From assembly GCA_945878135.1 (NCBI GenBank), contig CAMDUL010000010.1, positions 1 to 64,000 on the forward strand: a DNA stretch of 64,000 nucleotides. Reading direction: 5' to 3'. Below are positions 1-64,000 of this stretch, piece after piece (the first letter of the stretch is position 1; the number at the start of each line of letters is the position of its first letter). Both the position numbers and the translations under genes were made by a program. Below the pieces are notes generated by a model that was not told the origin of the DNA, did no database searches, and saw only the letters and a list, made by a program, of their open reading frames with translations. This DNA is from Chthoniobacter flavus (GTDB taxonomy: Bacteria > Verrucomicrobiota > Verrucomicrobiia > Chthoniobacterales > JACTMZ01).

Positions 1-895
1 GGAGAGCGCAGGACATCATGGCGCTGCGCAAACCTCCGCCCGAATTCCCGCCGGTGAAAAAGCGCCACGATTTTGCCTTGGGGTATTTCTCCTCCAGCGC
101 CCGCAGTCCGGCGTAGATCATAGCCGCGTGCCACTCGGGACTGAGGTCGCTCTCGAGAACGGGTCCGGTGGCGGCAATGGCGACCCAGCCGTTGCGCGAG
201 GCGATACCGCCGAAGCGTGGCATGGCTTTGAGGTGGTCGCCGCCATTGTCGTCGGTGGAAAAAACAACGAGGACTTTCTGCGGCTGCGAAGGATCGAATC
301 GCTCCGGAAGCATAATGCCCACATTGGCCTCTTCCGGTTTCACTCCGGCGGGTGAACGGCCGGCCATCTTTTTCTCCTCGTCGTAGAGTTGAACTTTGAA
401 TTCTTCCAACTCACCTGCGCGGGGGGAGGCAGATTCGTCGTCGAGCGTTGGCGCAAGGGCGGGCGCAGGCGTCGGCTCGGGAGAAGTTTGGGCGACGGAT
501 TCGGGCTGGTCATCCAGCGGCGGTGGGGTAGCAGCGGCTTCGGTGACAGCGGACGCCTCGCCGGCAGGACGGATCGTATCCGGGGAGGTGAGGACAATCT
601 GGGGGCGCCCCTTGTGCAGCGTGATCGTGCCTTCGACGTCCACCTCTTTGCCCTCGAACGAAGCCAAATCGCCGTAGGCGCTTGCGTCGCCTTTGATCAC
701 AGCTGTGAATTCGCTGTTCGGGTGGGGACGACCAAAGTTGAGGAACGTCAATTCCCCGACTTTCGAGACCTGCGCCACAGTTCCGCGCAACACCAGTGTC
801 TTGCCCACGTGCGTGGCGGCATCACCACTGGAAATGGCTGCCCCTGCGATTTGACTCACCGCCAGCAGAGCCACCAATGCCAGCACCGCTTTCAC
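1..895 (-). CDS. Secreted OB-fold plus alpha/beta-hydrolase protein (partial)
   Basis: The gene runs leftward off the window edge, so only about 298 N-terminal residues are visible. It starts with GTG (no in-frame ATG lies just upstream) and opens with a Sec signal peptide (MKAVLALVALLAVSQIAGA). Residues about 25-100 look like a small beta-barrel/OB-type domain (GKTLVLRGTVAQVSKVG, then VDVEGTITLHKGRPQIVL). A Pro/Ala/Thr-rich linker follows at about 105-145. The last part resembles a PHB-depolymerase-like alpha/beta hydrolase: strand LVVFSTDD, then a nucleophile elbow FTGGNSGGG near the cut edge, where the Ser would be catalytic. The substrate is unknown. The family assignment is inference from fold-like motifs; the His and Asp of the triad lie outside the window. 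Confidence 0.7.
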   Translation of the reverse strand, partial: MKAVLALVALLAVSQIAGAAISSGDAATHVGKTLVLRGTVAQVSKVGELTFLNFGRPHPNSEFTAVIKGDASAYGDLASFEGKEVDVEGTITLHKGRPQIVLTSPDTIRPAGEASAVTEAAATPPPLDDQPESVAQTSPEPTPAPALAPTLDDESASPRAGELEEFKVQLYDEEKKMAGRSPAGVKPEEANVGIMLPERFDPSQPQKVLVVFSTDDNGGDHLKAMPRFGGIASRNGWVAIAATGPVLESDLSPEWHAAMIYAGLRALEEKYPKAKSWRFFTGGNSGGGLRSAMMSCAL

Positions 896-1124
896 ACCCC
901 CTGCATGGCACCCGGGCCTCCGGACGGCAAGGTTGATTTTTGCGGATGTGCGGCGCCGCTCAGCAGTCGTGTTAATTAATTCAAGCAGTGCATTGTCCTC
1001 ACTGCCGTGCGCGATGCACCCCCGAAAGCGCTTTGCAATTTTGCAACAATTTGCAACCAACAGGTCTTAACGAATTTCAACCCATGTCAATTCGGCCCGA
1101 AAAAATAGATGTCAACGAAGCTAG

Positions 1125-1151
1125 AAAATACACTGCTTCACAGTGTATTTT
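1125..1151 (-). terminator. Hairpin terminator after tRNA-Glu
   Basis: A perfect 11-bp inverted repeat (AAAATACACTG / CAGTGTATTTT) with a 5-nt loop lies 14 nt past the tRNA 3' end. The A:U-rich stem base supplies the U tract on either strand, so it may act in both directions. The stretch between here and the hydrolase start at 895 contains no convincing gene. Confidence 0.7.
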
Positions 1152-1165
1152 CCCCGAAAATGGGG

Positions 1166-1241
<76 letters not shown>

Positions 1242-1329
1242 GTTGGGAACTGGGCATTATGCCGGAGGCCGCGCTCTTTTCAAGTCTGCCCCCCTCGACA
1301 CGCTCAGAGGTTGGAGACAGAATCACCCG

Positions 1330-1593
1330 ATGGACAATGGCGGATTCACCACGGTTTTGGGACTGGTCGCGGGCACGCTGACGACGCTGTCCTTCCTGCC
1401 GCAGCTGCTCAAAGCGTGGAAGTCGCGCTCCACGCACGACATTTCTTTCGGGATGCTGGCGTTGTTCTCCGCGGGCTTGGTGCTTTGGATTGTTTACGGC
1501 CTCATCGTGGCAGACGTGCCGGTCATCATGGCCAATTCGGTGACGCTGGTCTTTGTCGGACTCATTCTCGTCCTTAAGCTGCGCTACCGGTAA
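1330..1593 (+). CDS. SemiSWEET-type sugar transporter
   Basis: This 87-residue protein has three predicted membrane helices and the Pro-Gln of the PQ-loop/SWEET family (FLPQLLKAW, P24-Q25), followed by the conserved basic and Ser/Thr segment KSRSTHDIS. Bacterial SemiSWEETs are half-size and dimerise to pass sugars across the inner membrane; size and motif match. The start chosen gives the usual short N-terminus; a longer in-frame extension from 1243 overlaps the tRNA region and lacks family character. It stands alone, and a twin-hairpin repeat follows its stop. Confidence 0.85.
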   Translation: MDNGGFTTVLGLVAGTLTTLSFLPQLLKAWKSRSTHDISFGMLALFSAGLVLWIVYGLIVADVPVIMANSVTLVFVGLILVLKLRYR

Positions 1594-1601
1594 GCCTTGA
1601 A

Positions 1602-1667
1602 GGTGGATCGCGACGTCCCATCGCGATTTTTGGCCATCCATGTCGCGCCGGGACGGCGCGACCCACC
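1602..1667. repeat. 66-bp twin-hairpin intergenic element
   Basis: The element is bounded by an inverted repeat (GGTGGATCGCG ... CGCGACCCACC) and contains two inner palindromes: TCGCGA-N7-TCGCGA and GTCGCGCC-GGGAC-GGCGCGAC. Its architecture matches the elements near 5.2, 37.8 and 56.3 kb although the stem sequences differ. Confidence 0.7.
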
Positions 1668-1715
1668 TCCATCCTTGCCCGCCCGCCGCCGCTGTCGCAT
1701 TCTCTCCTTCCCATC

Positions 1716-1955
1716 ATGATCATCTACATCAAAAGCCACTGTCCCTGGTGCAAAGAAGCGCTCGCCTGGCTCGACCAGCATGGCTACCGCTACGAAGTCC
1801 GCGAAGTGCTCGAAGATCCCGAAGCCATGGAGCGCATGCGCGAAATTTCCGGTCAGTCGCTGACTCCGACCATGGAAGTGGACGGCAAAGTCCTGGCCGA
1901 TTTTGACACGGGACAGCTCTCGGAATTCCTCGAAGCCAACGGCATCAAGCCTTGA
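1716..1955 (+). CDS. Glutaredoxin-family protein
   Basis: This 79-residue thioredoxin-fold protein begins with strand MIIYIKSH and the dithiol active site CPWC (Cys9, Cys12). The cis-Pro segment SLTPTMEV and a C-terminal GQLSEFL helix are also seen. Glutaredoxins reduce disulfides or glutathionylated cysteines in the cytoplasm; the CPWC motif is compatible with either a glutathione- or a thioredoxin-reductase-dependent member. Its stop overlaps the next start as TTGA, so the two are probably translationally coupled. Confidence 0.88.
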   Translation: MIIYIKSHCPWCKEALAWLDQHGYRYEVREVLEDPEAMERMREISGQSLTPTMEVDGKVLADFDTGQLSEFLEANGIKP

Positions 1956-2767
1956 ACGAGCTTCTCCTTTTCCTCGGTCTCATCGTCCTGACCGCGGCCT
2001 GCTTCCAGTTCGCGCATCCGGCCATGCGAAGGCTGGGACTACTCAGCGTGGCGGTGACGGTTTTCACGGCCGGTTACCTGCTCGCGGGCCACATTTGGGG
2101 CGGCGTTTCCGGGGTGTTTGCGCTGCTCCTGCTGCCATGGGTCGAAATTCTTTTGCGCATTCGCAAACTCCGCCTGCCTTTGCGCAAACACCTGCGTCAG
2201 GTCGCGCCGCCCTCGCGGGAAGTGTTTCCCGACCTCCCCGAAGTCACGGACACGATCGAAGGCTCCGCTTTCGAGCATGCGGCCGATCTCGGCTGGGAGA
2301 TGGACGAATACCGTCAGTTCCTGCGGCTCTTCGCCAACCCGGAGAAGCGGGAAGAGGCGGCCATCACCTGCATCGAGCAGAACCAGATCGGATTTCATTT
2401 CGCGAGCGTGACCTCACGCGCGGCCGATGGTTCGGTCTTCATCACTTGGAATTGCCCGGTGCTCTCCAGCCTGAAGTCGTTGCCGACTGTTCATCTCAAC
2501 CGCATGGCCGGAGAAACGTCGTTTGGCGCCCTGCTTGCCGGACACGATGCCTTCCTCGCGGAGAGGGGAATCGCGCGCGAGACCCTGCAGGCGGTTGATC
2601 CGGATTCGGTCCGCGTTTCCGTCGAGCGCGACATGGAAACGCAGCTGCAGCACAACCTCAGTGAAGGGCTGCTCGAGCGCGAAGGCGAGGAGCACGGACG
2701 TTATTCCTGGCGCGGAATGCTTTTCTTGTGGTGCCAGTGCCTTCGCGATATTTTCCGGCTTTCGTGA
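1952..2767 (+). CDS. Uncharacterised membrane-anchored protein
   Basis: I do not recognise the family. The protein is 271 residues and starts with TTG overlapping the glutaredoxin stop (TTGA). Residues about 1-70 contain two to three hydrophobic helices (FLGLIVLTAACFQFAH, VTVFTAGYLLAGHIW, VFALLLLPWVEILL), followed by a basic segment RIRKLRLPLRKHLRQ. The remainder, about 200 residues, is soluble and mixed alpha/beta. The hydrophobic block and positive tail suggest an inner-membrane anchor with a cytoplasmic domain. The next gene, deoC, starts inside its stop codon. Confidence 0.7.
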   Translation: MNELLLFLGLIVLTAACFQFAHPAMRRLGLLSVAVTVFTAGYLLAGHIWGGVSGVFALLLLPWVEILLRIRKLRLPLRKHLRQVAPPSREVFPDLPEVTDTIEGSAFEHAADLGWEMDEYRQFLRLFANPEKREEAAITCIEQNQIGFHFASVTSRAADGSVFITWNCPVLSSLKSLPTVHLNRMAGETSFGALLAGHDAFLAERGIARETLQAVDPDSVRVSVERDMETQLQHNLSEGLLEREGEEHGRYSWRGMLFLWCQCLRDIFRLS

Positions 2768-3678
2768 GTGCCCTGTTCCCCACGACCAGGCAATCGCCCT
2801 CGTTCGGGCGGGTCGACCAGATTATGGTCGAAGAACGCGCCGCCACCTTCACCAAGCGGAGCATCAAAGCCGAATCGAAGATGGAGGGGCTGCGACTCGC
2901 CTTCTCGATGCTCGACCTGACAACGCTCGAAGGACGCGACACGCCGGGCAAAGTAATGACCCTTTGCCACAAGGCCATGCATCCGGCCCCCGAGCGCTAC
3001 GGGGTGGGGCCGGTTGCGGCGGTTTGCGTTTATCCGAACCTCGTTCCCTCAGCCAAAGCCTTCCTCCGCGGTTCGAGCGTCAAAGTGGCCGCCGTGGCCA
3101 CCTATTTTCCGAGCGGGCAATCCTCGCTCAAAACCAAACTCGAAGACACGCGCGTCGCGCTCAATGCCGGCGCTGATGAGATCGATATGGTCATCGACCG
3201 CGCCGCGTTCCTGCGCGGCGAGTATGCCAAAGTCCATGACGAGATTGCCGCGGTGAAGCAGCTTTGCGGGGACGTGCATCTCAAGGTCATCCTCGAAACA
3301 GGCGAACTGGTCACTTACGACAATGTGCGCGCCGCAAGCATGATCGCCATGCAGGCGGGCGGGGACTTCATCAAGACATCGACCGGCAAGGTCAGTCCCG
3401 CTGCCACCCTGCCGGTCACGCTGGTCATGCTCGACGCGATCCGCGAATTCTTCTTTGCCACCGGGATCCGCATCGGCATGAAGCCGGCCGGTGGCATCCG
3501 CACGGCCAAGCAGGCGTTGCAATACCTGGTCATGGTCAACGAAACCCTCGGGGACGACTGGCTCACGCCGGATATGTTCCGCCTTGGTGCCAGCACGCTG
3601 GCCAATGACATTCTCCTGCAAATCGCCAAAGGTGTCGATGGATGCTACCAAAGCGGCGACTACTTCTCCCTGCCATGA
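2764..3678 (+). CDS. deoC: Deoxyribose-phosphate aldolase
   Basis: DeoC splits 2-deoxyribose 5-phosphate into acetaldehyde and glyceraldehyde 3-phosphate in deoxynucleoside catabolism. The Schiff-base lysine lies in DFIKTSTGKV and the second catalytic lysine in GMKPAGGIRTA. The N-terminal segment LDLTTLEGRDTPGKV matches the E. coli-type (long) aldolases. The chosen GTG start overlaps the upstream stop as GTGA; an ATG at 2824 is an alternative that would drop an unconserved-looking leader. The stop overlaps the next start as ATGA, tying it to an aldehyde dehydrogenase that could oxidise the acetaldehyde released. Confidence 0.93.
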   Translation: MSALFPTTRQSPSFGRVDQIMVEERAATFTKRSIKAESKMEGLRLAFSMLDLTTLEGRDTPGKVMTLCHKAMHPAPERYGVGPVAAVCVYPNLVPSAKAFLRGSSVKVAAVATYFPSGQSSLKTKLEDTRVALNAGADEIDMVIDRAAFLRGEYAKVHDEIAAVKQLCGDVHLKVILETGELVTYDNVRAASMIAMQAGGDFIKTSTGKVSPAATLPVTLVMLDAIREFFFATGIRIGMKPAGGIRTAKQALQYLVMVNETLGDDWLTPDMFRLGASTLANDILLQIAKGVDGCYQSGDYFSLP

Positions 3679-5216
3679 GCAAAAAATCCAAGAAACTCAC
3701 CACCGGCGTGGCCACCCTCGTCGCCCCGGCATCGCACGCGGCCATTGTTCCGGTGCGCGACCGTCATCTGCGCTTCAACGAACGCTGGAATTATTCGCCC
3801 GCTCCGGAAGTTCACACCGACATCAAAATCCAGCCGCGCTACGACCTCTTCATCGGTGGCAAATTCGTCAAACCATCGTCGGGTAAATATTTCCCCTCGA
3901 TCAATCCGGCCACGGAGAAGCAGCACGCTGAAATCGCACAGGGCACCGCGGCCGATGTGGACAAAGCGGTCAAGGCCGCCCGCCGCGCCTACGAAAAAAC
4001 CTGGGGCAAGATGCCGGGACGCGAACGCGGCAAATACCTCTTCCGCATCGCCCGCCTCTTGCAGGAAAAAATGCGCGATCTTGCGGTGATCGAATCCCTC
4101 GACGGCGGCAAAACCATCCGCGAGAGCCGTAATATCGACCTGCCGCTCGTCGCCGCGCACTTTTTCTACCACGCGGGGTGGGCGGACAAACTCGACTACG
4201 CTTTTCCCGGGCGCAAACCGCAACCCCTCGGCGTGGCCGGACAAATTATCCCTTGGAATTTCCCGCTGCTCATGGCCGCGTGGAAACTCGCTCCCGCCTT
4301 GGCCTGCGGAAACACCTGCGTGCTCAAGCCCGCCGAGACGACATCCGTCACCGCCATGCACTTGGCGGAGATTCTCGCCGAAGCCGACCTGCCCGAAGGT
4401 GTGGTCAACATCGTCACCGGATTCGGCGACACCGGCGCGGCCATCGTCAATCACCCGGACATCGACAAGCTCGCTTTCACCGGCTCGACCGAGGTGGGCA
4501 AGATCATCGCCAAGTCGGTGGCCGGCACGCGCAAGAAGCTGACTCTCGAGCTGGGCGGCAAGGCGGCCAACATCATTTGCGAAGACGCGCCCATCGACCA
4601 AGCGATCGAGGGCATCATCCAAGGTATTTACTTCAACCAAGGTCACGTCTGCTGCGCCGGTTCGCGTCTCTTCGTGCAGGAAAGCATCGTCGAACCGGTC
4701 ATCCGCCGTCTGCGTAACCGTCTCTCCACCCTGCGGGTGGGGGATCCGCTCGACAAAAACACCGACATCGGCGCGATCAACAGCCGCGAACAACTCGGCA
4801 AAATCCGCGAGATGGTTGAAAGCGGTAAGAAAGAAGGCGCCGAATTGTTCCAACCGGCGTGCAAGCTGCCGTCGAAAGGATTTTTCTTTGCCCCGAGCTT
4901 CTTCACCGGCGTGACCGACTCGCATCGCATCGCGCAGGAAGAAATTTTCGGACCCGTGCTCAGTGTAATGACCTTCCGCACCCCGGAAGAAGCCCTCGAG
5001 CGTGCCAACAACACGCCTTACGGCCTGAGCGCCGGCGTTTGGACGGACAAAGGCAGCAAGGTGTTCAAACTCGCCACGCAACTCCGCGCCGGCGTCATTT
5101 GGGCCGAGACCTACAACAAGTTCGACCCCGCCAGTCCGTTCGGCGGCTACAAAGAAAGCGGCTTCGGCCGTGAGGGCGGCAAGCAGGGATTGCTCAGCTA
5201 TCTCAAGCTCGGGTAG
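3675..5216 (+). CDS. NAD(P)-dependent aldehyde dehydrogenase
   Basis: This 513-residue ALDH-superfamily enzyme has the cofactor segment IIPWNFPLLMAAWK, the FTGSTEVGK loop, the general-base motif LELGGKAANII, the catalytic Cys in NQGHVCCAGSR and the EEIFGPVLSV motif. The first 45 residues (Lys/Ala-rich, then RFNERWNYSPAPE) are an extension beyond the usual core. It shares an ATGA overlap with deoC, so acetaldehyde from deoxyribose breakdown is a plausible substrate, giving acetate. This substrate is inferred from context, not from a specificity motif. Confidence 0.9.
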   Translation: MSKKSKKLTTGVATLVAPASHAAIVPVRDRHLRFNERWNYSPAPEVHTDIKIQPRYDLFIGGKFVKPSSGKYFPSINPATEKQHAEIAQGTAADVDKAVKAARRAYEKTWGKMPGRERGKYLFRIARLLQEKMRDLAVIESLDGGKTIRESRNIDLPLVAAHFFYHAGWADKLDYAFPGRKPQPLGVAGQIIPWNFPLLMAAWKLAPALACGNTCVLKPAETTSVTAMHLAEILAEADLPEGVVNIVTGFGDTGAAIVNHPDIDKLAFTGSTEVGKIIAKSVAGTRKKLTLELGGKAANIICEDAPIDQAIEGIIQGIYFNQGHVCCAGSRLFVQESIVEPVIRRLRNRLSTLRVGDPLDKNTDIGAINSREQLGKIREMVESGKKEGAELFQPACKLPSKGFFFAPSFFTGVTDSHRIAQEEIFGPVLSVMTFRTPEEALERANNTPYGLSAGVWTDKGSKVFKLATQLRAGVIWAETYNKFDPASPFGGYKESGFGREGGKQGLLSYLKLG

Positions 5217-5226
5217 CTGGAACAAT

Positions 5227-5297
5227 TGTAGCGGCGGTCTGTGACCGCCGGAACTTAAAGGGGTAAAGGCACCGACGGACATAGTCCGCCGCTACAT
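5227..5297. repeat. Twin-hairpin element (TTGTAGCGG family)
   Basis: Two units face each other: TTGTAGCGGCGGTCTGTGAC-CGCCGG on the plus strand and, in inverse orientation, a unit whose stem is CGGAC-ATA-GTCCG. The outer ends TGTAGCGGCGG and CCGCCGCTACA are inverted repeats. It fills the gap between the aldehyde dehydrogenase and the convergent response-regulator gene, where it could also help end transcription. Confidence 0.75.
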
Positions 5298-5303
5298 CCT
5301 CGG

Positions 5304-6041
5304 TTACTCCTCCAATTCGCCAGCCACTTGCGGGATCGCTTCGCGCAGGCGCCGCAGGGCGGTGCGGCCGAGTTCGACGGGTGGTCCGAGTCCGCGCAGC
5401 GTCACCCTTGCGCCACGCGTCGGGCTGACCTCGATGGTTTCCACCCGCTCGATATTGATCATGAGCGAGCGGTCGAGGCGGACAAGCGGAGGCGAGGGCA
5501 GGGTGCGTTCGAAGATGCCGAGGGTTTGGCAAATGAGCAGAGGGTGCTCTTGCTCGACGGTCACGCGGGTAAAATCGCCCTCGGCCTGCAGCAGCACGAT
5601 ATCCTCGGCTCGCGTGACCAGCGTCCGTTCCGGCGTGCGCAGGCAAATGCGGTCCTCCTCGCCGTAGGCCGGTTCCTCGCTGCCCCGCCCGAGTGCGGAC
5701 TGCAGTCGCGCCACCGCCTCGGCCAGCCGCGCGGGGCGCACCGGTTTGAGCAGGTAGTCGACGGCCTGAACCTCGAAAGCTTGCACCGCATATTCGCTGT
5801 GCGCGGTGACGAAGACAACCGGCGGCGGAGCGGGAAGTTTCTTGAGCAGGTCGAATCCGTTGCCGTGGGGCATGCGGATGTCGAGGAACAGGGCGTCAGG
5901 GGCGAGCGCCGGAATAGCGTGCAGAGCTTGTGTCATACTCCCGGCTTCGCCGCAGACCTCCACGCCCGAGCACCGACCGATTTCGGCGCGCAGTCCCTGG
6001 CGGGCTAGCGCTTCGTCATCAACGATCATCACGCGGAGCAT
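5304..6041 (-). CDS. LytTR-family response regulator
   Basis: This 245-residue protein has an N-terminal REC domain (acidic pocket VDDEA; phosphoacceptor Asp54 in LFLDIRMP; signalling Thr in VFVTAHSEYA; Lys in YLLKPV) and a C-terminal LytTR DNA-binding domain (VLLQAEGDFTRV ... LVRLDRSLMINI). LytTR regulators bind direct repeats upstream of targets, often cell-surface genes. Its start lies 13 nt inside the 3' end of the sensor-kinase gene, so the two are one operon and a cognate pair. Confidence 0.92.
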   Translation of the reverse strand: MLRVMIVDDEALARQGLRAEIGRCSGVEVCGEAGSMTQALHAIPALAPDALFLDIRMPHGNGFDLLKKLPAPPPVVFVTAHSEYAVQAFEVQAVDYLLKPVRPARLAEAVARLQSALGRGSEEPAYGEEDRICLRTPERTLVTRAEDIVLLQAEGDFTRVTVEQEHPLLICQTLGIFERTLPSPPLVRLDRSLMINIERVETIEVSPTRGARVTLRGLGPPVELGRTALRRLREAIPQVAGELEE

Positions 6042-7108
6042 GGCGGATCCCAGAGTTGCAGCGTCGCGGCGACGCTTTCGTTTTTCGCTTCCAGCGTGAA
6101 CCGGTGCCGTTGCGGGTAGTAAAGATCCAGCCGCCGGCGCAGCGTTTCGAGTCCGAGCCCCTGGTGGGAAGGGTCGGCCGGTTCCATCGCGCCGGAATTG
6201 GTCACGGTGATTTCCAGCAGGTTGCCGTCGACGCGCACGCGCAGTGTGATGTAGAGGGTGCCGGTGGATCGGTCGAGGCCGTGCTTGACCGCATTTTCGA
6301 CCAAGGGCTGGAGGAGGAAGCTCGGCACCAGCCGCATGCGGGCGGGCTCGGGAGCCTCGACCTTGAAATGCAAGCGGTCGCCGAAGCGGGCGCGTTCGAT
6401 GCGCAGGTAGCTTTCCATGGCACCGAGCTCGGTCGAAAGGCGGGAGATGGGCTGCTTGCGGTGGTCGAGCGAGTAACGCAAATAGTCAGACAACTGCCCG
6501 ACCATATCGACAGCGGCGTCCGGATGCGGGCGGATTTCCGCGGCGATGCCGTTGAGCGAATTGAAAAGGAAATGCGGGTCGAGTTGGGAGCGGAGCATCT
6601 GCAGTTCCATGCGCTGGGCGTCATGCTGGGCTTGCACGCGGCGCTCGGATTCGCGCGAGCGCTCGGTATCGGCCCATAGCCAGTAGTATCCGAGGCTCCA
6701 CATCATGAAGCTCGCCCACATGAGGATGAAGCGCAGAGTGACATTGACGAAGAAATCGAACATCGGGTTGTGCCAGCCGGTCACGAGCGTGAAGCCCGCG
6801 GCCACTGCTCCCTGCGCAAAGGCGGCGGCGAGACTCAAAACGATAAGCAGCAGGGCCGGCAGCAGCCCGAAGACGCGGTCCGTCCGCCGGTAACACGCGC
6901 GCAGGGCGAGCGAAAGCAAGAGGCAGGTGCCCTCGAAGACCACGGTGGACAGCGCGGCGCGCCCCGGTGTCTGACCCGAGGCCAGACGGATGCCGAAGGC
7001 CAAAAAACCGAAAGGGATCCAGAAGAACAGGTTCATCTGCCAGAAGGCCCAGCTATGGGCAAAAAAGCCGCGCCATCCGGCAGCGGGCAGGGGCTTCACG
7101 GGCGGCAT
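6029..7108 (-). CDS. LytS/YehU-type sensor histidine kinase
   Basis: This 359-residue protein has four predicted membrane helices in residues about 25-150 and no large periplasmic domain. A short coiled linker (DTERSRESERRVQAQHDAQR) leads to the His_kinase box LDPHFLFNSLN with the phosphoacceptor His, then an HATPase domain with N box LVENAVKHG and G box GLGLETLRRRL. It would phosphorylate the overlapping LytTR regulator. It is divergent from the chitinolytic fusion gene, with 181 bp between starts, so control of that gene is a reasonable guess. Confidence 0.9.
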   Translation of the reverse strand: MPPVKPLPAAGWRGFFAHSWAFWQMNLFFWIPFGFLAFGIRLASGQTPGRAALSTVVFEGTCLLLSLALRACYRRTDRVFGLLPALLLIVLSLAAAFAQGAVAAGFTLVTGWHNPMFDFFVNVTLRFILMWASFMMWSLGYYWLWADTERSRESERRVQAQHDAQRMELQMLRSQLDPHFLFNSLNGIAAEIRPHPDAAVDMVGQLSDYLRYSLDHRKQPISRLSTELGAMESYLRIERARFGDRLHFKVEAPEPARMRLVPSFLLQPLVENAVKHGLDRSTGTLYITLRVRVDGNLLEITVTNSGAMEPADPSHQGLGLETLRRRLDLYYPQRHRFTLEAKNESVAATLQLWDPPCSA

Positions 7109-7289
7109 GGCGTCCAGCTTTGCAGGTGCGGGGTGTCCGAACCAGCGACTTTCGCCGCCCCTTTGGCCGATTCACAGACTCATCCGGCCGATTCATCGAA
7201 AACGCCGAGCACTCCGCCGCAGACGGTGTCTTTTTCTTCAGAGCCGGTGATCCGTCCCCAGACGTCCGTCGGCCAAAAACCATCACACA

Positions 7290-10145
7290 ATGAAAATAAA
7301 ATACCTCCTAGTGGCGGCAGCCGCATTGTTGGCTACCGCCTTGCACGGATTCGCCCATGGATCCATGGCCAATCCGGTCAGCCGTGTTTACCAGGTCTTC
7401 CTGGAAAATCCGGAAAACCCGTCGAGCGCAGCTGCCCGTGCGGCCGTAGGTGTGTCGGGACCCACGCCTTTCTACACGTGGAACGAAGTGGCCCGGCTTG
7501 CGCCGCAGCGCAACTACCGCGACCTCATTCCCGACGGCAAACTGGCCAGCGCGGGATTGTCCAAGTTTGCCGGCATCGATCTGGCGCGGTCCGATTGGCC
7601 GGCCACGCCGGTTCAGGCGGGGCCTTACGACTGCGTGTTCTATGCCACCGCGCCGCATCAGCCGAGCTCCTTCGCCGTGTACATCACCAAGCAGGGCTAC
7701 AATCCGGCACAACCGTTGCGTTGGGACCATCTCGAGCCGGTTTCCTACTCCGTGCCCCCGTATCTCGAGGGCCGCAATTTCAGGTTCACGGTGGATCTTC
7801 CCTCGCGCGCCGGGCGCCACGTGCTCTATGTCATCTGGCAACGCGATGATCCGGCCGGCGAAGCGTTCTTCTCCGCGAGCGACATCGATTTCGGCGGCGT
7901 CGACTACCCTTCGGCACCGGCGCCGAAAAAAGCGCCCATCGACGGCTACTGCGGCACGGGTTGCACCTGCGGCCACGAAATGCCGATGCCTCCGGCCGCT
8001 CCGACAGCTCCCGAGCCTCTGCCAACACCCGTGCCCGCGCCGCCCGCCGCATCCGCAGCGCTCGAGGTCACCCATGCCGTCACTTCTAGCTGGGGCAGCG
8101 GTGGCGAGGTGCTCGTCACCCTGCGCAATCCCGGCACGTCGGCCGTGAGTGATTGGAGCGTCGAGTTCGATTACCCGGCAGACATTTCCAGCCTGTGGAA
8201 TGCCAATCTGGCCAAGGGAAATTCCTCCCCGCGCTTCAAGGTGACTCCTCCCTCGTGGAGCAACACCATCGGCGCCGGGCAGAGCACGACATTCGGCTTC
8301 ATCTACGGTGGAGCCTCGAGCACCCCCGCGTTGCAAAACCTCGTGGTCAAGCCGTCCGCAGCCGGGACTCCGACCGCACCGGCTCCGCAGCCGACCCCCA
8401 CGCCGGCTCCGCAACCGACGCCGATCCCCGTGCCGACTCCCGCACCGCAACCCCAGGCACCGGTCGCCACTTCGCCCGATGCCGACTTCACGGTGAACGG
8501 TGTTCGCGTCGAGTTCCGCGTCGGTTCCGATTGGGGCAGCGGTCTCACCGCCAGCGTGCGCCTGGTCAACACTTCCTCCAAGCCGGTGGAGAACTGGACC
8601 GTGGCTATGGACCTTGCGACAACACCCGGCAGCACTTGGGATGCCGCGCATACCCGCAGTGCGGGACGATCGGAATTCCGCCCCGTCGGGTGGAACGCCA
8701 CCATCCCCGCCGGAGGCAGTGTGAGCTTCGGCTTCAGTGCCGCGCCCGGCAATTTGCGCATCCCGCCGGCCAATGTCACGGTCTCCGGAGCCGCTGCGCC
8801 GCAGCCGGTGCAGCCCGGTCCGCTGCCCTTGCCCGAGCCCGAGGTGGTTGCCCCGACACCGACCCCGACGCCGACCCCGACGCCGACCCCGACACCGACC
8901 CCGACCCCGACGCCTGCCATCGTCGCGCCGGTTGTCCCGGTCAACCCCGCGCCGGTCGCCGGCGGCAATCCGCCGCCGATCAACGGACCGAAAATCGTCG
9001 GCTACTTCGTCGAGTGGGGGATCTACGGCCGCAACTACAACGTGACCGATATTCCGGCGGACAAGCTCAACGTGATCAACTACGCCTTCGCCGACATCAG
9101 CCCGGCGGGCGAGGTGGTCATCTACGACCGCTGGGCCGCGGTGGAGAAAGCCTTCCCCGGTGATTCGTGGGACCAAATGCCGCGCGGCAACTACAACCAG
9201 CTGCGCAAGCTAAAGCAAAAGCACCCGCATTTGGTCACCATGATCTCGGTCGGTGGCTGGACGCTCTCCGGACGCTTCTCCGATGCGGCCCTGACAGCCG
9301 AGTCGCGCGAGCGCTTCGCCCGCTCCGCGGCCAAGTTCATCGTCGAGCACGGGTTCGACGGCGTGGACATCGACTGGGAATACCCGGTCGGCGGCGGACT
9401 CGAGTCGAACGTTTACCGTCCGGAGGACAAGCGCAACTACACGCTGTTGCTCCGCGAGCTGCGCCGTCAACTCGACGCGCGCGGTGTCCTCGACGGTCGC
9501 AAATACTACCTGTCCATCGCGTCGGGCGCGGGTGACGACAAGATCCGCAACCTCGAACCGGCCGGCATCGCCGAGGCCTGTGATTGGATTAACATCATGA
9601 CCTATGACTTTGCTGGCGGCTGGGAGAAAAAGACCGGTCATCAGGCCCCGATGTTTAGCCCCGAGGGACGTGGCGCGGCCAATCCTTCCACGCTGTGGAG
9701 CGTGGACGGTGCGGTGCGGCAGTTCCTCGACGCCGGGGTCGACCCGAAGAAGCTCGTTGTCGGCGTGCCGTTCTACGGGCGCGGATGGACCGGCGTGCCT
9801 TCGGCCAACAGCGGCATCGGCCAGCTGTCGACCGGTCTGCCCGCAGGTTCCTACGAAGCGGGGATCTACGACTACAAAGACCTTGTCGCCATGATCCAGG
9901 CCAAGCCCGATGTTTACCGCGTCTTCGAGGATACCAAGGCAGAGGCCGCCTTCCTCTCTGCTCCGTCGGCCAACGGTCTCTGGGTCTCGTTCGATGACAC
10001 GGCGATTGTGAAACGCAAGGTCGACTACATCAAAGGACTCGGCCTCGGCGGCGCCATGTTCTGGGAGCTGAGCGGCGACACCAAAGATCCGTCCACCTCG
10101 CTGCTCGAAGTCCTCTACCAAGGCTTCAAGCCGCAGCAGAACTGA
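7290..10145 (+). CDS. Multimodular chitin-degrading enzyme: AA10 LPMO-CBM2-CBM2-GH18
   Basis: This secreted 951-residue enzyme carries two catalytic domains. After a signal peptide (1-22) the mature chain begins with His23 (HGSMANPVSR), which with His123 (TAPHQPSS) forms the copper histidine brace of AA10 lytic polysaccharide monooxygenases; the closing AA10 strand is SASDIDF. A Cys-rich, Pro-rich linker follows. Two CBM2-like modules (about 258-355 and 398-505; motifs SSWGSGGEVLVTLRN and SDWGSGLTASVRLVN) should bind crystalline polysaccharide. A Pro-Thr linker joins a GH18 domain (about 570-945) with the motif DGVDIDWEYP, acid Glu697. The combination implies oxidative plus hydrolytic attack on chitin by one polypeptide. 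A strong terminator follows. Confidence 0.93.
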   Translation: MKIKYLLVAAAALLATALHGFAHGSMANPVSRVYQVFLENPENPSSAAARAAVGVSGPTPFYTWNEVARLAPQRNYRDLIPDGKLASAGLSKFAGIDLARSDWPATPVQAGPYDCVFYATAPHQPSSFAVYITKQGYNPAQPLRWDHLEPVSYSVPPYLEGRNFRFTVDLPSRAGRHVLYVIWQRDDPAGEAFFSASDIDFGGVDYPSAPAPKKAPIDGYCGTGCTCGHEMPMPPAAPTAPEPLPTPVPAPPAASAALEVTHAVTSSWGSGGEVLVTLRNPGTSAVSDWSVEFDYPADISSLWNANLAKGNSSPRFKVTPPSWSNTIGAGQSTTFGFIYGGASSTPALQNLVVKPSAAGTPTAPAPQPTPTPAPQPTPIPVPTPAPQPQAPVATSPDADFTVNGVRVEFRVGSDWGSGLTASVRLVNTSSKPVENWTVAMDLATTPGSTWDAAHTRSAGRSEFRPVGWNATIPAGGSVSFGFSAAPGNLRIPPANVTVSGAAAPQPVQPGPLPLPEPEVVAPTPTPTPTPTPTPTPTPTPTPAIVAPVVPVNPAPVAGGNPPPINGPKIVGYFVEWGIYGRNYNVTDIPADKLNVINYAFADISPAGEVVIYDRWAAVEKAFPGDSWDQMPRGNYNQLRKLKQKHPHLVTMISVGGWTLSGRFSDAALTAESRERFARSAAKFIVEHGFDGVDIDWEYPVGGGLESNVYRPEDKRNYTLLLRELRRQLDARGVLDGRKYYLSIASGAGDDKIRNLEPAGIAEACDWINIMTYDFAGGWEKKTGHQAPMFSPEGRGAANPSTLWSVDGAVRQFLDAGVDPKKLVVGVPFYGRGWTGVPSANSGIGQLSTGLPAGSYEAGIYDYKDLVAMIQAKPDVYRVFEDTKAEAAFLSAPSANGLWVSFDDTAIVKRKVDYIKGLGLGGAMFWELSGDTKDPSTSLLEVLYQGFKPQQN
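8853..8912 (+). repeat. Hexanucleotide tandem repeat coding the Pro-Thr linker
   Basis: Ten consecutive CCGACN units encode ten Pro-Thr dipeptides between the second CBM2 and GH18. The third-base variation (A, C, G) shows the array is not freshly expanded, but unit gain or loss would lengthen or shorten the linker in frame. Confidence 0.9.
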
Positions 10146-10170
10146 GCAGATCTCTCCTTGGCAGAAACAG

Positions 10171-10202
10171 CCCGCGGGCCGGCAACGGTCCGCGGGTTTT
10201 TT
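10171..10202 (+). terminator. Rho-independent terminator of the chitinase gene
   Basis: A GC-rich stem (CCCGCGGGCC paired with GGTCCGCGGG, one mismatch) with a short loop is followed by a run of six T. It lies 26 nt past the chitinase stop. Confidence 0.9.
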
Positions 10203-10259
10203 GTCGGCACGGTATGGGGCACCGAAACGAACGAAAGCCGCGGCGCCCTTTGAACTGCT

Positions 10260-11990
10260 CTATCCCTCTTGCTCCGCGGCCTTGGTGTGCAGGATGTCGC
10301 CCAGCCACCAGCTGATGCCGCGTGCGGCCAACTCGGCCAGGGCGATGGGATGCTTTTCCAACTGACGCAGAACCTGCGCAGTGAAGTCCGTCTCGGGCTT
10401 CTTTTCCGTGCCCGAGACTTTGATCGAACACCAGTGGAGACCGTCCTCGCTGCGGGCAAACACGGTTTTGGTCGCTTCCGGCAACCACTTCAGGGCGGAC
10501 TCCGGCAATCCGGCCAAGATGGTTCCGGAAAGCGCGCCGGCGGGTGCGACGTGCAGCGACCCGCGCAGTCCCGCTTGTCCCGGGGCGAGGATGTCGATGT
10601 TTTCCACGTAAAGTCCGGTGTTGTCCTGTCGCCACGCGCAGGCGGCTTGGCTGAGATCCATTTCGGCGTAGTTGCGACTTTTGAAAAAGCGGTCGAGGAA
10701 GGCCTGGAAATGAAAGCCGGAAAGTTTCACGTCGTGCAACTGCAACGTCCCGCCGCCAGTGCCTTTGGCGATGTCCGTTCCGCGCCACGACCAGTCCACT
10801 GTGCCGCCGATCGATCCGCGCAGGCTGCCGACGATGTCCGGCGGCAAGTAGGTGCCGAGCGGAATGCCGCCGACTTGCAGGGCGAGAGTCGCTGCGGAGG
10901 TCCGCGTGTGCCATGAGCCGCGGCCGGAGGCGGTGATGCGGTCGCCGGCGCGGACCGCGAGGTCGCTTACCCGAATGACATCGCCCTCGAGCGCGTAGGT
11001 GATGGCGGCGTCGTTGATGGCCAACTTCTTGAAGGCGGGATCGCCCGAGCGGGCGGCGAGGTGGTCGAGATAATCCCAATCCTGCAATTCCCCACCCGCC
11101 AGCGAGACCGTGCCGCCGCCGGTGATGTTCTTTCCCGAAGTGTCGGTGGCGTAGTCCAGTGTGCCGCTCAGTTTTCCGGACAGAATCCTGGCCACATCCG
11201 AGGGAAGGAAGGGCACGATGTCGAGGTGGTCGATCTTGGCTGAGGCCTTGATGCTTTTGTCCGCATGCTGTCCGAGCCGCATGGCCAGTTGCAGATTGCT
11301 GCGCGGCGACTGTGGCTCGCGCAGGTAAATGTAACCGATGTCGATCATTTCGCGGGTCACGTAGACCTCCATGGCATCGACATCCATGGTCGGATAATCG
11401 GGATAAACAACGCGTCCGCCCTTGCCGAAGTATTTGAAGTTCTGCCCGATCATCCTCGCGCCGACACGCAGGTTTTCGCCCCGCACATTTTCCGAGCCCA
11501 AGGGCAGTTCGATGGTCATGTCCGGGCATTCGATCCACCCGCAACTGAATTGCGAGGGCATGAGGAAGGCATACCAAGGCTTCGGCGGGATCACCGGGTC
11601 CTGCGCCTTGAGCTTGTTGTCGGGATTGACCACCCGGAACTCCGCGCGGTCGATGTCGATGAGCGGCACGCGCCATTGGCCGCGGAGGACGCCCCGGGGA
11701 TCGAACCAACCGCGGGCCCGCGTGGTGTCGAGCGAACCGATGGCCTGCCCCGGCCAGCCCTTGCTGGTGAAGCTTTCCGCCATGACGCTGAGATCCGGTT
11801 GCAACTTCAACGGACCAAACTGTCCTTGCGCCTTGAGCGCGCGGGAAACGGTTTGGGAAAGCATCCGGTTGAAGTCCGGTCCCGCGACCCATGAGGACAA
11901 GATCCCCGGCAGATAATGTCGCGCGGCCAGAGTCGCGGTGGCGACCAGGAGGACCGCCGCTATCAGGATGAGGAGGATCTTGCGCAGCAC
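10260..11990 (-). CDS. AsmA-like membrane-anchored protein
   Basis: This protein of about 576 residues has a single N-terminal membrane helix (LRKILLILIAAVLLVATATL) followed by a long, mostly beta periplasmic region with repeated short strands, Gly-rich turns and a late AsmA-like segment (SGKLSGTLDYATDTSG, then GGGTLQLHDVKLSG). AsmA/TamB-type proteins bridge the periplasm and influence outer-membrane lipid or protein assembly. The assignment rests on architecture rather than a diagnostic motif. The start is uncertain: GTG at 11990 gives a clean anchor, while TTG at 12059 overlaps the upstream gene's stop (TTGA) and would add an unstructured basic leader. Confidence 0.65.
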   Translation of the reverse strand: MLRKILLILIAAVLLVATATLAARHYLPGILSSWVAGPDFNRMLSQTVSRALKAQGQFGPLKLQPDLSVMAESFTSKGWPGQAIGSLDTTRARGWFDPRGVLRGQWRVPLIDIDRAEFRVVNPDNKLKAQDPVIPPKPWYAFLMPSQFSCGWIECPDMTIELPLGSENVRGENLRVGARMIGQNFKYFGKGGRVVYPDYPTMDVDAMEVYVTREMIDIGYIYLREPQSPRSNLQLAMRLGQHADKSIKASAKIDHLDIVPFLPSDVARILSGKLSGTLDYATDTSGKNITGGGTVSLAGGELQDWDYLDHLAARSGDPAFKKLAINDAAITYALEGDVIRVSDLAVRAGDRITASGRGSWHTRTSAATLALQVGGIPLGTYLPPDIVGSLRGSIGGTVDWSWRGTDIAKGTGGGTLQLHDVKLSGFHFQAFLDRFFKSRNYAEMDLSQAACAWRQDNTGLYVENIDILAPGQAGLRGSLHVAPAGALSGTILAGLPESALKWLPEATKTVFARSEDGLHWCSIKVSGTEKKPETDFTAQVLRQLEKHPIALAELAARGISWWLGDILHTKAAEQEG

Positions 11991-12055
11991 CGCGCATAGC
12001 GTAGTGCCCGGCCGGACGCATCTCAACCCCACCGTCCGGCGAAGAGCCGGAGCGT

Positions 12056-12619
12056 TCAATCCGTCCGGCGCTTGAGGTCCGGATCGATGTTCCTTTTCGG
12101 CAGCAAGGCGCGCAATTGTGCGAGGGGGCCATGCGGGGCTCGGGGCGGGATGGTTCCCGCGGCGGCTCCGCCGACGCAGGTGTCGCCGCCCTGGCCTCGG
12201 GCGGCCTCGAGGGTGCTTTGCGCGCGGCGCAGGAGATCCTGCGGCGGACGGTGGTCATCCGGCACGGCCACGGCCACGCCGACCGAGACACGGTGGGCAT
12301 GGTCGTCATCGGCCGCGCGCATGGCATCGACGATCTGTTCGCCCACGCGCTTGGCGCCCGGCGGCGGCGTGGCGGGAAGAATGGCGATGAATTCATCGCT
12401 TGAGCGCCGGAGCACGACATCATTGGTGCGCGCGCAATGGACTTTCATCGCGCGCTCGAGGATCTCGAGGCCGGTCGCCGTCGGGGTCGTGTCGAAGGAG
12501 ACAAGGACCACGGCCAGCGGGCTGCTTTCGGCCGACCCCCGGTTCCACGCGCTCTGCAGCGCGGCGGTGACGCGCTCTCTGGCATCGAGGGCCGAGACGG
12601 ATGCGAAGAAAGAGGTCAT
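12056..12619 (-). CDS. Degenerate GGDEF-domain protein (SSDEF, RxxD kept)
   Basis: This 187-residue protein is essentially one GGDEF-fold domain. The signature loop reads RRSSDEFIAILPA, so the two active-site glycines are serines and cyclase activity is unlikely. Upstream, RTND sits exactly five residues before the loop, the position of the inhibitory c-di-GMP-binding I-site (RxxD). The substrate-side Asp segment is LVSFDTTPTATG. The C-terminus (PKRNIDPDLKRRTD) is basic. I infer a c-di-GMP receptor rather than a synthase. It is coupled to the AsmA-like gene and divergent from a kinase/REC-GGDEF operon. The start (MTSFFASVSAL) is chosen where GGDEF-like sequence begins. Confidence 0.7.
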   Translation of the reverse strand: MTSFFASVSALDARERVTAALQSAWNRGSAESSPLAVVLVSFDTTPTATGLEILERAMKVHCARTNDVVLRRSSDEFIAILPATPPPGAKRVGEQIVDAMRAADDDHAHRVSVGVAVAVPDDHRPPQDLLRRAQSTLEAARGQGGDTCVGGAAAGTIPPRAPHGPLAQLRALLPKRNIDPDLKRRTD

Positions 12620-12723
12620 GCAGGGACAATTTCGGGCCGCCGGAGGCTCCGCGCAAGCGGCAGATTCGGGAATCGACCGCTTTCCAGTTTGCCGCGGCAC
12701 TGGGTCGCGATTATTTTGAGGAC

Positions 12724-15213
12724 ATGAAGCCTGCTTCATTGCCGCCCGATGAAGCCGCGCGGCAGCTCGCTTTGGACGAGCTGCAACTCCTGGACACCCC
12801 CGTCGAGCAGGAGTTCGACGACATCACCCTGCTGGCGTCTTTCATCTGCGGCACTCCGATCGCGCTCATTTCCCTGATCGACCGTGAACGCCAATGGTTC
12901 AAGAGCCGCGTCGGCATCGACATCCCGGAAACACCGCGGGACATCGCCCTATGTGCGCACGCCATTCTCGGGGACGATATATTCGAGGTCACGGATGCGT
13001 CGCTCGACCAGCGGTTCAGCGACAACCCGGTGGTGACCGGCGATTTGCATTTGCGGTTTTACGCCGGGGTGCCGCTCAAGACTTCGGACAACCACAATGT
13101 CGGCACGCTTTGCGTCATCGATCGCGAGCCGCGCCGCCTGAGCGAGCCGCAGCGCGATGCACTCAAGGCGCTGGGGCGGCAGATCATGCGTCTGCTCGAG
13201 TTGCGCCAGGCCACCCGCCGGCAAACCGAGTTGCGCCAACAGCTGGTCTCCGAAACGGCGCTCAGCCGTGCCATCGTGGAGAACGCCGGCACGGCGATCA
13301 TTTCGACCGACCTGGACGGCACCATCCGGGCGTTCAATCCGGCGGCCGAGGAGTTGCTCGGTTACACCGCCGCGGAGATGGTCGGCAAGACCACGCCGGA
13401 GGTTTTCCATGATGCGGAGGAGGTGATGCGGCGCGGCGCGGAACTGTCGCGGCTTTACGGGGAGGAGGTCGGCGGCTTCCAGGTTTTCGTCCGCCCGCTC
13501 CGCGAAAACGCGATGTCGTCCGGGGAGTGGACCTACATCCGCAAGGACGGGCGGCGGGTGCCCGTCGCGCTGACCGTTTCCACGCTGCGCGACGAGGCGG
13601 GGGTGCCTTTCGGCTTTCTCGGGGTGGCCCGGGACCTGAGCGCGGCGAAGGCGCGTGACCGTCAGTTGGAAGCGGCCGCCCGCCTGCGCGACATCATCCG
13701 TCGCAGCCAGGAGGATTTCATCGCGCGGGGTCCGACCAACGAAATGTTCGACCACCTGCTCCGCGAAATCCTCGATTACACGCAAAGCGAATACGGGTTC
13801 ATCGGCGAGGTGCTGTACGACGAGAAGGGCGATCCCTATCTGCAGACCCATGCCATCACCAACATCGCGTGGAACGAGGCGACGAGGAAACTCTACGAGG
13901 ACAGCAAAATGACGGGGTTCATTTTCCGCAACCTGCACACGTTGTTCGGTGCGGCCTTGACCACCGGCGAGCCGGTCATTGCCAACCATCCGGCCACGGA
14001 CCCGCGCCGCGGTGGTCTCCCCAAGGGGCATCCCGCCATGCATGCCTTCCTCGGTCTCCCTTTCCGCTTCGGGGGGGAACTCGTCGGTATGGTCGGGGTG
14101 GCCAACCGGCCGGGCGGCTATGACGAGGAGTTTGTGCGCGAACTGGTTCCGCTGACCGCCTCATGCGCCGCGCTCATCCACGCCATGCGTTTGGACGCCG
14201 AAAGCTCCGCGGCCCGCGAGTCTCTGGCCAGGGAGCAGGACCGCTTCCGCCTGATCGTCGACACCGCGGCCGAGGCCTTTGTCGAGATCGACGAGGACGG
14301 GCGGGTGACCGAGTGGAACCAGCATGCGGCCGAGGATTTTCATGTCCCCGTGGCGGAGGCGGTCGGACGTCCGGTCGACGAACTCGTCACCTTGCGGAAC
14401 GAGGACGGAATGTCGTCCGGCCTGCGGGACCATTTGCCCCGCGAGCTGGAGCGTCCCGGGCAGGCGCGCGAATTCACCTTCGTGCGTGCCGACGGAACGC
14501 AGTTCCAAGGCGAACTGGTCATGTGGGCCATGCCGCAAGGGGAGTCCCGGCGTCATTGCGCTTTCATCCGCGATGTGACCGAGCGCCACGAATTGGTGAA
14601 GCAGCAGCGCCTGCGCTTCGAGTCCGAGACCCTGCTGAAGGAAATCCATCACCGGGTGAAAAACAACATGCAGGTCATCTCGAGCCTGCTCAGCATCCAG
14701 TCCGCGCAACTGAAGGATGCCGCGCAGCGCGATGTCTTCCTCGAGTGCCGGGAGCGCATCCGCGCCATGTCGCTCATCCACGACAAGCTCTACTCGGCCG
14801 GGCGCTACGAGGGGATCGACTTCGGCGACTACCTGCGCGAAATGGTCGCGCTGATCACTTCCTCGAACCGCCCGGGCGATGCCGAGGTGCGCACCGACCT
14901 GCAGGTCGAGCCGGTCGAAGTGCCCGTGGAGAAGGCGGTGCCGCTCTCGCTCATCGCCAGCGAACTCGTCCTCAACTCGCTCAAACACGCCTTCCGCGGA
15001 CGCCGCGGGGGGACGCTGACCGTGCGGCTGCACCGCGAGGACGGGACCTGCCGGCTATTTGTCGGCGATGACGGCCCCGGCATGCGACCGCCCGATCCGG
15101 ACCACGCGGGCGTGGGGCTGCAGCTCGTCGAGGGCTTGACCAAACAAATCAAAGGCCGCCGCGAAGTGTCGTCCGGCCCGGGCGTCGGCACGACGATCAT
15201 CTGGGAGCAATGA
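12724..15213 (+). CDS. GAF-PAS-GAF-PAS hybrid sensor histidine kinase (HisKA_2/HWE type)
   Basis: This cytoplasmic 829-residue kinase has no membrane helices. Domains in order are GAF (about 20-150), PAS (about 180-300), GAF (about 339-485), PAS (about 506-625), a HisKA_2 dimerisation domain with EIHHRVKNNMQV (phosphoacceptor His642 or 643) and an HATPase domain (N box ASELVLNSLKHAF; G boxes GDDGPGM and GVGLQLVEGL). The layout suggests sensing of light, redox or small ligands through GAF/PAS cofactors, but no chromophore Cys is obvious. Its stop overlaps the next gene (ATGA), a REC-GGDEF protein that is the likely phosphorylation partner. Confidence 0.92.
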   Translation: MKPASLPPDEAARQLALDELQLLDTPVEQEFDDITLLASFICGTPIALISLIDRERQWFKSRVGIDIPETPRDIALCAHAILGDDIFEVTDASLDQRFSDNPVVTGDLHLRFYAGVPLKTSDNHNVGTLCVIDREPRRLSEPQRDALKALGRQIMRLLELRQATRRQTELRQQLVSETALSRAIVENAGTAIISTDLDGTIRAFNPAAEELLGYTAAEMVGKTTPEVFHDAEEVMRRGAELSRLYGEEVGGFQVFVRPLRENAMSSGEWTYIRKDGRRVPVALTVSTLRDEAGVPFGFLGVARDLSAAKARDRQLEAAARLRDIIRRSQEDFIARGPTNEMFDHLLREILDYTQSEYGFIGEVLYDEKGDPYLQTHAITNIAWNEATRKLYEDSKMTGFIFRNLHTLFGAALTTGEPVIANHPATDPRRGGLPKGHPAMHAFLGLPFRFGGELVGMVGVANRPGGYDEEFVRELVPLTASCAALIHAMRLDAESSAARESLAREQDRFRLIVDTAAEAFVEIDEDGRVTEWNQHAAEDFHVPVAEAVGRPVDELVTLRNEDGMSSGLRDHLPRELERPGQAREFTFVRADGTQFQGELVMWAMPQGESRRHCAFIRDVTERHELVKQQRLRFESETLLKEIHHRVKNNMQVISSLLSIQSAQLKDAAQRDVFLECRERIRAMSLIHDKLYSAGRYEGIDFGDYLREMVALITSSNRPGDAEVRTDLQVEPVEVPVEKAVPLSLIASELVLNSLKHAFRGRRGGTLTVRLHREDGTCRLFVGDDGPGMRPPDPDHAGVGLQLVEGLTKQIKGRREVSSGPGVGTTIIWEQ

Positions 15214-16130
15214 GCACGTCCGGCCGACCCCGCATTCTCATCGTGGAGGACGAAGCCATCACCGCGATGGACTTGGCCGCCGAACTGCGCCGGCTTGGCT
15301 ACGACGTGTGCGGCACGGAGGACACGGCTGATGGGGCGGTTGCCGCGGTCGAGCGGGAAAAGCCCCGTCTCGTTCTTATGGATATCCGCCTCGGCGACAA
15401 CGGGGATGGCATTGGGGCCGCGCAGCGCATTGCCGACCGGCATGATGCTGCCGTGGTTTTTCTCACCGCGCATTCCGACGAGCAAACCTTGGCCCGCGCC
15501 CTGGCTGTTTCCCCCTACGGCTACATTGTAAAACCCTTCCGCGCGCGCGAACTGAAAGTGGCCGTGGAACTGGCCCTGAGCAAACACGCGGCCGAGCGGG
15601 CTGCGACGGAAAAAATGTCCGAACTGGTCCTGACCGATCCGCTGACCGGTCTGGCCAACCGGCGTCATTTCGACCAGATGCTGGCTTCCGAATGGGACCG
15701 TGCGGCGCGCGAAGAGCATCCGCTGGCCGTGATCATGATCGACATCGATCACTTCAAAGCCTTCAACGATTCGCGCGGTCACGCGGCCGGCGACGAGTGC
15801 CTCAAAGCGGTGGCCAAGGCCTTGCGCGGACATTGCACGCGCCCGGGCGACCTGGTCTGCCGCTGGGGCGGGGAGGAATTCGCCGTCGTTCTCCCCGGCA
15901 CAGATGCGGCCGGGGCCGCGCACTTGGCGCGCGAACTTGTCGAGGTTGTGCGGAATCTCGGCCTCGAGCATGGAAAATCCGGCGTGTCTCCCTGCATCAC
16001 CATCTCCGCCGGGTCGGCCTCCGCCGCGCCTTCCGACCAGGGATCCGCCGCCGCGCTGGTCGCAAAGGCCGATGCCGCGCTCTACGCGGCAAAGCAAGCC
16101 GGACGCAACCGCGCGCAAGCCGCAGATTAG
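15210..16130 (+). CDS. REC-GGDEF response regulator (diguanylate cyclase)
   Basis: This 306-residue protein has REC (acidic VEDEA, phosphoacceptor Asp58 in LVLMDIRLGD, Lys in YIVKPFRAREL) joined through a short helix to a GGDEF domain. The active loop is CRWGGEEFAVVLPG (GGEEF at 220-224), with the magnesium-binding IDIDHFKAFND, and an intact I-site RPGD five residues upstream. It should make cyclic-di-GMP from two GTP and be product-inhibited. The ATGA overlap with the upstream kinase makes a signal-dependent c-di-GMP output likely. Confidence 0.95.
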   Translation: MSTSGRPRILIVEDEAITAMDLAAELRRLGYDVCGTEDTADGAVAAVEREKPRLVLMDIRLGDNGDGIGAAQRIADRHDAAVVFLTAHSDEQTLARALAVSPYGYIVKPFRARELKVAVELALSKHAAERAATEKMSELVLTDPLTGLANRRHFDQMLASEWDRAAREEHPLAVIMIDIDHFKAFNDSRGHAAGDECLKAVAKALRGHCTRPGDLVCRWGGEEFAVVLPGTDAAGAAHLARELVEVVRNLGLEHGKSGVSPCITISAGSASAAPSDQGSAAALVAKADAALYAAKQAGRNRAQAAD

Positions 16131-16174
16131 CCGCCAAGACGGGAAAGGGTGTCCTCGCGGTCGCCACCCCGGGA

Positions 16175-16954
16175 TTATTCCAATGGTTCCAACGAGACCC
16201 AATCCACTGTCATGGTCTGCGGTTCGGACCAATCCGCATCCCCGGCCCAGGGCATTTGGCGCAGACCGAAAATGACCCGCGCGGGCCGGTCCGGCACAGC
16301 GTCCTCGATGGTGTGCTGGAGTACGCCGTCGATGAGAAAGCGCACTTCGATGTCGTCCCATTCGATGGTGTAGACGCGGAACCGGTCGTCCTGCAGCGAC
16401 ATCTTGTTTCCTTCGGCATCGCGGGCGGGTTGCTTGACCAGGGTCTCGGGCTCCGGGCGCCTTTGGTCCGCGTCGATCCAGGTGGCGAGGCGCAGATCGG
16501 TCCAACCGCCCTCGGGTCGCGTCCCGTGCCGCGGTGCGCGGCTTTCCGTGTCCGTCGCGGTGATCTCCAGGTCGATCTCATCGATGGTGTCCTGTTCCCG
16601 GTAGGTGAAGATCATGGCGGCGAGTCCGGGAACGGCCGTGTTCTTGGCGCGCATGCTGATGCGGTGTCCGGCACCGACCGGGCCGAAGGAAAGATTCTGG
16701 AACGGCCAAAAACGCCCGCGGCGCTGGCGACCTCTGAGGAAGTCGCGTTCGGCCGTGAGGTAGGCGTAACCGTCGCCGGGGATGAGTTCGGACCAACCTG
16801 TGACCGGCGACAGCTCGGCGCGGTAATCCCAGACGAAGCCGCGCCGATCCTCCGGTTTTCCCGCGGTATCGAATCCCTCGAAGTATTCCTGGGCGAGAAC
16901 CGGGGACACGAGCAATCCGGAGCCGATCAGAAGCGAGAGGCCCCGGTTAAGCAT
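16175..16954 (-). CDS. Secreted GH16-family glycoside hydrolase/lyase-like protein
   Basis: This protein of about 259 residues has a signal peptide (MLNRGLSLLIGSGLLVSPVLAQ). It carries the GH16 catalytic motif EIDLE (nucleophile and acid/base Glu around the Asp) in DTIDEIDLEIT, with flanking GH16 strands AMIFTYREQ and YTIEWDDIEVRFLIDG. GH16 enzymes cut beta-1,3/1,4-glucans, galactans and carrageenans, or transglycosylate. As the last gene of the exopolysaccharide operon, and overlapping the dehydrogenase gene by 8 nt, it may trim or release the polymer. The start was chosen for the signal peptide. Confidence 0.83.
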   Translation of the reverse strand: MLNRGLSLLIGSGLLVSPVLAQEYFEGFDTAGKPEDRRGFVWDYRAELSPVTGWSELIPGDGYAYLTAERDFLRGRQRRGRFWPFQNLSFGPVGAGHRISMRAKNTAVPGLAAMIFTYREQDTIDEIDLEITATDTESRAPRHGTRPEGGWTDLRLATWIDADQRRPEPETLVKQPARDAEGNKMSLQDDRFRVYTIEWDDIEVRFLIDGVLQHTIEDAVPDRPARVIFGLRQMPWAGDADWSEPQTMTVDWVSLEPLE

Positions 16955-18248
16955 CCACGATCTTCGCGGTGCGATTCCGCGGAACGACATGACAGGTGTC
17001 GACGATCAGGGGCACATGGTCGGCCAGTTCATCGTATTTCACGCCGCGGTGCGGGGTGCAGACCACCGCGGCGTCGAAGGTCTTCAACTCATGGTCGCTC
17101 CACGGGATGGAATGCCGGCCCGACCAGTGATTGCGGCCCGGAGCGATGCGCGGCACGTGCGGGTCATAATACTCGACATCCGCACCCTTGGCCGCAAGCA
17201 GATCCATGATGTCGTAAGAAGGGGACCCGCGGTCGTCGGATACACCCGGCTTGTAGGCCAATCCGAGGACGAGCACGCGGGCCCCGTGCAGGGCGCGTCC
17301 CGCGGAATTCAAGGCCTCGAGAAGATGGTTGACCGCGTAGTAGGGCATCGAACGGTTGATCTGTCCGGCCAATTCGATGAACCGCGTGTCGTAGTGGTAT
17401 TCCTTGGCTTTCCACGTGAGGTAATAAGGGTCAATGGGGATGCAATGCCCGCCCACGCCGGGTCCGGGGTAGAAGGGCATGAAGCCGAAAGGTTTGGTCT
17501 TCGCCGCGTCGATGACCTCCCAGATGTCGATGCCCATGGACGAGTAGATACGCTTCAGTTCGTTGACCAGGGCGATGTTGATGAAGCGGAAGATGTTTTC
17601 GGTCAGTTTGACCGCTTCGGCCGTGTCGCAGTCCTTGACCGGGACGAGGTGCTTGATCACGCGGCCGTAGAGTTCCTCGCCGCGTTCGAGGCAGGCGGGG
17701 GTGAGTCCGCCGATGACCTTCGGCATGTCACCGAGCACACTCTGGTGGTTGCCCGGATCTTCCCGCTCGGGGGAGAACACCAGCGCGAAATCCACGCCGG
17801 CTCTCAGTCCGGATCCCTTCTCCAGCACGGCGAGCAATTCCTCGCGGGTCGTGCCGGGGTAGGTGCTGGACTCGAGCGAGACGAGCATGCCGCGCCTGAG
17901 ATGCGGGGCCACTTGCGCCCCCGCGTCGAGGATGTGCGAGAGGTCGGGATCGTGGTGGCGTCGCAACGGCGTCGGCACGCAAATGATGACCGCGGCGGCC
18001 TCGGAGAGACGGTCATGGTCGGCGTTGAAGTCGAGATGGCCCGAGGCGAGGCACGCTTTGATCCGTGAGGACGGGAGATGGGCCAGCGGCGAGTGGCCTT
18101 GTTGCAATTCGAGCAGGCGCCCCTCGTCGGCATCGCTGCCGAGCACGCGGCAGCCGGCCTCGGCGAAGCCCAAGGCGAGCGGGATGCCGACGTAGCCGAG
18201 CCCGACAACGGCCACGTCGTAACGGGCATTTTCCGGTTTGCCGATCAT
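16947..18248 (-). CDS. UDP-glucose/UDP-HexNAc 6-dehydrogenase family protein
   Basis: This 433-residue enzyme has the NAD Rossmann motif VVGLGYVGIPLALGFAEAG, the central ESSTYPGTT segment, and the catalytic cysteine in PGVGGHCIPIDPYYL. The EREDPGN and KLTENIFRFINIALVNEL segments match the WbpA/WecC branch that oxidises UDP-N-acetylhexosamines to uronic acids rather than UDP-glucose, but substrate cannot be fixed by eye. It would supply an acidic nucleotide sugar to the adjacent GT2 synthase; the two genes overlap ATGA. Confidence 0.92.
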   Translation of the reverse strand: MIGKPENARYDVAVVGLGYVGIPLALGFAEAGCRVLGSDADEGRLLELQQGHSPLAHLPSSRIKACLASGHLDFNADHDRLSEAAAVIICVPTPLRRHHDPDLSHILDAGAQVAPHLRRGMLVSLESSTYPGTTREELLAVLEKGSGLRAGVDFALVFSPEREDPGNHQSVLGDMPKVIGGLTPACLERGEELYGRVIKHLVPVKDCDTAEAVKLTENIFRFINIALVNELKRIYSSMGIDIWEVIDAAKTKPFGFMPFYPGPGVGGHCIPIDPYYLTWKAKEYHYDTRFIELAGQINRSMPYYAVNHLLEALNSAGRALHGARVLVLGLAYKPGVSDDRGSPSYDIMDLLAAKGADVEYYDPHVPRIAPGRNHWSGRHSIPWSDHELKTFDAAVVCTPHRGVKYDELADHVPLIVDTCHVVPRNRTAKIVDA

Positions 18249-19660
18249 GAGACGGCGGCGGCGGGGGTGAGTCTCTCCATTTTGGCGCCGAGATCCCGAC
18301 GGCGCAGAAACACGTATTGGAAAGTCCCGACGAGGGAGCAGAGGAGGCGGAATTGGTGGAAGCCGAGCTGATCGAGAAAGATCGCGCCGATCATTTTCCA
18401 GAACTCGCCCCATGACGCGGTGCGCCAGCGCGAGGACTCATTGATCAAGACGGCCAGCAAGGTGAGGAAAACACCCGTGATGTAAGCAAGGAAAAGAAGG
18501 ACAAGAACCTGCTTCCCCGTGGCGAGTCCGGCGATCAGGAGGACGATGGCCAGGGTGTAGGCGAGCAATTCCACGAGCGGGGCGAGGGCTTCGAAGAAGA
18601 GAAAGAACGGGAGCCCGAAGATTCCGGTCATCCCGTAGCGCGGGTTGAAGAGCATGCGCCAGTGGCGGAAGATCGACTGGAGGGTGCCGCGTTGCCAGCG
18701 GTTGCGCTGCGAAGCGTATTGACCCCAGCTCTCCGGCACCTCGGTGTAGCACACCGCGTCCGGGGTGAAAGCGAGCGCGTGGTGGCGTCCGTTGCGCCGG
18801 TCGTAGATGTGCCCGTTGAGCCGGATGGCGAATTCCATGTCGTCGGTGATCGATTGCGGCCAGGGTCCGCCCGCGGCCTCGAAGACGCTTTTCTTGACGA
18901 GAAGCAGCGCACCGGAAATGCAGAGCATGCTTCGCAAGCGGCTCAAGCCGGTGCGGGCCCAATGGAAGCTGCGCGCGTATTCGATCTCCTGGTTTAGACC
19001 GAGCATGGTGCGGGGCAAGCCGCGGCGGGTGATGGTGCCGTTTTCCACGGTGAGGCCGTTGGAAGGACGGACCACGCCGGCCGAGGCGGCCAGCCGCGAC
19101 TCGACGAGGAAGGGCCGCGCCATGTGGAGGAGACCGTCGGGCTCGAGGACGCAGTCGGCATCGATCACGCAGAGGAGCGGATAGCGGGCGAGGCCCGATC
19201 CGGCATTGATGGCGTCCGCCCGGCGACCGTTTTCCTTGGCCGCCACCACCAGGTTCGGGAAGGTCTCGCTTTCATAAATGGCGTTCACTTGCTTCGTGCC
19301 GATGCGCTTGCGCGCCTGCTTGTCCACCCGGCGCAAGCCGAAGCGGCGTTGGAGCACGCCGATGGTGTCGTCGGTCGAGCCGTCGTCGACCACGATAACC
19401 TCGTGGGCGGGGTAGTTCAGCTTGAGAGCGTTCTCCACCGTGCCGACGATGATGTCCGCTTCGTTGTGTCCGGGGATAATGACCGACACCGGCATGGACA
19501 GCTCCGATTTGGAAATCCGGTCGAACTCCGCGAAGGTAACCGCGCTCTTGTAGCGTCGCACTTGGGCCGCGCCGAGAAAGACGAGGAGGAAATAGACGAG
19601 GTGCAGGGCGACGAAATAAATGAGGATGCCCCAAAGAAGGATGTGGACGATGTTGATCAT
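18245..19660 (-). CDS. Processive GT2 polysaccharide synthase
   Basis: This 471-residue protein has an N-terminal membrane helix (VHILLWGILIYFVALHLVYF), a cytoplasmic GT-A domain (VSVIIPGHNEAD, VVDDGSTDD, VIDADCV, base TDD in SITDDMEF, and the processivity motif QRNRW), then about four C-terminal membrane helices. The layout matches PgaC/HAS/Alg8-type synthases that polymerise and export a chain across the inner membrane. There is no PilZ domain. Both ends overlap neighbours by ATGA, so it is the centre of the operon. The product sugar is unknown; the neighbouring dehydrogenase suggests uronic acid content. Confidence 0.92.
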   Translation of the reverse strand: MINIVHILLWGILIYFVALHLVYFLLVFLGAAQVRRYKSAVTFAEFDRISKSELSMPVSVIIPGHNEADIIVGTVENALKLNYPAHEVIVVDDGSTDDTIGVLQRRFGLRRVDKQARKRIGTKQVNAIYESETFPNLVVAAKENGRRADAINAGSGLARYPLLCVIDADCVLEPDGLLHMARPFLVESRLAASAGVVRPSNGLTVENGTITRRGLPRTMLGLNQEIEYARSFHWARTGLSRLRSMLCISGALLLVKKSVFEAAGGPWPQSITDDMEFAIRLNGHIYDRRNGRHHALAFTPDAVCYTEVPESWGQYASQRNRWQRGTLQSIFRHWRMLFNPRYGMTGIFGLPFFLFFEALAPLVELLAYTLAIVLLIAGLATGKQVLVLLFLAYITGVFLTLLAVLINESSRWRTASWGEFWKMIGAIFLDQLGFHQFRLLCSLVGTFQYVFLRRRDLGAKMERLTPAAAVS

Positions 19661-20748
19661 AAAGCGGCCTCCCGGGCCGCGAGGGCCCCGTTTTCCTCGA
19701 GAATCTGACGGCTCATCTCGCGCGCGAAGCGGTCCGGGCTGCCGGTCATGGCCACGGTCAAAGCCTCGCGTCCTTCCGTCCCCAGATTCCAGAGCGCCTG
19801 CGCAGCGGAGAATCGCACCCACCAGGAGCTGTCCCGCAGGGCATCGCTCAGCAGACCGGCATGCTTGACGGACCGCATCCGGCCGAGGGACTGCATGACA
19901 ACATTGCGCACTTCCCAGGCAGGATCGCCGGCCAAGCGGGCCACGGCTTCGGCGGTGCCGTGGTCTCCGATCAGTCCGAGGGAACGAACCGCATTGAGGC
20001 GGACGCGGAAGTCAGAGCGTCCGAGCAGCGCGGTGATCGGTTCGACCGCTTCGTCGATGCGCAGGAGACCAAGAACGCGCACGGCCACATCGACCGCGCT
20101 GTCCGAGTAGGTCCCGTCTTCGTTTTCGAGAATCTCGAGCAGCGGGTCGGCGGCGGACGGACCGAAGAGGACAAGGACCTCGGCCACGCGGCGCTGGTTC
20201 ATTTCACCCGGCAAATCGAAAGCGAGCATGATGTTGCGGATGGTGCGGTTTTCCCCGAGTGCGGCGAGCGAGCGGGCGGCGGCGAAGCGGACAGCGAGCA
20301 CGGGGTCTTGCAGTGCGTCGAGGAGGGCCGGCACGGAAACCCCATCGCCGAGGTAGCCGAGTCGGCCGGCCGCTTGCAACCGGCGCTCCCAACGGCGGTT
20401 GTGCAGGGCGGCAGACTCCTTGGTCCGCAAGGGCAGGGAAGTGAAAAGAGTTTCCAATGGCGCGCGCTCGGCCGGCGGGAGGCGGTCCGAGATCTCCATG
20501 AGCAGATTGAGGGCGAGCGCAGGTTGCTCCTGCAGAATGGGCAGGGCCTTGGCCGCGTTGTCGCGTCCGGCCAGAAACGCGTGCACTGCCGGTTCGGCCC
20601 GGCGGCGGAACCGCTGGGTGCGGAGGGTTTCGGCCTGGGCGGCGAGGCGCACCAGCACGATGACGCCAAGGACGACCGCGCTCATGGCGGCGAGCACGAG
20701 AGCGATGTCGAAGGCAGTGCGCAGAAAGTCTGGTCCTAAAATGTCCAT
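19657..20748 (-). CDS. Membrane-anchored HEAT-repeat protein
   Basis: This protein of about 363 residues has one N-terminal membrane helix (FDIALVLAAMSAVVLGVIVLVRLAA), a helical region, then five or six HEAT-like repeats (for example VSVPALLDALQDPVLAVRFAA, VEPITALLGRSDFRVRLNAVRS and LSDALRDSSWWVRFSAAQALWN). The repeats form a solenoid that binds proteins. Lying between the GT2 synthase and the outer-membrane barrel, with overlapping ends, it may be the periplasmic or cytoplasmic scaffold connecting them. This role is inference. The start is set at MDILGPDF, inside the barrel gene's 3' end. Confidence 0.82.
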   Translation of the reverse strand: MDILGPDFLRTAFDIALVLAAMSAVVLGVIVLVRLAAQAETLRTQRFRRRAEPAVHAFLAGRDNAAKALPILQEQPALALNLLMEISDRLPPAERAPLETLFTSLPLRTKESAALHNRRWERRLQAAGRLGYLGDGVSVPALLDALQDPVLAVRFAAARSLAALGENRTIRNIMLAFDLPGEMNQRRVAEVLVLFGPSAADPLLEILENEDGTYSDSAVDVAVRVLGLLRIDEAVEPITALLGRSDFRVRLNAVRSLGLIGDHGTAEAVARLAGDPAWEVRNVVMQSLGRMRSVKHAGLLSDALRDSSWWVRFSAAQALWNLGTEGREALTVAMTGSPDRFAREMSRQILEENGALAAREAAL

Positions 20749-21617
20749 ACGGCTCCTATTGTCGGGGCCCACTGTTGGTAGAGCTCACCGGAGTTGTTTT
20801 CGCGCAGGCGGTAGACGTATTGCAGGCCGGCCACGAGGGCGAAGTCCGGCGTGATGGGCTGCCGGTAGAAGAGCGAGCCGATCCATGCGTTGGAAAGACT
20901 GGTCGCGCCGCTGCCGAACTCCAGATCCGGATCGGTGCCGTAGGCCAGGCCGACGGTCAGGCGTCCGCCGCCCGGCATATTCCAGAAATTCATGCTGCCG
21001 GCGTAGTAATTGTAGTTGTCGTCGTTGAACGCCCAGCCGTGCGCGTAGCGGAAGGTGAAAAATATGTCGTCGTTGAACCACCAGGAGAATCCGGGTTTGA
21101 TCTGCTCGATTGACCCCTCGCCGAGCGGGGCGACGCTGGCGAAGTTCAGCTGCGTGTAGTCGAAGAGGAGAAGCAGGCGCGGGGCGACTTGGTATTCCAG
21201 TCCGCCGGAATAGATCTGGTTGGGCGAAAACTGCGGGTCCGCAGAGAAGGACAGTTTGGTGTGCACTTCGAGGTATTTGACCGGATACCAGGAGGCGATG
21301 GCGCTGTAGAGAATGTCGGTGCCCGAAGGAGGGCGCTGCAGGATGTCGATGCCGGTCCCGATGATGAGGTTGGGGTACGGCTGGTAGAGGACCTCGGTGT
21401 AGATTTGCTGCCAGGCGCTGCGTCCGTCGTTGAATCCGGTGATGGTGTAAAGAGGCACGATGGTCCACCGTCGGAACGGTTTCCCTTCCCGCACTTCGAC
21501 CGCCTGCTCCAAGATCACCTCTTGGTTGAGCAGGGCGGCAGCGTCGTTCATCTGACCGGATGCGGTCGTCAGGACGCCGGAAGCAAGAAGGAGCAGCGCG
21601 GCCGTGGGGGCTCTCAT
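20736..21617 (-). CDS. YaiO-like outer-membrane beta-barrel protein
   Basis: This 293-residue protein has a signal peptide ending TTASGQ and then a run of alternating aromatic/polar strands typical of an outer-membrane barrel (RWTIVPLYTITGFNDGRSAW, IYSGGLEYQVAPRLLLLFDY, FFTFRYAHGWAFNDDNYNYY), ending in a C-terminal aromatic (GAVWTF). YaiO-type barrels are found beside GT2 synthases such as E. coli YaiP. In this operon it is the best candidate for the polymer exit pore; no TPR module is fused to it. It overlaps the epimerase stop (ATGA). Confidence 0.8.
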   Translation of the reverse strand: MRAPTAALLLLASGVLTTASGQMNDAAALLNQEVILEQAVEVREGKPFRRWTIVPLYTITGFNDGRSAWQQIYTEVLYQPYPNLIIGTGIDILQRPPSGTDILYSAIASWYPVKYLEVHTKLSFSADPQFSPNQIYSGGLEYQVAPRLLLLFDYTQLNFASVAPLGEGSIEQIKPGFSWWFNDDIFFTFRYAHGWAFNDDNYNYYAGSMNFWNMPGGGRLTVGLAYGTDPDLEFGSGATSLSNAWIGSLFYRQPITPDFALVAGLQYVYRLRENNSGELYQQWAPTIGAVWTF

Positions 21618-22600
21618 GCGGCCCGCCTTTCCGAAGTCTCGCGGGCGCACCCGAGCAGATCGTCGATTGTTTGCTCGAGGTTCCAGTGCGGACGGAACCC
21701 GGTGAGTGCTTCCAATCTTTCCGTCACCGGATGGCGCTGCGTGATCTGGTCGAATTGCGCGCCGTAAGCTTGGGCAAAAGGTACGAACTCGATTTCCGAG
21801 CGGCTGCCGGTGCGTTCGATGACCATGCGGGCAAGGTCGACGATGCGCGTCTCGCGATCGTTGCCGACATTGACCGGCTGTCCGGCCGCGGCCGCATTGC
21901 CTGCGAGGAGGTCGATGGCTGCGATAGTGTCGCGCACGTCGCAGAAGGAACGGGTCTGCGTCCCGTCACCGAAGACGGTGAGCGGTTCGCCGGCCAAGGC
22001 CTGCTTGATGAAACGCGGCAGGACGAACCCGTAATTGGGCGACTGGCGGGGTCCCACCGCATTGAAAAGACGGGGGATGGTCACCTGCAGACCGTGCTCC
22101 TGGCGGTAGGCCATGGCTTGGATTTCATTGCTCAGCTTGCTCAGGGCGTAGCCGGTCAGTCCGCCTTCCCGCGGCAGGTAGACCAATTCGTCATCTTCCC
22201 GCAGGTCCCGGCTGCGGCTGTGGCTGTAGACCGAGGAGCTCGAGGCAATGACCACCTGCGGGCGGTGCGCACACGTGGCGATTGTTTCGAGCAACCGTTC
22301 GGTTGCGCAGACATTCACTTGCGTCACGCGCACCGGTTCGCGCAGCACGCGAAACATGCCGACCACGGCGGCCAGATGGTAGACGCGGTCCGCGGCCTCC
22401 GCCGCTCCGGCCAATCCCTCCCAGTCCATGAGATCCGCCTCGACGAGACAAAAGCGGGCATTGCTCTCGAAGGCGGCGATGTTGTCCCGGTGGCCCGTGC
22501 TCAGATCATCGATGGCCGTGACATGGTCCCCCCGGTTCAAATGTTTCTCGACGACGTGGGACCCGATGAAGCCGGCGCCGCCGGTGACCAAGATATTCAT
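21614..22600 (-). CDS. NAD-dependent nucleotide-sugar epimerase/dehydratase
   Basis: This extended short-chain dehydrogenase of 328 residues has the NAD motif VTGGAGFIGSH, the Ser segment ASSSSVYSHS and the catalytic GYALSK (YxxxK). The C-terminal half has the family's PRLFNAVGPRQ and FCDVRD motifs. Members act as UDP-glucose/GlcNAc 4-epimerases or UDP-glucuronate decarboxylases; the exact reaction is not resolvable here. It is the first gene of the six-gene minus-strand exopolysaccharide operon. The 219 bp upstream holds no gene and probably carries the operon promoter. Confidence 0.9.
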   Translation of the reverse strand: MNILVTGGAGFIGSHVVEKHLNRGDHVTAIDDLSTGHRDNIAAFESNARFCLVEADLMDWEGLAGAAEAADRVYHLAAVVGMFRVLREPVRVTQVNVCATERLLETIATCAHRPQVVIASSSSVYSHSRSRDLREDDELVYLPREGGLTGYALSKLSNEIQAMAYRQEHGLQVTIPRLFNAVGPRQSPNYGFVLPRFIKQALAGEPLTVFGDGTQTRSFCDVRDTIAAIDLLAGNAAAAGQPVNVGNDRETRIVDLARMVIERTGSRSEIEFVPFAQAYGAQFDQITQRHPVTERLEALTGFRPHWNLEQTIDDLLGCARETSERRAA

Positions 22601-22819
22601 TCGGCGGAGAGAGGTTGTTGTCCCACTCCGCGGAGGTGAGCAGGGCGCGATGTGGTGTGCTTGTCGAGTGGAGTTGTGCTGTGGCGTGTTTCCATATGGC
22701 AAAGCCAATCTAATCTCCCGTCTCCGCCCGCCACTATGGGGTGAGTTGCCCATGCCGTGGCCCGTCGTTTCACCATCGCGAACACAGGGTTGCGGTCCGC
22801 CCTTTGCATCCGCCGACTG

Positions 22820-23494
22820 TCAGCGTTTGGCGGGTGCGCCGGCGCCCGGTGCGCGTGCCGCCTCCGTGTTTTCTTCCGCGATCCGGCGGGTTTGCATGGC
22901 GAGGAGGTAGGAATCGTAGCGGGGGCGGATAAAAACCCACTCCCACCAGCGCTCGAGTGAACTTGCGCGTTCGATCCCGTTGCCCCAGTTGTTGAGTACC
23001 CACCACTCGTTCCCCTCGGGCACAGCCAGCACGGAATGCCGCGTGCGGCCGCCGTCCTGCGGCACATCGGCCAGGGCGACGAATGTCCGGCTCGCGCTGA
23101 ATCCGGATTGCTCGAGGCGGTGCTTTTTGGTCAGCGCATAATCTTCGCAGTCGCCGTAGCGCGCCGGTCTCATCCCGGCCACGAGTGGGTGCCGCACGGG
23201 CGGTTCGGTCACAGGCCGGTCGAACACGCCGTAATTGGCCCTGTCGGACAGATAGCGGATGTCGCGATTGACCGCACTGTTCACCCGGCGTAGGAGTCGC
23301 CACTCCTCCCGGGTCAGGCGGGGGAAGGTTGCCTTGCCCAGGTGGTCGACTTGCGCGGCATTGACCAGTCCCCGGTAGTCTGCAGTCCGTCCTTTCGGTT
23401 GAATGTAAGTGCCCGCCGGCGCGTCGGCCGAAGGAAGGCGGCAAGCAACCAGCGAAGCGACTGCCGCGAGACAGGAAATGGCAAATGCTTTCAT
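22820..23494 (-). CDS. LapG-like transglutaminase-type cysteine peptidase lipoprotein
   Basis: This 224-residue protein begins with a lipoprotein signal ending in the lipobox LVAC, so it is probably anchored to a periplasmic membrane face. The core has the bacterial transglutaminase-like cysteine-protease (BTLCP/LapG) motifs: Cys in YGDCEDYALTKK, His in RHSVLAV, and LNNWG where LapG has an Asp-containing LDN. LapG cleaves large adhesins under c-di-GMP control in other bacteria. Here no LapD or LapA homologue is visible nearby, but it lies upstream of the exopolysaccharide operon on the same strand. The Asn replacing Asp may alter catalysis. Confidence 0.75.
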   Translation of the reverse strand: MKAFAISCLAAVASLVACRLPSADAPAGTYIQPKGRTADYRGLVNAAQVDHLGKATFPRLTREEWRLLRRVNSAVNRDIRYLSDRANYGVFDRPVTEPPVRHPLVAGMRPARYGDCEDYALTKKHRLEQSGFSASRTFVALADVPQDGGRTRHSVLAVPEGNEWWVLNNWGNGIERASSLERWWEWVFIRPRYDSYLLAMQTRRIAEENTEAARAPGAGAPAKR

Positions 23495-23630
23495 TGCCGC
23501 CCAGCGTGCGGCCGGGGCATGGCGCGGACTATGGGGACATGACCGGCAGGTCAACGACCACGGGCACAACACCCCATATTCACATTCTTCGCTGCGTTTA
23601 CATTGGGCATCGAATCAAACACACCAACTC

Positions 23631-24140
23631 ATGAATAAACGCACCATCATACTTCCCGCTCTCGCCTGCGCCGCGGCGGTTGCTTTCCCCGGATTCGTCA
23701 CCGCCCAGGAGCATCCCGCCCCGCCGGCCGCGTCCGGAAATCTTGCCACCGTGGCCTCCGCCAACCCGGACTTCACCACCCTGGTCGCCGCCCTGCGCGC
23801 GGCGGATCTGGTCGCCACGTTGCAAGGCAAGGGACCATTCACCGTTTTCGCACCGAACAACGCCGCCTTTGCCAAATTGCCGCCCGGAGCGCTCGATGAC
23901 CTGATGAAGCCGGAGAACAAAAAGAAGCTGGCCGCAATCCTGAAAAACCACGTGGCTGCCGGAAAAATCATGGCAGCGGAGATCAAAGACACGCGGTTGC
24001 CGATGCTCAATGGCGACCGGGTCGAGATCGCGGTGGAAAACGGCAACGTCGGCTTCGGTGGTGCCAAGGTCCTGCGCACCGACATTTCCGCCTCGAATGG
24101 CGTGATCCACGTGATCGATACCGTGGTCATGCCCGACTGA
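23631..24140 (+). CDS. Secreted FAS1 (fasciclin) domain protein
   Basis: This 169-residue protein has a signal peptide (ALACAAAVAFPGFVTAQ) and a single FAS1 domain: the H1 box GPFTVFAPNNAAFAKLP, then LKNHVAAGKI and the H2-like end SNGVIHVIDTVVMP. FAS1 domains mediate adhesion or protein-protein contacts at the cell surface or in the periplasm. The ATG at 23631 gives the correct signal peptide; a longer reading from 23409 overlaps the divergent peptidase gene. A perfect terminator follows. Confidence 0.93.
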   Translation: MNKRTIILPALACAAAVAFPGFVTAQEHPAPPAASGNLATVASANPDFTTLVAALRAADLVATLQGKGPFTVFAPNNAAFAKLPPGALDDLMKPENKKKLAAILKNHVAAGKIMAAEIKDTRLPMLNGDRVEIAVENGNVGFGGAKVLRTDISASNGVIHVIDTVVMPD

Positions 24141-24196
24141 ATTTGTGCATGGGCGCGCGGTCAACTTGCACTCGCAAGCCAAACCGCGTTTGCACA

Positions 24197-24235
24197 GGGC
24201 CATCCCGCGGTGGGGCGGGATGGCCCAACTTTTTT
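24197..24235 (+). terminator. Rho-independent terminator of the FAS1 gene
   Basis: A perfect 12-bp stem (GGGCCATCCCGC / GCGGGATGGCCC) with a 6-nt loop is followed by AAC and six T. It isolates the FAS1 gene from the next lipoprotein gene. Confidence 0.95.
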
Positions 24236-24336
24236 CCAGGCAGTGGAGGCAAGGTGGCGCTTGTGTTCTCCAGACGACAAAAGACTCCGCACAAGGCCCC
24301 ATGGTCGCGCGCGCGAAGCAGAGGCATGGTGGGGCT

Positions 24337-24630
24337 ATGAAGACCATGATGACGTGGGGGGCGGTCTTGACCGTTCTGCTCGCGGCTTGCGCGACGGTCC
24401 CGATCGACGGCGAAGCGGTGGAATGCGATGCGTGCCGGACGATCTGGATCCGCCTTTTTGAATCGAGCGGCGCGCCGGGCATTTATCGCCTGAATCACGA
24501 GGAGAAGCGCCGGCCGTGTGCGAACTGCGGCAAGCTCGCCATGCGTTACTTCGAGACCGGTGAGCTGCCCGGGCGCTGTCCGCAATGCGGCGGGAATCTT
24601 GCGCCCCGCCCGGTCAATGTAACGCGCTGA
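24337..24630 (+). CDS. Small zinc-ribbon lipoprotein
   Basis: This 97-residue protein has a lipoprotein signal with lipobox LLAAC. The mature part has three cysteine pairs: CDAC, CANC and CPQC. They would form one or two zinc ribbons or rubredoxin-like knuckles. I do not recognise the family. The ATG at 24337 is chosen for the lipoprotein signal; the upstream in-frame stretch overlaps the preceding terminator. Confidence 0.75.
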   Translation: MKTMMTWGAVLTVLLAACATVPIDGEAVECDACRTIWIRLFESSGAPGIYRLNHEEKRRPCANCGKLAMRYFETGELPGRCPQCGGNLAPRPVNVTR

Positions 24631-24723
24631 GGCTACCGGGCCTTGTCCCGTGGGCACTTCACCGCATGGCGGGCTCCGGGCCGTGGCGCGATGCTTTCCC
24701 CGTCAATCAAATCAAAACACATC

Positions 24724-25332
24724 ATGGAAAACTTCCGCTACCTCGTTGCCTTGTTGCTCGTCACCCTTGTCCCGGCCACCTTCTTCTACTGGCTGCTGCT
24801 TCATGCCTTGCTGCCCGTGTGGCGGCGGCTCGGCATCTCTGCTTCGCAGTATTTGCTCTGGGCCGCGGTCACTGCGATGGCTCTCCTCCTCTTCGCCTGT
24901 CGCGACGAGTTGCTGGGGAACGCCTACGGGTTCCAGCCTTTGCTCGCTGCGGTCGGCATCGTTTTGCTGGCCGGGGCCATTGTCTTTCGCTTGCAGATCG
25001 AACGCCATTTGCCCTGGCGGGTGCAGCTCGGCTTGCCCGAGATCGATCCCTCGGGCCACCCGCAGCGGCTGGTCACCGACGGACCTTACGCCCACACCCG
25101 GCATCCGCGCTACGTGCAGGTGCTCCTTGCCTTGGCGGGTTGGGCCCTGCTGGCCAATTACCCGGCAGGATATCTTGCGGCGCTGCTCTGGATTCCTTTC
25201 CTCTTTGTCATCGTGCGCCTCGAGGAACCGGAGTTGCGCCGGCGTTTCGGCATGGAGTATGCCGACTACGAGCACCGCGTGGCGCGCTTCTGGCCGCAGA
25301 CGCCCGCGTCCAATCACCGCGTCAAAGCCTGA
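24724..25332 (+). CDS. Isoprenylcysteine carboxyl methyltransferase-family membrane protein
   Basis: This 202-residue protein has about five membrane helices. Near the C-terminus is the PEMT/ICMT S-adenosylmethionine motif GPYAHTRHPRYVQVLL, ending in EEPELRRRFGMEYADYEHRV, a pattern typical of bacterial methyltransferases of this fold. These enzymes methylate lipids or isoprenoid-type acceptors in the membrane; the acceptor here is unknown. The ATG (MENFRYLVALL) starts directly before the first helix. A 10-nt gap precedes the next gene, so they may be co-transcribed. Confidence 0.85.
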   Translation: MENFRYLVALLLVTLVPATFFYWLLLHALLPVWRRLGISASQYLLWAAVTAMALLLFACRDELLGNAYGFQPLLAAVGIVLLAGAIVFRLQIERHLPWRVQLGLPEIDPSGHPQRLVTDGPYAHTRHPRYVQVLLALAGWALLANYPAGYLAALLWIPFLFVIVRLEEPELRRRFGMEYADYEHRVARFWPQTPASNHRVKA

Positions 25333-25342
25333 GCAAAGAGCC

Positions 25343-25708
25343 ATGAACACGCACCATCCGGCGATTGGCAACCTGCTGCGCTCGCATTCCGGCATCCGGC
25401 GGGGCGGACTGCGGGAAATCCTCGAAATGATCGACGGCGAGATCGGCCTGCCCGTTCCCGCGGCCCGATTCCGTGCCGATTTCGTGCCGACGGCCGCGCG
25501 TTGGGACGGACCCTCGCGCACGGTCCATCTCTACGAAATCAGTTCGGGCCAGTCCTTTCCGGACGGCACCTTCGATGCCATCCGCGATTTTGCCGAACGC
25601 TTGCACGAAGGCACGGGCTGTTTCACCGCCATGTGGATCGCCGACGGCGATGGTAACGATCCGATGAAGGTCTGGGACGTGAGGGACGAGTTGATTTGGG
25701 CCAGATAA
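25343..25708 (+). CDS. Hypothetical small soluble protein
   Basis: This 121-residue protein is not one I recognise. It has no signal peptide or membrane segment. The first 35 residues look helical (GIRRGGLREILEMIDGEIG), followed by short strands (RTVHLYEISSG) and a C-terminal WIADGDGNDPMKVWDVRDE. The coding potential is supported by position 10 nt after the methyltransferase stop and by codon use like its neighbours. Confidence 0.6.
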   Translation: MNTHHPAIGNLLRSHSGIRRGGLREILEMIDGEIGLPVPAARFRADFVPTAARWDGPSRTVHLYEISSGQSFPDGTFDAIRDFAERLHEGTGCFTAMWIADGDGNDPMKVWDVRDELIWAR

Positions 25709-25767
25709 AGGAAGGCTGAAAGCTGAAGCTTGAGCGTGAGTTATGCCGGAACCTCATGGCAACAAAT

Positions 25768-25797
25768 GCACCGACGCTCACAGAGCGCCGCTACAAA
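25768..25797 (-). repeat. TTGTAGCGG-family hairpin unit at a stop codon
   Basis: Read on the minus strand it is TTTGTAGCGGCGCTCTGTGA followed by GCGTCGGTGC. The stem is GCTC/GAGC in place of the GGTC/GACC of other copies. The TAG inside TTGTAGCGG is the stop codon of the neighbouring isomerase-family gene. Confidence 0.75.
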
Positions 25798-26657
25798 TGT
25801 GTCGCTGTGCCGGTGTGGTTCGCCAGCGCGAGGCGGCGGGCGCGTTGGCGGAGGTAGGAGCGGGCGCGGCGGGCGCGGGCCATCACGATGTCGGGGCTGC
25901 CGTCGCCGGCCAGTTCGAGGATGAGGGCGCCGGTGAAGTTCACGGCGGCCAATTCCTTGAGCAACGCGGTCCAGTCGATGCGTCCGTCGCCCGGCGGAAG
26001 ATGGTCGTCGCCGTGGCCCTTGTTGTCATGGACGTGGAGCAACCGCAGATACGGGGCCATTTTGCAGACGAGCGCGAAAAGGTCCCCGGCGAGATGGGCG
26101 TGGCCGGTGTCGAGGCACGCGCCGACGCGGTTGCCTTTGAGGCAGGCGAGGATCCAGAGGAGGTCGGCGGACTGTCCGAACATGAGGTGCGGCAGTTTGT
26201 TTTCCAGCACGCATTGGATGCCGACCTCGCCGCAGCGCGCGGCCACGCGGTCGAGGACGCCGCAGACGTTCTCGATGCGCAGCAGGCGTTCCTCGCGCGA
26301 GGGAATGTCCGAGTTCTCGGGTCCAGGATGGATGACGAAATAATGCACGCCGAGCAGGGCGGCGGCGTCGATGGCGGGCAGGATGGCCTCGAAGGCTCGT
26401 TGGCGGGTGGCGGCGTCGGGTGAGGAGATGTCGATGTCGTCGGCAAACGGCGCGTGGAACGAGTAGGCTTCCATACCGAGCGTGTCGATGCGCGCCGCGG
26501 CCTCCTGGACGCGCGCGGGGTTTTTGTAGTCCAAGTGCGGCGACGAGAACACAACCTCGATCATGCTGAAGCCGCTGGCGCGGATGGTCTCGAGCCGGTC
26601 GATCAGCGGCTCAGTGTAGAAGCAACCGGTCGACAATCCGATGGGCCAGTTGGTCAT
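25791..26657 (-). CDS. AP-endonuclease-2/xylose-isomerase-like TIM-barrel protein
   Basis: This 288-residue protein of the sugar-phosphate isomerase/epimerase superfamily shows metal-binding strands YFVIHPGPEN, CVLENKL, ACLDTGHAHLAGD, LLHVHDNKGHGDDH and LILELAGDG. The family includes endonuclease IV and sugar epimerases (such as IolE/IolI), so function cannot be fixed by motif alone. It overlaps the upstream primase-like gene by ATGA, which makes a shared process likely. Its stop codon lies within a conserved hairpin repeat. Confidence 0.82.
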   Translation of the reverse strand: MTNWPIGLSTGCFYTEPLIDRLETIRASGFSMIEVVFSSPHLDYKNPARVQEAAARIDTLGMEAYSFHAPFADDIDISSPDAATRQRAFEAILPAIDAAALLGVHYFVIHPGPENSDIPSREERLLRIENVCGVLDRVAARCGEVGIQCVLENKLPHLMFGQSADLLWILACLKGNRVGACLDTGHAHLAGDLFALVCKMAPYLRLLHVHDNKGHGDDHLPPGDGRIDWTALLKELAAVNFTGALILELAGDGSPDIVMARARRARSYLRQRARRLALANHTGTATHL

Positions 26658-28030
26658 AGCTCGACGGCTGCGAGTGGCGAGGGCACGGCGCACGGCGGAT
26701 GGGTTTCGGCGCCGCGGATTTCCTCCGCCTCGGTGGCGACGGAGGTGCGTTGTCCGGCGAAGATGCGGGTGTAGTAGTCGGCACGCAGAGCCGGGGAATA
26801 ATCTTTCCATTCCGCGCCCCATCCGTAATCACGTTCGAATTTCGAGCGGATCAGCCCGGCGATGTGGCGCGGATGCCAGCCGCGGTCGAGCAGGGAATTG
26901 GTGACCCGCTGCATGCCGACCGGGCGCAGGAGGAGATCATTGGGATGGCGCAGTGCCTCCCGCGCGCCGGCCGGCAGAATGTCCAGCGGCGTGTGGTCGT
27001 AGGTTTCCGGCCAGCGGTGGGGATCGTCGTGCCGGGCGGTATGGAAAAAGTCGTGGAAGGCCTTGAGTCCGGATCCGAGGTAGTGGTGCAGCAGGTGTTC
27101 CGTGCCCGTGGTGTGATCGGGAATGACCGCCGTGGCGTCGCGGGCCGCTTCGGCGGCCAGCGCCGGGTTGCGCATCGCGGCGAGGCCGTGCCGCAGGTCG
27201 GTGCCGTCGAGAGTGACGAAAATGATCGGTCCGATGCGCGGCAGGTTGTCCGTGCCGATGGCTTGCGGTTGTTGCCATGGCTTGAGGTAGCCGCTGAAGG
27301 GCACACGGATGGTGCGCATGGGCAGGGGATCGGCGTATTCGGAGAGGTCGAGCGAGATCATTTCCCTTCCGCGCCGCGAGGGCGGCGGTTCGACGGCCGT
27401 CATTTCGACGGGAATGACCGTGTCGCGATCGGCCAACTGCATGACAAGGCGGGCGACGAATTCCATGAGGAGCCCGAGTCCGGCGAAAGCGCAGGTGATG
27501 GACGGTGCGTCGAGTCCGTCGCGCCGGCGGACGAGCAGGGAGTCATGAAGCTGGGCGGCCCGGCCCGATTCGGCCAGGCGGGCGAAAACACTCGAGGCGC
27601 GGCTGATGCGCCAGACGAAATGGTGTCCGCGTCCGCTGAGGATATGCAACGGTTCGATCCCGTAGTGCGCGAGCACACGGCGCAAGGCCATCTCGACCGG
27701 TTCCTGCAGGGCGAAGGCCCGGGCGGGGTCGAGGTAGGCGTCCGCCGGGAAGTCGAAATTCACATACTCGATATCGACGTGGGCGAGAAGTGAGTCGCGG
27801 TCGGCCAGCGAGCGGCAGATGTCGCGTCCGGCTTCGAGTTGGGGCGCGAGTTCCCAAGGCAGGAGCGGCTCGCGCTCGGCGGCGCGGGTGTTGTCCGCGG
27901 TGATGTATTCCGCGGTGAAGTCGCCCGCGGCGTCCGCCCCGAGGAATTCCAGCATGCGCGCGCGCACGGCAGGCTGGCGGTAGTAGTCGCGAAGGGTGTC
28001 GGTGATATCGGGCACGACATGAGGGAACAC
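26654..28030 (-). CDS. Putative archaeo-eukaryotic-primase (AEP)-like protein
   Basis: This protein of about 458 residues has three spaced motifs resembling the AEP catalytic core: acidic strand LAHVDIEYVNFDF, then HILSGRGHHFVWRI (the sGRGxH signature), then ISLDLSEYAD with TIRVPFSGYLKPW (D ... RxPxS ... K). A helical C-terminal region (SLLDRGWHPRHIAGLIRSKF) resembles a primase C-terminal helical module. This assignment is my inference from motif order; it needs a profile search. GTG at 28030 is chosen because the alternative GTG at 28102 would leave no promoter space from the divergent gene. It is coupled ATGA to the TIM-barrel gene. Confidence 0.55.
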   Translation of the reverse strand: MFPHVVPDITDTLRDYYRQPAVRARMLEFLGADAAGDFTAEYITADNTRAAEREPLLPWELAPQLEAGRDICRSLADRDSLLAHVDIEYVNFDFPADAYLDPARAFALQEPVEMALRRVLAHYGIEPLHILSGRGHHFVWRISRASSVFARLAESGRAAQLHDSLLVRRRDGLDAPSITCAFAGLGLLMEFVARLVMQLADRDTVIPVEMTAVEPPPSRRGREMISLDLSEYADPLPMRTIRVPFSGYLKPWQQPQAIGTDNLPRIGPIIFVTLDGTDLRHGLAAMRNPALAAEAARDATAVIPDHTTGTEHLLHHYLGSGLKAFHDFFHTARHDDPHRWPETYDHTPLDILPAGAREALRHPNDLLLRPVGMQRVTNSLLDRGWHPRHIAGLIRSKFERDYGWGAEWKDYSPALRADYYTRIFAGQRTSVATEAEEIRGAETHPPCAVPSPLAAVEL

Positions 28031-28050
28031 CAGGCGCGGTGATCGTGAAA

Positions 28051-28065
28051 TGGGGTATACTGCCC
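28051..28065 (-). promoter_or_regulatory. Candidate promoter/operator motif GGGCARTATACCCCA (copy 1)
   Basis: The minus-strand 15-mer GGGCAGTATACCCCA lies 20 nt upstream of the chosen GTG start of the primase-like gene. A copy differing at one base is found at 41837-41851 upstream of another minus-strand gene. It contains a TATACC/TATACT -10-like core, but no clear -35 box is visible. Confidence 0.35.
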
Positions 28066-28103
28066 GCTGCACGCCTCCGGCGCGGGTGGCAGAATTGTCC
28101 ACG

Positions 28104-28325
28104 GTGAAGACTCCGGCTATTCCGCCAAAGTTCCGTTCCGCGTTGATCGCTTCCGCGGACGGCTCGCCGGGCCGCTACAAAGTGCGGTTGCCCCACGGCC
28201 ACACGGTTTACGAGGTGCGGATCGACGGAGAGGGCAATGTCGTATGGGTGGACGGCCGCAAGGTGCATGGCAATGCGGAGCTCGGCTTCCGCATCGAGGA
28301 CGCGCTCGGGATCGAGGCATACTGA
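28104..28325 (+). CDS. Hypothetical small protein
   Basis: This 73-residue protein starts at GTG (MKTPAIPPKF). An in-frame ATG at 28050 would extend it by 18 residues across the shared divergent region. It contains a compact beta-rich segment (GRYKVRLPHGHTVYEVRIDG, then NVVWVDGRKVHG). The family is not recognised. It is divergent from the primase-like gene, so the two may share regulatory sequence. Confidence 0.55.
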   Translation: MKTPAIPPKFRSALIASADGSPGRYKVRLPHGHTVYEVRIDGEGNVVWVDGRKVHGNAELGFRIEDALGIEAY

Positions 28326-28346
28326 CGACTCCGGGCGGGCCGGTCA

Positions 28347-28541
28347 TTGTTTGGCATTCCGGAAGAGACCGCCCGCCTGCTCATGACTATTCATGAAGGC
28401 GCATGGCTCGGGCGCGGCCCCAAAGTCTACTATACCTTGATCATGGGGTGCGGTCTGCTCGCCTTGGGAATCTTCGGCCTTCTCTTGCGGCGCAAACGGC
28501 ATTGGTGGCGCGGCTCTTTCGCGTCTTGGGTGGGACTTTGA
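28347..28541 (+). CDS. Small single-helix membrane protein
   Basis: This 64-residue protein starts at TTG 28347, or possibly ATG 28383. The pattern is TIHEGAWLGRGPKVYYTL followed by a hydrophobic helix (IMGCGLLALGIFGLLL) and a basic tail RRKRHWWRG. The His-x-Gly-x-x-Leu-Gly layout before a helix resembles PepSY-associated membrane segments, but the match is weak. It lies 59 nt before the metal-efflux region and may or may not belong to it. Confidence 0.5.
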   Translation: MFGIPEETARLLMTIHEGAWLGRGPKVYYTLIMGCGLLALGIFGLLLRRKRHWWRGSFASWVGL

Positions 28542-28599
28542 CCCGATGGATGCAGAAAGAGTTTGACGGTGCAAGTCGGGCGCTTAGCTTGAGGCGGTG

Positions 28600-28920
28600 A
28601 TGAATCTGGGTCGCCGCTTCCGCCTTCTCTGGTTGACCGGCTTGGTCCTCTTGGCCGCCTCCCATGCCATGCATGCCTTCGAGCACTGGGAAATTGCCGC
28701 CCACGCGGATTGCGTGGCGCATGCCCATGCCGAGGGTGACCACGGGGACGGCGGATCGCGGCACGATCACGGTTGCGCTTCGCACGACCATGCGCCGGCT
28801 CTGACGGACGGCGTTTTCCTGCTTTCATTCACCGAAACCGTCGCGATCGTGCGTCCGGTCTGTCTTGGCCTGCCCGCACCGCAGGTTTCCTCGATCGATC
28901 ATCCACCGCAGTTGTCCTGA
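28600..28920 (+). CDS. His-rich small periplasmic/membrane protein preceding metal efflux genes
   Basis: This 106-residue protein has an N-terminal hydrophobic signal/anchor (RFRLLWLTGLVLLAASHAMHA) and then a His/Asp-rich stretch with many HxH and DH pairs (CVAHAHAEGDHGDGGSRHDH). Such segments bind Zn, Co, Ni or Cu. It precedes a TolC/adaptor/RND operon by 128 nt, so it may buffer or deliver metal to the pump. GTG at 28597 directly precedes the chosen ATG. Confidence 0.72.
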   Translation: MNLGRRFRLLWLTGLVLLAASHAMHAFEHWEIAAHADCVAHAHAEGDHGDGGSRHDHGCASHDHAPALTDGVFLLSFTETVAIVRPVCLGLPAPQVSSIDHPPQLS

Positions 28921-29048
28921 CTGCCGACGGGCGAAGTGTGCCCGTTGCCCGCCACGGCCGGTCGGCCGTGGGGCATCATCCCCCCCGGGCGGGATGTTCA
29001 CACGCCGCATAACCGGAGCGGCTTTCCCATGATCCGGTGGTCAGGACT

Positions 29049-30353
29049 ATGAAATATCATCCGACAACTTCGCTTATGGTGGTCGCCTTTTGCGCGGCGG
29101 CCGTCTCGCATGCTCGCGCGACCGCACTTTCCTTGGAGGGCGCGGTGCAGGCGGCTTTGATGGGCAACCGCGATCTCCTGGCGGCGCGTTATGCCGTCAA
29201 AAAATCGGAAGGACGCCTGCGCCAAGCCGGCTTGCTCCCCAATCCCGAGCTCGAGTTCAACGGTTTCAGCGATTTTGTCTCCGGTGGAAGCGGCGAGGGG
29301 GAGTTTACCATAGGGTTACATCAAATGTTGCCACTGACCGCGCGCTTGTCGCTGGCCAAGGAAGTGAATCGCGTCGGCGTGGCGGAAGCCCTGCGCGAGG
29401 TGCGCAATCATGAGCGTTTGCTTGTGGCCCGCGTGCAGGAACTTTATGTCCGGTCCCAAGCGGCGGCACGCCGCGGAGCGGACAGCGGGCAAGCCCGGGC
29501 CGATGCTGCGGCGCTGGGCAAGTTGGCGCAGGAACGCCTCGCTGCCGGGCAAGGGGCGCTCTCGGAATCCGCCTTGGCCAGGGTCGAGGAGCAACGCTGG
29601 ATCACTTCGTCAACCGCAGCGGCGACCGACGCGGAAAGTTTGCGGCTCGAGTTGAAAACCGCGCTCGGCCTGCCGGCTGATGCGCCACTCGAGCTGACCG
29701 AATCTTTGGCCTCCGCCGTGGAATCACTGCGCGCGCGTTCATCCGCCGCACGGCCGTCCTACCGCCCGGATGTGGAGCTCGCCCTGCTGGCTTTGGACCG
29801 CGCCGGTGCCGAGACGCGTCTGGCCAAGGCCAGTGCGTGGGAAGGCATCCGCGTGGGGGTCGAATACATGCAGGACAACGGGGTGGATGCGCCTGGAGGT
29901 ATCGATACGGGACATTTCCTCGGGGTCAAAGTGATGCTCCCTTTGCCCGTGTGGGATCGCAAAACCGGCGAAATCGAGGCCAGCCAGGCCGCCGCGGAGC
30001 AAACGGCCGCGCAAGTGCGGGCCCTCGAATTGGAGGTGGCCAACGGCATCGCCGCGGCACGACGACGCGCGGCCTTGCTCGAGCAGCAGTCGAGCCTCTA
30101 CGGTCGCGACACGCAGCCGGTCATCGACGGCGCGGAGCGCGACATGGCCGAGGGTTTCGAACAGGGGCGCGTCGATGCCCGCGACGTGCTTCTCGTCCGC
30201 GCGCAGAATGCGGCCCTGCGCCTCGAATCGACCAAGATCCTCGAAGACCTCGGCCTCGCCCTCATTCAACTCGAAGCCGTCGCCGGCACGCATCCGGCCG
30301 TGGCGGCGCCTTACCTCGAAAAAGAACCCGCCCGCCGGAGAAAGAAACCATGA
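29049..30353 (+). CDS. TolC-family outer-membrane channel of metal RND efflux system
   Basis: This 434-residue protein has a signal peptide (SLMVVAFCAAAVSHARA) and two outer-membrane efflux-protein repeats with long alpha-helical coiled segments (LSLAKEVNRVGVAEALREVR and AAAEQTAAQVRALELEVANG). CzcC/CusC-type subunits form the exit duct of heavy-metal pumps. The stop overlaps the adaptor start (ATGA). ATG at 29049 is preferred over 29037 because it begins closer to the signal peptide. Confidence 0.9.
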   Translation: MKYHPTTSLMVVAFCAAAVSHARATALSLEGAVQAALMGNRDLLAARYAVKKSEGRLRQAGLLPNPELEFNGFSDFVSGGSGEGEFTIGLHQMLPLTARLSLAKEVNRVGVAEALREVRNHERLLVARVQELYVRSQAAARRGADSGQARADAAALGKLAQERLAAGQGALSESALARVEEQRWITSSTAAATDAESLRLELKTALGLPADAPLELTESLASAVESLRARSSAARPSYRPDVELALLALDRAGAETRLAKASAWEGIRVGVEYMQDNGVDAPGGIDTGHFLGVKVMLPLPVWDRKTGEIEASQAAAEQTAAQVRALELEVANGIAAARRRAALLEQQSSLYGRDTQPVIDGAERDMAEGFEQGRVDARDVLLVRAQNAALRLESTKILEDLGLALIQLEAVAGTHPAVAAPYLEKEPARRRKKP

Positions 30354-31303
30354 AAACCCTCCTCGTCCTCGCCGTCCTCGCGACCGGCCTTCCGCTTTTG
30401 CAAGCCGGCCCCGGGCATGATCATCCGTCCGAGCCCGGAGGCGCCGCATCGCCGGGCGGTCCGGTCGAGCTGACCGCCCAACAGGCGGCCAATCTCGGGT
30501 TGCAGACCGTGGAGGCGGAGATCGTCGAACTGGCCCCGACCCTCGAAGTCCCCGCCGTCTTCGTGCTGCCGCCCGAACGTCACGCGCGCATCACGGCGCC
30601 TTTCGCCGGACGTGTCACCGCGTTGCTGGCCAAACTCGGCGACCATGTGCACCGCGGCCAACCCCTCATGCGGGTCACCCCGCTGGCTGTGGGTAGTCCA
30701 CCGCAGGAAATCCGGGCCCCGCTCGACGGCGTCGTCTTCGAGCAGGACGCGGTCATCGGCCTGCCCTTCACCCCGGAGACCACACTCATGGAAACGGGCG
30801 ATTACCGCGAGTTGCTGGCCCGCGGGAGTTTCTACCAGTCGCCCGAATTGACCCGCGTCGCGCCGGGTCAGAAATCCGTGGTCCTGCTTGACGTGTTTCC
30901 CGGCGAACGCTTCGAGGGCGTGGTCCAGCGCATCGATCCCGGTCACCTCGACGGCAGTGCTTTCTTCCACATCTACGCCCTTGTGCCGAATACTTCGCAC
31001 AAGTTGCACCCCAATTACCGCGGCCGCATGCTCGTCGAAACCGGCGCGTTGCAAACCGTGGTGGCCGTCCCGCGTCGCGCCGTGCTCGGCCGCCTCGGGG
31101 CCAGATTCGTCTACGTGCAAACCGAACCCCTGCACTTCGAGCGGCGCGACGTGGTGACCGGCCTCGTCTCCGGCGACCGCGTGGAAATCGTCGAAGGCGT
31201 GCTGCCCGGCGACATCGTTGTGACCAACGGACATTACCAGCTGCAATACACCACGAGCGGCGGGGCGGTCGCCGGGGAAGCCGGACACGACCACGCGCAC
31301 TGA
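30350..31303 (+). CDS. RND efflux periplasmic adaptor (CzcB/CusB-like)
   Basis: This 317-residue membrane-fusion protein has a signal peptide, then a His-rich N-terminus (GPGHDHPSEP), a lipoyl-like barrel (ERHARITAPFAGRVTALLAK), a beta-barrel region and a C-terminal His tail (AGHDHAH). Both His clusters point to metal cargo. It would connect the TolC-type channel to the RND pump. The alpha-hairpin is very short, as in CusB/CzcB-like adaptors that lack a long coiled coil. Confidence 0.9.
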   Translation: MKTLLVLAVLATGLPLLQAGPGHDHPSEPGGAASPGGPVELTAQQAANLGLQTVEAEIVELAPTLEVPAVFVLPPERHARITAPFAGRVTALLAKLGDHVHRGQPLMRVTPLAVGSPPQEIRAPLDGVVFEQDAVIGLPFTPETTLMETGDYRELLARGSFYQSPELTRVAPGQKSVVLLDVFPGERFEGVVQRIDPGHLDGSAFFHIYALVPNTSHKLHPNYRGRMLVETGALQTVVAVPRRAVLGRLGARFVYVQTEPLHFERRDVVTGLVSGDRVEIVEGVLPGDIVVTNGHYQLQYTTSGGAVAGEAGHDHAH

Positions 31304-31306
31304 TCC

Positions 31307-34300
31307 ATGTTCGACCGCCTCATCGCTTTTTCCGTGCGCAACCGCCTTCTGGTGGTGGTCGTGGCCGCTCTGTTGGCGGCCTACGGCGGTCATGTGCTCA
31401 CGCGGATCCCGGTGGATGTCTTTCCGGATTTGAATCGTCCGACGGTCACCATTTTCACCGAGGCGCCCGGCCTCGCGCCGGACGAGGTGGAGTTGCAGGT
31501 GACGCTGCCGCTCGAGACGGCGGTCAACGGGGCCGCCGGGGTGGAACGCGTCCGCTCCATGTCGGGCATCGGGCTCTCCCTCGTCTTTGTCGAATTCGGT
31601 TGGGATACCGACATCTACCGCGCACGGCAGATTGTCGGGGAAAAGGTGGCCGAAGTGACGCCGTCCTTGCCCCGCGAGGTCCGTCCGTTTCTCGGTCCGG
31701 TCTCCTCGATCATGGGCCAGATCATGGCCATCGGGCTGACGAGCGACAACGCCGCGGTCAAGCCGATGGAATTGCGCACCCTGGCCGATTGGGATCTGCG
31801 GCGGCGGTTGATGGGGATTCCCGGCGTGTCGCAGGTCACCGTGATGGGCGGCGATGTGCGGCAATACCAGGTGCTGGTCGATCCGGTGACACTGGCCGCC
31901 AACCGGATCTCGTTGCACGAGGTGCAGACCGCCATCGACGAATCCAACGTCAATTCCTCCGGCGGTTTCCTTCCCGACGCCCATTCCGAGATGCTCATCC
32001 GAAATCTCGCCCGGTTGGAAACGGCGGATGATCTGGCGGCTACCGTGGTCAAAGTGCTGCCGGACGGATCAAGCATCCTGCTCGGGCAAATTGCCGAGGT
32101 GCGCGAGGGTGCGGCATTGAACAAGCGCGGCGATGCCGGCATCGACGGAATTCCCGGGGTCATCCTCACCGTGCAAAAACAACCCGGGGTGGACACCGTT
32201 CTACTGACCCGCAAAATCGAGGCCGAACTGGCCACCATCGCCGCGAGTTTGCCGCAAGGCGTGCGCGTGCACGGGGACATTTTCCGTCAGAGCAACTTCA
32301 TCGAGCGAGCCGTGCACAATGTGGAGGAGGCCCTGCGCGACGGCAGCCTCATGGTGGCTGTTGTGTTATTCATCTTCCTCCTCAACTTCCGCACGACCGC
32401 GATCACCCTCACGGCCATTCCGCTGTCGCTGCTCGTCACCTTCATCGTCTTCAAGTGGGCCGGGCTGGGGATCAACACCATGACCTTGGGCGGGTTGGCC
32501 GTGGCCATCGGCGAGTTGGTCGACGACGCCATTGTCGACGTGGAAAACGTTTTCCGCCGCCTCCGCGAGAACCGCCATGCCGCGCAGCCGCGTCCGGTGC
32601 TCGACGTGGTCGTCTCCGCCTCGCGCGAGATCCGCAATTCCATCGTCTTTGCCACGGTGCTTGTCGTTCTTGTCTTTCTCCCTCTCTTCGCTTTGCAGGG
32701 CATCGAGGGGCGCATTTTCACGCCTTTGGCCGTGGCTTACATCGTCTCGATCCTTGCCTCGCTGCTTGTTTCCCTGACCGTGACCCCCGCACTCTGCGCC
32801 CTGCTTCTGCCGCGCATGAAGCGCATGGAGCACCGGGGGGATGGATGGCTGGTCCGCCGGATCAAAGCTCTCGAGGCGCGTGTCCTCGCTTCCTGTTTCG
32901 CCGCCCCGAAACGCATCTATCTGGCCGCCGGCGCCCTCTTCCTGGCTGCGCTGGCCACCGTACCCACGCTGGGACGCGAGTTTTTGCCGGAATTCAACGA
33001 GGGCAGCATCACCGCCTTTGTCGTCTCCGCGCCGGGCACCTCATTGGAAGAAAGCAACCGCATCAGCCGGATTGCGGAGGAGTTGCTCGGGGGCGTGCCC
33101 GAGGCCAAGACCATCGCGCGCCGCACCGGACGCGCCGAGGGCGATGAGCACGTCATGGAGGTCAATACCACGGAGATCGAATTCGAATTGGACCCCTCTG
33201 ACCGCTCCAAAGCGGAAATCCTGGCCGACATCCGCGGGCGTCTCTTGACGTTGCCCGGGGTGGGGGTGAGTGTGGGTCAACCCATCTCGCACCGCATCGA
33301 CCACCTTTTATCGGGCGTGCAGGCCCAGATCGCGATCAAGATTTTCGGCGATGACCTCGAGGAACTGCGGCGCTTGGCCGGCGAGGTCCGCGATGCGGTG
33401 TCCGGCGTCCCGGGCATGGCCGATGTGCAGATCGAACGCGTCACTCTCGTGCCGCAGGTCCACGTGCGCTTCGACCGCGCCAAATGCGCGGCCTACGGAT
33501 TGCGTCCGGGCGAGGCGGCACATTACACCTCGCTCGCCCTCAAGGGCGCGGCGGTCACCGAGGTGCTCGAGGGACAGCGCTCCTTCGATGTCGTGCTGCG
33601 CCTTACCGATGAAGCCCGGGAGGATCTCGACGCCATCCGGGCCATTCCGATCGATACGCTGAACGGCGAAATCGTCCCCCTTGGTCTGGTCGCCGAGGTT
33701 TCCGAGGCCATGGGTCCGAACATGATCAACCGGGAGAACGCGCAGCGCCGGATCTATGTCTCGGCGAATGCGGCCGGCCGCGACCTCGTCTCCACGGTGC
33801 AGGACGCGCAAGCCGCGGTGGCCGACCAGGTCGTTTTCCCCGAGGGCTACTTCGTGACCTACGGCGGGCAATTCGAGAGCGAGGCCGGGGCCTCGCGCAT
33901 GATCCTCCTGCTCGGCACCCTGAGCCTCGCCGCCATGTTCCTCGTCCTTTACCTGCAATTCCAGAGCACGGCCCTGGCGGCTCAGGTCATGCTGAACATT
34001 CCTCTGGCCTTTGTCGGCGCCGTCTTCGGCGTGAAATTATTCTCCGGCGGCGTCCTCTCGGTCGCCTCGCTGGTCGGCTTCATCGCCCTTACCGGCATCG
34101 CCGCGCGCAACGGCATCATGATGATCACCCACTACCTCCATCTCATGCGCGAGGAGGGGATGCCATTCGACCGGGCGATGATCTTGCGCGGCACGCAGGA
34201 ACGGATCGTGCCCGTGCTCATGACGGCCCTTACCGCGGGTTTGGCTCTTTTCCCGCTGCTCCTCGGGGCGGGTCAGCCGGGCAAAGAGATCCTCCATCCG

Positions 34301-34453
34301 GTCGCCGTCGTCATTTTCTGCGGACTTTTCACCAGCACGCTGCTCGATCTGGTCGTGCGCCCGCTCGTTTTCTGGCAATACGGACACCGCGCCGCGCAGC
34401 GGCTTGTGCCCCAGGCTTTCACCGAACACCCAACCAACAACACACCATCATGA
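31307..34453 (+). CDS. CzcA/CusA-family heavy-metal RND pump
   Basis: This 1048-residue inner-membrane proton antiporter has the HME-RND duplicated layout. The start is MFDRLIAFSVRNRLLVVVVA, with IPVDVFPDLNRPTVTI and the twelve expected helices. The proton-relay helix reads AIGELVDDAIVDVENVFRRL with paired Asp, and the second-half helix GIAARNGIMMITHYLHL is intact. Substrate (Zn/Co/Cd/Ni versus Cu/Ag) cannot be fixed by eye. It lies 3 nt after the adaptor gene and its stop overlaps the following small gene (ATGA). Confidence 0.95.
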   Translation: MFDRLIAFSVRNRLLVVVVAALLAAYGGHVLTRIPVDVFPDLNRPTVTIFTEAPGLAPDEVELQVTLPLETAVNGAAGVERVRSMSGIGLSLVFVEFGWDTDIYRARQIVGEKVAEVTPSLPREVRPFLGPVSSIMGQIMAIGLTSDNAAVKPMELRTLADWDLRRRLMGIPGVSQVTVMGGDVRQYQVLVDPVTLAANRISLHEVQTAIDESNVNSSGGFLPDAHSEMLIRNLARLETADDLAATVVKVLPDGSSILLGQIAEVREGAALNKRGDAGIDGIPGVILTVQKQPGVDTVLLTRKIEAELATIAASLPQGVRVHGDIFRQSNFIERAVHNVEEALRDGSLMVAVVLFIFLLNFRTTAITLTAIPLSLLVTFIVFKWAGLGINTMTLGGLAVAIGELVDDAIVDVENVFRRLRENRHAAQPRPVLDVVVSASREIRNSIVFATVLVVLVFLPLFALQGIEGRIFTPLAVAYIVSILASLLVSLTVTPALCALLLPRMKRMEHRGDGWLVRRIKALEARVLASCFAAPKRIYLAAGALFLAALATVPTLGREFLPEFNEGSITAFVVSAPGTSLEESNRISRIAEELLGGVPEAKTIARRTGRAEGDEHVMEVNTTEIEFELDPSDRSKAEILADIRGRLLTLPGVGVSVGQPISHRIDHLLSGVQAQIAIKIFGDDLEELRRLAGEVRDAVSGVPGMADVQIERVTLVPQVHVRFDRAKCAAYGLRPGEAAHYTSLALKGAAVTEVLEGQRSFDVVLRLTDEAREDLDAIRAIPIDTLNGEIVPLGLVAEVSEAMGPNMINRENAQRRIYVSANAAGRDLVSTVQDAQAAVADQVVFPEGYFVTYGGQFESEAGASRMILLLGTLSLAAMFLVLYLQFQSTALAAQVMLNIPLAFVGAVFGVKLFSGGVLSVASLVGFIALTGIAARNGIMMITHYLHLMREEGMPFDRAMILRGTQERIVPVLMTALTAGLALFPLLLGAGQPGKEILHPVAVVIFCGLFTSTLLDLVVRPLVFWQYGHRAAQRLVPQAFTEHPTNNTPS

Positions 34454-34866
34454 AATACCTCCTGCTCATCGCCACCATCGCCCTCGGATGCACCCAACCC
34501 CTGCATGCGGGGGAAGACCACAACCACAGCCATGAACACATCACCATTCCGGCGACTCTGCCGGAGGTCCGCGCTGAAATCACGGCGCAGCAACAAAAGC
34601 TGGCCGCCTCCCTGACGGCAAAAGACGCCAAGACCGCCCACGCGGCCACCGACACGCTCTCCGCTTTGGTCCAAGCGGTGCCCGGCATGGCGGAAGGTTT
34701 GGATGAAGCCACCGTGCAGCGTCTCAAAGGGATGGCCAACAACGCGGCCAAGGCTTGGGGAAACGCCGCTCACGATGCCGAGCACGGCGATTACGACAAG
34801 GCCGGACGCGAAGCAACCAAAGCCGAAGCGGCCTACCGTCTGCTCGAAGCTCGGCTGGCGCCCTGA
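34450..34866 (+). CDS. Small His-rich periplasmic protein of the metal efflux operon
   Basis: This 138-residue protein has a signal peptide (YLLLIATIALGCTQPLHA), then a His cluster (GEDHNHSHEHIT) and two or three long amphipathic helices. The Cys in ALGCTQ is near a lipobox position but the match is poor. The helical, His-led layout suggests a periplasmic metal chaperone acting with the RND pump, whose stop it overlaps. No clear terminator is seen after it. Confidence 0.75.
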   Translation: MKYLLLIATIALGCTQPLHAGEDHNHSHEHITIPATLPEVRAEITAQQQKLAASLTAKDAKTAHAATDTLSALVQAVPGMAEGLDEATVQRLKGMANNAAKAWGNAAHDAEHGDYDKAGREATKAEAAYRLLEARLAP

Positions 34867-34989
34867 CAAGCCGGGCTTGGCGCCGGTCCTCCCTCGGAAG
34901 GTCAACGAAGTCCCTTCTTCACAGCGATCTGGGGTCTTCGGTCGGTAGCCCGCCGGTTCCTTGTCAAACGATCCAGCGATCTTACCGGG

Positions 34990-35035
34990 GAAAAAAGGGA
35001 ACCGTGCGCGCCGCCGCCAAGCGGGCGCGCACGGT
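34990..35035 (-). terminator. Terminator of the hsp20 gene
   Basis: A perfect 12-bp stem (ACCGTGCGCGCC / GGCGCGCACGGT) with an 11-nt loop is followed on the minus strand by CCC and six T. It lies 28 nt past the Hsp20 stop. Confidence 0.9.
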
Positions 35036-35063
35036 CTGGTTTGGTTTGCGTTGCTAGTTGCGC

Positions 35064-35516
35064 CTAAGAAACGGGGACTTCGACGGCTTTGGTCTGGATC
35101 TCGGGAGCCTTGGGCAGATGGACGTGCAGGGTGCCGTCTTTGAACTCGGCTTTGACCTTGTCCGTCTTGGCCCCTTCGGGCAGGACGAAGGATCTTTCGA
35201 AGCTGCCGTAGGAACGCTCGATCCGGTGGTAGCGGCGGTTTTTCTCCTCTTTCTCGAACTTGCGCTCGCCGGTGATGCGGATGGTGCCGTCCTCCACGGT
35301 GACATGGACGTCTTCCTTTTTCACCTCCGGCAGATCGGCTTTGATGGTGAACTCTTTGTCGTCCTCCGAGACGTCGACCAGCGGGCTCCATTCGGAGGCG
35401 CTGATCGTTTCCTCCCCGGTCCACGGAACGAGGGAACGGCCTCCGAAGAGGCGGTCGATGCGGTTTCGCATGGTGTCCATTTCGCGGACCGGATTCCAGG
35501 TGGTGAGTATGCTCAT
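35064..35516 (-). CDS. Hsp20/alpha-crystallin small heat-shock protein
   Basis: This 150-residue chaperone has an N-terminal arm (TWNPVREMDTMRNRIDRLFG) and an alpha-crystallin domain (PLVDVSEDDKEFTIKADLPE ... GSFERSFVLPEG ... AEFKDGTLHVHLPKAPE), ending with a short tail that holds an I/V-x-V-like motif (VEVPV). It would hold unfolded proteins under stress. ATG at 35516 has a purine-rich AAAGGAA ten nt upstream. No CIRCE element is visible. Confidence 0.95.
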   Translation of the reverse strand: MSILTTWNPVREMDTMRNRIDRLFGGRSLVPWTGEETISASEWSPLVDVSEDDKEFTIKADLPEVKKEDVHVTVEDGTIRITGERKFEKEEKNRRYHRIERSYGSFERSFVLPEGAKTDKVKAEFKDGTLHVHLPKAPEIQTKAVEVPVS

Positions 35517-35680
35517 GATGTTGTTTTTCCTTTTTCTGCGGTGATTTCGGTTGCCGTGCGCGGCATTCACCGCCGGTGCCGTGCGCGGGTCCGGTTTGAC
35601 GTCTGAAGCGGCGCTCCGGGATGTCCCAAGCAAAGCGCAGGGCGAGCGGCGTGCCCATGGGGTGTTCGACCCAAAGGAGG

Positions 35681-35972
35681 AAGACAGGCCACAGCCGAGC
35701 GCAGCGAGACGGCCGAGGCCTCAAGGCCGCAGGCAAATTGACGCGGATGAAAGGCGGGATAGGAAGCTTGGCCGGCTGATTGGCTTGCGGCCATCTAGGT
35801 CTTGATGCCTCCATGTCGAGCACGCTTCCCTACAGGGACCTTACTTAAGTGGTCATTGGGGCTGCTTTGAGGTGCACGGGGCTCTTGGTTCCGGTTTTTT
35901 TGAGGCGGTTTATCGCAATGCGATTGGAGTAGTCGTCGGGCGCCGTCCGTCGGTTATCGCTCACCCGGAAAA
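35681..35972 (+). repeat. Duplicated intergenic module, copy A
   Basis: This gene-free region carries two blocks that recur in the same order at 37.7-38.1 kb. Block 1 (35681-35784) begins GAAGACAGGCCACAGCCGA, continues with AGGCAAATTGACGCGGATGA and ends GCCGGCTGATT. Block 2 (35926-35972) begins GGAGTAGTCGTCGG and ends GCTCACCCGGAAAA. Copy A has a 32-nt insertion after CAGCCGA relative to copy B. The rest of 35517-36021 holds nothing I can assign. Confidence 0.65.
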
Positions 35973-36021
35973 TTAGCCTCGGCTGTCTCGCAGACTCCGC
36001 TGTGGCTAAATTCCGACTTTC

Positions 36022-36462
36022 TTATTCCCGGGCGTAGCGACCGAGGAGTTCGGCGCGCTCGAGGATGTGGTCGCGCATGGCGTCCTCCAAGTCGGCGCGG
36101 AACGAACCGGCGCGGAGATCGAGGGTTCTGTCGAGGGCGTAGAGACGGAAGCAGTAGCGGTGGGTGCCGCGCGGGGGACTGGGACCGACGTATTTGGCCG
36201 TGCCGGCGTCATTGGTTCCGACGACCGCGCCGCTCGGGACGGAATCCTCTTTGATCACGGTGGTGCCGGGCTGGATGTTCCAGACCGGCCAGTGAGTCCA
36301 AGTGCCCATCGGCGCATCGGGATCGTCGACGATGAGAACAAGGCTCTTGGCTTCGTCCGGGACGCCGCTGATTTTGAGGGGCGGGTTGACGTTTTTGCCG
36401 TCCGCGGTGAAGCGTTCAGGGATGGGACGGCGTTCGCTGAAGGCCGTGGTCGAGATTTTCAT
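36022..36462 (-). CDS. YbhB/YbcL-type PEBP family protein
   Basis: This 146-residue phosphatidylethanolamine-binding-protein family member has the signature VLIVDDPDAPMGTWTHWPVWNI and a second conserved block GPSPPRGTHRYCFRLYALD. In bacteria these proteins (YbhB, YbcL) are of poorly known function, binding small anionic ligands. The start is placed at MKISTTAFSERRPIP; an upstream in-frame ATG would add a Cys/Pro-rich leader that does not look like a signal peptide. Confidence 0.9.
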   Translation of the reverse strand: MKISTTAFSERRPIPERFTADGKNVNPPLKISGVPDEAKSLVLIVDDPDAPMGTWTHWPVWNIQPGTTVIKEDSVPSGAVVGTNDAGTAKYVGPSPPRGTHRYCFRLYALDRTLDLRAGSFRADLEDAMRDHILERAELLGRYARE

Positions 36463-36860
36463 GCTGGTGAAGGGTTTTGCTTCCGCGGTGCCGGTGAAGA
36501 ATGGGTGCAGCAGGCAAAGGCAGGGCGGCAATCACCTCGGGATCCATCGGGTCAGCATGCGGCGGCCGGGAGGCGGAAGAGGATCAGGGAGAAGAAGGAG
36601 GAGTTTTCGCAAGAGCGCTTTCATGCAGATGATTGTGGGATGTCCGGCCGTGGTGATCCATGGGGTGATCGACCCGGAGATTCGGAGAAAGGATCTTCGT
36701 GCCGACCGGCAAACGATCATCTTCTTGCGTCTTTCCAAAATGAAGCAACTGGTCTCGCCGGAGGAGCGGCGGGCGGCTTGTTTTCGGCGGAGGCGGCGCG
36801 TGAAGGCCTTGCGGTCATCGCCCCATGGTTTGGGAGTCGCGGGAGACTCAGGATGGGGCC

Positions 36861-37721
36861 ATGGAAGAAAAGCAGATCGCGGCTTCCGGCGCGGCGGTGA
36901 ATGCCTTCGGGCTCTACTTGCGGGAAATCGGAAGGGAAACCTTGCTCACGCCGGAGCAGGAGAAGGAATTGGCCGCGCGGATCAAGCGGGGGGACAAAGC
37001 GGCGCGGGAGCGGATGATCACGGCGAACCTGCGCCTCGTGGTGAAACTGGCCACGGGCTATGCGAATCTCGGACTGCCGCTGCTCGACTTGATTTCGGAG
37101 GGTAACATCGGGTTGATGAAAGCGGTGGAGCGATTCGATCCGGCCAAGGGCGGGAAGCTGAGCACTTATGCCGCATGGTGGATCAAGCAATCGATCAAGC
37201 GAGCGCTGGCCAACCAGAGCAAAACAATCCGCGTGCCGGTGCACCAGATCGAGAAGATCGCCAAGATCCGGCGGCTGAACGAGCGACTGACCGCGGACCT
37301 GGGCCGCGAGCCGTCGGATGAGGAATTGGCCGACGAAGTCGGGCTGACGGCGGCGAAAGTGGCTGCGCTGAAGGGCAGTGCGATCAGTCCGGCGTCCCTT
37401 GACGCACCGGTCGGCCGGGACGACGGGGAGACGCTTTTCGGCGAGATGATTTCGGACGAAAATGCGGAGGATCCGCGTGCAAAGCTGGAGGAAAAAGACG
37501 CGCTTGCCGGCCTCGGCAGCGTGCTCGAGGTGCTGACCCCGCGCGAGCGCGAGATCATGAAGCTTCGTTACGGCTTGGGAGGGGGCAGGCAGAAAACGCT
37601 GGAGCACATCGGCGCGAAGTTCGGGATCACGCGCGAGCGGATCCGGCAGATCCAGGTGGGGGCGTTGAGGAAGCTGCGGCGGGAGATGGGGCGGCAGCAA
37701 GCTGTGGCGGTGCCGTATTAG
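36861..37721 (+). CDS. Sigma-70 family RNA polymerase sigma factor (group 1/2-like)
   Basis: This 286-residue sigma factor has region 1.2 (LYLREIGRETLLTPEQEKEL), region 2 (RMITANLRLVVKLATGYANL; the -10-reading helix ends STYAAWWIKQSIKRAL), region 3 and region 4 (LTPREREIMKLRYGL, HTH TLEHIGAKFGITRERIRQIQ). It lacks the long region 1.1 of housekeeping RpoD, so it is probably an alternative RpoS- or RpoH-like factor. It stands beside Hsp20 and PEBP genes, compatible with a stress role, but this is context only. Confidence 0.92.
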   Translation: MEEKQIAASGAAVNAFGLYLREIGRETLLTPEQEKELAARIKRGDKAARERMITANLRLVVKLATGYANLGLPLLDLISEGNIGLMKAVERFDPAKGGKLSTYAAWWIKQSIKRALANQSKTIRVPVHQIEKIAKIRRLNERLTADLGREPSDEELADEVGLTAAKVAALKGSAISPASLDAPVGRDDGETLFGEMISDENAEDPRAKLEEKDALAGLGSVLEVLTPREREIMKLRYGLGGGRQKTLEHIGAKFGITRERIRQIQVGALRKLRREMGRQQAVAVPY

Positions 37722-37725
37722 GGGA

Positions 37726-38094
37726 AAGACAGGCCACAGCCGAAGGCAAATTCACGCGGACAAACGCGGATATCAGAGGATATGTTTGCGCCGGCTGATT
37801 GCCTCCCGACCAACTCGAGGTGTTTTTAGGCAGCGACGGTCATAGACCGCCGCTACAATTTTTCGTCGAGGTGTAGCGGCGCTCTATGAGCGTCGGTGCT
37901 TTTCCCCCTTGCCCGGATGATAACCCCGGTTACTCCCGGAACACACCTGCCAATGTGCAGGTTCAGGGACTAAGGGCTATCTCGCAAAGCCTCGGTTCCG
38001 GTGCAAAAAGTCTGGTCCGCCGGAAGCAATGATTGCGTATGTCGCGTGGAGTAGTCGTCGGACGCCGTCTGTCGGTTATTGCTCACCCGGAAGA
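37726..38094 (+). repeat. Duplicated intergenic module, copy B
   Basis: Block 1 (37726-37801) begins AAAGACAGGCCACAGCCGA, continues AGGCAAATTCACGCGGAC and ends GCCGGCTGATT. Block 2 (38048-38094) begins GGAGTAGTCGTCGG and continues through GTCGGTTATTGCTCACCCGG. Both match copy A in order and strand. Between the blocks lies a twin-hairpin element absent from copy A. No gene is evident in 37722-38127. Confidence 0.65.
37831..37900. repeat. Twin-hairpin element (TTGTAGCGG family)
   Basis: Two opposed units: the minus-strand unit has stem CGGTC-ATA-GACCG and ends CGCTACA; the plus-strand unit starts GTGTAGCGGCGCTCTATGAG and ends CGTCGGTGC. The outer arms differ in stem sequence (GGTC versus GCTC) while the TGTAGCGGCG ends stay constant. 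Confidence 0.75.
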
Positions 38095-38124
38095 AATAAG
38101 CCCGGCTGGTGTCAGCCAGCCGGG
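38091..38124 (-). terminator. Terminator of the NarL-type regulator gene
   Basis: A perfect 9-bp stem (CCCGGCTGG / CCAGCCGGG, loop TGTCAG) lies 3 nt past the stop, followed on the minus strand by the T-rich CTTATTTCTT. Confidence 0.8.
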
Positions 38125-38127
38125 CCG

Positions 38128-38808
38128 TCAGGCTCGCGCCATGGCGAATTGGGCGGGGGTCTCGACGAGGCCGGCGGCGATGGCGTGGCGGGTGAGACCG
38201 GCGGTGTCGTGGATGTGGAGTTTGTTCATCACGGATTGGCGGTGCTTCTCCACGGTCTTGATGCTGATGCCGAGTTTGTCGGCGGTCTGCTTGTTGGCGT
38301 TGCCCTCGGCGATGAGTTGGAGGACTTCGGTTTCGCGTTCGGTCAGGGTATCGGTCCGGCGGCGCTGCATCGTGGAGCTGCCCTCGTTCTTTTCGTATTG
38401 CGCGAGGCGCTTTTTCACCGCCGGGGAGAAGGCTTTCATGCCGCTGGCCACATCGCGGACGGCTTTGGCCAGGGTTTCGGCGGCGGAAGTCTTGGAGACG
38501 TATCCGTCGACCCCGGCCTCGAGGGCGTGCTGCATGAAGATGTCGTCCTCGTAGGCGGTGAGGATGAGGATGCGGGTGGCCGCGGACTTGCGGCGGATGT
38601 GGCGCGCGGCGTCGAGGCCGTTGAGATTGGGCATGGCGACGTCGAGGGTGACGACGTCGGGCTTGAGCTTGGCCGCTTTTTCCGCGCCTTCACGTCCGTC
38701 GGCGGCCTGGCCGACAACTTTGATGTCTTTGTGCCGTTCGAGGATGGTGACGAGCGCTTCGCGCATCATCTGGTGATCGTCAATGATGAGGACTGAGGTT
38801 GTTTTCAT
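38128..38808 (-). CDS. NarL/FixJ-family response regulator
   Basis: This 226-residue protein has a REC domain (IIDDHQMMREAL; phosphoacceptor Asp56 in VVTLDVAMPN; Thr and Lys in ILTAYEDD and YVSKTSAAE) and a C-terminal LuxR-type HTH (LTERETEVLQLIAEGNANKQ ... LGISIKTVEKHRQSV). It binds DNA when phosphorylated. The gene follows the HisKA_3 kinase by 9 nt in the present sequence; a one-base change in the kinase's homopolymer would turn this gap into an ATGA overlap. It is the likely partner. Confidence 0.93.
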   Translation of the reverse strand: MKTTSVLIIDDHQMMREALVTILERHKDIKVVGQAADGREGAEKAAKLKPDVVTLDVAMPNLNGLDAARHIRRKSAATRILILTAYEDDIFMQHALEAGVDGYVSKTSAAETLAKAVRDVASGMKAFSPAVKKRLAQYEKNEGSSTMQRRRTDTLTERETEVLQLIAEGNANKQTADKLGISIKTVEKHRQSVMNKLHIHDTAGLTRHAIAAGLVETPAQFAMARA

Positions 38809-38817
38809 ATTTGGAAT

Positions 38818-40272
38818 TCAGCTTCTCCGCGGGGAGGTTTTGCGGGGGGGGGGGGGCACTTTGACGCGGACGGTGGTGCCTTGGCCGGGTATGGCTTCGA
38901 GGTGAAATTGGCCGCCGAGCAATTCGGCGCGTTCGCGCATGCCGAGGAGACCGAGGTGACCGTCGGCTTGGGCCCGGGTGATGCGATCGGCGTCGAAGGA
39001 GCAGCCATCGTCGCCGATTTCGAGCATGACATGACCGTCATGGCGATGGAGCCGGATCCACGCGCGCCCTGCACCGGAGTGTTCCTCGATGTTCTGCAGG
39101 GCTTCCTGGGTGAGACGGAAAAGATGGGTCAGGCCATCGCCGGCCAGAAATTCGATGGCGACCGGTTGGAGATCGAGGTCGAGGGTCAGGCGGGTGCGTT
39201 CGCGGAAAGCCTCGGCGTGTTTCTCCAGCGCGGCGACCAGGCCGAAGTGGTCGAGAAGGGCCGGACGCATGTCGCGGGCGAGGGTGCGGACGTCGGCCAG
39301 CGCGCTTTTGAGTTGGTCGCGCAGATCGGTCAGCTCCTGCCGGAGCCAAGCGGGGATCTTTTCGTCTTTGGCCATGCTGATGCGGTTGGCGGCGGCGGCG
39401 ATCACTTGCGCAATGTTGTCGTGGAGCTCGCGGCTGATGACTTGCTGCCGCTGCTCGCCGGATTCGATGAGGCGTTGGGCGAGGTGTTCCAGTTCGCGGA
39501 TATGGACCGTGAGATCGGCCGGTTCCTGCGGTGTTCTCCGGCGTTCAAGGGCCAGCGGAACGTGGGATGCCCCGTTGCCGGAATTATGGTGCTCGCCGCC
39601 GGAGTTGCCGTCTCCACCGCCGGTAACATCGCGCCAGGTGTGATGGAGGTTGTCGCCGACTGGGACGGCACGGATGTCGAAGCGCCGCACCTTGCCATGG
39701 ATCTCGTGCGGATAGCTGTAGTCTTGCAGGTTGAGGATTTCCCCGGTGGCGAGAATCCGGCAATACGTGTCGAAAAGCCCGGTCTCACGGGCATTGGGAA
39801 ACAGTTCGAGAAGGCGGCGGCCGACGAGCAGTCCGCGCGGCAGTCCGTTGTAAGCGCAGGCGGCGTCGTTGGCTTCGGCGAAGATGAAGTCACAGACACG
39901 GCCCCGGGGATCGCGGAGGGCGCGGAGGATGACGCGCGGATCGAAATCCGAATCCAGCAAAGCGCGGAGCTGCGCCTCGTCTGCCGGGAAGACCCCGCCG
40001 TCTGGCGGCCGCCCGCCGTGCGGGGGAGCCAACAAGGTAGTTGCGGGTGCATCGCCCGCCACTTGCTTTACCACCGTTTTTTTTGCCTTCCGACGCGCGG
40101 AGTTCACGGCTTTGCCTTCCTTGGTGTGGCTGTTGGAATGGCTCAACTCGTGGTTGAGTTGGCTTTGAAAAGTAGGATCTTGATCATTGATTAACTTACG
40201 TCGCCTCCGCGGAATATCAACTATGTATTCAGCAGGAGGCGATGGAGCCGGCGCCATGGTGGAGAAGCTCAT
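38818..40272 (-). CDS. PAS-domain sensor histidine kinase (HisKA_3, NarX/DegS type)
   Basis: This cytoplasmic kinase of about 484 residues has a low-complexity N-terminus with a Lys/Arg-rich stretch, a PAS-like domain at about 110-215 (DFIFAEANDAACAYNGLPRG; it resembles the PAS of the next upstream gene), a HisKA_3 domain with phosphoacceptor His in SRELHDNIAQV, and an HATPase domain (LTQEALQNIEEHSG; G box GHLGLLGMRERAEL). The C-terminus ends PPPPRKTSPRRS, coded through a 13-C run. With 12 C the protein would end PPPPAKPPRGEAEFQI and overlap the regulator start by ATGA. Confidence 0.9.
   Translation of the reverse strand: MSFSTMAPAPSPPAEYIVDIPRRRRKLINDQDPTFQSQLNHELSHSNSHTKEGKAVNSARRKAKKTVVKQVAGDAPATTLLAPPHGGRPPDGGVFPADEAQLRALLDSDFDPRVILRALRDPRGRVCDFIFAEANDAACAYNGLPRGLLVGRRLLELFPNARETGLFDTYCRILATGEILNLQDYSYPHEIHGKVRRFDIRAVPVGDNLHHTWRDVTGGGDGNSGGEHHNSGNGASHVPLALERRRTPQEPADLTVHIRELEHLAQRLIESGEQRQQVISRELHDNIAQVIAAAANRISMAKDEKIPAWLRQELTDLRDQLKSALADVRTLARDMRPALLDHFGLVAALEKHAEAFRERTRLTLDLDLQPVAIEFLAGDGLTHLFRLTQEALQNIEEHSGAGRAWIRLHRHDGHVMLEIGDDGCSFDADRITRAQADGHLGLLGMRERAELLGGQFHLEAIPGQGTTVRVKVPPPPRKTSPRRS
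38844..38856. repeat. 13-nt G/C homopolymer at the 3' end of a kinase gene
   Basis: Thirteen consecutive G on the plus strand (C on the coding strand) encode the four terminal prolines of the histidine kinase. Tracts this long slip readily in replication and in sequencing. One base less moves the stop from 38818 to 38805, creating an ATGA overlap with the response-regulator start. Confidence 0.9.
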
Positions 40273-40277
40273 GATGC

Positions 40278-41603
40278 TCAACTTGTTGCGATGGTAGTTT
40301 GGCCGTTGAAAGGGACGACGCGGTTGCGTCCGCCTTGTTTGGCGAGATACATCGCGGAATCGGCGCGGGCGACAAGGGCATCGGCTGTTTCCTCCGGGTG
40401 CGCGATGGTGACGCCGATGCTGACGGTGGCCGTGACCGGTCCGGCCGGCGTGGCAATGGGTTGGGCGGCGGCGGCGCGGAGTTTTTCGGCAATGACGATG
40501 GCGTTGTCGATGTCCTGCACGCCATGGAGGACGACGAGGAGTTCGTCGCCGCCGATGCGGGCGGCGAGGTCGTCGCTGGTGCGGAGGACGGAGCGCAACC
40601 GTTCGGCGGTGACGCGCAGGACTTCGTCGCCGGCGGCGTGACCGTGGAGGTCGTTGATGTCCTTGAAACGGTCCAGATCGCAAAAGAGCACGGCGAGTTC
40701 GTGCCCGCTGCGCCGGGACTGGGCTCCGAGGGTTTCGATGCGGCTGAGCACTTCCTTGCGGTTGAGCAGTTCGGTGAGTTCGTCCGTGCGCGCGCGGTGC
40801 TCGAGTTGTTGCTCGACGGCGACCTGGGTATCGACAATGCGGCTGGTGGCGACAAAGCCTTCGGGGCGACCGTGGGTGTCGAGGTAGGGGCTGGCATGGG
40901 TCTCGATCCAGTGGTGCGTGCCGTCCTTGGCCGAGACGCGGTGGCGCCCGAGCACCGTATGCCCGGCATCGAGCCGTGCGATTTTCTCGGCGCAGAGAAC
41001 GCGATCCTCCGGCTCGAGAAATTCCTCGACCTTGCGTCCGACGCACTCGTCGATACTCCAGCCGAAGGTGGTCTGCACGGATGGCGAGATCCACATGATG
41101 GTGCCGTGGCGGACGCGGGCCACGACGTCGGAAGAGTTTTCGGCGAGCAAGCGGTAGCGTTCCTCGGAGGCGGCGAGGCGTTTGGCGGCGAGGTGGCGCT
41201 CGGTGACATCGCGCCAGGTCCAGACGAGCGAATCGTCAGTGCGGATGGCGCGGATGTCGAAGCGCCGCTCCTGGCCGTAGATTTCGAGGGAGAAGGCGAA
41301 GTTGTTGGCGACGAGGGGCTCGCCGGATTCGAGGGCGTCGCGGGCCATGGCCATCAGACAGCCGGCGTTGTCGGGCGGCAGGAATTCGAGCAGCCGGCGT
41401 CCGAGCATCGCTTCGCGTCCGAGCCCGTAGTATTCGGCGGCGGCTTGGTTGGCTTCGACGATGAGGAAGTCGGAAACCTTGCCCGTGTGGTCCCGGACCG
41501 GAGAGAGCAGAAGATGCGGATCGAACAGGGCGTCGAGGATGGCGCGCGGGGAGAAGTCCGGCGGCGCGACGGAGGCTTCGGCGGCGGGAGCCATGAAAGT
41601 CAT
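40278..41603 (-). CDS. PAS-PAS-GGDEF diguanylate cyclase
   Basis: This 441-residue cytoplasmic protein has PAS 1 (about 20-130; FLIVEANQAAAEYYGLGREA), PAS 2 with PAC (about 145-265; SSDVVARVRHGTIMWISPSV) and a GGDEF domain with active loop ARIGGDELLVVLHG and metal site FCDLDRFKDINDLHGH. The region before the loop reads RTSDDLAARI, one residue too long for a standard I-site, so product inhibition may be weak. Its first PAS resembles that of the kinase downstream. ATGA overlap with the small upstream gene and a 5-nt gap to the kinase indicate one operon. Confidence 0.92.
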   Translation of the reverse strand: MTFMAPAAEASVAPPDFSPRAILDALFDPHLLLSPVRDHTGKVSDFLIVEANQAAAEYYGLGREAMLGRRLLEFLPPDNAGCLMAMARDALESGEPLVANNFAFSLEIYGQERRFDIRAIRTDDSLVWTWRDVTERHLAAKRLAASEERYRLLAENSSDVVARVRHGTIMWISPSVQTTFGWSIDECVGRKVEEFLEPEDRVLCAEKIARLDAGHTVLGRHRVSAKDGTHHWIETHASPYLDTHGRPEGFVATSRIVDTQVAVEQQLEHRARTDELTELLNRKEVLSRIETLGAQSRRSGHELAVLFCDLDRFKDINDLHGHAAGDEVLRVTAERLRSVLRTSDDLAARIGGDELLVVLHGVQDIDNAIVIAEKLRAAAAQPIATPAGPVTATVSIGVTIAHPEETADALVARADSAMYLAKQGGRNRVVPFNGQTTIATS

Positions 41604-41797
41604 TGGTCGAGGCGCGAGATGGTTTGTTGCAGACGGAGAATCTCCGCGGCGGCATCGCGCATCAGGCCGCACAAAAGGACTTCGCGCCGGCCGTCGCAGC
41701 CGGAGCCGGCATCGACGAGCATTTCGCGCAAGGCGGCCACTTCGGCAAAGCGTGCGGCGTGCTGATCGCGCAATTCGCAGGCAGTCGATGATGTCAT
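41600..41797 (-). CDS. Small coiled-coil hypothetical protein
   Basis: This 65-residue, mostly helical protein (RDQHAARFAEVAALREMLVD ... RDAAAEILRLQQTISRLDQ) has two Cys and no signal peptide. I do not recognise it. It is the first gene of the PAS-GGDEF/kinase/regulator operon and overlaps the next gene by ATGA, which supports it being real; a dimerising or sensor-accessory role is possible. Confidence 0.6.
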   Translation of the reverse strand: MTSSTACELRDQHAARFAEVAALREMLVDAGSGCDGRREVLLCGLMRDAAAEILRLQQTISRLDQ

Positions 41798-41836
41798 CAC
41801 GACCCGAGAATAAGCTTCCGCGGGGCGGACCATCAC

Positions 41837-41851
41837 TGGGGTATATTGCCC
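41837..41851 (-). promoter_or_regulatory. Candidate promoter/operator motif GGGCARTATACCCCA (copy 2)
   Basis: The minus-strand 15-mer GGGCAATATACCCCA lies 39 nt before the start of the small coiled-coil gene. It differs by one base from the copy at 28051-28065, which is also upstream of a minus-strand gene. Confidence 0.35.
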
Positions 41852-41985
41852 ATTCGTTTTCCCGTCGCAGATCAACCGCCGTCGGGCTTGCGTTCCGCAA
41901 CTGGTCATCCGCCCTAACGGGGCCGGGGCCTCCCGGTGGGCGAAGACCTCATGGTATCTCCGGCGGTGCGGGATTTATTGGAAGT

Positions 41986-42186
41986 ATGAAGCGGAACACG
42001 AAGGATCAGGCTGACCAACAACGCGCGCAGCAGAAAGAACGCACCATGGCCGCGCGGCCGTGGAAAGAAGCCCTATCCATGCCGGATGGCGGAACAAAGC
42101 GCCGGAGAGTGGAGGAGGAGTGGCGTCCGGGTTCAGTCGCGCGGCGGGGGCATCAGGGGGCGGTGGAGGACCGGTGGTGGCTCTGA
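41986..42186 (+). CDS. Possible small basic protein (doubtful)
   Basis: This 66-residue reading frame starts MKRNTKDQADQQRAQQKERT, which is charged and plausibly helical, but the second half (RRVEEEWRPGSVARRGHQ) looks unstructured. A GGAAG sequence lies 4 nt before the ATG. It lies in the 466-bp gap between the signalling operon and the helicase, in which nothing else is seen except the motif at 41837. It may be a chance frame. Confidence 0.3.
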   Translation: MKRNTKDQADQQRAQQKERTMAARPWKEALSMPDGGTKRRRVEEEWRPGSVARRGHQGAVEDRWWL

Positions 42187-42264
42187 CGCGTTTGGCCCGG
42201 GGGTAGCGCGTCTTTGACGAGAACAACCCGTGACCTGCCGGGGCGGACACGTTAGGTTCCGCGG

Positions 42265-43920
<1,656 letters not shown>

Positions 43921-44047
43921 CGCCGCTGAGTCCCGACCGGGTCACCTCATTGTCCGGCACTTGCCGGCGAGTTGCACTGGGGTGTTGCTGGGATAGCACT
44001 CCTCCCCAGAGCAACGTCATGCGCCACCCCGTAGCTTCCCGTCCTCT

Positions 44048-45184
44048 ATGGACAGGAACACAAGCTATTCAGTTGAAAAATTCACCTCATCGAAACTCGC
44101 AACGCGGGGAGCGTTGCACGGGCGGATATTGTTGTCGGTGTTGGTCATCTTGGGCGCGGCCGACGGTCTCGGGCAGACGACTTACACGTGGACCGGGGGC
44201 GGGGGCGTCGGCAACCAGAAGTGGAGCAAGAACAACAACTGGTCCGGAGTGGGCGCCCCGGGCAACAACTCGACCAACTCGTTTGTCTTCTCCGGATCGG
44301 CGAGGGAGTTTGCGCCCGATAACGACCGCAACAATCTCTCCGCGGCATTGATCGTGTTCGCGACCAACGCGTCAACCAACACGCAGAGCTACGATCTCGT
44401 CGGAAACGGCCTGCGTTTGCTCGGCGGGGTGACCAATCTTTCGACGCGCGGGCACACCCTGAGCCTTGATCTGGTCCTGGCCGCCCCCACGGTGCAGTTC
44501 AGCGCGACGGAAGGAAATCTCATCCTGGCCGGGGAGGTGAGCGGCGAGGGGTCTTTGCTCAAAGCCGGCGCGGCCACTTTGATTTTGTCGGGCAGCAACA
44601 GCTTTTCAGGCGCGCTCGGCGTGGACTCCGGTGTTCTCGAGTTGGCCGCGCTGACTGGCGCGGCGGCGGGCTCGGTCTCCTCGGTCGCCGTCTCTCAAGG
44701 GGCGACCCTTCTGCTGTCACGTGACGATCAGGTGAACGACGCCGCGACGATCACGCTGTCGGGAGGGACGATCCGGCGCGGCGGGGCTGCGGGCGAGGTC
44801 TGCGGTGATCTCCTTGTCACCGCCCCATCGTTGGTCGATTTCGGAACCGGTGCCCCCAGCACTCTGGGCTTCGGGACCTACACACCGGAAACTTTGCTTT
44901 CCGTCGGGAATTTCCTGCCGGGAAATATCCTGACCTTCCGGCAAGACCTCTCGGGTTCGATCAACAACCCGAGTCTGTTTTCTTTCGACCACGGCTTCGC
45001 CACTTCCTGGGACGGGTCGACCTTCGTCATCACGGCCATCCCGGAACCGTCCGCTTTCATCACCGCGGCCGCCCTCATTGTCCTGATGAGCCGGCCGTCA
45101 CGGCGACTGATACTGCGCGACCTCAAGCGCATCGTCGGCCTGCGCGCCCCGATGCGCGACCGGCTCGCGCGGCGGCGGGAATGA
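44048..45184 (+). CDS. PEP-CTERM surface protein with autotransporter-type strand repeats
   Basis: This 378-residue secreted protein has a long signal region (GRILLSVLVILGAADGLGQ), then TYTWTGGGGVGNQKWSKNNN, a start typical of passenger-repeat proteins. A PATR-like beta-helix unit follows (GSLLKAGAATLILSGSNSFS, GALGVDSGVLELA). Near the C-terminus is the PEP-CTERM sorting signal: IPEPSAF, a hydrophobic helix and a basic tail. PEP-CTERM proteins are processed by exosortase and tied to exopolysaccharide matrices. The basic tail after the helix (about 40 residues) is longer than usual. Confidence 0.9.
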   Translation: MDRNTSYSVEKFTSSKLATRGALHGRILLSVLVILGAADGLGQTTYTWTGGGGVGNQKWSKNNNWSGVGAPGNNSTNSFVFSGSAREFAPDNDRNNLSAALIVFATNASTNTQSYDLVGNGLRLLGGVTNLSTRGHTLSLDLVLAAPTVQFSATEGNLILAGEVSGEGSLLKAGAATLILSGSNSFSGALGVDSGVLELAALTGAAAGSVSSVAVSQGATLLLSRDDQVNDAATITLSGGTIRRGGAAGEVCGDLLVTAPSLVDFGTGAPSTLGFGTYTPETLLSVGNFLPGNILTFRQDLSGSINNPSLFSFDHGFATSWDGSTFVITAIPEPSAFITAAALIVLMSRPSRRLILRDLKRIVGLRAPMRDRLARRRE

Positions 45185-45239
45185 AGCGGCCGTTTTCCGG
45201 AACGCGCTCCCTCACACCGGTATAACACCCGCGCCCTCG

Positions 45240-45273
45240 CCGCCGGATCCCCGGCACGGTGCCCCTCCGGCGG
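45240..45273 (+). terminator. Candidate terminator/cruciform after the PEP-CTERM gene
   Basis: CCGCCGGA and TCCGGCGG pair around an inner GGCAC-G-GTGCC palindrome. Only three T follow shortly after, so termination strength is uncertain. The rest of 45185-45415 holds no gene I can support. Confidence 0.4.
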
Positions 45274-45415
45274 ATATCGCCGGGTTTGATGCGGACGGCA
45301 GGTCGGCTCGCCGCTCAGGTTTCAGCGCGAGCGGAAGAGTTTCCATGCGATCTGGAAGGCGGTGAAGGTCTTTTGGATCAGGTTGATTGATGATCCGTTC
45401 CGTTACCGGCTTCGT

Positions 45416-46435
45416 TCATCGTTGGCGGAGTGCGTAGTGGCCGGTTTTCTTGCCGCCGATTTTTTCCACCAACCCCGCATCGAGAAGCGGGCGGAGCAAG
45501 CCCATCGCGCCTTGCCGGGAGATTTGCATGGCCGCCCAGATTTGGGCCGGCGTCATGCGGCCGTGGTCGCGCAGGAGTTGCAGCAAGCGTTCCTGATTGG
45601 GGCGCAGCACCAATTTGCCGGGTGATTTGACTTCCAAGGCCTGCACCCGCAGCCAGACATTTTCGAGAGTCTGGCGCACTCCCTCCGCGCAGTATTCGAG
45701 CCACTCGCTGAGGTCTTCGCCGCGCTTCCGCACGGCATCGAGCGCAGCGTAGTAGCCGCGGCGGTCCTCCCAGTAGTATTCATCCACGGAGAAGATGTGG
45801 TGGCTGTCGAAGCCGCGACGGTAGAGTTCCCACAACGCCAGCGCGCGTCCGGTCCGTCCGTTTCCATCGGCAAAGGGATGAATGTCCTCGAAGCGGTAGT
45901 GCAGGATCGCGGAACTCAGCACCGGCGAGAGTTTCGGCGCGTCCTTGTTCCACCACTCGAGAAGCTCGAACATCAGGCCCGAGACATCCGCCGCCGCTGG
46001 CGGGAAATGGTTGCCCACCCGCACGGCGATCATCCGGTAACTCCCGGCCGTGCCTTGATCCATGACCTCGCCCGCCAAGATCCGGTGCAACTCGAAGAGA
46101 TCTTCGTGGCGGATCCGCTCTTTCACGGCGTGCTTCTCGACATACCGCAGCCCGGCGAAATAGTTCAGCACCTCCCGCCGTGAACGCCCATCCGAGGCGG
46201 CGATTTCCCGTCCCTCTTCCAGCGCCTGCACTTGCTCCAGCGTCAGCGGATTGCCTTCGATCGCCGTGGAGGCGTGCACATTGCGTGTCCTCGTATCCTT
46301 CTGCAGAGCAGGAATCCAGGAAACCTCGACCGCCGCGCTTTGAATCCGCTCCCTCAATACCGCAATGGTCTCCACCAGAGAGAGAAGGCGCGGCGTGATG
46401 GAAAATTGCGGGCTGTAGGCCATGCGATAAGTCAA
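45416..46435 (-). CDS. Fic-domain protein (AMP transferase family)
   Basis: This 339-residue protein has an N-terminal Fic_N-type region with the inhibitory helix motif STAIEGNPLTLEQV, then the full catalytic loop HPFADGNGRTGRALAL, followed by a C-terminal winged-helix domain (MTPAQIWAAMQISRQGAMGL). Fic enzymes transfer AMP or related groups to target hydroxyls; the inhibitory Glu motif N-terminal to the Fic core marks class II self-inhibited members. It is not paired with an antitoxin. A fragment of a restriction subunit lies upstream, hinting that the pair belonged to a defence island. Confidence 0.93.
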   Translation of the reverse strand: MTYRMAYSPQFSITPRLLSLVETIAVLRERIQSAAVEVSWIPALQKDTRTRNVHASTAIEGNPLTLEQVQALEEGREIAASDGRSRREVLNYFAGLRYVEKHAVKERIRHEDLFELHRILAGEVMDQGTAGSYRMIAVRVGNHFPPAAADVSGLMFELLEWWNKDAPKLSPVLSSAILHYRFEDIHPFADGNGRTGRALALWELYRRGFDSHHIFSVDEYYWEDRRGYYAALDAVRKRGEDLSEWLEYCAEGVRQTLENVWLRVQALEVKSPGKLVLRPNQERLLQLLRDHGRMTPAQIWAAMQISRQGAMGLLRPLLDAGLVEKIGGKKTGHYALRQR

Positions 46436-46505
46436 GCGTAAGTCAACTTATGAGTCAAGCAGGTCCGCGGGGCTCACCCGGCGACACGGAGGGCGCCGGT
46501 GAGGA

Positions 46506-46868
46506 TCATAGGTTAACGTAGAAGGCTTGGTGCAGCAGGGATTTCTTCAACTCCGCGAGCGCCGCCTGCTTTTGTTCGTAGATGCGGGTGAGGCGTTGGG
46601 TTTCGATAAGTCTTATCACAAAGTCAGTCATTGAGGTTGTGCCATTCGGTTTCGGGCGACCCTCGCAGAAATGCGCTGATCCTGTCCAAACCCGGTGATC
46701 CTGCGCCCACGCGATGTGGTCAGCGAGGCGCAGCGCTTTCGCATGGTTTGATGCATAATTCCGTGCCCCCGGGATCAAGGGCAGTGGCGGGGTCCAGCCA
46801 ACGCGGACCTGAACCATTTCAGGCAACATTTCCCAGAGTTCGTTCCAGCGAACGGGCATGGGGCACAC
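46506..46868 (-). pseudogene. Chimeric remnant ending in a type I restriction specificity (HsdS) tail
   Basis: The frame reads 120 residues but joins two unrelated pieces. The first half (RWNELWEMLPEMVQVRVGW, PPLPLIPGARNYASNHAKAL, RLADHIAWAQDH) resembles a small uncharacterised bacterial family of W...LP...GWxPPLPLI pattern. The last 30 residues (TQRLTRIYEQKQAALAELKK followed by SLLHQAF) are the classic C-terminal helix of HsdS specificity subunits. The rest of HsdS is absent, so the locus is a decayed restriction-modification remnant. Confidence 0.6.
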
Positions 46869-47063
46869 TCGACTGTTTTCTCGGCAGTAGGGACCAAAGA
46901 ATCCGGAGTTTCGGCATTAGTAACAATTCTCCGGAGAAGGCTTGGGGTGGTGGGAATCCGCCGAGGGCCTGCCGCGGAGCTTGCGCGGATCCCGTGTCCG
47001 ATCCCGAGGGCATCTTGGACCGGCGGGCCGAGATAAAGGTTCCGGCTGTCACCGACCACTGTT

Positions 47064-47756
47064 ATGGATGGGACTGTGACGACGATGGTGCACCGCGCGG
47101 CGACGGGCCTGCTCGCCATCCTGCTTGGGGGGTGCGCCTCGGTGAGTGTGAAGGAAGACCAATGGTCGCCGGAAAAGCTGGTAATGCCAAAGCGGGTGTA
47201 CGTGAAAGATTATGACATGCCATCCGATTCTCTCGCGGTGGACCGCAGCGGGGAAGAGTTGGAAAAGTTCCGCGAGGACACGTCAAAGAATTTCACGGCG
47301 GAACTTTGCGAGCGGATCACCAAGCGCATCGCGCCGGCCGTTCCGCTGGTTGAAGGTGTCCGTCCGGAACCGGGCAGCTGGGTGGTCGAAGGCCGCTTCT
47401 TGCGGTTGAACCAAGGGAGCCGTTTGCTGCGCAGCCTGGTCGGGCTGGGCGCCGGCGGAACAAAGATGGACGCGCAGACGACCGTTTCGGCGGTCGGGGC
47501 GCGCGGAGCCGAGAAGGCGATTGCCGAGATCGAAACAACCGGCGGATCGAATGCCGAACCGGGCATGCTCACCTTCCCGACGCCGATCGGCGGCGGGATC
47601 CGGGCCGTGGTGTCGCTCGCGAAGACGGGAGTCACGGCGGACCAGCGCCGCACGGCGCGGATGATCACCGCGGCGATGGCGGAGAAGTTGGAGACGCAGG
47701 GCTACGCGTTGCCGGGGAAGAAGGAGAAGGCCAAGAGGTCGGAGACCCAGCCGTGA
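47064..47756 (+). CDS. DUF4410-family lipoprotein
   Basis: This 230-residue protein has a lipoprotein signal with lipobox LLGGC (cleavage before Cys24). The mature domain matches the DUF4410 pattern: KRVYVKDYDM near the start, PGSWVVEGRFLRLNQGSRL with the following GLGAGGTKMDAQTTV, and a late GGSNAEPGMLTF. These proteins of unknown role are common in Planctomycetes, Verrucomicrobia and Bacteroidetes. ATG at 47085 would also give a proper signal peptide. Confidence 0.8.
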   Translation: MDGTVTTMVHRAATGLLAILLGGCASVSVKEDQWSPEKLVMPKRVYVKDYDMPSDSLAVDRSGEELEKFREDTSKNFTAELCERITKRIAPAVPLVEGVRPEPGSWVVEGRFLRLNQGSRLLRSLVGLGAGGTKMDAQTTVSAVGARGAEKAIAEIETTGGSNAEPGMLTFPTPIGGGIRAVVSLAKTGVTADQRRTARMITAAMAEKLETQGYALPGKKEKAKRSETQP

Positions 47757-47775
47757 CCGTTCTGCCCGGCGGTCT

Positions 47776-49251
47776 TCATGCGGCGCGGAGCGCGTCGAGA
47801 AGGGCGCCGAGGGGAACGGAAGCGAAACGGGTGGCGGTGTCGGAAACGGCGTAGGGAAGAATGAGCGTGTCGTGGTGAACGAGGCCGCCGCAGGAGTAGA
47901 CGACATTCGGAACGTAGCCCTCGCGCTCGTCGGGCGCCGGGCCGAGAAGGGGTTCCTTGAGGCGTCCGATGATGCGGGAGGGGTCGTCGCGATCGAGAAG
48001 GACGGCGCCGATGCAGTATTTGCGCATGGGGCCGACGCCATGGGTCAGGACGAGCCATCCGGCCGCGGTTTCGATGGGCGAGCCGCAATTGCCGAGCTGG
48101 GTGAATTCCCAGGGCTGGGAGGGGCGGATGATGACTTTGGATTCATACCAGAAATACGGATGATCGGAGAACATGAGGTGGATGTTCTCGCCGTCCTGGC
48201 GTCCGAGCATGGCATAGAGTCCGTTGATTTTGCGCGGGAAGAGGGCGAAGCCTTTGTTGGTCACGGCGGGGCCGTTGAGGGTGCTGACCCGGAAGGCGCA
48301 GAAGTCGCGCGTCTCGACGATCTGCGGGAAAATCGTGCTGCCATTGTAGGCGGTGTAGGTGGCGTAGTAGACGACGGATCCGTCCTCGTGCGTGAAGCGG
48401 ACGAACCGCGCGTCTTCGATGCCGTTGCTTTCCAGCGGCGAATAGGGGAAGAGGACTTTTTCGGCCATTTGCAGTCCGTCTTTGAAGCGCACGGTGTAGT
48501 TCGCTTCGGCCAGGTGGAGGGCCTGCTCCCCGGCGCGGATGACATCGGAGGGCACATCCTCGCGGCGGAGGCGCACGACGCGCGCGACGAGTTCGCCCAT
48601 GTGGAAGGTTTCCGGTAACTCGGAGGTGGCGCGTTTGACCGCGTCGTGCTCGAGGCCCATTTCGTGGAGTTTGCGCCGGAAAAGGGAGAGGTCGTAACGG
48701 GCGGCGGGTTCGGGGCGGGGCGAGTGGACGAAGCGCGTGACGGGATCGAGTCGCACCGTTCCGTCGGGCGCGGCGAGGCCGGAGCGGAAGGTGATGGACG
48801 AGATGTGGCCCTCGCCGGTGGCGCGGAGGCTGAGGATGAAACGCAGTTCGCCGGGTGCGAGACCCGACTGGTCGGGGGCGGGAACGATGCTGGGGTTGAA
48901 GAGGGCGCTGGATTCGAGCGAATACTCGTTGGTGAAATACGAACCGATGAGGAGTTTGCGCGGTTCGCTGACCGTGCCGTCGACCGGCAGGAGCGGGGCC
49001 ATCTTGTTGTAACGGTCGAGGAAAATGGCGCGGATGTCCTCGTGGCGGTCGTGGAATTCGTGAAGGACGTTTTCGAGGGTGGCTTCCACGGTCGCATCGT
49101 CGAGGAGGAGGACGCGGGCGAGGATGTCGAGCAGACGGCGGCTGGGTTCGGCATGCCCGGTGGGTTTGACGATGACGGAGGCCATGAACGGACGCAGGAG
49201 GACGCGCCGGGCGTCGGGGCGGAGTTCGAGCGGTTGGCGGCGGAGGTTCAT
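47776..49251 (-). CDS. GH130-family glycoside phosphorylase/mannosidase
   Basis: This 491-residue protein has a five-bladed propeller with GH130 motifs: GIEDARFVRFTHEDG, GSPIETAAGWLVLTHGVGP and EREGYVPNVVYSCGGLVHHD. The N-terminal 130 residues form a helical cap typical of the longer subfamily. GH130 enzymes split beta-mannosides by phosphorolysis, or hydrolyse them; the exact linkage is not readable here. It overlaps the stop of the GT4 gene (ATGA), so synthesis and breakdown of one glycan may be coupled. Confidence 0.88.
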   Translation of the reverse strand: MNLRRQPLELRPDARRVLLRPFMASVIVKPTGHAEPSRRLLDILARVLLLDDATVEATLENVLHEFHDRHEDIRAIFLDRYNKMAPLLPVDGTVSEPRKLLIGSYFTNEYSLESSALFNPSIVPAPDQSGLAPGELRFILSLRATGEGHISSITFRSGLAAPDGTVRLDPVTRFVHSPRPEPAARYDLSLFRRKLHEMGLEHDAVKRATSELPETFHMGELVARVVRLRREDVPSDVIRAGEQALHLAEANYTVRFKDGLQMAEKVLFPYSPLESNGIEDARFVRFTHEDGSVVYYATYTAYNGSTIFPQIVETRDFCAFRVSTLNGPAVTNKGFALFPRKINGLYAMLGRQDGENIHLMFSDHPYFWYESKVIIRPSQPWEFTQLGNCGSPIETAAGWLVLTHGVGPMRKYCIGAVLLDRDDPSRIIGRLKEPLLGPAPDEREGYVPNVVYSCGGLVHHDTLILPYAVSDTATRFASVPLGALLDALRAA

Positions 49252-51536
49252 GAGTCGTGGTTGCGGTCGGCGTGGAAGGCGGCGCTGGCGTTGTCGAGGG
49301 CCTTCATCTCGGCGAGGGCCAGCCAGAAAGAAAGGGTGGATTCGGCGCCTTGGTTTTGGTTCGCCCGGTTGGGGTGGAGTCCGTCACGACAACCCCCGGA
49401 TGCCGCATCGTAAAGAATTTCGCCGAGGTCATTGGTGCCGAGGAACCAGTCGAAGCTGCGGGCGGCCTCGGCGCGCCAATGGCGGTCGCCGGTGGAGTTG
49501 AACGCTTCGATGCAGGCGCTCACCGCGGCCGCCGCCTCGATCGGTTGCTGGTCGAACTCCGCCGGGGCGCTTCCCTTCTGCCAGAAGCCATTGGAGCCGA
49601 CCGGACGGAAACAGCCGCCCTCGCCGCGTTGGTGATCCATGAGCCAGCGCAGGGAGCGGAGCCCGGCGTCGCGCATCTTGTCGTTGCCGGTCCAGCGTCC
49701 GGCCAGAATGAGCGCGTGGCTCAAGCGGGGATTGTCATAAGCGACGATGTCCTCGAACCACGGCCAGTCGTCCGTGGCGGTGCGTTGCCAAAGCTCGAAA
49801 AGACGGGTGGCAAGGTCTTCGCGGAGGCGTGCGGCGAGCAGGTCCCCGTCGAGGGTGCGGAGGTATTCGTGCAATCCGAGAACGGCGAAGGCCCAGGCGC
49901 GTGGCGAGCTGAAGGTGTCGACGGCGGGAAGCGCTTCCTCGAAAAGCGGCGCGGCCCAGGCGCGCAGGCTTTCGCTGCGGGTGCGGCCGACGACGGCACC
50001 GAGGGCCCAGAGGGCGCGCCCGTGGCTGTCCTCCGACCCGTGTTGCTCGAGCCATTTGCGGTCGAAACTCATGAAATTGCGGAAGCGCGCGGTTTCGCGG
50101 ACAAAAGCGTGCTGGAGGAAGGCGGCGTAGGCCGCGCGGGCGAGGCGGACTTCCGTCGGGCATTCGTCCAGTTCCTCGAGCAGGACGGAAAGGAGGAGGG
50201 CGCGGGCATTGTCGTCCGTGCAATAGCCGTGGTCGAACCAAGGCACGGTGAAAATGGCGTGCTGGAAGATCCCGGTGCTGTCGGTCATGCGCAGGAGGTG
50301 ATCGAAGCGCCAGGGCGGGAGGTGGGAATGTTCGCCGAGTGCCGCGGCAGCTTTCGGTTGGTGGTTGCGCTGAATCTCGTAATGCTCGCAGGCATTGGCG
50401 AAGACGCCGGTGTAGGCCTTGGCCACTTCGGCCCAAACCATGTGGCGTCCGGAAAGGTAAGCCTGCTTGCGGATGGCGCTGAGGCTTTTCCCGTCGTCGA
50501 GCAGCGCGTTGACCGCGCCGGCCGCGGCGGCGGCGTCGCGGAAGGGGATAAGGGCCCCGGCACCGTCGGCCAGGAGCTCGGCGGCGTGCCAGTAGGGAGT
50601 GGAGACAACGGCTTTGCCCGCGCCGTAGCAGTAGGACAAGGTTCCGGAGGTGATCTGGGCTTCGTTCAGGTAGGGGGTGATGTAGATGTCGGCGGCGCCG
50701 ATGTATTCGACCAGTTCCTCGCTCGAGACGTAGCGGTTGACGAAGATGACGTTTTTGTCCACCCCGAGCCGTCGGGCCATGCGTTCGAGTTGCAGGCGGT
50801 AATTCTCGCCCTCTTCGCGCATCAGGTTCGGGTGCGTGGCGCCGAGCACGATGTAGACGAGTCGCGGATGGCGCGCGACGATCGCGGGCAAGGCCTGGAT
50901 GACATACTCGATCCCTTTGTTGGGGGAGAGCAGACCGAAGGTGAGCATGACCGGCCGTCCGGCGACTTCAAACTGGTCTTTGTAGAAACTGGGGTCGGTG
51001 AAAGCGGTGTCGGGGATGCCGTGGGGAATGACGGAGAGCTTGCCCTCATCCACGCCGTAGAGGCTGAGGAGCATGCCGCGGGCGCGTTCGGCCATGACGA
51101 CGACGCGGGAGGAAAGATCGAGGAGCTCGGTGAAGACACGGCGCTGGTCGGCATCGGGGTTTTCCAGCACGGTATGCAAAGTGGTGATAACAGGCATGCG
51201 CACCCGGCGGAGAAGGGCGAGCAAATGGCTGCCGGCCGCACCGCCGTAGATACCGAACTCGTGTTGCACGCAGAGGGCGTCCATGTGCGCGAGGTTGAGG
51301 AAGTTGGCCGCGCGGACGTAGGACGCCACGTCGGGTTGGGGGATTTCGAAGCGGACAGTTTCTGGGTAGGCGTAGGCGCCGGGCCGGTCGGACACGGCAA
51401 TGACAGGACAGTTCCATCCGGGGTTGGCGGAAACAATCGAATCGCGCAGGTCGCGCGTGAAGGTGGCGATCCCGCACTGGCGCGGTGGATAGTCGCCGAG
51501 GAAGGCCACTTTGCTGACAAGAGACGGTGCAGCCAT
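49248..51536 (-). CDS. GT4 glycosyltransferase fused to an alpha/alpha-barrel domain
   Basis: This 762-residue protein has a GT4 (GT-B) half at residues about 1-385: FLGDYPPRQCGIATFTRDL, TTLHTVLENPD, SVIPHGIPD, FGLLSPNKGIEYVI, PYLNEAQITSGTLSYCYGAG (donor-site Glu). The C-terminal half (about 400-745) is all-helical with repeated Trp/His/Asp-rich motifs (YCTDDNARALLLSVLLEEL, SHGRALWALGAVVG, GAESTLSFWLALAEM), resembling a six-hairpin glycosidase fold. The donor is not certain; the GH130 partner suggests a mannose nucleotide. The start at MAAPSLVSKV is preferred over an ATG 9 nt upstream. Confidence 0.9.
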   Translation of the reverse strand: MAAPSLVSKVAFLGDYPPRQCGIATFTRDLRDSIVSANPGWNCPVIAVSDRPGAYAYPETVRFEIPQPDVASYVRAANFLNLAHMDALCVQHEFGIYGGAAGSHLLALLRRVRMPVITTLHTVLENPDADQRRVFTELLDLSSRVVVMAERARGMLLSLYGVDEGKLSVIPHGIPDTAFTDPSFYKDQFEVAGRPVMLTFGLLSPNKGIEYVIQALPAIVARHPRLVYIVLGATHPNLMREEGENYRLQLERMARRLGVDKNVIFVNRYVSSEELVEYIGAADIYITPYLNEAQITSGTLSYCYGAGKAVVSTPYWHAAELLADGAGALIPFRDAAAAAGAVNALLDDGKSLSAIRKQAYLSGRHMVWAEVAKAYTGVFANACEHYEIQRNHQPKAAAALGEHSHLPPWRFDHLLRMTDSTGIFQHAIFTVPWFDHGYCTDDNARALLLSVLLEELDECPTEVRLARAAYAAFLQHAFVRETARFRNFMSFDRKWLEQHGSEDSHGRALWALGAVVGRTRSESLRAWAAPLFEEALPAVDTFSSPRAWAFAVLGLHEYLRTLDGDLLAARLREDLATRLFELWQRTATDDWPWFEDIVAYDNPRLSHALILAGRWTGNDKMRDAGLRSLRWLMDHQRGEGGCFRPVGSNGFWQKGSAPAEFDQQPIEAAAAVSACIEAFNSTGDRHWRAEAARSFDWFLGTNDLGEILYDAASGGCRDGLHPNRANQNQGAESTLSFWLALAEMKALDNASAAFHADRNHDS

Positions 51537-51626
51537 TCCCTGCATTGTGGTCGGGAGGGCCGAATGGCCAATGGTAAAATGCGAAGCTGCCGGGAGGCAG
51601 AAGTCGCCGGCCTCGCGCGGCCGCGT

Positions 51627-52358
51627 TCAATACCTGAGAACTTTGGCGAGGAAACGTCGCGCGCTTTCGGTCTCCGGGGCGGCGAAAAACTCGCCGGCAG
51701 GACCGTGTTCCGCCATCCGGCCGTCGGCGAGGAAAGCGATCTGGTCGGCGACGGTGCGGGCGAAGTTCATGGCATGGGTGACGAGGATGAAGGTGCGGCC
51801 CTCGGATTTGAGGTCGGCGATGACTTCCAACACTTCGGCGGTCATTTCCGGATCGAGGGCGGAGGTGGGTTCGTCGAAGAGGAGAAGCTTCGGACGGATG
51901 GCCACGGCGCGGGCGATGGCGACGCGTTGGCGTTGTCCGCCGGAGAGTTCGGCCGGACGTTTGTGGCCGTGGCCTTGGAGATGCAGACGTTCGAGAAGTT
52001 CTTCCGCGCGGCTGCGGGCTTCGTCGGGAGTCCGTCCGTGGACGGCGGTGAGGGGAAGCATGATATTGGCGAGGGCGTCGAGATGGGGAAAGAGGTTCCA
52101 CGATTGGAAGACGGTGCCGATGTTGCCGCGGTAGGCGCGAAGAGATTTCCCGGAAGCGGGCACGGGCTCGTGGTCGACGGTGATGGATCCCGCCTCGGGT
52201 GACTCCAACCCGCCGATGAGGCGCAGCAGGGTGGACTTGCCGCCACCGGAGGGGCCGAGCAAAGCGAGCACGTGCGGAAAATCGAGCGTCGCCGTGATAT
52301 CGTCGATCACGGTGTGATCGCCGTAGCGCTTGGTGAGATGCTGCAACTCCAGTCGCAT
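51627..52358 (-). CDS. Polar amino-acid ABC transporter ATP-binding protein
   Basis: This 243-residue ATPase has Walker A LLGPSGGGKSTLL, Q loop TVFQSWNLFPHL, signature LSGGQRQRVAIARA, Walker B LLLFDEPTSALDPE and switch His in LVTHAMNFA. The Q-loop FPHLDALANIMLP resembles the GlnQ/HisP (PAAT) family. It follows the permease gene by 119 nt that contains a hairpin repeat. No periplasmic binding protein is encoded in the window next to it. Confidence 0.93.
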   Translation of the reverse strand: MRLELQHLTKRYGDHTVIDDITATLDFPHVLALLGPSGGGKSTLLRLIGGLESPEAGSITVDHEPVPASGKSLRAYRGNIGTVFQSWNLFPHLDALANIMLPLTAVHGRTPDEARSRAEELLERLHLQGHGHKRPAELSGGQRQRVAIARAVAIRPKLLLFDEPTSALDPEMTAEVLEVIADLKSEGRTFILVTHAMNFARTVADQIAFLADGRMAEHGPAGEFFAAPETESARRFLAKVLRY

Positions 52359-52400
52359 TGCTAGTTGAGGGTTGAGGGTTGAAGGTTGAGGGTTTGGCGG

Positions 52401-52427
52401 GTCCGGCGGTCATAGACCGCCGCTACA
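52401..52427 (-). repeat. TTGTAGCGG-family hairpin unit between ABC transporter genes
   Basis: The minus strand reads CTTGTAGCGGCGGTCTATGA then CCGCCGGAC. It sits between the permease and ATPase genes of one transporter. A short T/G-rich tandem (GTTGAGGGTTGAAGG-like) flanks it. Confidence 0.75.
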
Positions 52428-52477
52428 AGTGGAGGATATTTTCTCTCAACTCTCATCGCTCAACCCTCAACTGTTCT

Positions 52478-53224
52478 TCACGTTTCATAGCGGAACTTGT
52501 GCTCGAGATACCGGGCCAGAATGGAAACGGGGAGAGTCAAAGCGAGGTAGCCGATGGCGAGGGGAAGATAGCTTTCCAGCGTGCTGTAAGTGGCGGAGTT
52601 GACTTGTTGGGCCGCGAGGGTGAATTCGCTGATGCCGAGGATGGAGAGGAGGGAACTGTCCTTGATGATCGAGGCGGCTTGTCCGGCCAGCGGGGGCATG
52701 ACGTGCCGGATGGCCTGGGGGAAAATGACATGGCGGTAGGTTTGCCAGCGGGTCAGGCCGATGGCGCGGGCGGATTCGAGTTGCGATTTGCCGATGCTTT
52801 CGATCCCCGCGCGGATCATTTCGGCGATGTAGGCGCCGCTGAAGACGGCAAGAATGACGATTCCGGCGGTGTAGCGGTTTTGCAGACCGACCGCATCGGC
52901 CACGACGTAGAAGAGGATGAGAAGCTGGACGAGCAGCGGGGTTCCGCGGATGAGTTCGACGTAGCCGGTGGCGAGCCAGCGCAACGCGGGATACGGCGCG
53001 CGGCGTCCGAGGGCGGCGAGGAGTCCGAGCAAGACGCTGAGCACGAGGGCGGCCGCGGAAATCCAGATGGTGTTGAGCCAGCCGCGCCAGAAGACTTCGC
53101 GGTAGGCCCAGACGCCGGACCAGTTCCAGCTGAGCGCTTGCAGGATGGCGAAGCAAACGGCAGCGAGCAGGGCGGCGCCGAGGAGGACGGAGATGACCGC
53201 GTTGATGGTGTGGTGGCGGGTCAT
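52478..53224 (-). CDS. Polar amino-acid ABC transporter permease
   Basis: This 248-residue His/Glu/Gln-type permease has about five helices. The signature is GYVELIRGTPLLVQLLILFY near the first third and the EAA loop reads ESARAIGLTRWQTYRHVIFP. The helices after QAIRHVMPPLAGQAASIIKD complete the fold. It works with the downstream ATPase. The start MTRHHTINAV is chosen because the longer reading overlaps the hairpin repeat and the MazG gene's end. Confidence 0.92.
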   Translation of the reverse strand: MTRHHTINAVISVLLGAALLAAVCFAILQALSWNWSGVWAYREVFWRGWLNTIWISAAALVLSVLLGLLAALGRRAPYPALRWLATGYVELIRGTPLLVQLLILFYVVADAVGLQNRYTAGIVILAVFSGAYIAEMIRAGIESIGKSQLESARAIGLTRWQTYRHVIFPQAIRHVMPPLAGQAASIIKDSSLLSILGISEFTLAAQQVNSATYSTLESYLPLAIGYLALTLPVSILARYLEHKFRYET

Positions 53225-53234
53225 GGCGAAGCGC

Positions 53235-53261
53235 AACCGGCGGACATAGTCCGCCGCTACA
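53235..53261 (-). repeat. TTGTAGCGG-family hairpin unit at the mazG stop
   Basis: The minus strand reads TTGTAGCGGCGGACTATGTC followed by CGCCGGTT; its stem is GGAC/GTCC. The TAG in TTGTAG is the stop codon of the MazG gene. The unit lies 11 nt before the permease start. Confidence 0.75.
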
Positions 53262-54051
53262 ATTTGTGGGATTTGGCGGTGGCCCAAAGACCCTCGAGTT
53301 CTCCGGGTGTCAGGTCCTCCAGCTTTTGGTTCTCGGCGGCGGCGGAGGTTTCCATGTGTTGGAAGCGGGCGACGAACCGCTGGTTGGCGTGTTCGAGGGC
53401 CAGTTCGGGTTCGATGCCGAGCTTGCGGGCCATGTTCACCGCGGTGAAAAGGAGGTCGCCGAGTTCGTGTTCGAGGGCTTTGCGGTCGCCGGATTCGATT
53501 TCGACCGCGAGTTCGGCGAGCTCTTCACGGAATTTGTCGATGACTCCGGCGGTGTCCGGCCAGTCGAAGCCGACGCGGGCGGCCTTCTTCTGGATGTTGG
53601 CCGCGCGGATGAGGGCGGGGAGGGCGCGCGGGATGCCGTCCATGATCGAGGCGCGTGCGCCTTTTTCCTGCCGCTTGATCTGCTCCCATTGGCGGAGGAC
53701 GGCCTGGGTGTCGGCGGCGTCGACGTCGCCGAAGACGTGGGGATGCCGGCGGATGAGCTTCTCGCACGTCTCGCGGGCGGCGTCCTCCAAAGTGAAGGCT
53801 CCGCGTTCGGCGGCGAGATCGGTGTGGAAGACGACCTGGAGGAGAAGATCCCCGAGTTCCTCGCGGAGGTTGGCGTCGTCCGCGTTGCTGATGGCGTCGA
53901 TCGTCTCGCAGGCTTCCTCGAGGAGTCCGGCGCGGAGGGATTCGTGGGTTTGCTCGCGGTCCCAAGGACAACCTTCCGGCGAGCGGAGGAGGCTGACGAT
54001 GGCGCGGAGGCGGGCGACGGGTTCGGCCGGGAGATTTTCTAGATGCGCCAT
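53257..54051 (-). CDS. mazG: Nucleoside triphosphate pyrophosphohydrolase MazG
   Basis: This 264-residue protein has two tandem MazG all-alpha NTP-PPase domains: LRSPEGCPWDREQTHESL with EEACETIDAI and EELGDLLLQVVFH, and a second domain with FREELAELAVEIESGD and HELGDLLFTAVNMARKLG. MazG hydrolyses (d)NTPs to NMP and pyrophosphate, a housecleaning role that also affects ppGpp and MazEF stress. The start overlaps the 3' end of the DUF2270 gene by 13 nt. The stop falls inside a hairpin repeat. Confidence 0.95.
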   Translation of the reverse strand: MAHLENLPAEPVARLRAIVSLLRSPEGCPWDREQTHESLRAGLLEEACETIDAISNADDANLREELGDLLLQVVFHTDLAAERGAFTLEDAARETCEKLIRRHPHVFGDVDAADTQAVLRQWEQIKRQEKGARASIMDGIPRALPALIRAANIQKKAARVGFDWPDTAGVIDKFREELAELAVEIESGDRKALEHELGDLLFTAVNMARKLGIEPELALEHANQRFVARFQHMETSAAAENQKLEDLTPGELEGLWATAKSHKL

Positions 54052-54740
54052 TGCTCCTTGTGGCTGCCGCGGAGGTCGGTCACTTCACCGGCGCTATTGA
54101 CCGAGACATACCAGGTCAGGGCGGTGGCTGCGAGGATGGTGACGAGGAGGACGCCGCCCACAAGCCATGCGGGGAGTTCGCCCACCGCGAGCGCCTGGTA
54201 GAAGGCGGACCACGAGTCGATGGGCGGGCTGGCGTGCATGAAGATTTTGGTCATCCACGCGACGATAATGATGGCGATGATGAAAACGTAGTTCCGTTTG
54301 AGCCGGCGACCGACCGCCTCCAGTTTGCTGATCTTGAAAGAAGGGAGGATGAGATCCTCGCAGACCAGCTTTTGCCAGTCGCCGCCGAGGAGCTTGGGAT
54401 TGCGGGAAACCGTGGCGACAAGGAAGTGGGACTCGATCATGCGGACACGGCCGCGGAAGGCGTCATAGAAGCGGTAACGCCGCGCTTCGATCCACAGCAT
54501 CATCCAGACGATGACGAGATTGAAAAAGAAGATGATGTGGGGGATGTCGCGGAAGGAGAAGGCCACGGTGACGATGGTGGTGGTGCTGGTGATGGCCCAG
54601 GTGGTGGTGATGTCGAGGCGCTGGCGCCAGACCATGATGCGTCCGAGTTCGCCGCGGTAAAAGTGGGCCATGGCGTTGACGTAGCACGGGTCGTGCAACT
54701 CGTCGCCGTTGGTGCGGGTGATGGAGCGGTCGCTGTCCAT
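54039..54740 (-). CDS. DUF2270 family integral membrane protein
   Basis: This 233-residue protein begins with the DUF2270 signature AHFYRGELGRIMVWRQRLDI, followed by TTTWAITSTTTIVTVAFS. Two membrane helices follow near residues 45-90 and another two near 150-215. The function is unknown. It precedes MazG with a 13-nt overlap and follows the rhomboid-like gene by 4 nt, so it belongs to the minus-strand operon from the deacetylase to MazG. Confidence 0.75.
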   Translation of the reverse strand: MDSDRSITRTNGDELHDPCYVNAMAHFYRGELGRIMVWRQRLDITTTWAITSTTTIVTVAFSFRDIPHIIFFFNLVIVWMMLWIEARRYRFYDAFRGRVRMIESHFLVATVSRNPKLLGGDWQKLVCEDLILPSFKISKLEAVGRRLKRNYVFIIAIIIVAWMTKIFMHASPPIDSWSAFYQALAVGELPAWLVGGVLLVTILAATALTWYVSVNSAGEVTDLRGSHKEQWRI

Positions 54741-54744
54741 GGGA

Positions 54745-55581
54745 TCAGCGCCGCTCCCGTTCGAGCAGGAGCGCGCGGGCCCGCTCGAGTTGCTCGCGCT
54801 CGCGCCGGGTCAGGCTGGCGAGCCCGTCGCGGGAAATTTTCTCGAGCAGCGGATCGATGATGCGGTGGGGGTCGACGGGTTCGGAGTCGGGGTCCTTGAC
54901 CACGCGCAAGCGCGGGCGGCCGGCGCGTCCGGCAGCGGGGCGGAGGCGGGACATGAACTCGAGCTTCATTGCCGAGCCGTGACGGATGGCATAGTAGGCG
55001 AGGAAAGCGGTGGCGAGGAGCACAAGCATCTGGGGCCAATCCCGCCCGGCGAGGAGTTGGAGGGAGGAAAGTCCGAGCAGGACCCAGGCGAAAACCTTGG
55101 CCGGGATCTGGAAGAGAAGTTGGGCACCCGGGTAGAGCGCGGCAAAGGCGAGGAAGACGGCGAAGTTCGCCCACCCGTGGGAGAGGGTGAAGATCTGGCC
55201 GGTGACCAGCGCCGTCGCGAGCAGCAGCGAGGGGCCGAGGAGCAGGAAGCCGAGGTAGAGACGGACGAATCCCTTGCGCCCGAGGTATTGCTCCACGTCG
55301 CGGCCGAAGATGTAGACCATGACCAGCGAGATGATGAACCAAGGGTCGGGCGGATTGACGAAAGCGTAGGTGAAGCAGCGCCAGATTTCCCCGTGGCGGA
55401 GGGCGTCTTCGGTATTGAACCGGAATTTCTCGAGGAGTCCGTCGGCGCCGGAAGCCAGCGCGACAGCGACCCCGATCATGGAGAGGACATAGAGAGCCAC
55501 GATGATGGTCGTGGCATAGACCGGAACACGGCCGACCCAAGTGATTGGATCATAGTTTTCGGAGCTGCGGTGGGTGATCAC
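54745..55581 (-). CDS. Rhomboid-like protein lacking the catalytic serine
   Basis: The protein has about six membrane helices in a rhomboid-like order (GEIWRCFTYAFVNPP resembles rhomboid loop 1; GRDVEQYLGRKGFVRLYLG follows). Where active rhomboids have GxSG, this one reads SHGWANFAVFLAF, and no His-containing last helix is visible, so proteolysis is unlikely. The soluble C-terminus ends in a helical tail (IIDPLLEKISRDGLASLTRR). GTG at 55581 is preferred because a TTG at 55620 overlaps the DUF3431 gene by 26 nt. Confidence 0.75.
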   Translation of the reverse strand: MITHRSSENYDPITWVGRVPVYATTIIVALYVLSMIGVAVALASGADGLLEKFRFNTEDALRHGEIWRCFTYAFVNPPDPWFIISLVMVYIFGRDVEQYLGRKGFVRLYLGFLLLGPSLLLATALVTGQIFTLSHGWANFAVFLAFAALYPGAQLLFQIPAKVFAWVLLGLSSLQLLAGRDWPQMLVLLATAFLAYYAIRHGSAMKLEFMSRLRPAAGRAGRPRLRVVKDPDSEPVDPHRIIDPLLEKISRDGLASLTRREREQLERARALLLERERR

Positions 55582-55594
55582 GGGGAAAGCCAGA

Positions 55595-56314
55595 CTAGCG
55601 GCGTTCGGGCGGGTGGACAAGGGGAAGAGGGTTCAGTGATGTTGAGTCGGTCAGGCGCCTGATGGGTTTGAAGTAGGCGGTCATTTGGTCGGCGGGTAGC
55701 CGGGCGGCCGTGCCGTCCGTGGCGAAAACGCGGTCCCAGCAGCGCTCGAAACAGTGGGGGGCGAGGGGGAAGTCGGAGGCCATGACCCCGGCGCGGCGGT
55801 AAAAGTCCGCGGTCCGGCGCCGGGCGGCCTCGCGGGTCACCGCGAACTGGGCGCCGACGAAGAAGCGGTAAAGCTCGGGGCCGGGTTGCCCGAACAGCTG
55901 TTGGTGAAAGTCATCGAGCGGCAATTCGGTGCGGTCGGGGTTTTTGCTCCACGGGACGAAGAGACGCCGCCCGCGCGCGTCGTCGGTATCGGCGAGGAAT
56001 CCCAGCCAATGGAAGTCGGCAACGGATTCGCGTTCTTCGGCCAAAGCGCGGAGGCGAGCGTGCAGATCGGGCGCGTGGTCGAACGGATGGCCTTGGACGA
56101 ACACGGTTACATCCGCGAGCGTCTCGTATCGCCCGGTGAGATGATGGAGGTAGGTGTGTGCTTCCCGGCCGATGTTCGGGAGGGTGGTGGCGTTCGGGAT
56201 GTCCTCGCCTTTGTTGTAGAGCGTGACGCTGAATTCCCCCGGCACGCGGCGCAGCCAGGCCAAATCCTCGGTGTGCCGTGCGACGACGAGTTCAAGTCGC
56301 GGCGGGGTTTTCAA
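55595..56314 (-). CDS. DUF3431-like protein
   Basis: This 239-residue soluble protein matches the DUF3431 pattern: ELVVARHTEDLAWLRRVPGE at the start, NIGREAHTYLHHL with TVFVQGHPFDHAPDL centrally, and PLAPHCFERCWDRVF late. The family is glycosyltransferase-like in some annotations but biochemically unknown. Its ATG overlaps the deacetylase stop (ATGA). The overlap falls right beside a 66-bp twin-hairpin repeat. Confidence 0.65.
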   Translation of the reverse strand: MKTPPRLELVVARHTEDLAWLRRVPGEFSVTLYNKGEDIPNATTLPNIGREAHTYLHHLTGRYETLADVTVFVQGHPFDHAPDLHARLRALAEERESVADFHWLGFLADTDDARGRRLFVPWSKNPDRTELPLDDFHQQLFGQPGPELYRFFVGAQFAVTREAARRRTADFYRRAGVMASDFPLAPHCFERCWDRVFATDGTAARLPADQMTAYFKPIRRLTDSTSLNPLPLVHPPERR

Positions 56315-57300
56315 TTGATTCGGGAGGTAGGGACACGCGGCTCGCGTGTCCGTGTTGCTGCGGGCGGACGAGCGGGCTGCTCGTTCCTACCTTGGTTGGT
56401 AAAGAACTCGGCGGCGATGGTGATCGTGTTGGCGTGCAGGCGGGCGGTCATTCCCGGCGCGCGGTGGTAGCCGCCGCCGTAGAGGACGGCCACGGGAAGA
56501 TCTCGCTGCCGGCACCAATCGACGACAAACCGGTCGCGGGTGGCCATGTGCCCGGTGGTCAATCGCATCTGGCCGAAGCGGTCGTTTTCGTGGACGTCGG
56601 CACCGGAGATCCAGATGACGAGACCGGCGGGAAACCGGTCGAGCGCGGACGGGAGGGTGTCGGCGAGGGCGGCGAGGTAGTCGTCGCCCGAGACCTCGCG
56701 GGGGAGTCCGACGTCGAGGTCGCCGGGTTCCTTGGCGCTGGGGTAATTTCGTTCGCCGTGGATCGAGTAGGTGAAGACGCGTTCGTCAGCGCGGAAAATG
56801 CAATGGGTCCCGTTGCCTTGGTGCGCATCGGTGTCGGCGACGAAAATGCGAAGGTCCGGTTGCCTCTCGTGCAGGTCGCGGATGGCGACAGCGACATCAT
56901 TGAGCACGCAATAGCCGAGGCCGCGCTCGGGGAAAGCGTGATGCGTGCCGCCGGCCAGGTTGGCGGCCATGCCGTGGGCGAGCGCGTGATGGCAGGCGGC
57001 GACGGTGGCGGCGGTTTCGAGGGAGGACCGGCGGAGCAGGCGCGGTTGCCAGGGGAGTCCAAGCTTGTGGACCTCGGTGTTGTCGAGGGTGCCGTGGGCC
57101 AGTTTGAGGAGATAGTCGCTGGTGTGGACGCGGAGGAGCTGGCGGTTCGAAGCCGGTGCGACCGGGCTAATCCGGACGGGTGCATTTTCCGCGACGAGCA
57201 GGTCGTGGGCCTGCGGGAATTTTTCCATGGGGAATGCATGGCCGGGCGGAAGGGGCAGGAAAAATTCCGGATGGTAAAAGCAGCGCAGGCGCGGCGGCAT
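56311..57300 (-). CDS. Histone-deacetylase-family (acetylpolyamine/acetoin-type) hydrolase
   Basis: This 329-residue arginase-fold zinc hydrolase has LAGGTHHAFPERGLGYCVLND, the metal motif VADTDAHQGNGT and VLYGGGYHRAPGM. The bacterial members deacetylate polyamines, acetoin-related products or proteins; the target here is unknown. The last 30 residues (NQGRNEQPARPPAATRTREP and RVPTSRIN) are encoded by a twin-hairpin repeat, so they are probably an acquired tail. The start at MPPRLRCFYHPEF is preferred. Confidence 0.88.
   Translation of the reverse strand: MPPRLRCFYHPEFFLPLPPGHAFPMEKFPQAHDLLVAENAPVRISPVAPASNRQLLRVHTSDYLLKLAHGTLDNTEVHKLGLPWQPRLLRRSSLETAATVAACHHALAHGMAANLAGGTHHAFPERGLGYCVLNDVAVAIRDLHERQPDLRIFVADTDAHQGNGTHCIFRADERVFTYSIHGERNYPSAKEPGDLDVGLPREVSGDDYLAALADTLPSALDRFPAGLVIWISGADVHENDRFGQMRLTTGHMATRDRFVVDWCRQRDLPVAVLYGGGYHRAPGMTARLHANTITIAAEFFTNQGRNEQPARPPAATRTREPRVPTSRIN
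56326..56391. repeat. 66-bp twin-hairpin element inside a coding 3' end
   Basis: The ends GGTAGGGAC and GTTCCTACC are inverted repeats. Inside are GGACACGCG-GCT-CGCGTGTCC and ACGAGCGGGCTGCTCGT. It overlaps the last 27 codons of the deacetylase gene. The stem sequences differ from the TTGTAGCGG family but length and layout match. Confidence 0.75.
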
Positions 57301-57344
57301 GGAGGAAAGGATGCAAGGAGGGGGTTGGCGCGGCAAACCATCTG

Positions 57345-58250
57345 ATGCATCTTGGCGACGGCATGGATTGGATCTCCCGCGACCAATGGACTGATCGGGC
57401 CCGGGAAAACACGGACGCCCACCGGCTGGCGAGCGGGAGAGATGGATATTTGGACCGCTACGGGGACTGGATCGTGTGGAGCGGTGGCCAAGCGCCCCGG
57501 GTGGAGGTTTTGCGCGGGGAGTTGCTCGGACATTTCGGGTTCGCGCCGCGGGGGTATCTGGGACGCGAGTTGGTGCGAAAGGCTTCGGAACAAAGGCCGG
57601 CGGAATTGCTCGCCGGGGAGGAGCCCGGGAAGATCGTGGTGCGCGAGAACGGGTTTTCCTACGAAGTCGAACCGGCCTCCGGGTATTCGTCGGGCTTGTT
57701 TTTGGACCAGCGGCTGAATCGCCATTGGGTGGCCGCGCTCGGATCGAAGCGCATGCTCAATCTATTTGCCTACACGTGCAGCTTCACGGTCTGCGCCGCG
57801 GCGGGAGGCGCGGAAACGTGCAGCGTGGATGCGGCGAAGCGTGTGCTGGGGTGCGGGCGGGAAAATTTGCAACGTAACGGGATCGATCCGGCGGACGGCC
57901 ACCGGTTTTTGGCCGACGATGCGGTGAAAGTCGTGCCGCGTCTGGCCAAGCGGGGGGAGACTTTCGATCTCATCGTGCTCGATCCGCCGACCTTCGGACG
58001 TGCGGATGGCCGGGTCTTCCGGATCGAGAAAGATTTGTCCGGGTTGGTCCGCGACTGTTTCGAGATCCTTGCTCCGGGCGGATGGTTGCTGGTCTCCGCC
58101 AATTACGCGGAATGGGATGCGCGGGACTTGCGTGCGGTCTGCGAGGAGTCGTTGGGGGGAGCACGGTTCGCGATAGAAGCAGGACAGCTTCCCGCCGAGA
58201 TCCCGCACGGGGCCGTTTCGTGGCGTTTACGGAAGTCCGGACCGGAGTGA
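57345..58250 (+). CDS. RlmI-like class I SAM-dependent rRNA methyltransferase
   Basis: This 301-residue protein has an N-terminal beta-rich region and the Rossmann methyltransferase core: FLDQRLNRHWVAAL, LNLFAYTCSFTVCAAAGGAE (motif I), the acidic VDAAKRVL, FDLIVLDPPTFGRA (motif IV DPP) and LLVSANYAEW. This matches the RlmI/RlmK branch that methylates cytosine C5 or guanine N7 in 23S rRNA. A PUA domain is reduced or absent. Start MHLGDG or the second Met (57363) are both possible. It is divergent from the deacetylase gene with 44 bp between. Confidence 0.85.
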   Translation: MHLGDGMDWISRDQWTDRARENTDAHRLASGRDGYLDRYGDWIVWSGGQAPRVEVLRGELLGHFGFAPRGYLGRELVRKASEQRPAELLAGEEPGKIVVRENGFSYEVEPASGYSSGLFLDQRLNRHWVAALGSKRMLNLFAYTCSFTVCAAAGGAETCSVDAAKRVLGCGRENLQRNGIDPADGHRFLADDAVKVVPRLAKRGETFDLIVLDPPTFGRADGRVFRIEKDLSGLVRDCFEILAPGGWLLVSANYAEWDARDLRAVCEESLGGARFAIEAGQLPAEIPHGAVSWRLRKSGPE

Positions 58251-58295
58251 CGGATTGGCGTTGCCGGCCGGCGGACCGGGGAGAACAATCACGGC

Positions 58296-59045
58296 ATGAG
58301 CCGAACTGCGATTCTCCTCCTTGTCATGGCAAGTGTGGCCTGGCCAGCGTGGGCCCGGGCGGCGGAACAAAAACCGGTGTTGATGGTCCTGACCAGCCAT
58401 GCGCAATTGGGTGATACGGGCAAGACGACCGGATTTTTTCTCGGTGAAGTGACGCATCCGCTTGAGGTGTTCGAGAAGGCCGGTCTGACGGTGGAGCTTG
58501 TCTCGATCAAAGGCGGTGAACCGCCGGTCGATGGTCTTGATTTGGACGATCCGGTCAACGCGCGTTATTGGAACGATCCGGCGTTTCGTGCCAAGTTGTC
58601 CGCGACGAAGAAGCTGGCTGAGGTCAACCCGACGGACTTCGCGGGTGTTTATTTCTCCGGGGGCCATGGGACGATGTGGGATTTTCCGGATGACGAGGCC
58701 GTGCAAAAAGCGGCGCGCGAAGTCTACGAGGCGGGCGCGCCGGTCGGTGCGGTGTGCCATGGCCCTGCGGCGTTGGTCAATGTGAAGCTCTCCGACGGCA
58801 GCTATCTGGTCGATGGCAAGGAGGTCAGTGCTTTTACCAATCAGGAGGAGGAGAAGGTGGGGCTGACCGAGGTGGTTCCGTTTTTGCTCGCGACGAAGTT
58901 GGAGGAGCGCGGTGCGAAGCATCTGCCGGCCCCGGATTTCGAGAAGCAGGTGGCGGTCAGTGGGCGCCTGGTCACGGGGCAGAATCCGGCTTCGGCTGCC
59001 GGAGTGGCGGAGAAGATGGTTGAAATGCTAAAGGGCCAGCCCTGA
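58296..59045 (+). CDS. Secreted DJ-1/PfpI family protein
   Basis: This 249-residue protein has a signal peptide (ILLLVMASVAWPAWARA), which is unusual for the family and suggests a periplasmic location. The core shows FAGVYFSGGHGTMWDF and the nucleophile elbow GAVCHGPAALVNV with catalytic Cys. This resembles the Hsp31/chaperone-glyoxalase III branch (VLTSHAQLGDTGKTTGFFL near the N-terminus). The likely activity is methylglyoxal or protein-glycation repair. Confidence 0.9.
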   Translation: MSRTAILLLVMASVAWPAWARAAEQKPVLMVLTSHAQLGDTGKTTGFFLGEVTHPLEVFEKAGLTVELVSIKGGEPPVDGLDLDDPVNARYWNDPAFRAKLSATKKLAEVNPTDFAGVYFSGGHGTMWDFPDDEAVQKAAREVYEAGAPVGAVCHGPAALVNVKLSDGSYLVDGKEVSAFTNQEEEKVGLTEVVPFLLATKLEERGAKHLPAPDFEKQVAVSGRLVTGQNPASAAGVAEKMVEMLKGQP

Positions 59046-59099
59046 TTCGAGCGGGTCAGCGTATAGAAAATACCAGGGACAAGCCTATACCTTGCCCCC

Positions 59100-59228
59100 G
59101 TGGCCGTCGGCAGCTACCGCGTCATTTTTGAATACGAAATGATCGGCGGAAAGCGGACGGCGACCTGCGTTTTTGCCGGGGCGCGGCGCTGGGTTTACGA
59201 GACCTTCCAGAGCCGGCTGATGGAATAA
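59100..59228 (+). pseudogene. Remnant of a RelE/ParE-type toxin
   Basis: A 42-residue frame (GTG start; SYRVIFEYEMIGGKRTATCV then FAGARRWVYETF) resembles the C-terminal two strands of RelE/ParE toxins, where SYRVIFEY and the later basic/aromatic part sit. The N-terminal half is missing and no antitoxin is nearby. It lies 54 nt after the DJ-1 gene. Confidence 0.4.
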
Positions 59229-59310
59229 AAATTGAACAGAAGCTAACGAAGGAAACGAAGGGGAGACGGACCTGGTTTGTGTTTGGCCCTTTGTTTCCTT
59301 TTGTTAAAAA

Positions 59311-59793
59311 TCAGTTCAGCTCGGCCAACTTGGCTTTGATCGCTTCAAAGTCCGGCAGTTCGCGCGGGTCGTCGTGGGATTCGGCGTATTGAATGACACC
59401 GTTTTTGTCGACGATGAAGGCCGAGCGTTTGGCCACGCCGCCCATGGGGAGATTCAACTGCGGGGCGAATTGTTCGTAGGCGATGCCGTAGGCTTGGGCG
59501 ACTTTGTGGTCGTAGTCGCTGGCCAGGGTGACGTTGATGGCTTCTTTTTGGGCCCAGGCTTCCTGCGCGAAGGGATTGTCGCCGCTGATGCCGATGACGG
59601 TGGCTCCGGCGAAGTCGGCGAGGCCTTTCGAGACGGAGCAGAATTCGTCGGTGCAGACGCTGGTGTAGACCATGGGGAAGAAAAGAAGGACGACGTTTTG
59701 GCCTTTGTGGTCGGAGAGTTTGACCAGGTTGAGGCCATCGGCGTTTTTGGACGAGAGGGCAAAGTCGGGGGCGGTGGATCCTACGTTGAGCAT
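59311..59793 (-). CDS. Thioredoxin-dependent peroxiredoxin (Bcp/AhpE-like)
   Basis: This 160-residue peroxiredoxin has the PxxxTxxC motif (PMVYTSVCTDEFC, peroxidatic Cys47) with a second Cys at 52, five residues on. The later DKNGVIQYAESHDDPRELPD is typical. It reduces H2O2 and organic peroxides in the cytoplasm. The CP-x4-C spacing fits an atypical two-Cys enzyme of the Bcp type. It is a separate unit from the downstream-oriented fumC on the same strand, 76 nt apart. Confidence 0.93.
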   Translation of the reverse strand: MLNVGSTAPDFALSSKNADGLNLVKLSDHKGQNVVLLFFPMVYTSVCTDEFCSVSKGLADFAGATVIGISGDNPFAQEAWAQKEAINVTLASDYDHKVAQAYGIAYEQFAPQLNLPMGGVAKRSAFIVDKNGVIQYAESHDDPRELPDFEAIKAKLAELN

Positions 59794-59869
59794 GGGAATA
59801 GTTGAGAGCTAAGAGATGAGGGTTGAGAGATTAGGAGGATGAGAAGATGAGCGAGAGGGTGATAACGCG

Positions 59870-61255
59870 TCAAGGACGGGTCATGGCTTCGGGGTTGACC
59901 CACTGGTCGAATTGTTCGCCGGTGAGGTGGCCCGAAGCGACGGCGGCTTCGCGGAGGCTGCTTTTTTCTTTGTGCGCTTTTTTGGCGATCTGCGCGGCTT
60001 TGTCGTAACCGATGTGCGGGTTGAGCGCGGTAACGAGCATGAGCGAGTCCTGCACGTAATGGTTGATGCGCTCCATATTCGGTTCGATGCCGATCGCGCA
60101 GTGGTGGTTGAAGGAATGGCAGGCGTCGGTCAGCAACCGGACGGAATGGAGGAAGTTGTGGATGATGACGGGCTTGAAGACGTTTAGTTCGAAATTGCCC
60201 TGCGATCCGGCGAAGCCGATGGCGGCATCGTTGCCCATGACTTGGCAGCAGACCATGGTCATGGCCTCGCTTTGGGTCGGGTTGACTTTGCCCGGCATGA
60301 TGGACGAGCCGGGTTCGTTTTCGGGAATGGTCAACTCGCCGAGTCCGCAACGCGGTCCGCTGGCCAGCCAGCGGATGTCGTTGGCGATTTTCATCAGCGA
60401 GCAGGCGAGGGTCTTCAATGCACCCGAAGCGAAGACGAATTCATCGTGGGCCGAGAGGGCGGCGAACTTGTTGGGATTCGAGGTGAAGGGGAGTCCGGTG
60501 AGGTCGGCGATTTTTTTCGCGGCGCGGTCGCCGAATTCGGGGTGGGAGTTGAGTCCGGTGCCGACCGCGGTGCCGCCGATGCCGAGGGACATGACGCCGG
60601 GGAGGGTCATTTCGATGCGCGCGAGGTCGGCGTCGAGGAGCGCGACGTAGCCGGAGAATTCTTGTCCGAGCGTGATCGGCGTGGCGTCCTGCAGGTGCGT
60701 GCGGCCGATTTTGACGATGCCGGCGAAAGCCTTGGCCTTGGCGTCGAGCGTGTCGCGGAGTTCGCGGACGGCGGGAAGAAGTTTGTGCACGACGACCTCG
60801 GCCGCGGCGATGGACATGGCGGTCGGGAAGGTGTCGTTCGACGACTGCGACATGTTGACGTGGTCGTTGGGATGGACCGGGGTTTTCGATCCCATTTCGC
60901 CGCCGGCCATTTCGATGGCGCGATTCGAGATGACCTCGTTGGCGTTCATGTTGCTCTGGGTGCCGGAGCCGGTCTGCCAGATGCGCAGGGGGAAATGGTC
61001 GTCGAGTCGGCCGGAGATGACTTCGTCGGCGGCTTGCGCGATGAGCGCGGCTGTGTCGGCGGGGAGTTTGCCGAGGTCCTGATTGACGAGGGCGCAGGCC
61101 TTTTTCAGCACGCCGAGGGCCCGGATGAGTTCGCGCGGTTTGGTGTCGTCGCCGATGTCGAAGTGGACGAGCGAGCGGGCGGTTTGCGCGCCGTAGTAGC
61201 GGTCGGCGGGAACCTCGATGGCTCCCATGGAGTCGGTTTCAGAGCGGGTTTTCAC
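59870..61255 (-). CDS. fumC: Class II fumarate hydratase
   Basis: This 461-residue homotetrameric TCA-cycle enzyme interconverts fumarate and malate. The motifs are [39 protein letters not shown] and the signature [17 protein letters not shown]. The substrate-binding Lys/Asn residues and the lyase fold are complete. Its ATG lies 17 nt past the 3' end of tRNA-Leu on the same strand, so the two are probably co-transcribed and separated by RNase processing. Confidence 0.97.
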
Positions 61256-61272
61256 GGGCTGAGGAAAGAAAG

Positions 61273-61356
61273 TGGTGCTCGGGGGGGGACTTGAACCCCC
61301 ATGCCTTGCGGCATACGCCCCTCAAACGTACGTGTCTGCCATTTCACCACCCGAGC
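61273..61356 (-). tRNA. tRNA-Leu (anticodon GAG)
   Basis: The 84-nt minus-strand sequence folds as a class II tRNA. The acceptor is GCTCGGG/CCCGAGC, and the anticodon stem TACGT/GCGTA encloses loop TTGAGGG (anticodon GAG). A long variable arm GCCGCAAGGC and a T arm GGGGG-TTCAAGT-CCCCC follow, and the 3' CCA is encoded. It reads CUC and CUU. Confidence 0.95.
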
Positions 61357-61456
61357 GTAGGTCCCAAGCATAACGGACCCCTGCGCGGGTGCAAGTTTTT
61401 CAGTGTATCCGTCTGGACTCTGTCCGTCGGGAGGAGCAATTTCAGTTTCCCGCACG

Positions 61457-64000
61457 ATGAACAAGACCCTGGAGTTTACCCTCAACGGCGAGGCGATCTG
61501 TCTGGTCGATGTGTCGCCGAACACACCGCTGCTCGACTGGTTGCGGTCCTCGGGGCGCACCGGGTCGAAAGAGGGATGTGCGGAGGGCGACTGCGGCGCG
61601 TGTTCGGTGGCGATGATCGAGGCCGATGCGCGGGGGCGTGCGGTCTGGCGGTCCTTCAACAGCTGCCTGACCCCGCTCGCGCTGGTCCAGGGGCGGGAAA
61701 TTGTCACGGTCGAAGGGCTGGGCAACGGGAAGCTGCACCCGGTCCAGCAATGCATGGTGGCCAACCACGGGTCGCAATGCGGCTATTGCACGCCGGGGAT
61801 CATCATGTCGTTGTTCGAGGGGTATTACCGCCGGGACCTCGACCGCGATTGGCAGCTGAACGACCAGCTTTGCGGAAATCTCTGCCGTTGCACGGGGTAT
61901 CGTCCGATCCGGCAGGCCGCGCTGGAATCCTGGGAAGCGGCGGAAAATGCGGCGAAGGACGAATTCGGGCGGAGATTGAAAAAGGCGGAGGCGGTCCCCG
62001 CGGCGGCGGAATACGAAGGCGGCGAGGCGAAGTTTTTCCGTCCGGATTCCTTGAAAGACTTGTTCCGCCTGCGCAAAAAGCATCCCGAGGCACGTCTCAT
62101 TGCGGGGGCGACCGAGTTGGGACTGGAAATCAGCAAGCGCTTCAAGAAGTTCCCGGCTTTGATTTCCCTCGAATCGGTGCCGGAACTGCGCCGCCTCGAG
62201 AAAAAGAAAAGCTGCTGGCACATCGGCGGAGCAGTGACCTTGACGCAATTGGGCGAGGCCATCGCGGAGGATTTTCCCATGTGGGCCAAGATGCTCTGGG
62301 TCTTCGGCGCGCGCCAGATCCGCAACCGCGCGACGCTGGGGGGGAATTTGGTCACGGCTTCGCCGATCGGCGATTCCGCTCCGGTCTTGCTCGCCTTGGG
62401 CGCGGACGTCGTGCTGGCTTCGCCCCGGGGCAAGCGCACGGTCCCCATGGCGGATTTCTTCACCGGCTACCGCAAGACGGCGCTCAAGCCGGATGAAATT
62501 CTGCTCGAGGTGACGGTCGGAGCGGGCGCGCCGCCGAAAGGCCTGACGCGTCGCCGTGAGTGGTTCAAGGTTTCCAAGCGGCGCGAGATGGACATCAGCA
62601 CGGTGTCCGCGGCCTTCCAGGTCGAGACCGACCGCAACCATGTCGTGACCGACGTCCGTCTGGCGTTCGGCGGCGTGGCGGCCACGCCGGCACGGGCCGT
62701 GCGGACCGAAAAATTTCTCCGCGGCAAGGTATGGAACGAAGAAACCGTGGCCGGGGCCTGTACGGTGCTGGCCAAGGAATTCCAACCGATCAGCGATGCG
62801 CGCGGCGGCGCCGATTACCGGGCGGGATTGATTGTCAGTCTGCTCGAGAAATTTTACCGCGAACCCGCATGGTCCGAGGACACTGCGCCTTTGCCCGAAC
62901 CGGTCGTCCCGGCCGACCGTCCGCTGCCCCACGAAAGCGCGGCCAAGCATGTCACCGGCGAGGCGCTTTACACCGATGACATCGCCCTGCGCGGCGGTCG
63001 GGCTCTCGAGGTCTGGCCGGTGCACTCGCCGCATGCCCGCGCCAAGATCAAGAAGTTGGATGTCTCCGCCGCGCGCAAAATGCCCGGCATTCATGCCGTG
63101 CTCACGGCGTCCGATGTTCCCGGGATCAACGACATCGGGGCGGTGCGCAAGGATGAGGAACTTCTCGCCGCGACGGTGGCGCAATTCCACGGACACATAG
63201 TTGCCGTGGTGGTCGGCGAAACGGCCGACCAGTGCCGCGCCGCGGCGGAGAAGATTGTCGCCAGCTACGAAGTGTTGAAGCCGGTGCTGACCATCGAGCA
63301 GGGGATCGCGGAGCAGAGTTTCCACAGCGAACCGAATTTCATGCGCCGCGGCGACGTCGATGCGGCGCTGGCCGCCGCGCCTCGTCTTCTGGAAGGAACC
63401 TTCTCCCTCGGCGGGCAGGACCATTTTTATCTCGAGATGCAGGCCGCCTACGCCGAACCGGGCGAGGACGGGACGGTCCACGTCACCAGTTCGACCCAGC
63501 ATCCGACCGAGGTGCAGCACGGGGTGGCGCACGTTTTGGGGATCCCGTCGAACAAGGTCGTGGTCACCGTGCCGCGGATGGGCGGCGGCTTCGGGGGCAA
63601 GGAAACCCAGGCCGCCACGCCGGCCGCGCTGGCCGCGTTGGCCGCGCAGGTCACCGGGCGTCCGGCGCGTATGCGTTTCAACCGCGATCAGGACATGATG
63701 CTGACGGGGAAACGTCATCCCTTCCTCGCCAAGTTCACCGTCGGCTATGACAATGAGGGCCGCTTGCTCGCCTTGAAATCGGCGCACTACTCGAATGGCG
63801 GCTGGGCGCTGGATTTGTCCATGCCGGTGACCGACCGCGCCATGTTCCATACGGACAACTGCTATTACATCCCGAACGTCGAGTTGCGCGGGCAGGTGGT
63901 GAAGACCAACCTGGCTTCGAATACCGCCTTCCGCGGCTTCGGAGGTCCGCAGGGCATGCTGATCATCGAGGAAATCATCGACCGCATTGCGCGCCAGTTG
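61457..64000 (+). CDS. Single-chain xanthine dehydrogenase-family protein (partial)
   Basis: The frame is open from ATG 61457 to the right edge (848 codons, no stop). In order: two 2Fe-2S domains (CAEGDCGACSV; QCGYCTPGIIMS; CGNLCRCTGYRP), an FAD domain (LIAGATELGLEI; GGNLVTASPIGDSAPVLLAL), and the start of the molybdopterin domain with the Moco loops GQDHFYLEMQAAYAEP, GGGFGGKE and AFRGFGGPQGM. Bacteria usually encode small (iron-sulfur/FAD) and large (Moco) subunits separately; here they are fused, as in eukaryotic xanthine dehydrogenase. It would oxidise hypoxanthine or xanthine to urate. Confidence 0.92.
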   Translation, partial: MNKTLEFTLNGEAICLVDVSPNTPLLDWLRSSGRTGSKEGCAEGDCGACSVAMIEADARGRAVWRSFNSCLTPLALVQGREIVTVEGLGNGKLHPVQQCMVANHGSQCGYCTPGIIMSLFEGYYRRDLDRDWQLNDQLCGNLCRCTGYRPIRQAALESWEAAENAAKDEFGRRLKKAEAVPAAAEYEGGEAKFFRPDSLKDLFRLRKKHPEARLIAGATELGLEISKRFKKFPALISLESVPELRRLEKKKSCWHIGGAVTLTQLGEAIAEDFPMWAKMLWVFGARQIRNRATLGGNLVTASPIGDSAPVLLALGADVVLASPRGKRTVPMADFFTGYRKTALKPDEILLEVTVGAGAPPKGLTRRREWFKVSKRREMDISTVSAAFQVETDRNHVVTDVRLAFGGVAATPARAVRTEKFLRGKVWNEETVAGACTVLAKEFQPISDARGGADYRAGLIVSLLEKFYREPAWSEDTAPLPEPVVPADRPLPHESAAKHVTGEALYTDDIALRGGRALEVWPVHSPHARAKIKKLDVSAARKMPGIHAVLTASDVPGINDIGAVRKDEELLAATVAQFHGHIVAVVVGETADQCRAAAEKIVASYEVLKPVLTIEQGIAEQSFHSEPNFMRRGDVDAALAAAPRLLEGTFSLGGQDHFYLEMQAAYAEPGEDGTVHVTSSTQHPTEVQHGVAHVLGIPSNKVVVTVPRMGGGFGGKETQAATPAALAALAAQVTGRPARMRFNRDQDMMLTGKRHPFLAKFTVGYDNEGRLLALKSAHYSNGGWALDLSMPVTDRAMFHTDNCYYIPNVELRGQVVKTNLASNTAFRGFGGPQGMLIIEEIIDRIARQL

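What the first reader, a model, noticed from the sequence alone, without database searches (positions are those of the whole stretch)
12056..12619. GGDEF protein with catalytic loop SSDEF but intact RxxD: probable c-di-GMP receptor
RTND lies five residues before SSDEF, the exact I-site spacing. Loss of the loop glycines with a kept I-site is the pattern of known GGDEF-type effectors. It is coupled to an AsmA-like envelope protein and faces a kinase/REC-GGDEF operon that has an active-type GGEEF. The pair could connect c-di-GMP to envelope assembly.
Basis: partly seen in the sequence, partly recalled or inferred. Interest (0 to 1): 0.52.

Follow-up and report, generated by a model that had tools for sequence, protein, structure and literature searches.

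The report
Dead signal-making enzyme kept as receptor
A small bacterial protein that looks like a broken maker of the signal molecule c-di-GMP has probably been kept as a sensor of that molecule; this is a known kind of protein, here in a little-studied group of bacteria.

Summary
Minus-strand ORF 12056-12619 (187 aa) is a GGDEF domain (Pfam 49 bits) with RTND exactly five residues before SSDEF. It is dead beyond the loop: the metal-binding Asp and the P-loop/alpha-1 segment are gone. Six degenerate GGDEFs of this Chthoniobacterales genus form one clade; all six keep RxxD while their loops decayed differently, and the genus's four other degenerate GGDEFs lack RxxD. The stand-alone genes are under purifying selection. 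This supports a c-di-GMP receptor using the I-site core, like PopA, PelD, CdgA and BcsE. Binding is untested, and two auxiliary I-site arginines (PleD R390, R313) are missing.

The AsmA part fails: the AsmA-like gene adjoins this gene only in the window, and two clade genomes lack a clear ortholog. What is conserved (3 of 3 stand-alone orthologs at this locus) is divergent pairing with a PAS/GAF kinase and an active REC-GGDEF cyclase, beside a polysaccharide cluster in 2 of 3. Against the reading: in G007 no other GGDEF was found. Verdict: probable effector, ordinary in kind; a feedback subunit acting in trans on the cyclase is the bolder reading.

The parts
12056..12619 (-). stand-alone degenerate GGDEF protein, 187 aa, start ATG 12619
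   Evidence: Pfam PF00990 49.1 bits; orthologs 72% and 66% identical in G005 and G003, which begin near the same place; Ka/Ks 0.22-0.35
12419..12430 (-). I-site core R64-T-N-D67 (RxxD)
   Evidence: kept 6 of 6 in the clade, with synonymous codon changes at Arg (CGC/CGG/CGT/AGA)
12389..12403 (-). degenerate catalytic loop S73-S-D-E-F77
   Evidence: SSDEF, ASDEF, SSDEF, SNERI, ATARF, GATRL in the six relatives
12059..12154 (-). C-terminal tail (residues 156-187), low-confidence helix, net positive; a tail of this kind is shared by the six degenerate proteins and absent from the neighbouring active cyclases
   Evidence: alignments A2 and A3; amphipathic in 4 of 6 but not in the window protein; pLDDT about 50
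12620..12723 (.). 104 bp divergent intergenic stretch; no sigma-70-like promoter found
12724..15213 (+). PAS/GAF HisKA_2 sensor kinase, divergent partner
   Evidence: Pfam; 78% identical orthologs beside the G005 and G003 genes
15210..16130 (+). REC-GGDEF response regulator with GGEEF, intact metal/substrate motifs and RPGD: probable active diguanylate cyclase, WspR-like
   Evidence: Pfam GGDEF 173.7 bits, Response_reg 72.1; WspR is the best solved relative
10260..12059 (-). AsmA-like protein (N-terminal helix, then beta-rich), adjacent here only; not counted as part of the conserved unit
   Evidence: Pfam AsmA below cut-off; AF2 pLDDT 61, no Foldseek match at E<=0.001; adjacency not conserved
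16175..22600 (-). polysaccharide-type cluster: GH16, UDP-sugar dehydrogenase, GT2, HEAT-repeat, unknown, epimerase; convergent with the cyclase gene
   Evidence: Pfam; same order beside the module in G003

Best explanation
A former REC-GGDEF diguanylate cyclase copy lost its receiver and its active site and was kept as a small c-di-GMP receptor. Proposed working: the PAS/GAF kinase senses a cue and phosphorylates the REC-GGDEF cyclase (inferred from domains); the cyclase makes c-di-GMP (inferred from intact motifs); c-di-GMP binds the RxxD core of the divergently encoded GGDEF* protein (inferred from lineage conservation); the bound form then docks, perhaps through its C-terminal tail, on a target in surface-polysaccharide or envelope work (weakest step, from gene neighbourhoods only). 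Shown: fold, dead active site, kept RxxD in a clade, purifying selection, conserved divergent pairing.
For: Dead by several motifs, not only the loop: Ser at the PleD D327 place, ten columns of P-loop/alpha-1 missing, Ala at the D344 place, S73-S74 for both loop glycines (residue roles from PMC12943098). BcsE and PelD are described with the same P-loop and alpha-1 loss, and both sense c-di-GMP through the I-site motif (PMC7439463). RxxD kept 6 of 6 in the clade against 0 of 4 other degenerate GGDEFs of the genus (Fisher p 0.005, rows not independent). Clade support 95/95. Purifying selection, Ka/Ks 0.22-0.35. AF2 model is a GGDEF fold, best match WspR Z 21.0, rmsd 3.7, 153 aligned. Divergent pairing with kinase and active cyclase in 3 of 3 stand-alone orthologs at this locus. 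PilZ 0 of 11 and c-di-GMP-I riboswitch 0 of 11 genomes of the genus, so a non-PilZ receptor is wanted.
Against: No binding data. The PleD R390 place is Gln95 here (positively charged in 1 of 6) and the R313 place is Ala30 (Arg in 0 of 6), so only the RxxD core and an R/H at position 91 remain. G007 (88% complete) has no second GGDEF match, so in that genome no cyclase was seen to feed the receptor. The pairing is not obligatory: kinase without the GGDEF* in G008, GGDEF* without the kinase in G004, G007 and G009. MshEN domains in 11 of 11 genomes are other candidate receptors. Selection is weaker than on the cyclase (Ka/Ks 0.09-0.17).
Confidence: 0.6

Rival explanations
1. Trans-acting subunit of the neighbouring cyclase: the GGDEF* protein pairs with the REC-GGDEF domain, either blocking the productive homodimer or lending its I-site so that c-di-GMP dimers lock the pair shut. 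It would set the feedback set-point of its cognate cyclase rather than act on an envelope target.
For: Divergent pairing 3 of 3; the clade lies near the cyclase's own clade in the tree, weakly supported; E. coli CdgI, a degenerate GGDEF protein, shows strong two-hybrid contacts with several other GGDEF domains, and heteromers are proposed to compete with homodimers (PMC5635695, passages).
Against: Three of six clade members have no such kinase/cyclase neighbour, and G007 has no other GGDEF match. The R313-type arginine used in cross-linking is absent in 6 of 6.
Confidence: 0.2
2. A relic or pure protein scaffold: the domain no longer binds any nucleotide and persists only as a folded docking piece, RxxD being left over or structural.
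For: RxxD is common in GGDEF domains (58 of 64 GG-loops, biased sample); auxiliary I-site arginines lost; weaker purifying selection than its neighbours.
Against: RxxD survives in 6 of 6 while the loop diverges, and is lost in 4 of 4 other degenerate domains of the genus, so it is not needed for the fold; Arg64 is encoded by four different codons across the six.
Confidence: 0.15
3. One reading: an AsmA-coupled receptor linking c-di-GMP to envelope assembly.
For: Same strand, overlapping or about 65 bp apart in the window; in G008 an AsmA-like gene overlaps a GAF-GGDEF*-EAL gene by 8 bp.
Against: Adjacent in 1 of 4 genomes holding both genes; G007 and G009 carry the GGDEF* clade without a clear AsmA ortholog; a GC-rich hairpin can be read between the two genes in the window (sequence printed, not scored; no terminator-like site found there).
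Confidence: 0.05

Closest known systems
CdgA (Bd3125) of Bdellovibrio bacteriovorus
   Same: degenerate loop (GVNEF) with RxxD five residues upstream; no cyclase activity; binds c-di-GMP, Kd about 2 uM (PMC3271064, passages)
   Different: sequence kinship not tested here; polar, predation role
BcsE REC*-GGDEF* of E. coli
   Same: dead receiver plus dead GGDEF, P-loop and alpha-1 missing, RxxD binding, C-terminal tail unresolved (PMC7439463, section 8); the G007 and G009 relatives have the REC*-GGDEF* layout
   Different: the window protein has no receiver; BcsE uses a His 30 residues after the Arg, here Glu94 stands at that distance; sequence kinship not tested
PelD
   Same: dead GGDEF with RxxD tied to polysaccharide synthesis (PMC10333796, passages)
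   Different: PelD is 3xTM-GAF-GGDEF*; the window protein is GGDEF* alone
PopA of Caulobacter
   Same: RxxD receptor derived from a REC-GGDEF cyclase (PMC10333796, passages)
   Different: two receivers, cell-cycle role, alphaproteobacterial lineage
WspR
   Same: among the closest solved relatives of the GGDEF* and the closest of its neighbour cyclase
   Different: WspR is an active cyclase (recalled)

Membership tests
GGDEF domain (PF00990) | score over the curated cut-off, and the fold | tested here: met
   49.1 bits against 23.8; model pLDDT 81.7, WspR Z 21.0
active diguanylate cyclase | GG[DE]EF loop | tested here: not met
   SSDEF
active diguanylate cyclase | metal-binding Asp (PleD D327) and substrate residues F331, N335, D344 | tested here: not met
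   Ser at the D327 place, segment deleted, Ala at the D344 place in alignment A2; residue list from PMC12943098
degenerate-GGDEF c-di-GMP receptor | dead active site with RxxD five residues before the loop | tested here: met
degenerate-GGDEF c-di-GMP receptor | RxxD kept across relatives | tested here: met
   6 of 6
degenerate-GGDEF c-di-GMP receptor | third and fourth I-site residues as in PleD (R390, R313) | tested here: not met
   Q95 and A30 by alignment with WspR; roles from PMC7288161. Not required of every member: BcsE binds with a His instead
degenerate-GGDEF c-di-GMP receptor | measured c-di-GMP binding, lost on R-to-A change | not testable with these tools
   needs protein
PelD | GAF domain before GGDEF* | tested here: not met
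   only GGDEF-type matches in 187 aa
BcsE or PopA | receiver domain(s) before GGDEF* | tested here: not met
   none in the window protein; one receiver, with the phospho-acceptor Asp replaced by Asn or Ser, in G009 and G007
AsmA family (neighbour gene) | PF05170 over cut-off, or fold match | tested here: inconclusive
   12.3 against 29.8 bits; beta-rich low-confidence model, no Foldseek match at E<=0.001

The most novel reading that the evidence does not exclude
A detachable I-site: a dead, single-domain GGDEF protein encoded back-to-back with a kinase/cyclase pair that supplies product feedback in trans, c-di-GMP locking it onto the cyclase (or onto a surface-polysaccharide machine) in bacteria that have no PilZ proteins.
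Probability: 0.12. Interest if true: 0.6.

Novelty: new member of a known kind. Interest (0 to 1): 0.4.

Why it matters
If it binds, it is a c-di-GMP receptor in Verrucomicrobiota from a genus with cyclases but no PilZ protein, where what reads the signal is open apart from MshEN-type ATPases. The relatives suggest steps of the path from enzyme to receptor: active REC-GGDEF, REC*-GGDEF*, stand-alone GGDEF*. No paper on such a protein in this group turned up (Verrucomicrobi + c-di-GMP + GGDEF; 15 of 16 papers listed, judged by title and start of abstract) or (Chthoniobacter + cyclic di-GMP; 0 papers).

Tried and rejected
AsmA coupling: rejected on synteny. Active cyclase with an odd loop, as in VCA0965 or ECA3270: rejected because the metal Asp and P-loop segment are missing too. 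Pseudogene: rejected on Ka/Ks. Membrane-anchoring amphipathic tail: left open; 4 of 6 tails beat their own shuffles at p<0.05, the window's (p 0.55) and G005's (p 0.28) do not. Members beyond the genus: none found; the profile finds 6 members at E<=5.1e-79, then active cyclases from 4.5e-33, in 213 genomes of the order, at most 15 candidates scored per genome. The structure search for the AsmA-like protein was uninformative. BcsE and PelD chains were not among the listed structural matches, which excludes nothing.

Slips: read some minus-strand loci in the wrong orientation or place; one search replaced for the genus table. Two rows (G053, G123) were unreadable and one (G194) was not used, so the tree holds 6 of the out-of-genus hits. 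The G005 rows of the AsmA Ka/Ks were out of frame and are not used; G005 AsmA identity is. One of 25 genus GGDEF hits (G006:C94) covers only the C-terminal end and was left out of the 24 counted. The first gene calls included antisense ORFs; one search replaced them.

Full report
WHAT IS THERE. The minus-strand ORF 12056-12619 encodes 187 residues. It matches Pfam GGDEF with 49.1 bits (cut-off 23.8) over residues 61-145, and GGDEF_2 weakly. The start at 12619 is preferred: orthologs begin near the same place and the upstream extension to 12739 has no counterpart in them.

IS IT DEAD. The loop alone would be weak evidence: AGDEF and SGDEF cyclases can be active (PMC3974145, passages). Alignment with the neighbouring active cyclase (A2) shows more: the D327-type Asp is Ser, ten columns covering F331, K332 and N335 are missing, and the D344 place is Ala (residue roles from PMC12943098, passages). 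The AF2 model keeps the GGDEF sheet and helices (pLDDT 81.7); the best solved match is WspR (Z 21.0, rmsd 3.7, 153 aligned).

RELATIVES. In the order (213 genomes, 11 of them of the genus) a profile finds six members at E<=5.1e-79, all in the genus; everything else begins at 4.5e-33 with active cyclases. Three are stand-alone and sit divergently to the same kinase/REC-GGDEF pair (window, G005, G003). One is stand-alone elsewhere (G004). Two (G009, G007) are fused to a receiver whose phospho-acceptor Asp is Asn or Ser, and follow an M23 peptidase gene on the same strand by 92 and 59 bp (families; gaps from the ORF coordinates). The six form one clade, 95/95, with a long branch for G004. G005's contig equals by length and match JAFMJK010000072.1, a Chthoniobacterales MAG, which places the genus.

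THE I-SITE. Of 25 GGDEF matches in the genus, 24 show the loop region (the six clade members read separately in the same call). Fourteen have GG[DE]E-type loops; 9 of these have RxxD at exact spacing. Ten are degenerate: the six clade members keep RxxD (6 of 6) with loops SSDEF, ASDEF, SSDEF, SNERI, ATARF, GATRL; the other four (three in GGDEF-EAL proteins by their place beside EAL hits; one other) do not (0 of 4). Fisher p is 0.005 for 6/6 against 0/4, and 0.26 against the active set; rows are related, so these are guides only. Arg64 is written CGC, CGG, CGT and AGA across the six, so the residue and not the DNA is held. Against: the PleD R390 place is Gln in five and Arg in one, and the R313 place is never Arg (alignments; roles from PMC7288161, passages). 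Position 91, one helical turn from the R390 place, is Arg or His in all six. BcsE binds with RxxD plus a His (PMC7439463, section 8), so the loss is not fatal to the reading.

SELECTION. Ka/Ks between the three stand-alone orthologs is 0.22-0.35; for the cyclase 0.09-0.17, for the kinase 0.12-0.14. The gene is functional but less constrained than its neighbours.

NEIGHBOURHOOD. AsmA-like orthologs (E<=1e-150) occur in 9 of 11 genomes of the genus, the GGDEF* clade in 6 of 11; both in four, adjacent in one, the window. In G005 the AsmA-like gene lies beyond the cyclase and faces it; in G003 and G004 it is elsewhere. So it is not a conserved partner. The kinase is found in 4 of 11: three with the GGDEF*, one (G008) without. 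Next to the cyclase in the window and in G003 is a polysaccharide-type cluster: GH16, UDP-sugar dehydrogenase, GT2, HEAT repeats, epimerase.

THE SIGNAL IN THIS GENUS. PilZ 0 of 11 (control rings in 5 of 14). EAL 3 of 11. HD-GYP-type HD_5 2 of 11, the window's genome among them. MshEN 11 of 11. c-di-GMP-I riboswitch 0 of 11 at E<=0.01, though its control rang in only 1 of 14. The window's genome has three GGDEF domains with intact loops besides the GGDEF*. G007 shows no GGDEF but its REC*-GGDEF* (88% complete).

HOW IT MOST LIKELY WORKS. Shown: fold, dead active site, retained RxxD in a clade, purifying selection, conserved divergent pairing. Inferred: c-di-GMP binding, supply by the neighbouring cyclase, output on surface polysaccharide or on the cyclase itself. 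Confidence in receptor function is 0.6. CdgI of E. coli, a degenerate GGDEF protein with contacts to several GGDEF domains (PMC5635695, passages), makes the trans-feedback rival reasonable at 0.2.

NOVELTY. The kind is known (PopA, PelD, CdgA, SgmT, BcsE; passages or sections read). The lineage, its single-domain form and its host group look new as far as the paper searches show; these cover open-licence full texts only and were read as listings apart from the papers named.

Noticed in passing
22820-23494 (-): Peptidase_C93 (BTLCP; recalled as the family of LapG) near the polysaccharide cluster, in a genome where no EAL domain, hence no LapD, was found. A 61% identical gene lies about 1 kb from the G004 member of the GGDEF* clade.
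   Followed up: partly
L055:6145-10216 (G008): An AsmA-like gene overlaps by 8 bp a gene for a GAF-degenerate GGDEF-EAL protein: a second, different neighbourhood of AsmA-like and c-di-GMP-type genes.
   Followed up: partly
L053 (G000:C50, 6357 bp): A small contig of the same assembly carries a second copy of the ALDH, LytTR-type regulator, kinase, chitinase-like and AsmA-like genes at 80-98% protein identity: strain variant, duplication or contaminant.
   Followed up: no
L047:6734-7771 and L048:5850-6857: REC-GGDEF proteins in which both domains look dead (no phospho-acceptor Asp, no GGDEF loop) but RxxD is kept, in line after an M23 peptidase gene: BcsE-like layout.
   Followed up: partly
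38128-41603 (-): PAS-GGDEF (GGDEL, RxxD one residue out of register), HisKA_3 kinase and LuxR-type regulator side by side; the same GGDEL type recurs in G003, G004 and elsewhere in this genome.
   Followed up: no
7290-10145 (+): 951-residue secreted-looking protein with chitinase-like and carbohydrate-binding-looking parts and a Pro-Thr repeat linker; labelled from reading the translation, no family search made.
   Followed up: no

Follow-up and report, generated by a model that had tools for sequence, protein, structure and literature searches.

A conserved, overlapping gene pair encoding a predicted AEP-family protein and an endonuclease-IV-like barrel protein, and its possible role as a stress-linked DNA repair module

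In the window, i.e. the whole stretch of 64,000 nucleotides that was analyzed, two genes on the minus strand form a closely coupled pair (Table 1). The upstream gene encodes a predicted member of the archaeo-eukaryotic primase (AEP) family, and the downstream gene a putative metallo-phosphodiesterase with an endonuclease-IV-like TIM barrel. The TGA stop codon of the AEP gene and the ATG start codon of the barrel gene share the letters ATGA (the plus strand reads 'tcat'); the initial annotation had described this overlap of stop and start. The three stretches it quoted as catalytic motifs of the upstream protein (LAHVDIEYVNF, LSGRGHHFVW, and TIRVPFSGYLK) were likewise found, in that order, in the minus-strand reading frame ending at 26654. 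Its interval (26654-28030) covered the first gene, but position 28030 lies slightly upstream of the likely start and the barrel gene falls outside. Most likely, the AEP gene starts with the GTG at 28015, which is favoured because conservation among homologues begins there. Residue numbers of the AEP protein follow translation P0001, with residue 1 at 28021. A small divergent reading frame (28050-28325 of the window, plus strand) faces the 5′ end of the AEP gene; it had no match in the loci of relatives that were compared.

Table 1. Positions of the gene pair and the neighbouring Hsp20 frame in the window.
Feature	Position	Strand	Length	Remarks
AEP (primase-polymerase) family gene	26654..28015	-	453 aa	Length from the likely GTG start
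Endonuclease-IV-like TIM-barrel gene, putative metallo-phosphodiesterase	25791..26657	-	288 aa	Based on Pfam, conservation, and alignment
ATGA stop/start overlap between AEP gene and barrel gene	26654..26657	-		
Hsp20 reading frame	35064..35720	-		Lies ~7 kb from the pair; belongs to the stress-linked neighbourhood but not to the module itself

The AEP protein was detected in 11 of 57 related genomes. In ten of these, the AEP gene lies directly adjacent to a close barrel orthologue, and no other close barrel orthologues were found among the 57 genomes; in the eleventh (G031), the pair has decayed. A scan of GTDB genome contigs returned 80 AEP loci, distributed over Verrucomicrobia, Planctomycetes, Acidobacteria, Desulfobacterota, Fibrobacterota (Chitinivibrionales), Hydrogenedentota, and others. 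Directly downstream of the AEP gene, 78 of the 79 testable loci have the barrel gene. Of the two loci making up the difference to 80, one, L076, reaches the edge of its contig, and the other, L113, is a lone second AEP copy. Truncated barrel partners were present in two of the 78 loci (L047 and L104). With starts picked by a simple rule, the two genes overlap in 67 of 77 loci, and -4 nt is both the median and the commonest spacing. Distances among the AEP proteins and among their barrel partners are correlated (r = 0.82, without correction for shared ancestry). The genes also decay together: in L104, where most of the barrel partner is lost, four catalytic residues of the AEP protein are replaced (D83E, E85K, H134R, and K247R), and in L186 both genes are broken. 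The pair is a real unit. Chance is excluded because the AEP protein occurs in these 11 relatives and in 80 further loci with near-invariant motifs and a conserved neighbour. No description of the pair was found in the literature searched, which covered published articles and, of subscription journals, only a minority.

Distant AEP relatives without a barrel partner were detected in L187 and L188, and pairing therefore defines one branch of a wider AEP family. L187 holds two distant copies facing each other (5103-6512, plus strand, and 6843-8174, minus strand), and the homologue in L188 is located at 154-1470 on the minus strand. The partnerless second copy in L113 (7998-9227) has intact catalytic residues, and the same genome contains a complete pair (L094). 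An apparent frameshift splits the AEP gene in G002 (L005/L012) and G012 (L011/L013).

Searches with the AEP protein gave no sequence match in Pfam, NCBIfam, PHROGs, or PDB; a 61-row profile and its members had no match in these libraries or in PADLOC. The AlphaFold2 model derived from the 61-row alignment was predicted with high scores (pLDDT 91.2, pTM 0.91). Comparing it with PDB by Foldseek, the top match was the LigD polymerase domain (2r9l; probability 1.00, E = 1.1 × 10−3; TM-scores 0.33 for the query and 0.50 for the target), followed by Prim-PolC (6sa0, 5op0, and 6sa1; probability ~1.0), the RepB′ primase and, weakly, the pRN1 primase and a CRISPR-associated Prim-Pol. The same leading matches were obtained with an earlier model from a ten-row alignment. 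Matches were almost exclusively to AEPs, without a cyclase match of note, and a viral structure library returned mainly primases. The model also shows a helical C-terminal region of the protein's own. Profile-profile comparison with LigD polymerase domains was no better than column-shuffled controls, and the pair's AEP was never among the matches to ligD_pol (TIGR02778) at E = 1 × 10−3 in 15 genomes. Profile search placed the protein in no unrelated family, an outcome that the initial annotation had named as refuting, and its predicted fold finds almost only AEPs. Judged by the model, it belongs to an AEP family that is remote from LigD and unrecognizable by sequence; as no sequence profile matches, this membership rests on the predicted fold, the motifs, and the order of secondary-structure elements.

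AEP motifs are defined as hhhDhD/E (motif I), sxH (motif II), and hD/E (motif III) (PMC5862659). Residue conservation over 80 homologues located motif I in LAHVDIEY (D83 kept in 79/80; E85 in 77/80, with Asp in two more), motif II in SGRGHH at residues 129-134 (G130 and G132 in 80/80; H133 and H134 in 78/80 each), and motif III at D225 in EMISLDLSEY (80/80). The initial assignment of catalytic motifs was correct for the first two, but TIRVPFSGYLK represents motif IV with the flange Arg (R236 in 80/80, R239 in 78/80), and the true motif III is D225. K247 is kept in 79/80. All four motifs are thus nearly invariant among the homologues. In the model, motif I is borne by strand 77-88, motif II lies in the loop preceding strand 132-140, and strand 220-225 terminates in D225, which would correspond to the order of motifs and strands expected for an AEP.

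Such an enzyme could act in damage tolerance, with the AEP re-priming at stalled forks or bypassing lesions there and the barrel protein removing or trimming the abnormal termini that result or incising leftover lesions. The AEP fold and motifs would suit this role, bacterial AEPs include priming enzymes, and primases were matched in the viral library. The best fold matches, however, are gap-filling repair polymerases and not primases, and neither helicase nor single-strand-binding genes recur next to the pair, which makes damage tolerance an unlikely function.

The downstream protein matched the Pfam family AP_endonuc_2 (PF01261; 1 × 10−38), in agreement with its original placement among TIM-barrel proteins of the endonuclease IV superfamily. 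Its nine metal ligands (H68, H110, E152, D183, H186, H208, D217, H219, and E248) were invariant (77/77) and align with those of endonuclease IV. All specific curated families left the protein below their cut-offs: it reached 37.9 bits with the Nfo profile (TIGR00587; cut-off 129.65) and 60 bits with that of CbiR (NF041277; cut-off 105), the highest-scoring curated profile. The best solved relatives of the barrel profile were MJ1311 (PDB 3wqo, 1 × 10−32) and 5zhz, deposited as probable endonuclease 4 (6 × 10−15). By score, MJ1311 and CbiR are closer to the barrel than Nfo is. It has the D-x-H element (D217-x-H219) as in Nfo, whereas CbiR has R-D-H instead. The KNN-W segment of Nfo (K32, N33, N34, M35, and W37, invariant in the Nfo alignment) is absent from the barrel family. 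In a phylogenetic tree, the pair barrels formed one clade (99) apart from Nfo (100), CbiR (100), and isomerase-like rows; the CbiR rows were imperfectly extracted, and the tree is therefore used solely to show that the pair clade is separate. A grouping with sugar isomerases or epimerases is not seen in this tree; the initial annotation had considered a firm grouping with sugar epimerases, together with a non-conserved pair, as a refutation. Two assignments of the barrel were rejected: that of an endonuclease IV orthologue, by the score far under the Nfo cut-off, the missing KNN-W segment, and the separate clade; and that of a CbiR, by score, clade, and the lack of cobamide genes among the recurrent neighbours of the pair.

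The metal site and the AEP partner suggest that the barrel protein acts on DNA. Since the barrel scores nearer to MJ1311 and CbiR and lacks the KNN-W segment, abasic DNA may not be its substrate. A different chemistry could be modelled on CbiR, which cleaves the phosphodiester of a cobamide: in stressed cells, the palm-fold enzyme would synthesize a small nucleotide or a product linked to one, to be processed in turn by the three-metal phosphodiesterase. This would account for the ranking of CbiR and MJ1311 above Nfo and for the stress-linked neighbourhood of the pair, and nucleotide cyclases and AEPs have a common core fold. Yet the motif pattern and the fold matches are AEP-like, with no notable cyclase match, and neither a sensor or effector gene nor cobamide genes recur beside the pair; we consider such nucleotide chemistry quite improbable.

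Genes recurring in the neighbourhood of the pair encode Hsp20, universal stress proteins, cation P-type ATPases, and LuxR-type response regulators. The Hsp20 frame in the window is the only Hsp20 gene detected in this genome. Hsp20 was located within 10 kb of the pair in 14 of 32 genomes compared with 0.45 expected. Many of the genomes with this arrangement are related, yet they represent several Verrucomicrobia lineages as well as Planctomycetes; the linkage is partly a matter of shared descent. In relatives, the Hsp20 gene frequently lies close to the pair or immediately upstream of it. Apart from the pair, no gene recurs in most loci. The largest clusters of neighbours consist of shadow reading frames antisense to the pair, and neither a ligase nor a glycosylase was consistently linked among the recurrent neighbours. 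The neighbourhood suggests that the pair is used under stress or slow growth. It also bears on the idea of a mobile-element or defence replicase with an attached nuclease, for which the frequent location of bacterial AEPs in mobile elements might speak (PMC5862659). Given the chromosomal stress-gene neighbours, the lack of matches in plasmid, phage, and viral-contig collections, and the lack of a PADLOC match, this idea is largely refuted and hardly credible.

Within the genome that contains the window (91% completeness), no Ku, no LigD polymerase domain, and no canonical Nfo were detected. Its ATP-dependent ligase lies away from the pair. Contig C11 of the same genome carries a reading frame of ~1240 codons (L129:2568-6290) that appears to join an MBL-fold exonuclease-like half with a LigB-type ATP-dependent DNA ligase, of which the ligase half has a Pfam match and the MBL half was judged from sequence. 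The top fold match and the presence of Ku in 11 of 39 carrier genomes could point to a backup NHEJ system, consisting of a LigD-kind polymerase acting with Ku and an ATP ligase and of the barrel as an end-trimming nuclease. The reading is weakened by the absence of Ku from this genome and from 28 of the 39 carriers; moreover, this genome is without a LigD polymerase domain, and the Ku-bearing carriers tested have a separate one besides the pair's AEP. We regard backup NHEJ as very improbable.

None of the 10 relatives in which the pair is intact had canonical Nfo, versus 19 of 57 relatives. Replacement of Nfo by the pair is nevertheless only partly supported, because genomes of this genus that have no pair also lack canonical Nfo and 10 of the 39 wider carrier genomes have both. 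A carrier of the Desulfobulbaceae (L058; G450 contig C215) has the pair at ~2200-2577 and canonical nfo at 3817-4647 on the minus strand, i.e. about 1 kb downstream on the opposite strand.

On balance, we favour the interpretation that the pair constitutes a stress-linked two-enzyme module for excision or gap repair; it probably acts in stressed cells as a cut-and-fill DNA repair unit not described so far. With its endonuclease-IV-type three-metal site, the barrel protein would incise the DNA backbone where sugars are damaged, or trim 3′ ends that are blocked, so that a short gap with a clean 3′-OH remains. The AEP polymerase, which is translationally coupled to it, would then fill this gap, possibly using ribonucleotides, before sealing by a host ligase. 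We infer this order of steps, a physical interaction of the two proteins, and a regulation of the pair by stress. Counted in favour of the module were (i) the conserved pairing of the overlapping genes, their co-evolution and co-decay; (ii) the AEP fold and motifs; (iii) the intact metal site; (iv) the Hsp20 context; and (v) the mycobacterial precedent. Counted against it were the failed LigD profile comparison, the modest Foldseek E-values (~1 × 10−3) and TM-scores, the proximity of the barrel to MJ1311 and CbiR, the missing KNN-W segment, the lack of a linked ligase or glycosylase, the presence of Nfo in 10 of 39 carriers, and the contribution of shared descent to the Hsp20 linkage. With the corrections given above, the repair or tolerance reading of the initial annotation is supported, where we infer the repair function. 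More tentatively, the two proteins may represent a new AEP family and a new subfamily of three-metal nucleases that are inherited together and make up an obligate repair complex in at least five bacterial phyla. This complex would perform short-patch excision repair in stressed cells, independently of Ku, LigD, and canonical endonuclease IV, and take over the role of abasic-site endonuclease in lineages where Nfo is absent.

If true, this would add a polymerase family that all sequence libraries used here miss, together with a compact repair unit of two genes found across environmental phyla. The known example of AEP polymerases taking part in base excision repair comes from mycobacteria. A dedicated, translationally coupled nuclease-polymerase pair would allow direct tests of whether gap repair by AEPs has more than one origin and whether it is of use to non-growing cells.

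The pair can be compared with four known systems. (i) The LigD polymerase domain of NHEJ was the best fold match in the second search, yet it is undetectable by sequence profile, and the pair-bearing genomes are, unlike the LigD setting, mostly without Ku. (ii) Nfo shares the TIM-barrel superfamily and the nine metal ligands with the barrel protein, but differs by clade, profile score, and KNN-W segment. (iii) CbiR provides the top curated profile of the barrel and MJ1311 its closest solved structure by sequence; unlike CbiR, the barrel lies in a separate clade, scores below the family cut-off, and has no association with cobamide genes. (iv) In mycobacteria, Prim-PolC uses ribonucleotides to fill gaps of 1-3 nt during base excision repair in stationary phase, and EndoIV was the most beneficial partner nuclease in vitro because it has no strong 3′-5′ exonuclease activity (PMC5663958, PMC7442782). 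The likeness to this Prim-PolC/LigC/endonuclease IV system lies in the AEP polymerase, for which Prim-PolC was among the top fold matches, and in an endonuclease IV-type nuclease as partner for short-gap repair. The named mycobacterial partner is the ligase LigC, whereas the pair has no linked ligase; unlike Prim-PolC, the AEP protein described here is unrecognizable by sequence, has its own helical C-terminal region, and is translationally coupled to a divergent barrel. By the tests run, the two proteins belong to neither of the mycobacterial families, and by analogy it appears rather likely that they work together as EndoIV and Prim-PolC do.
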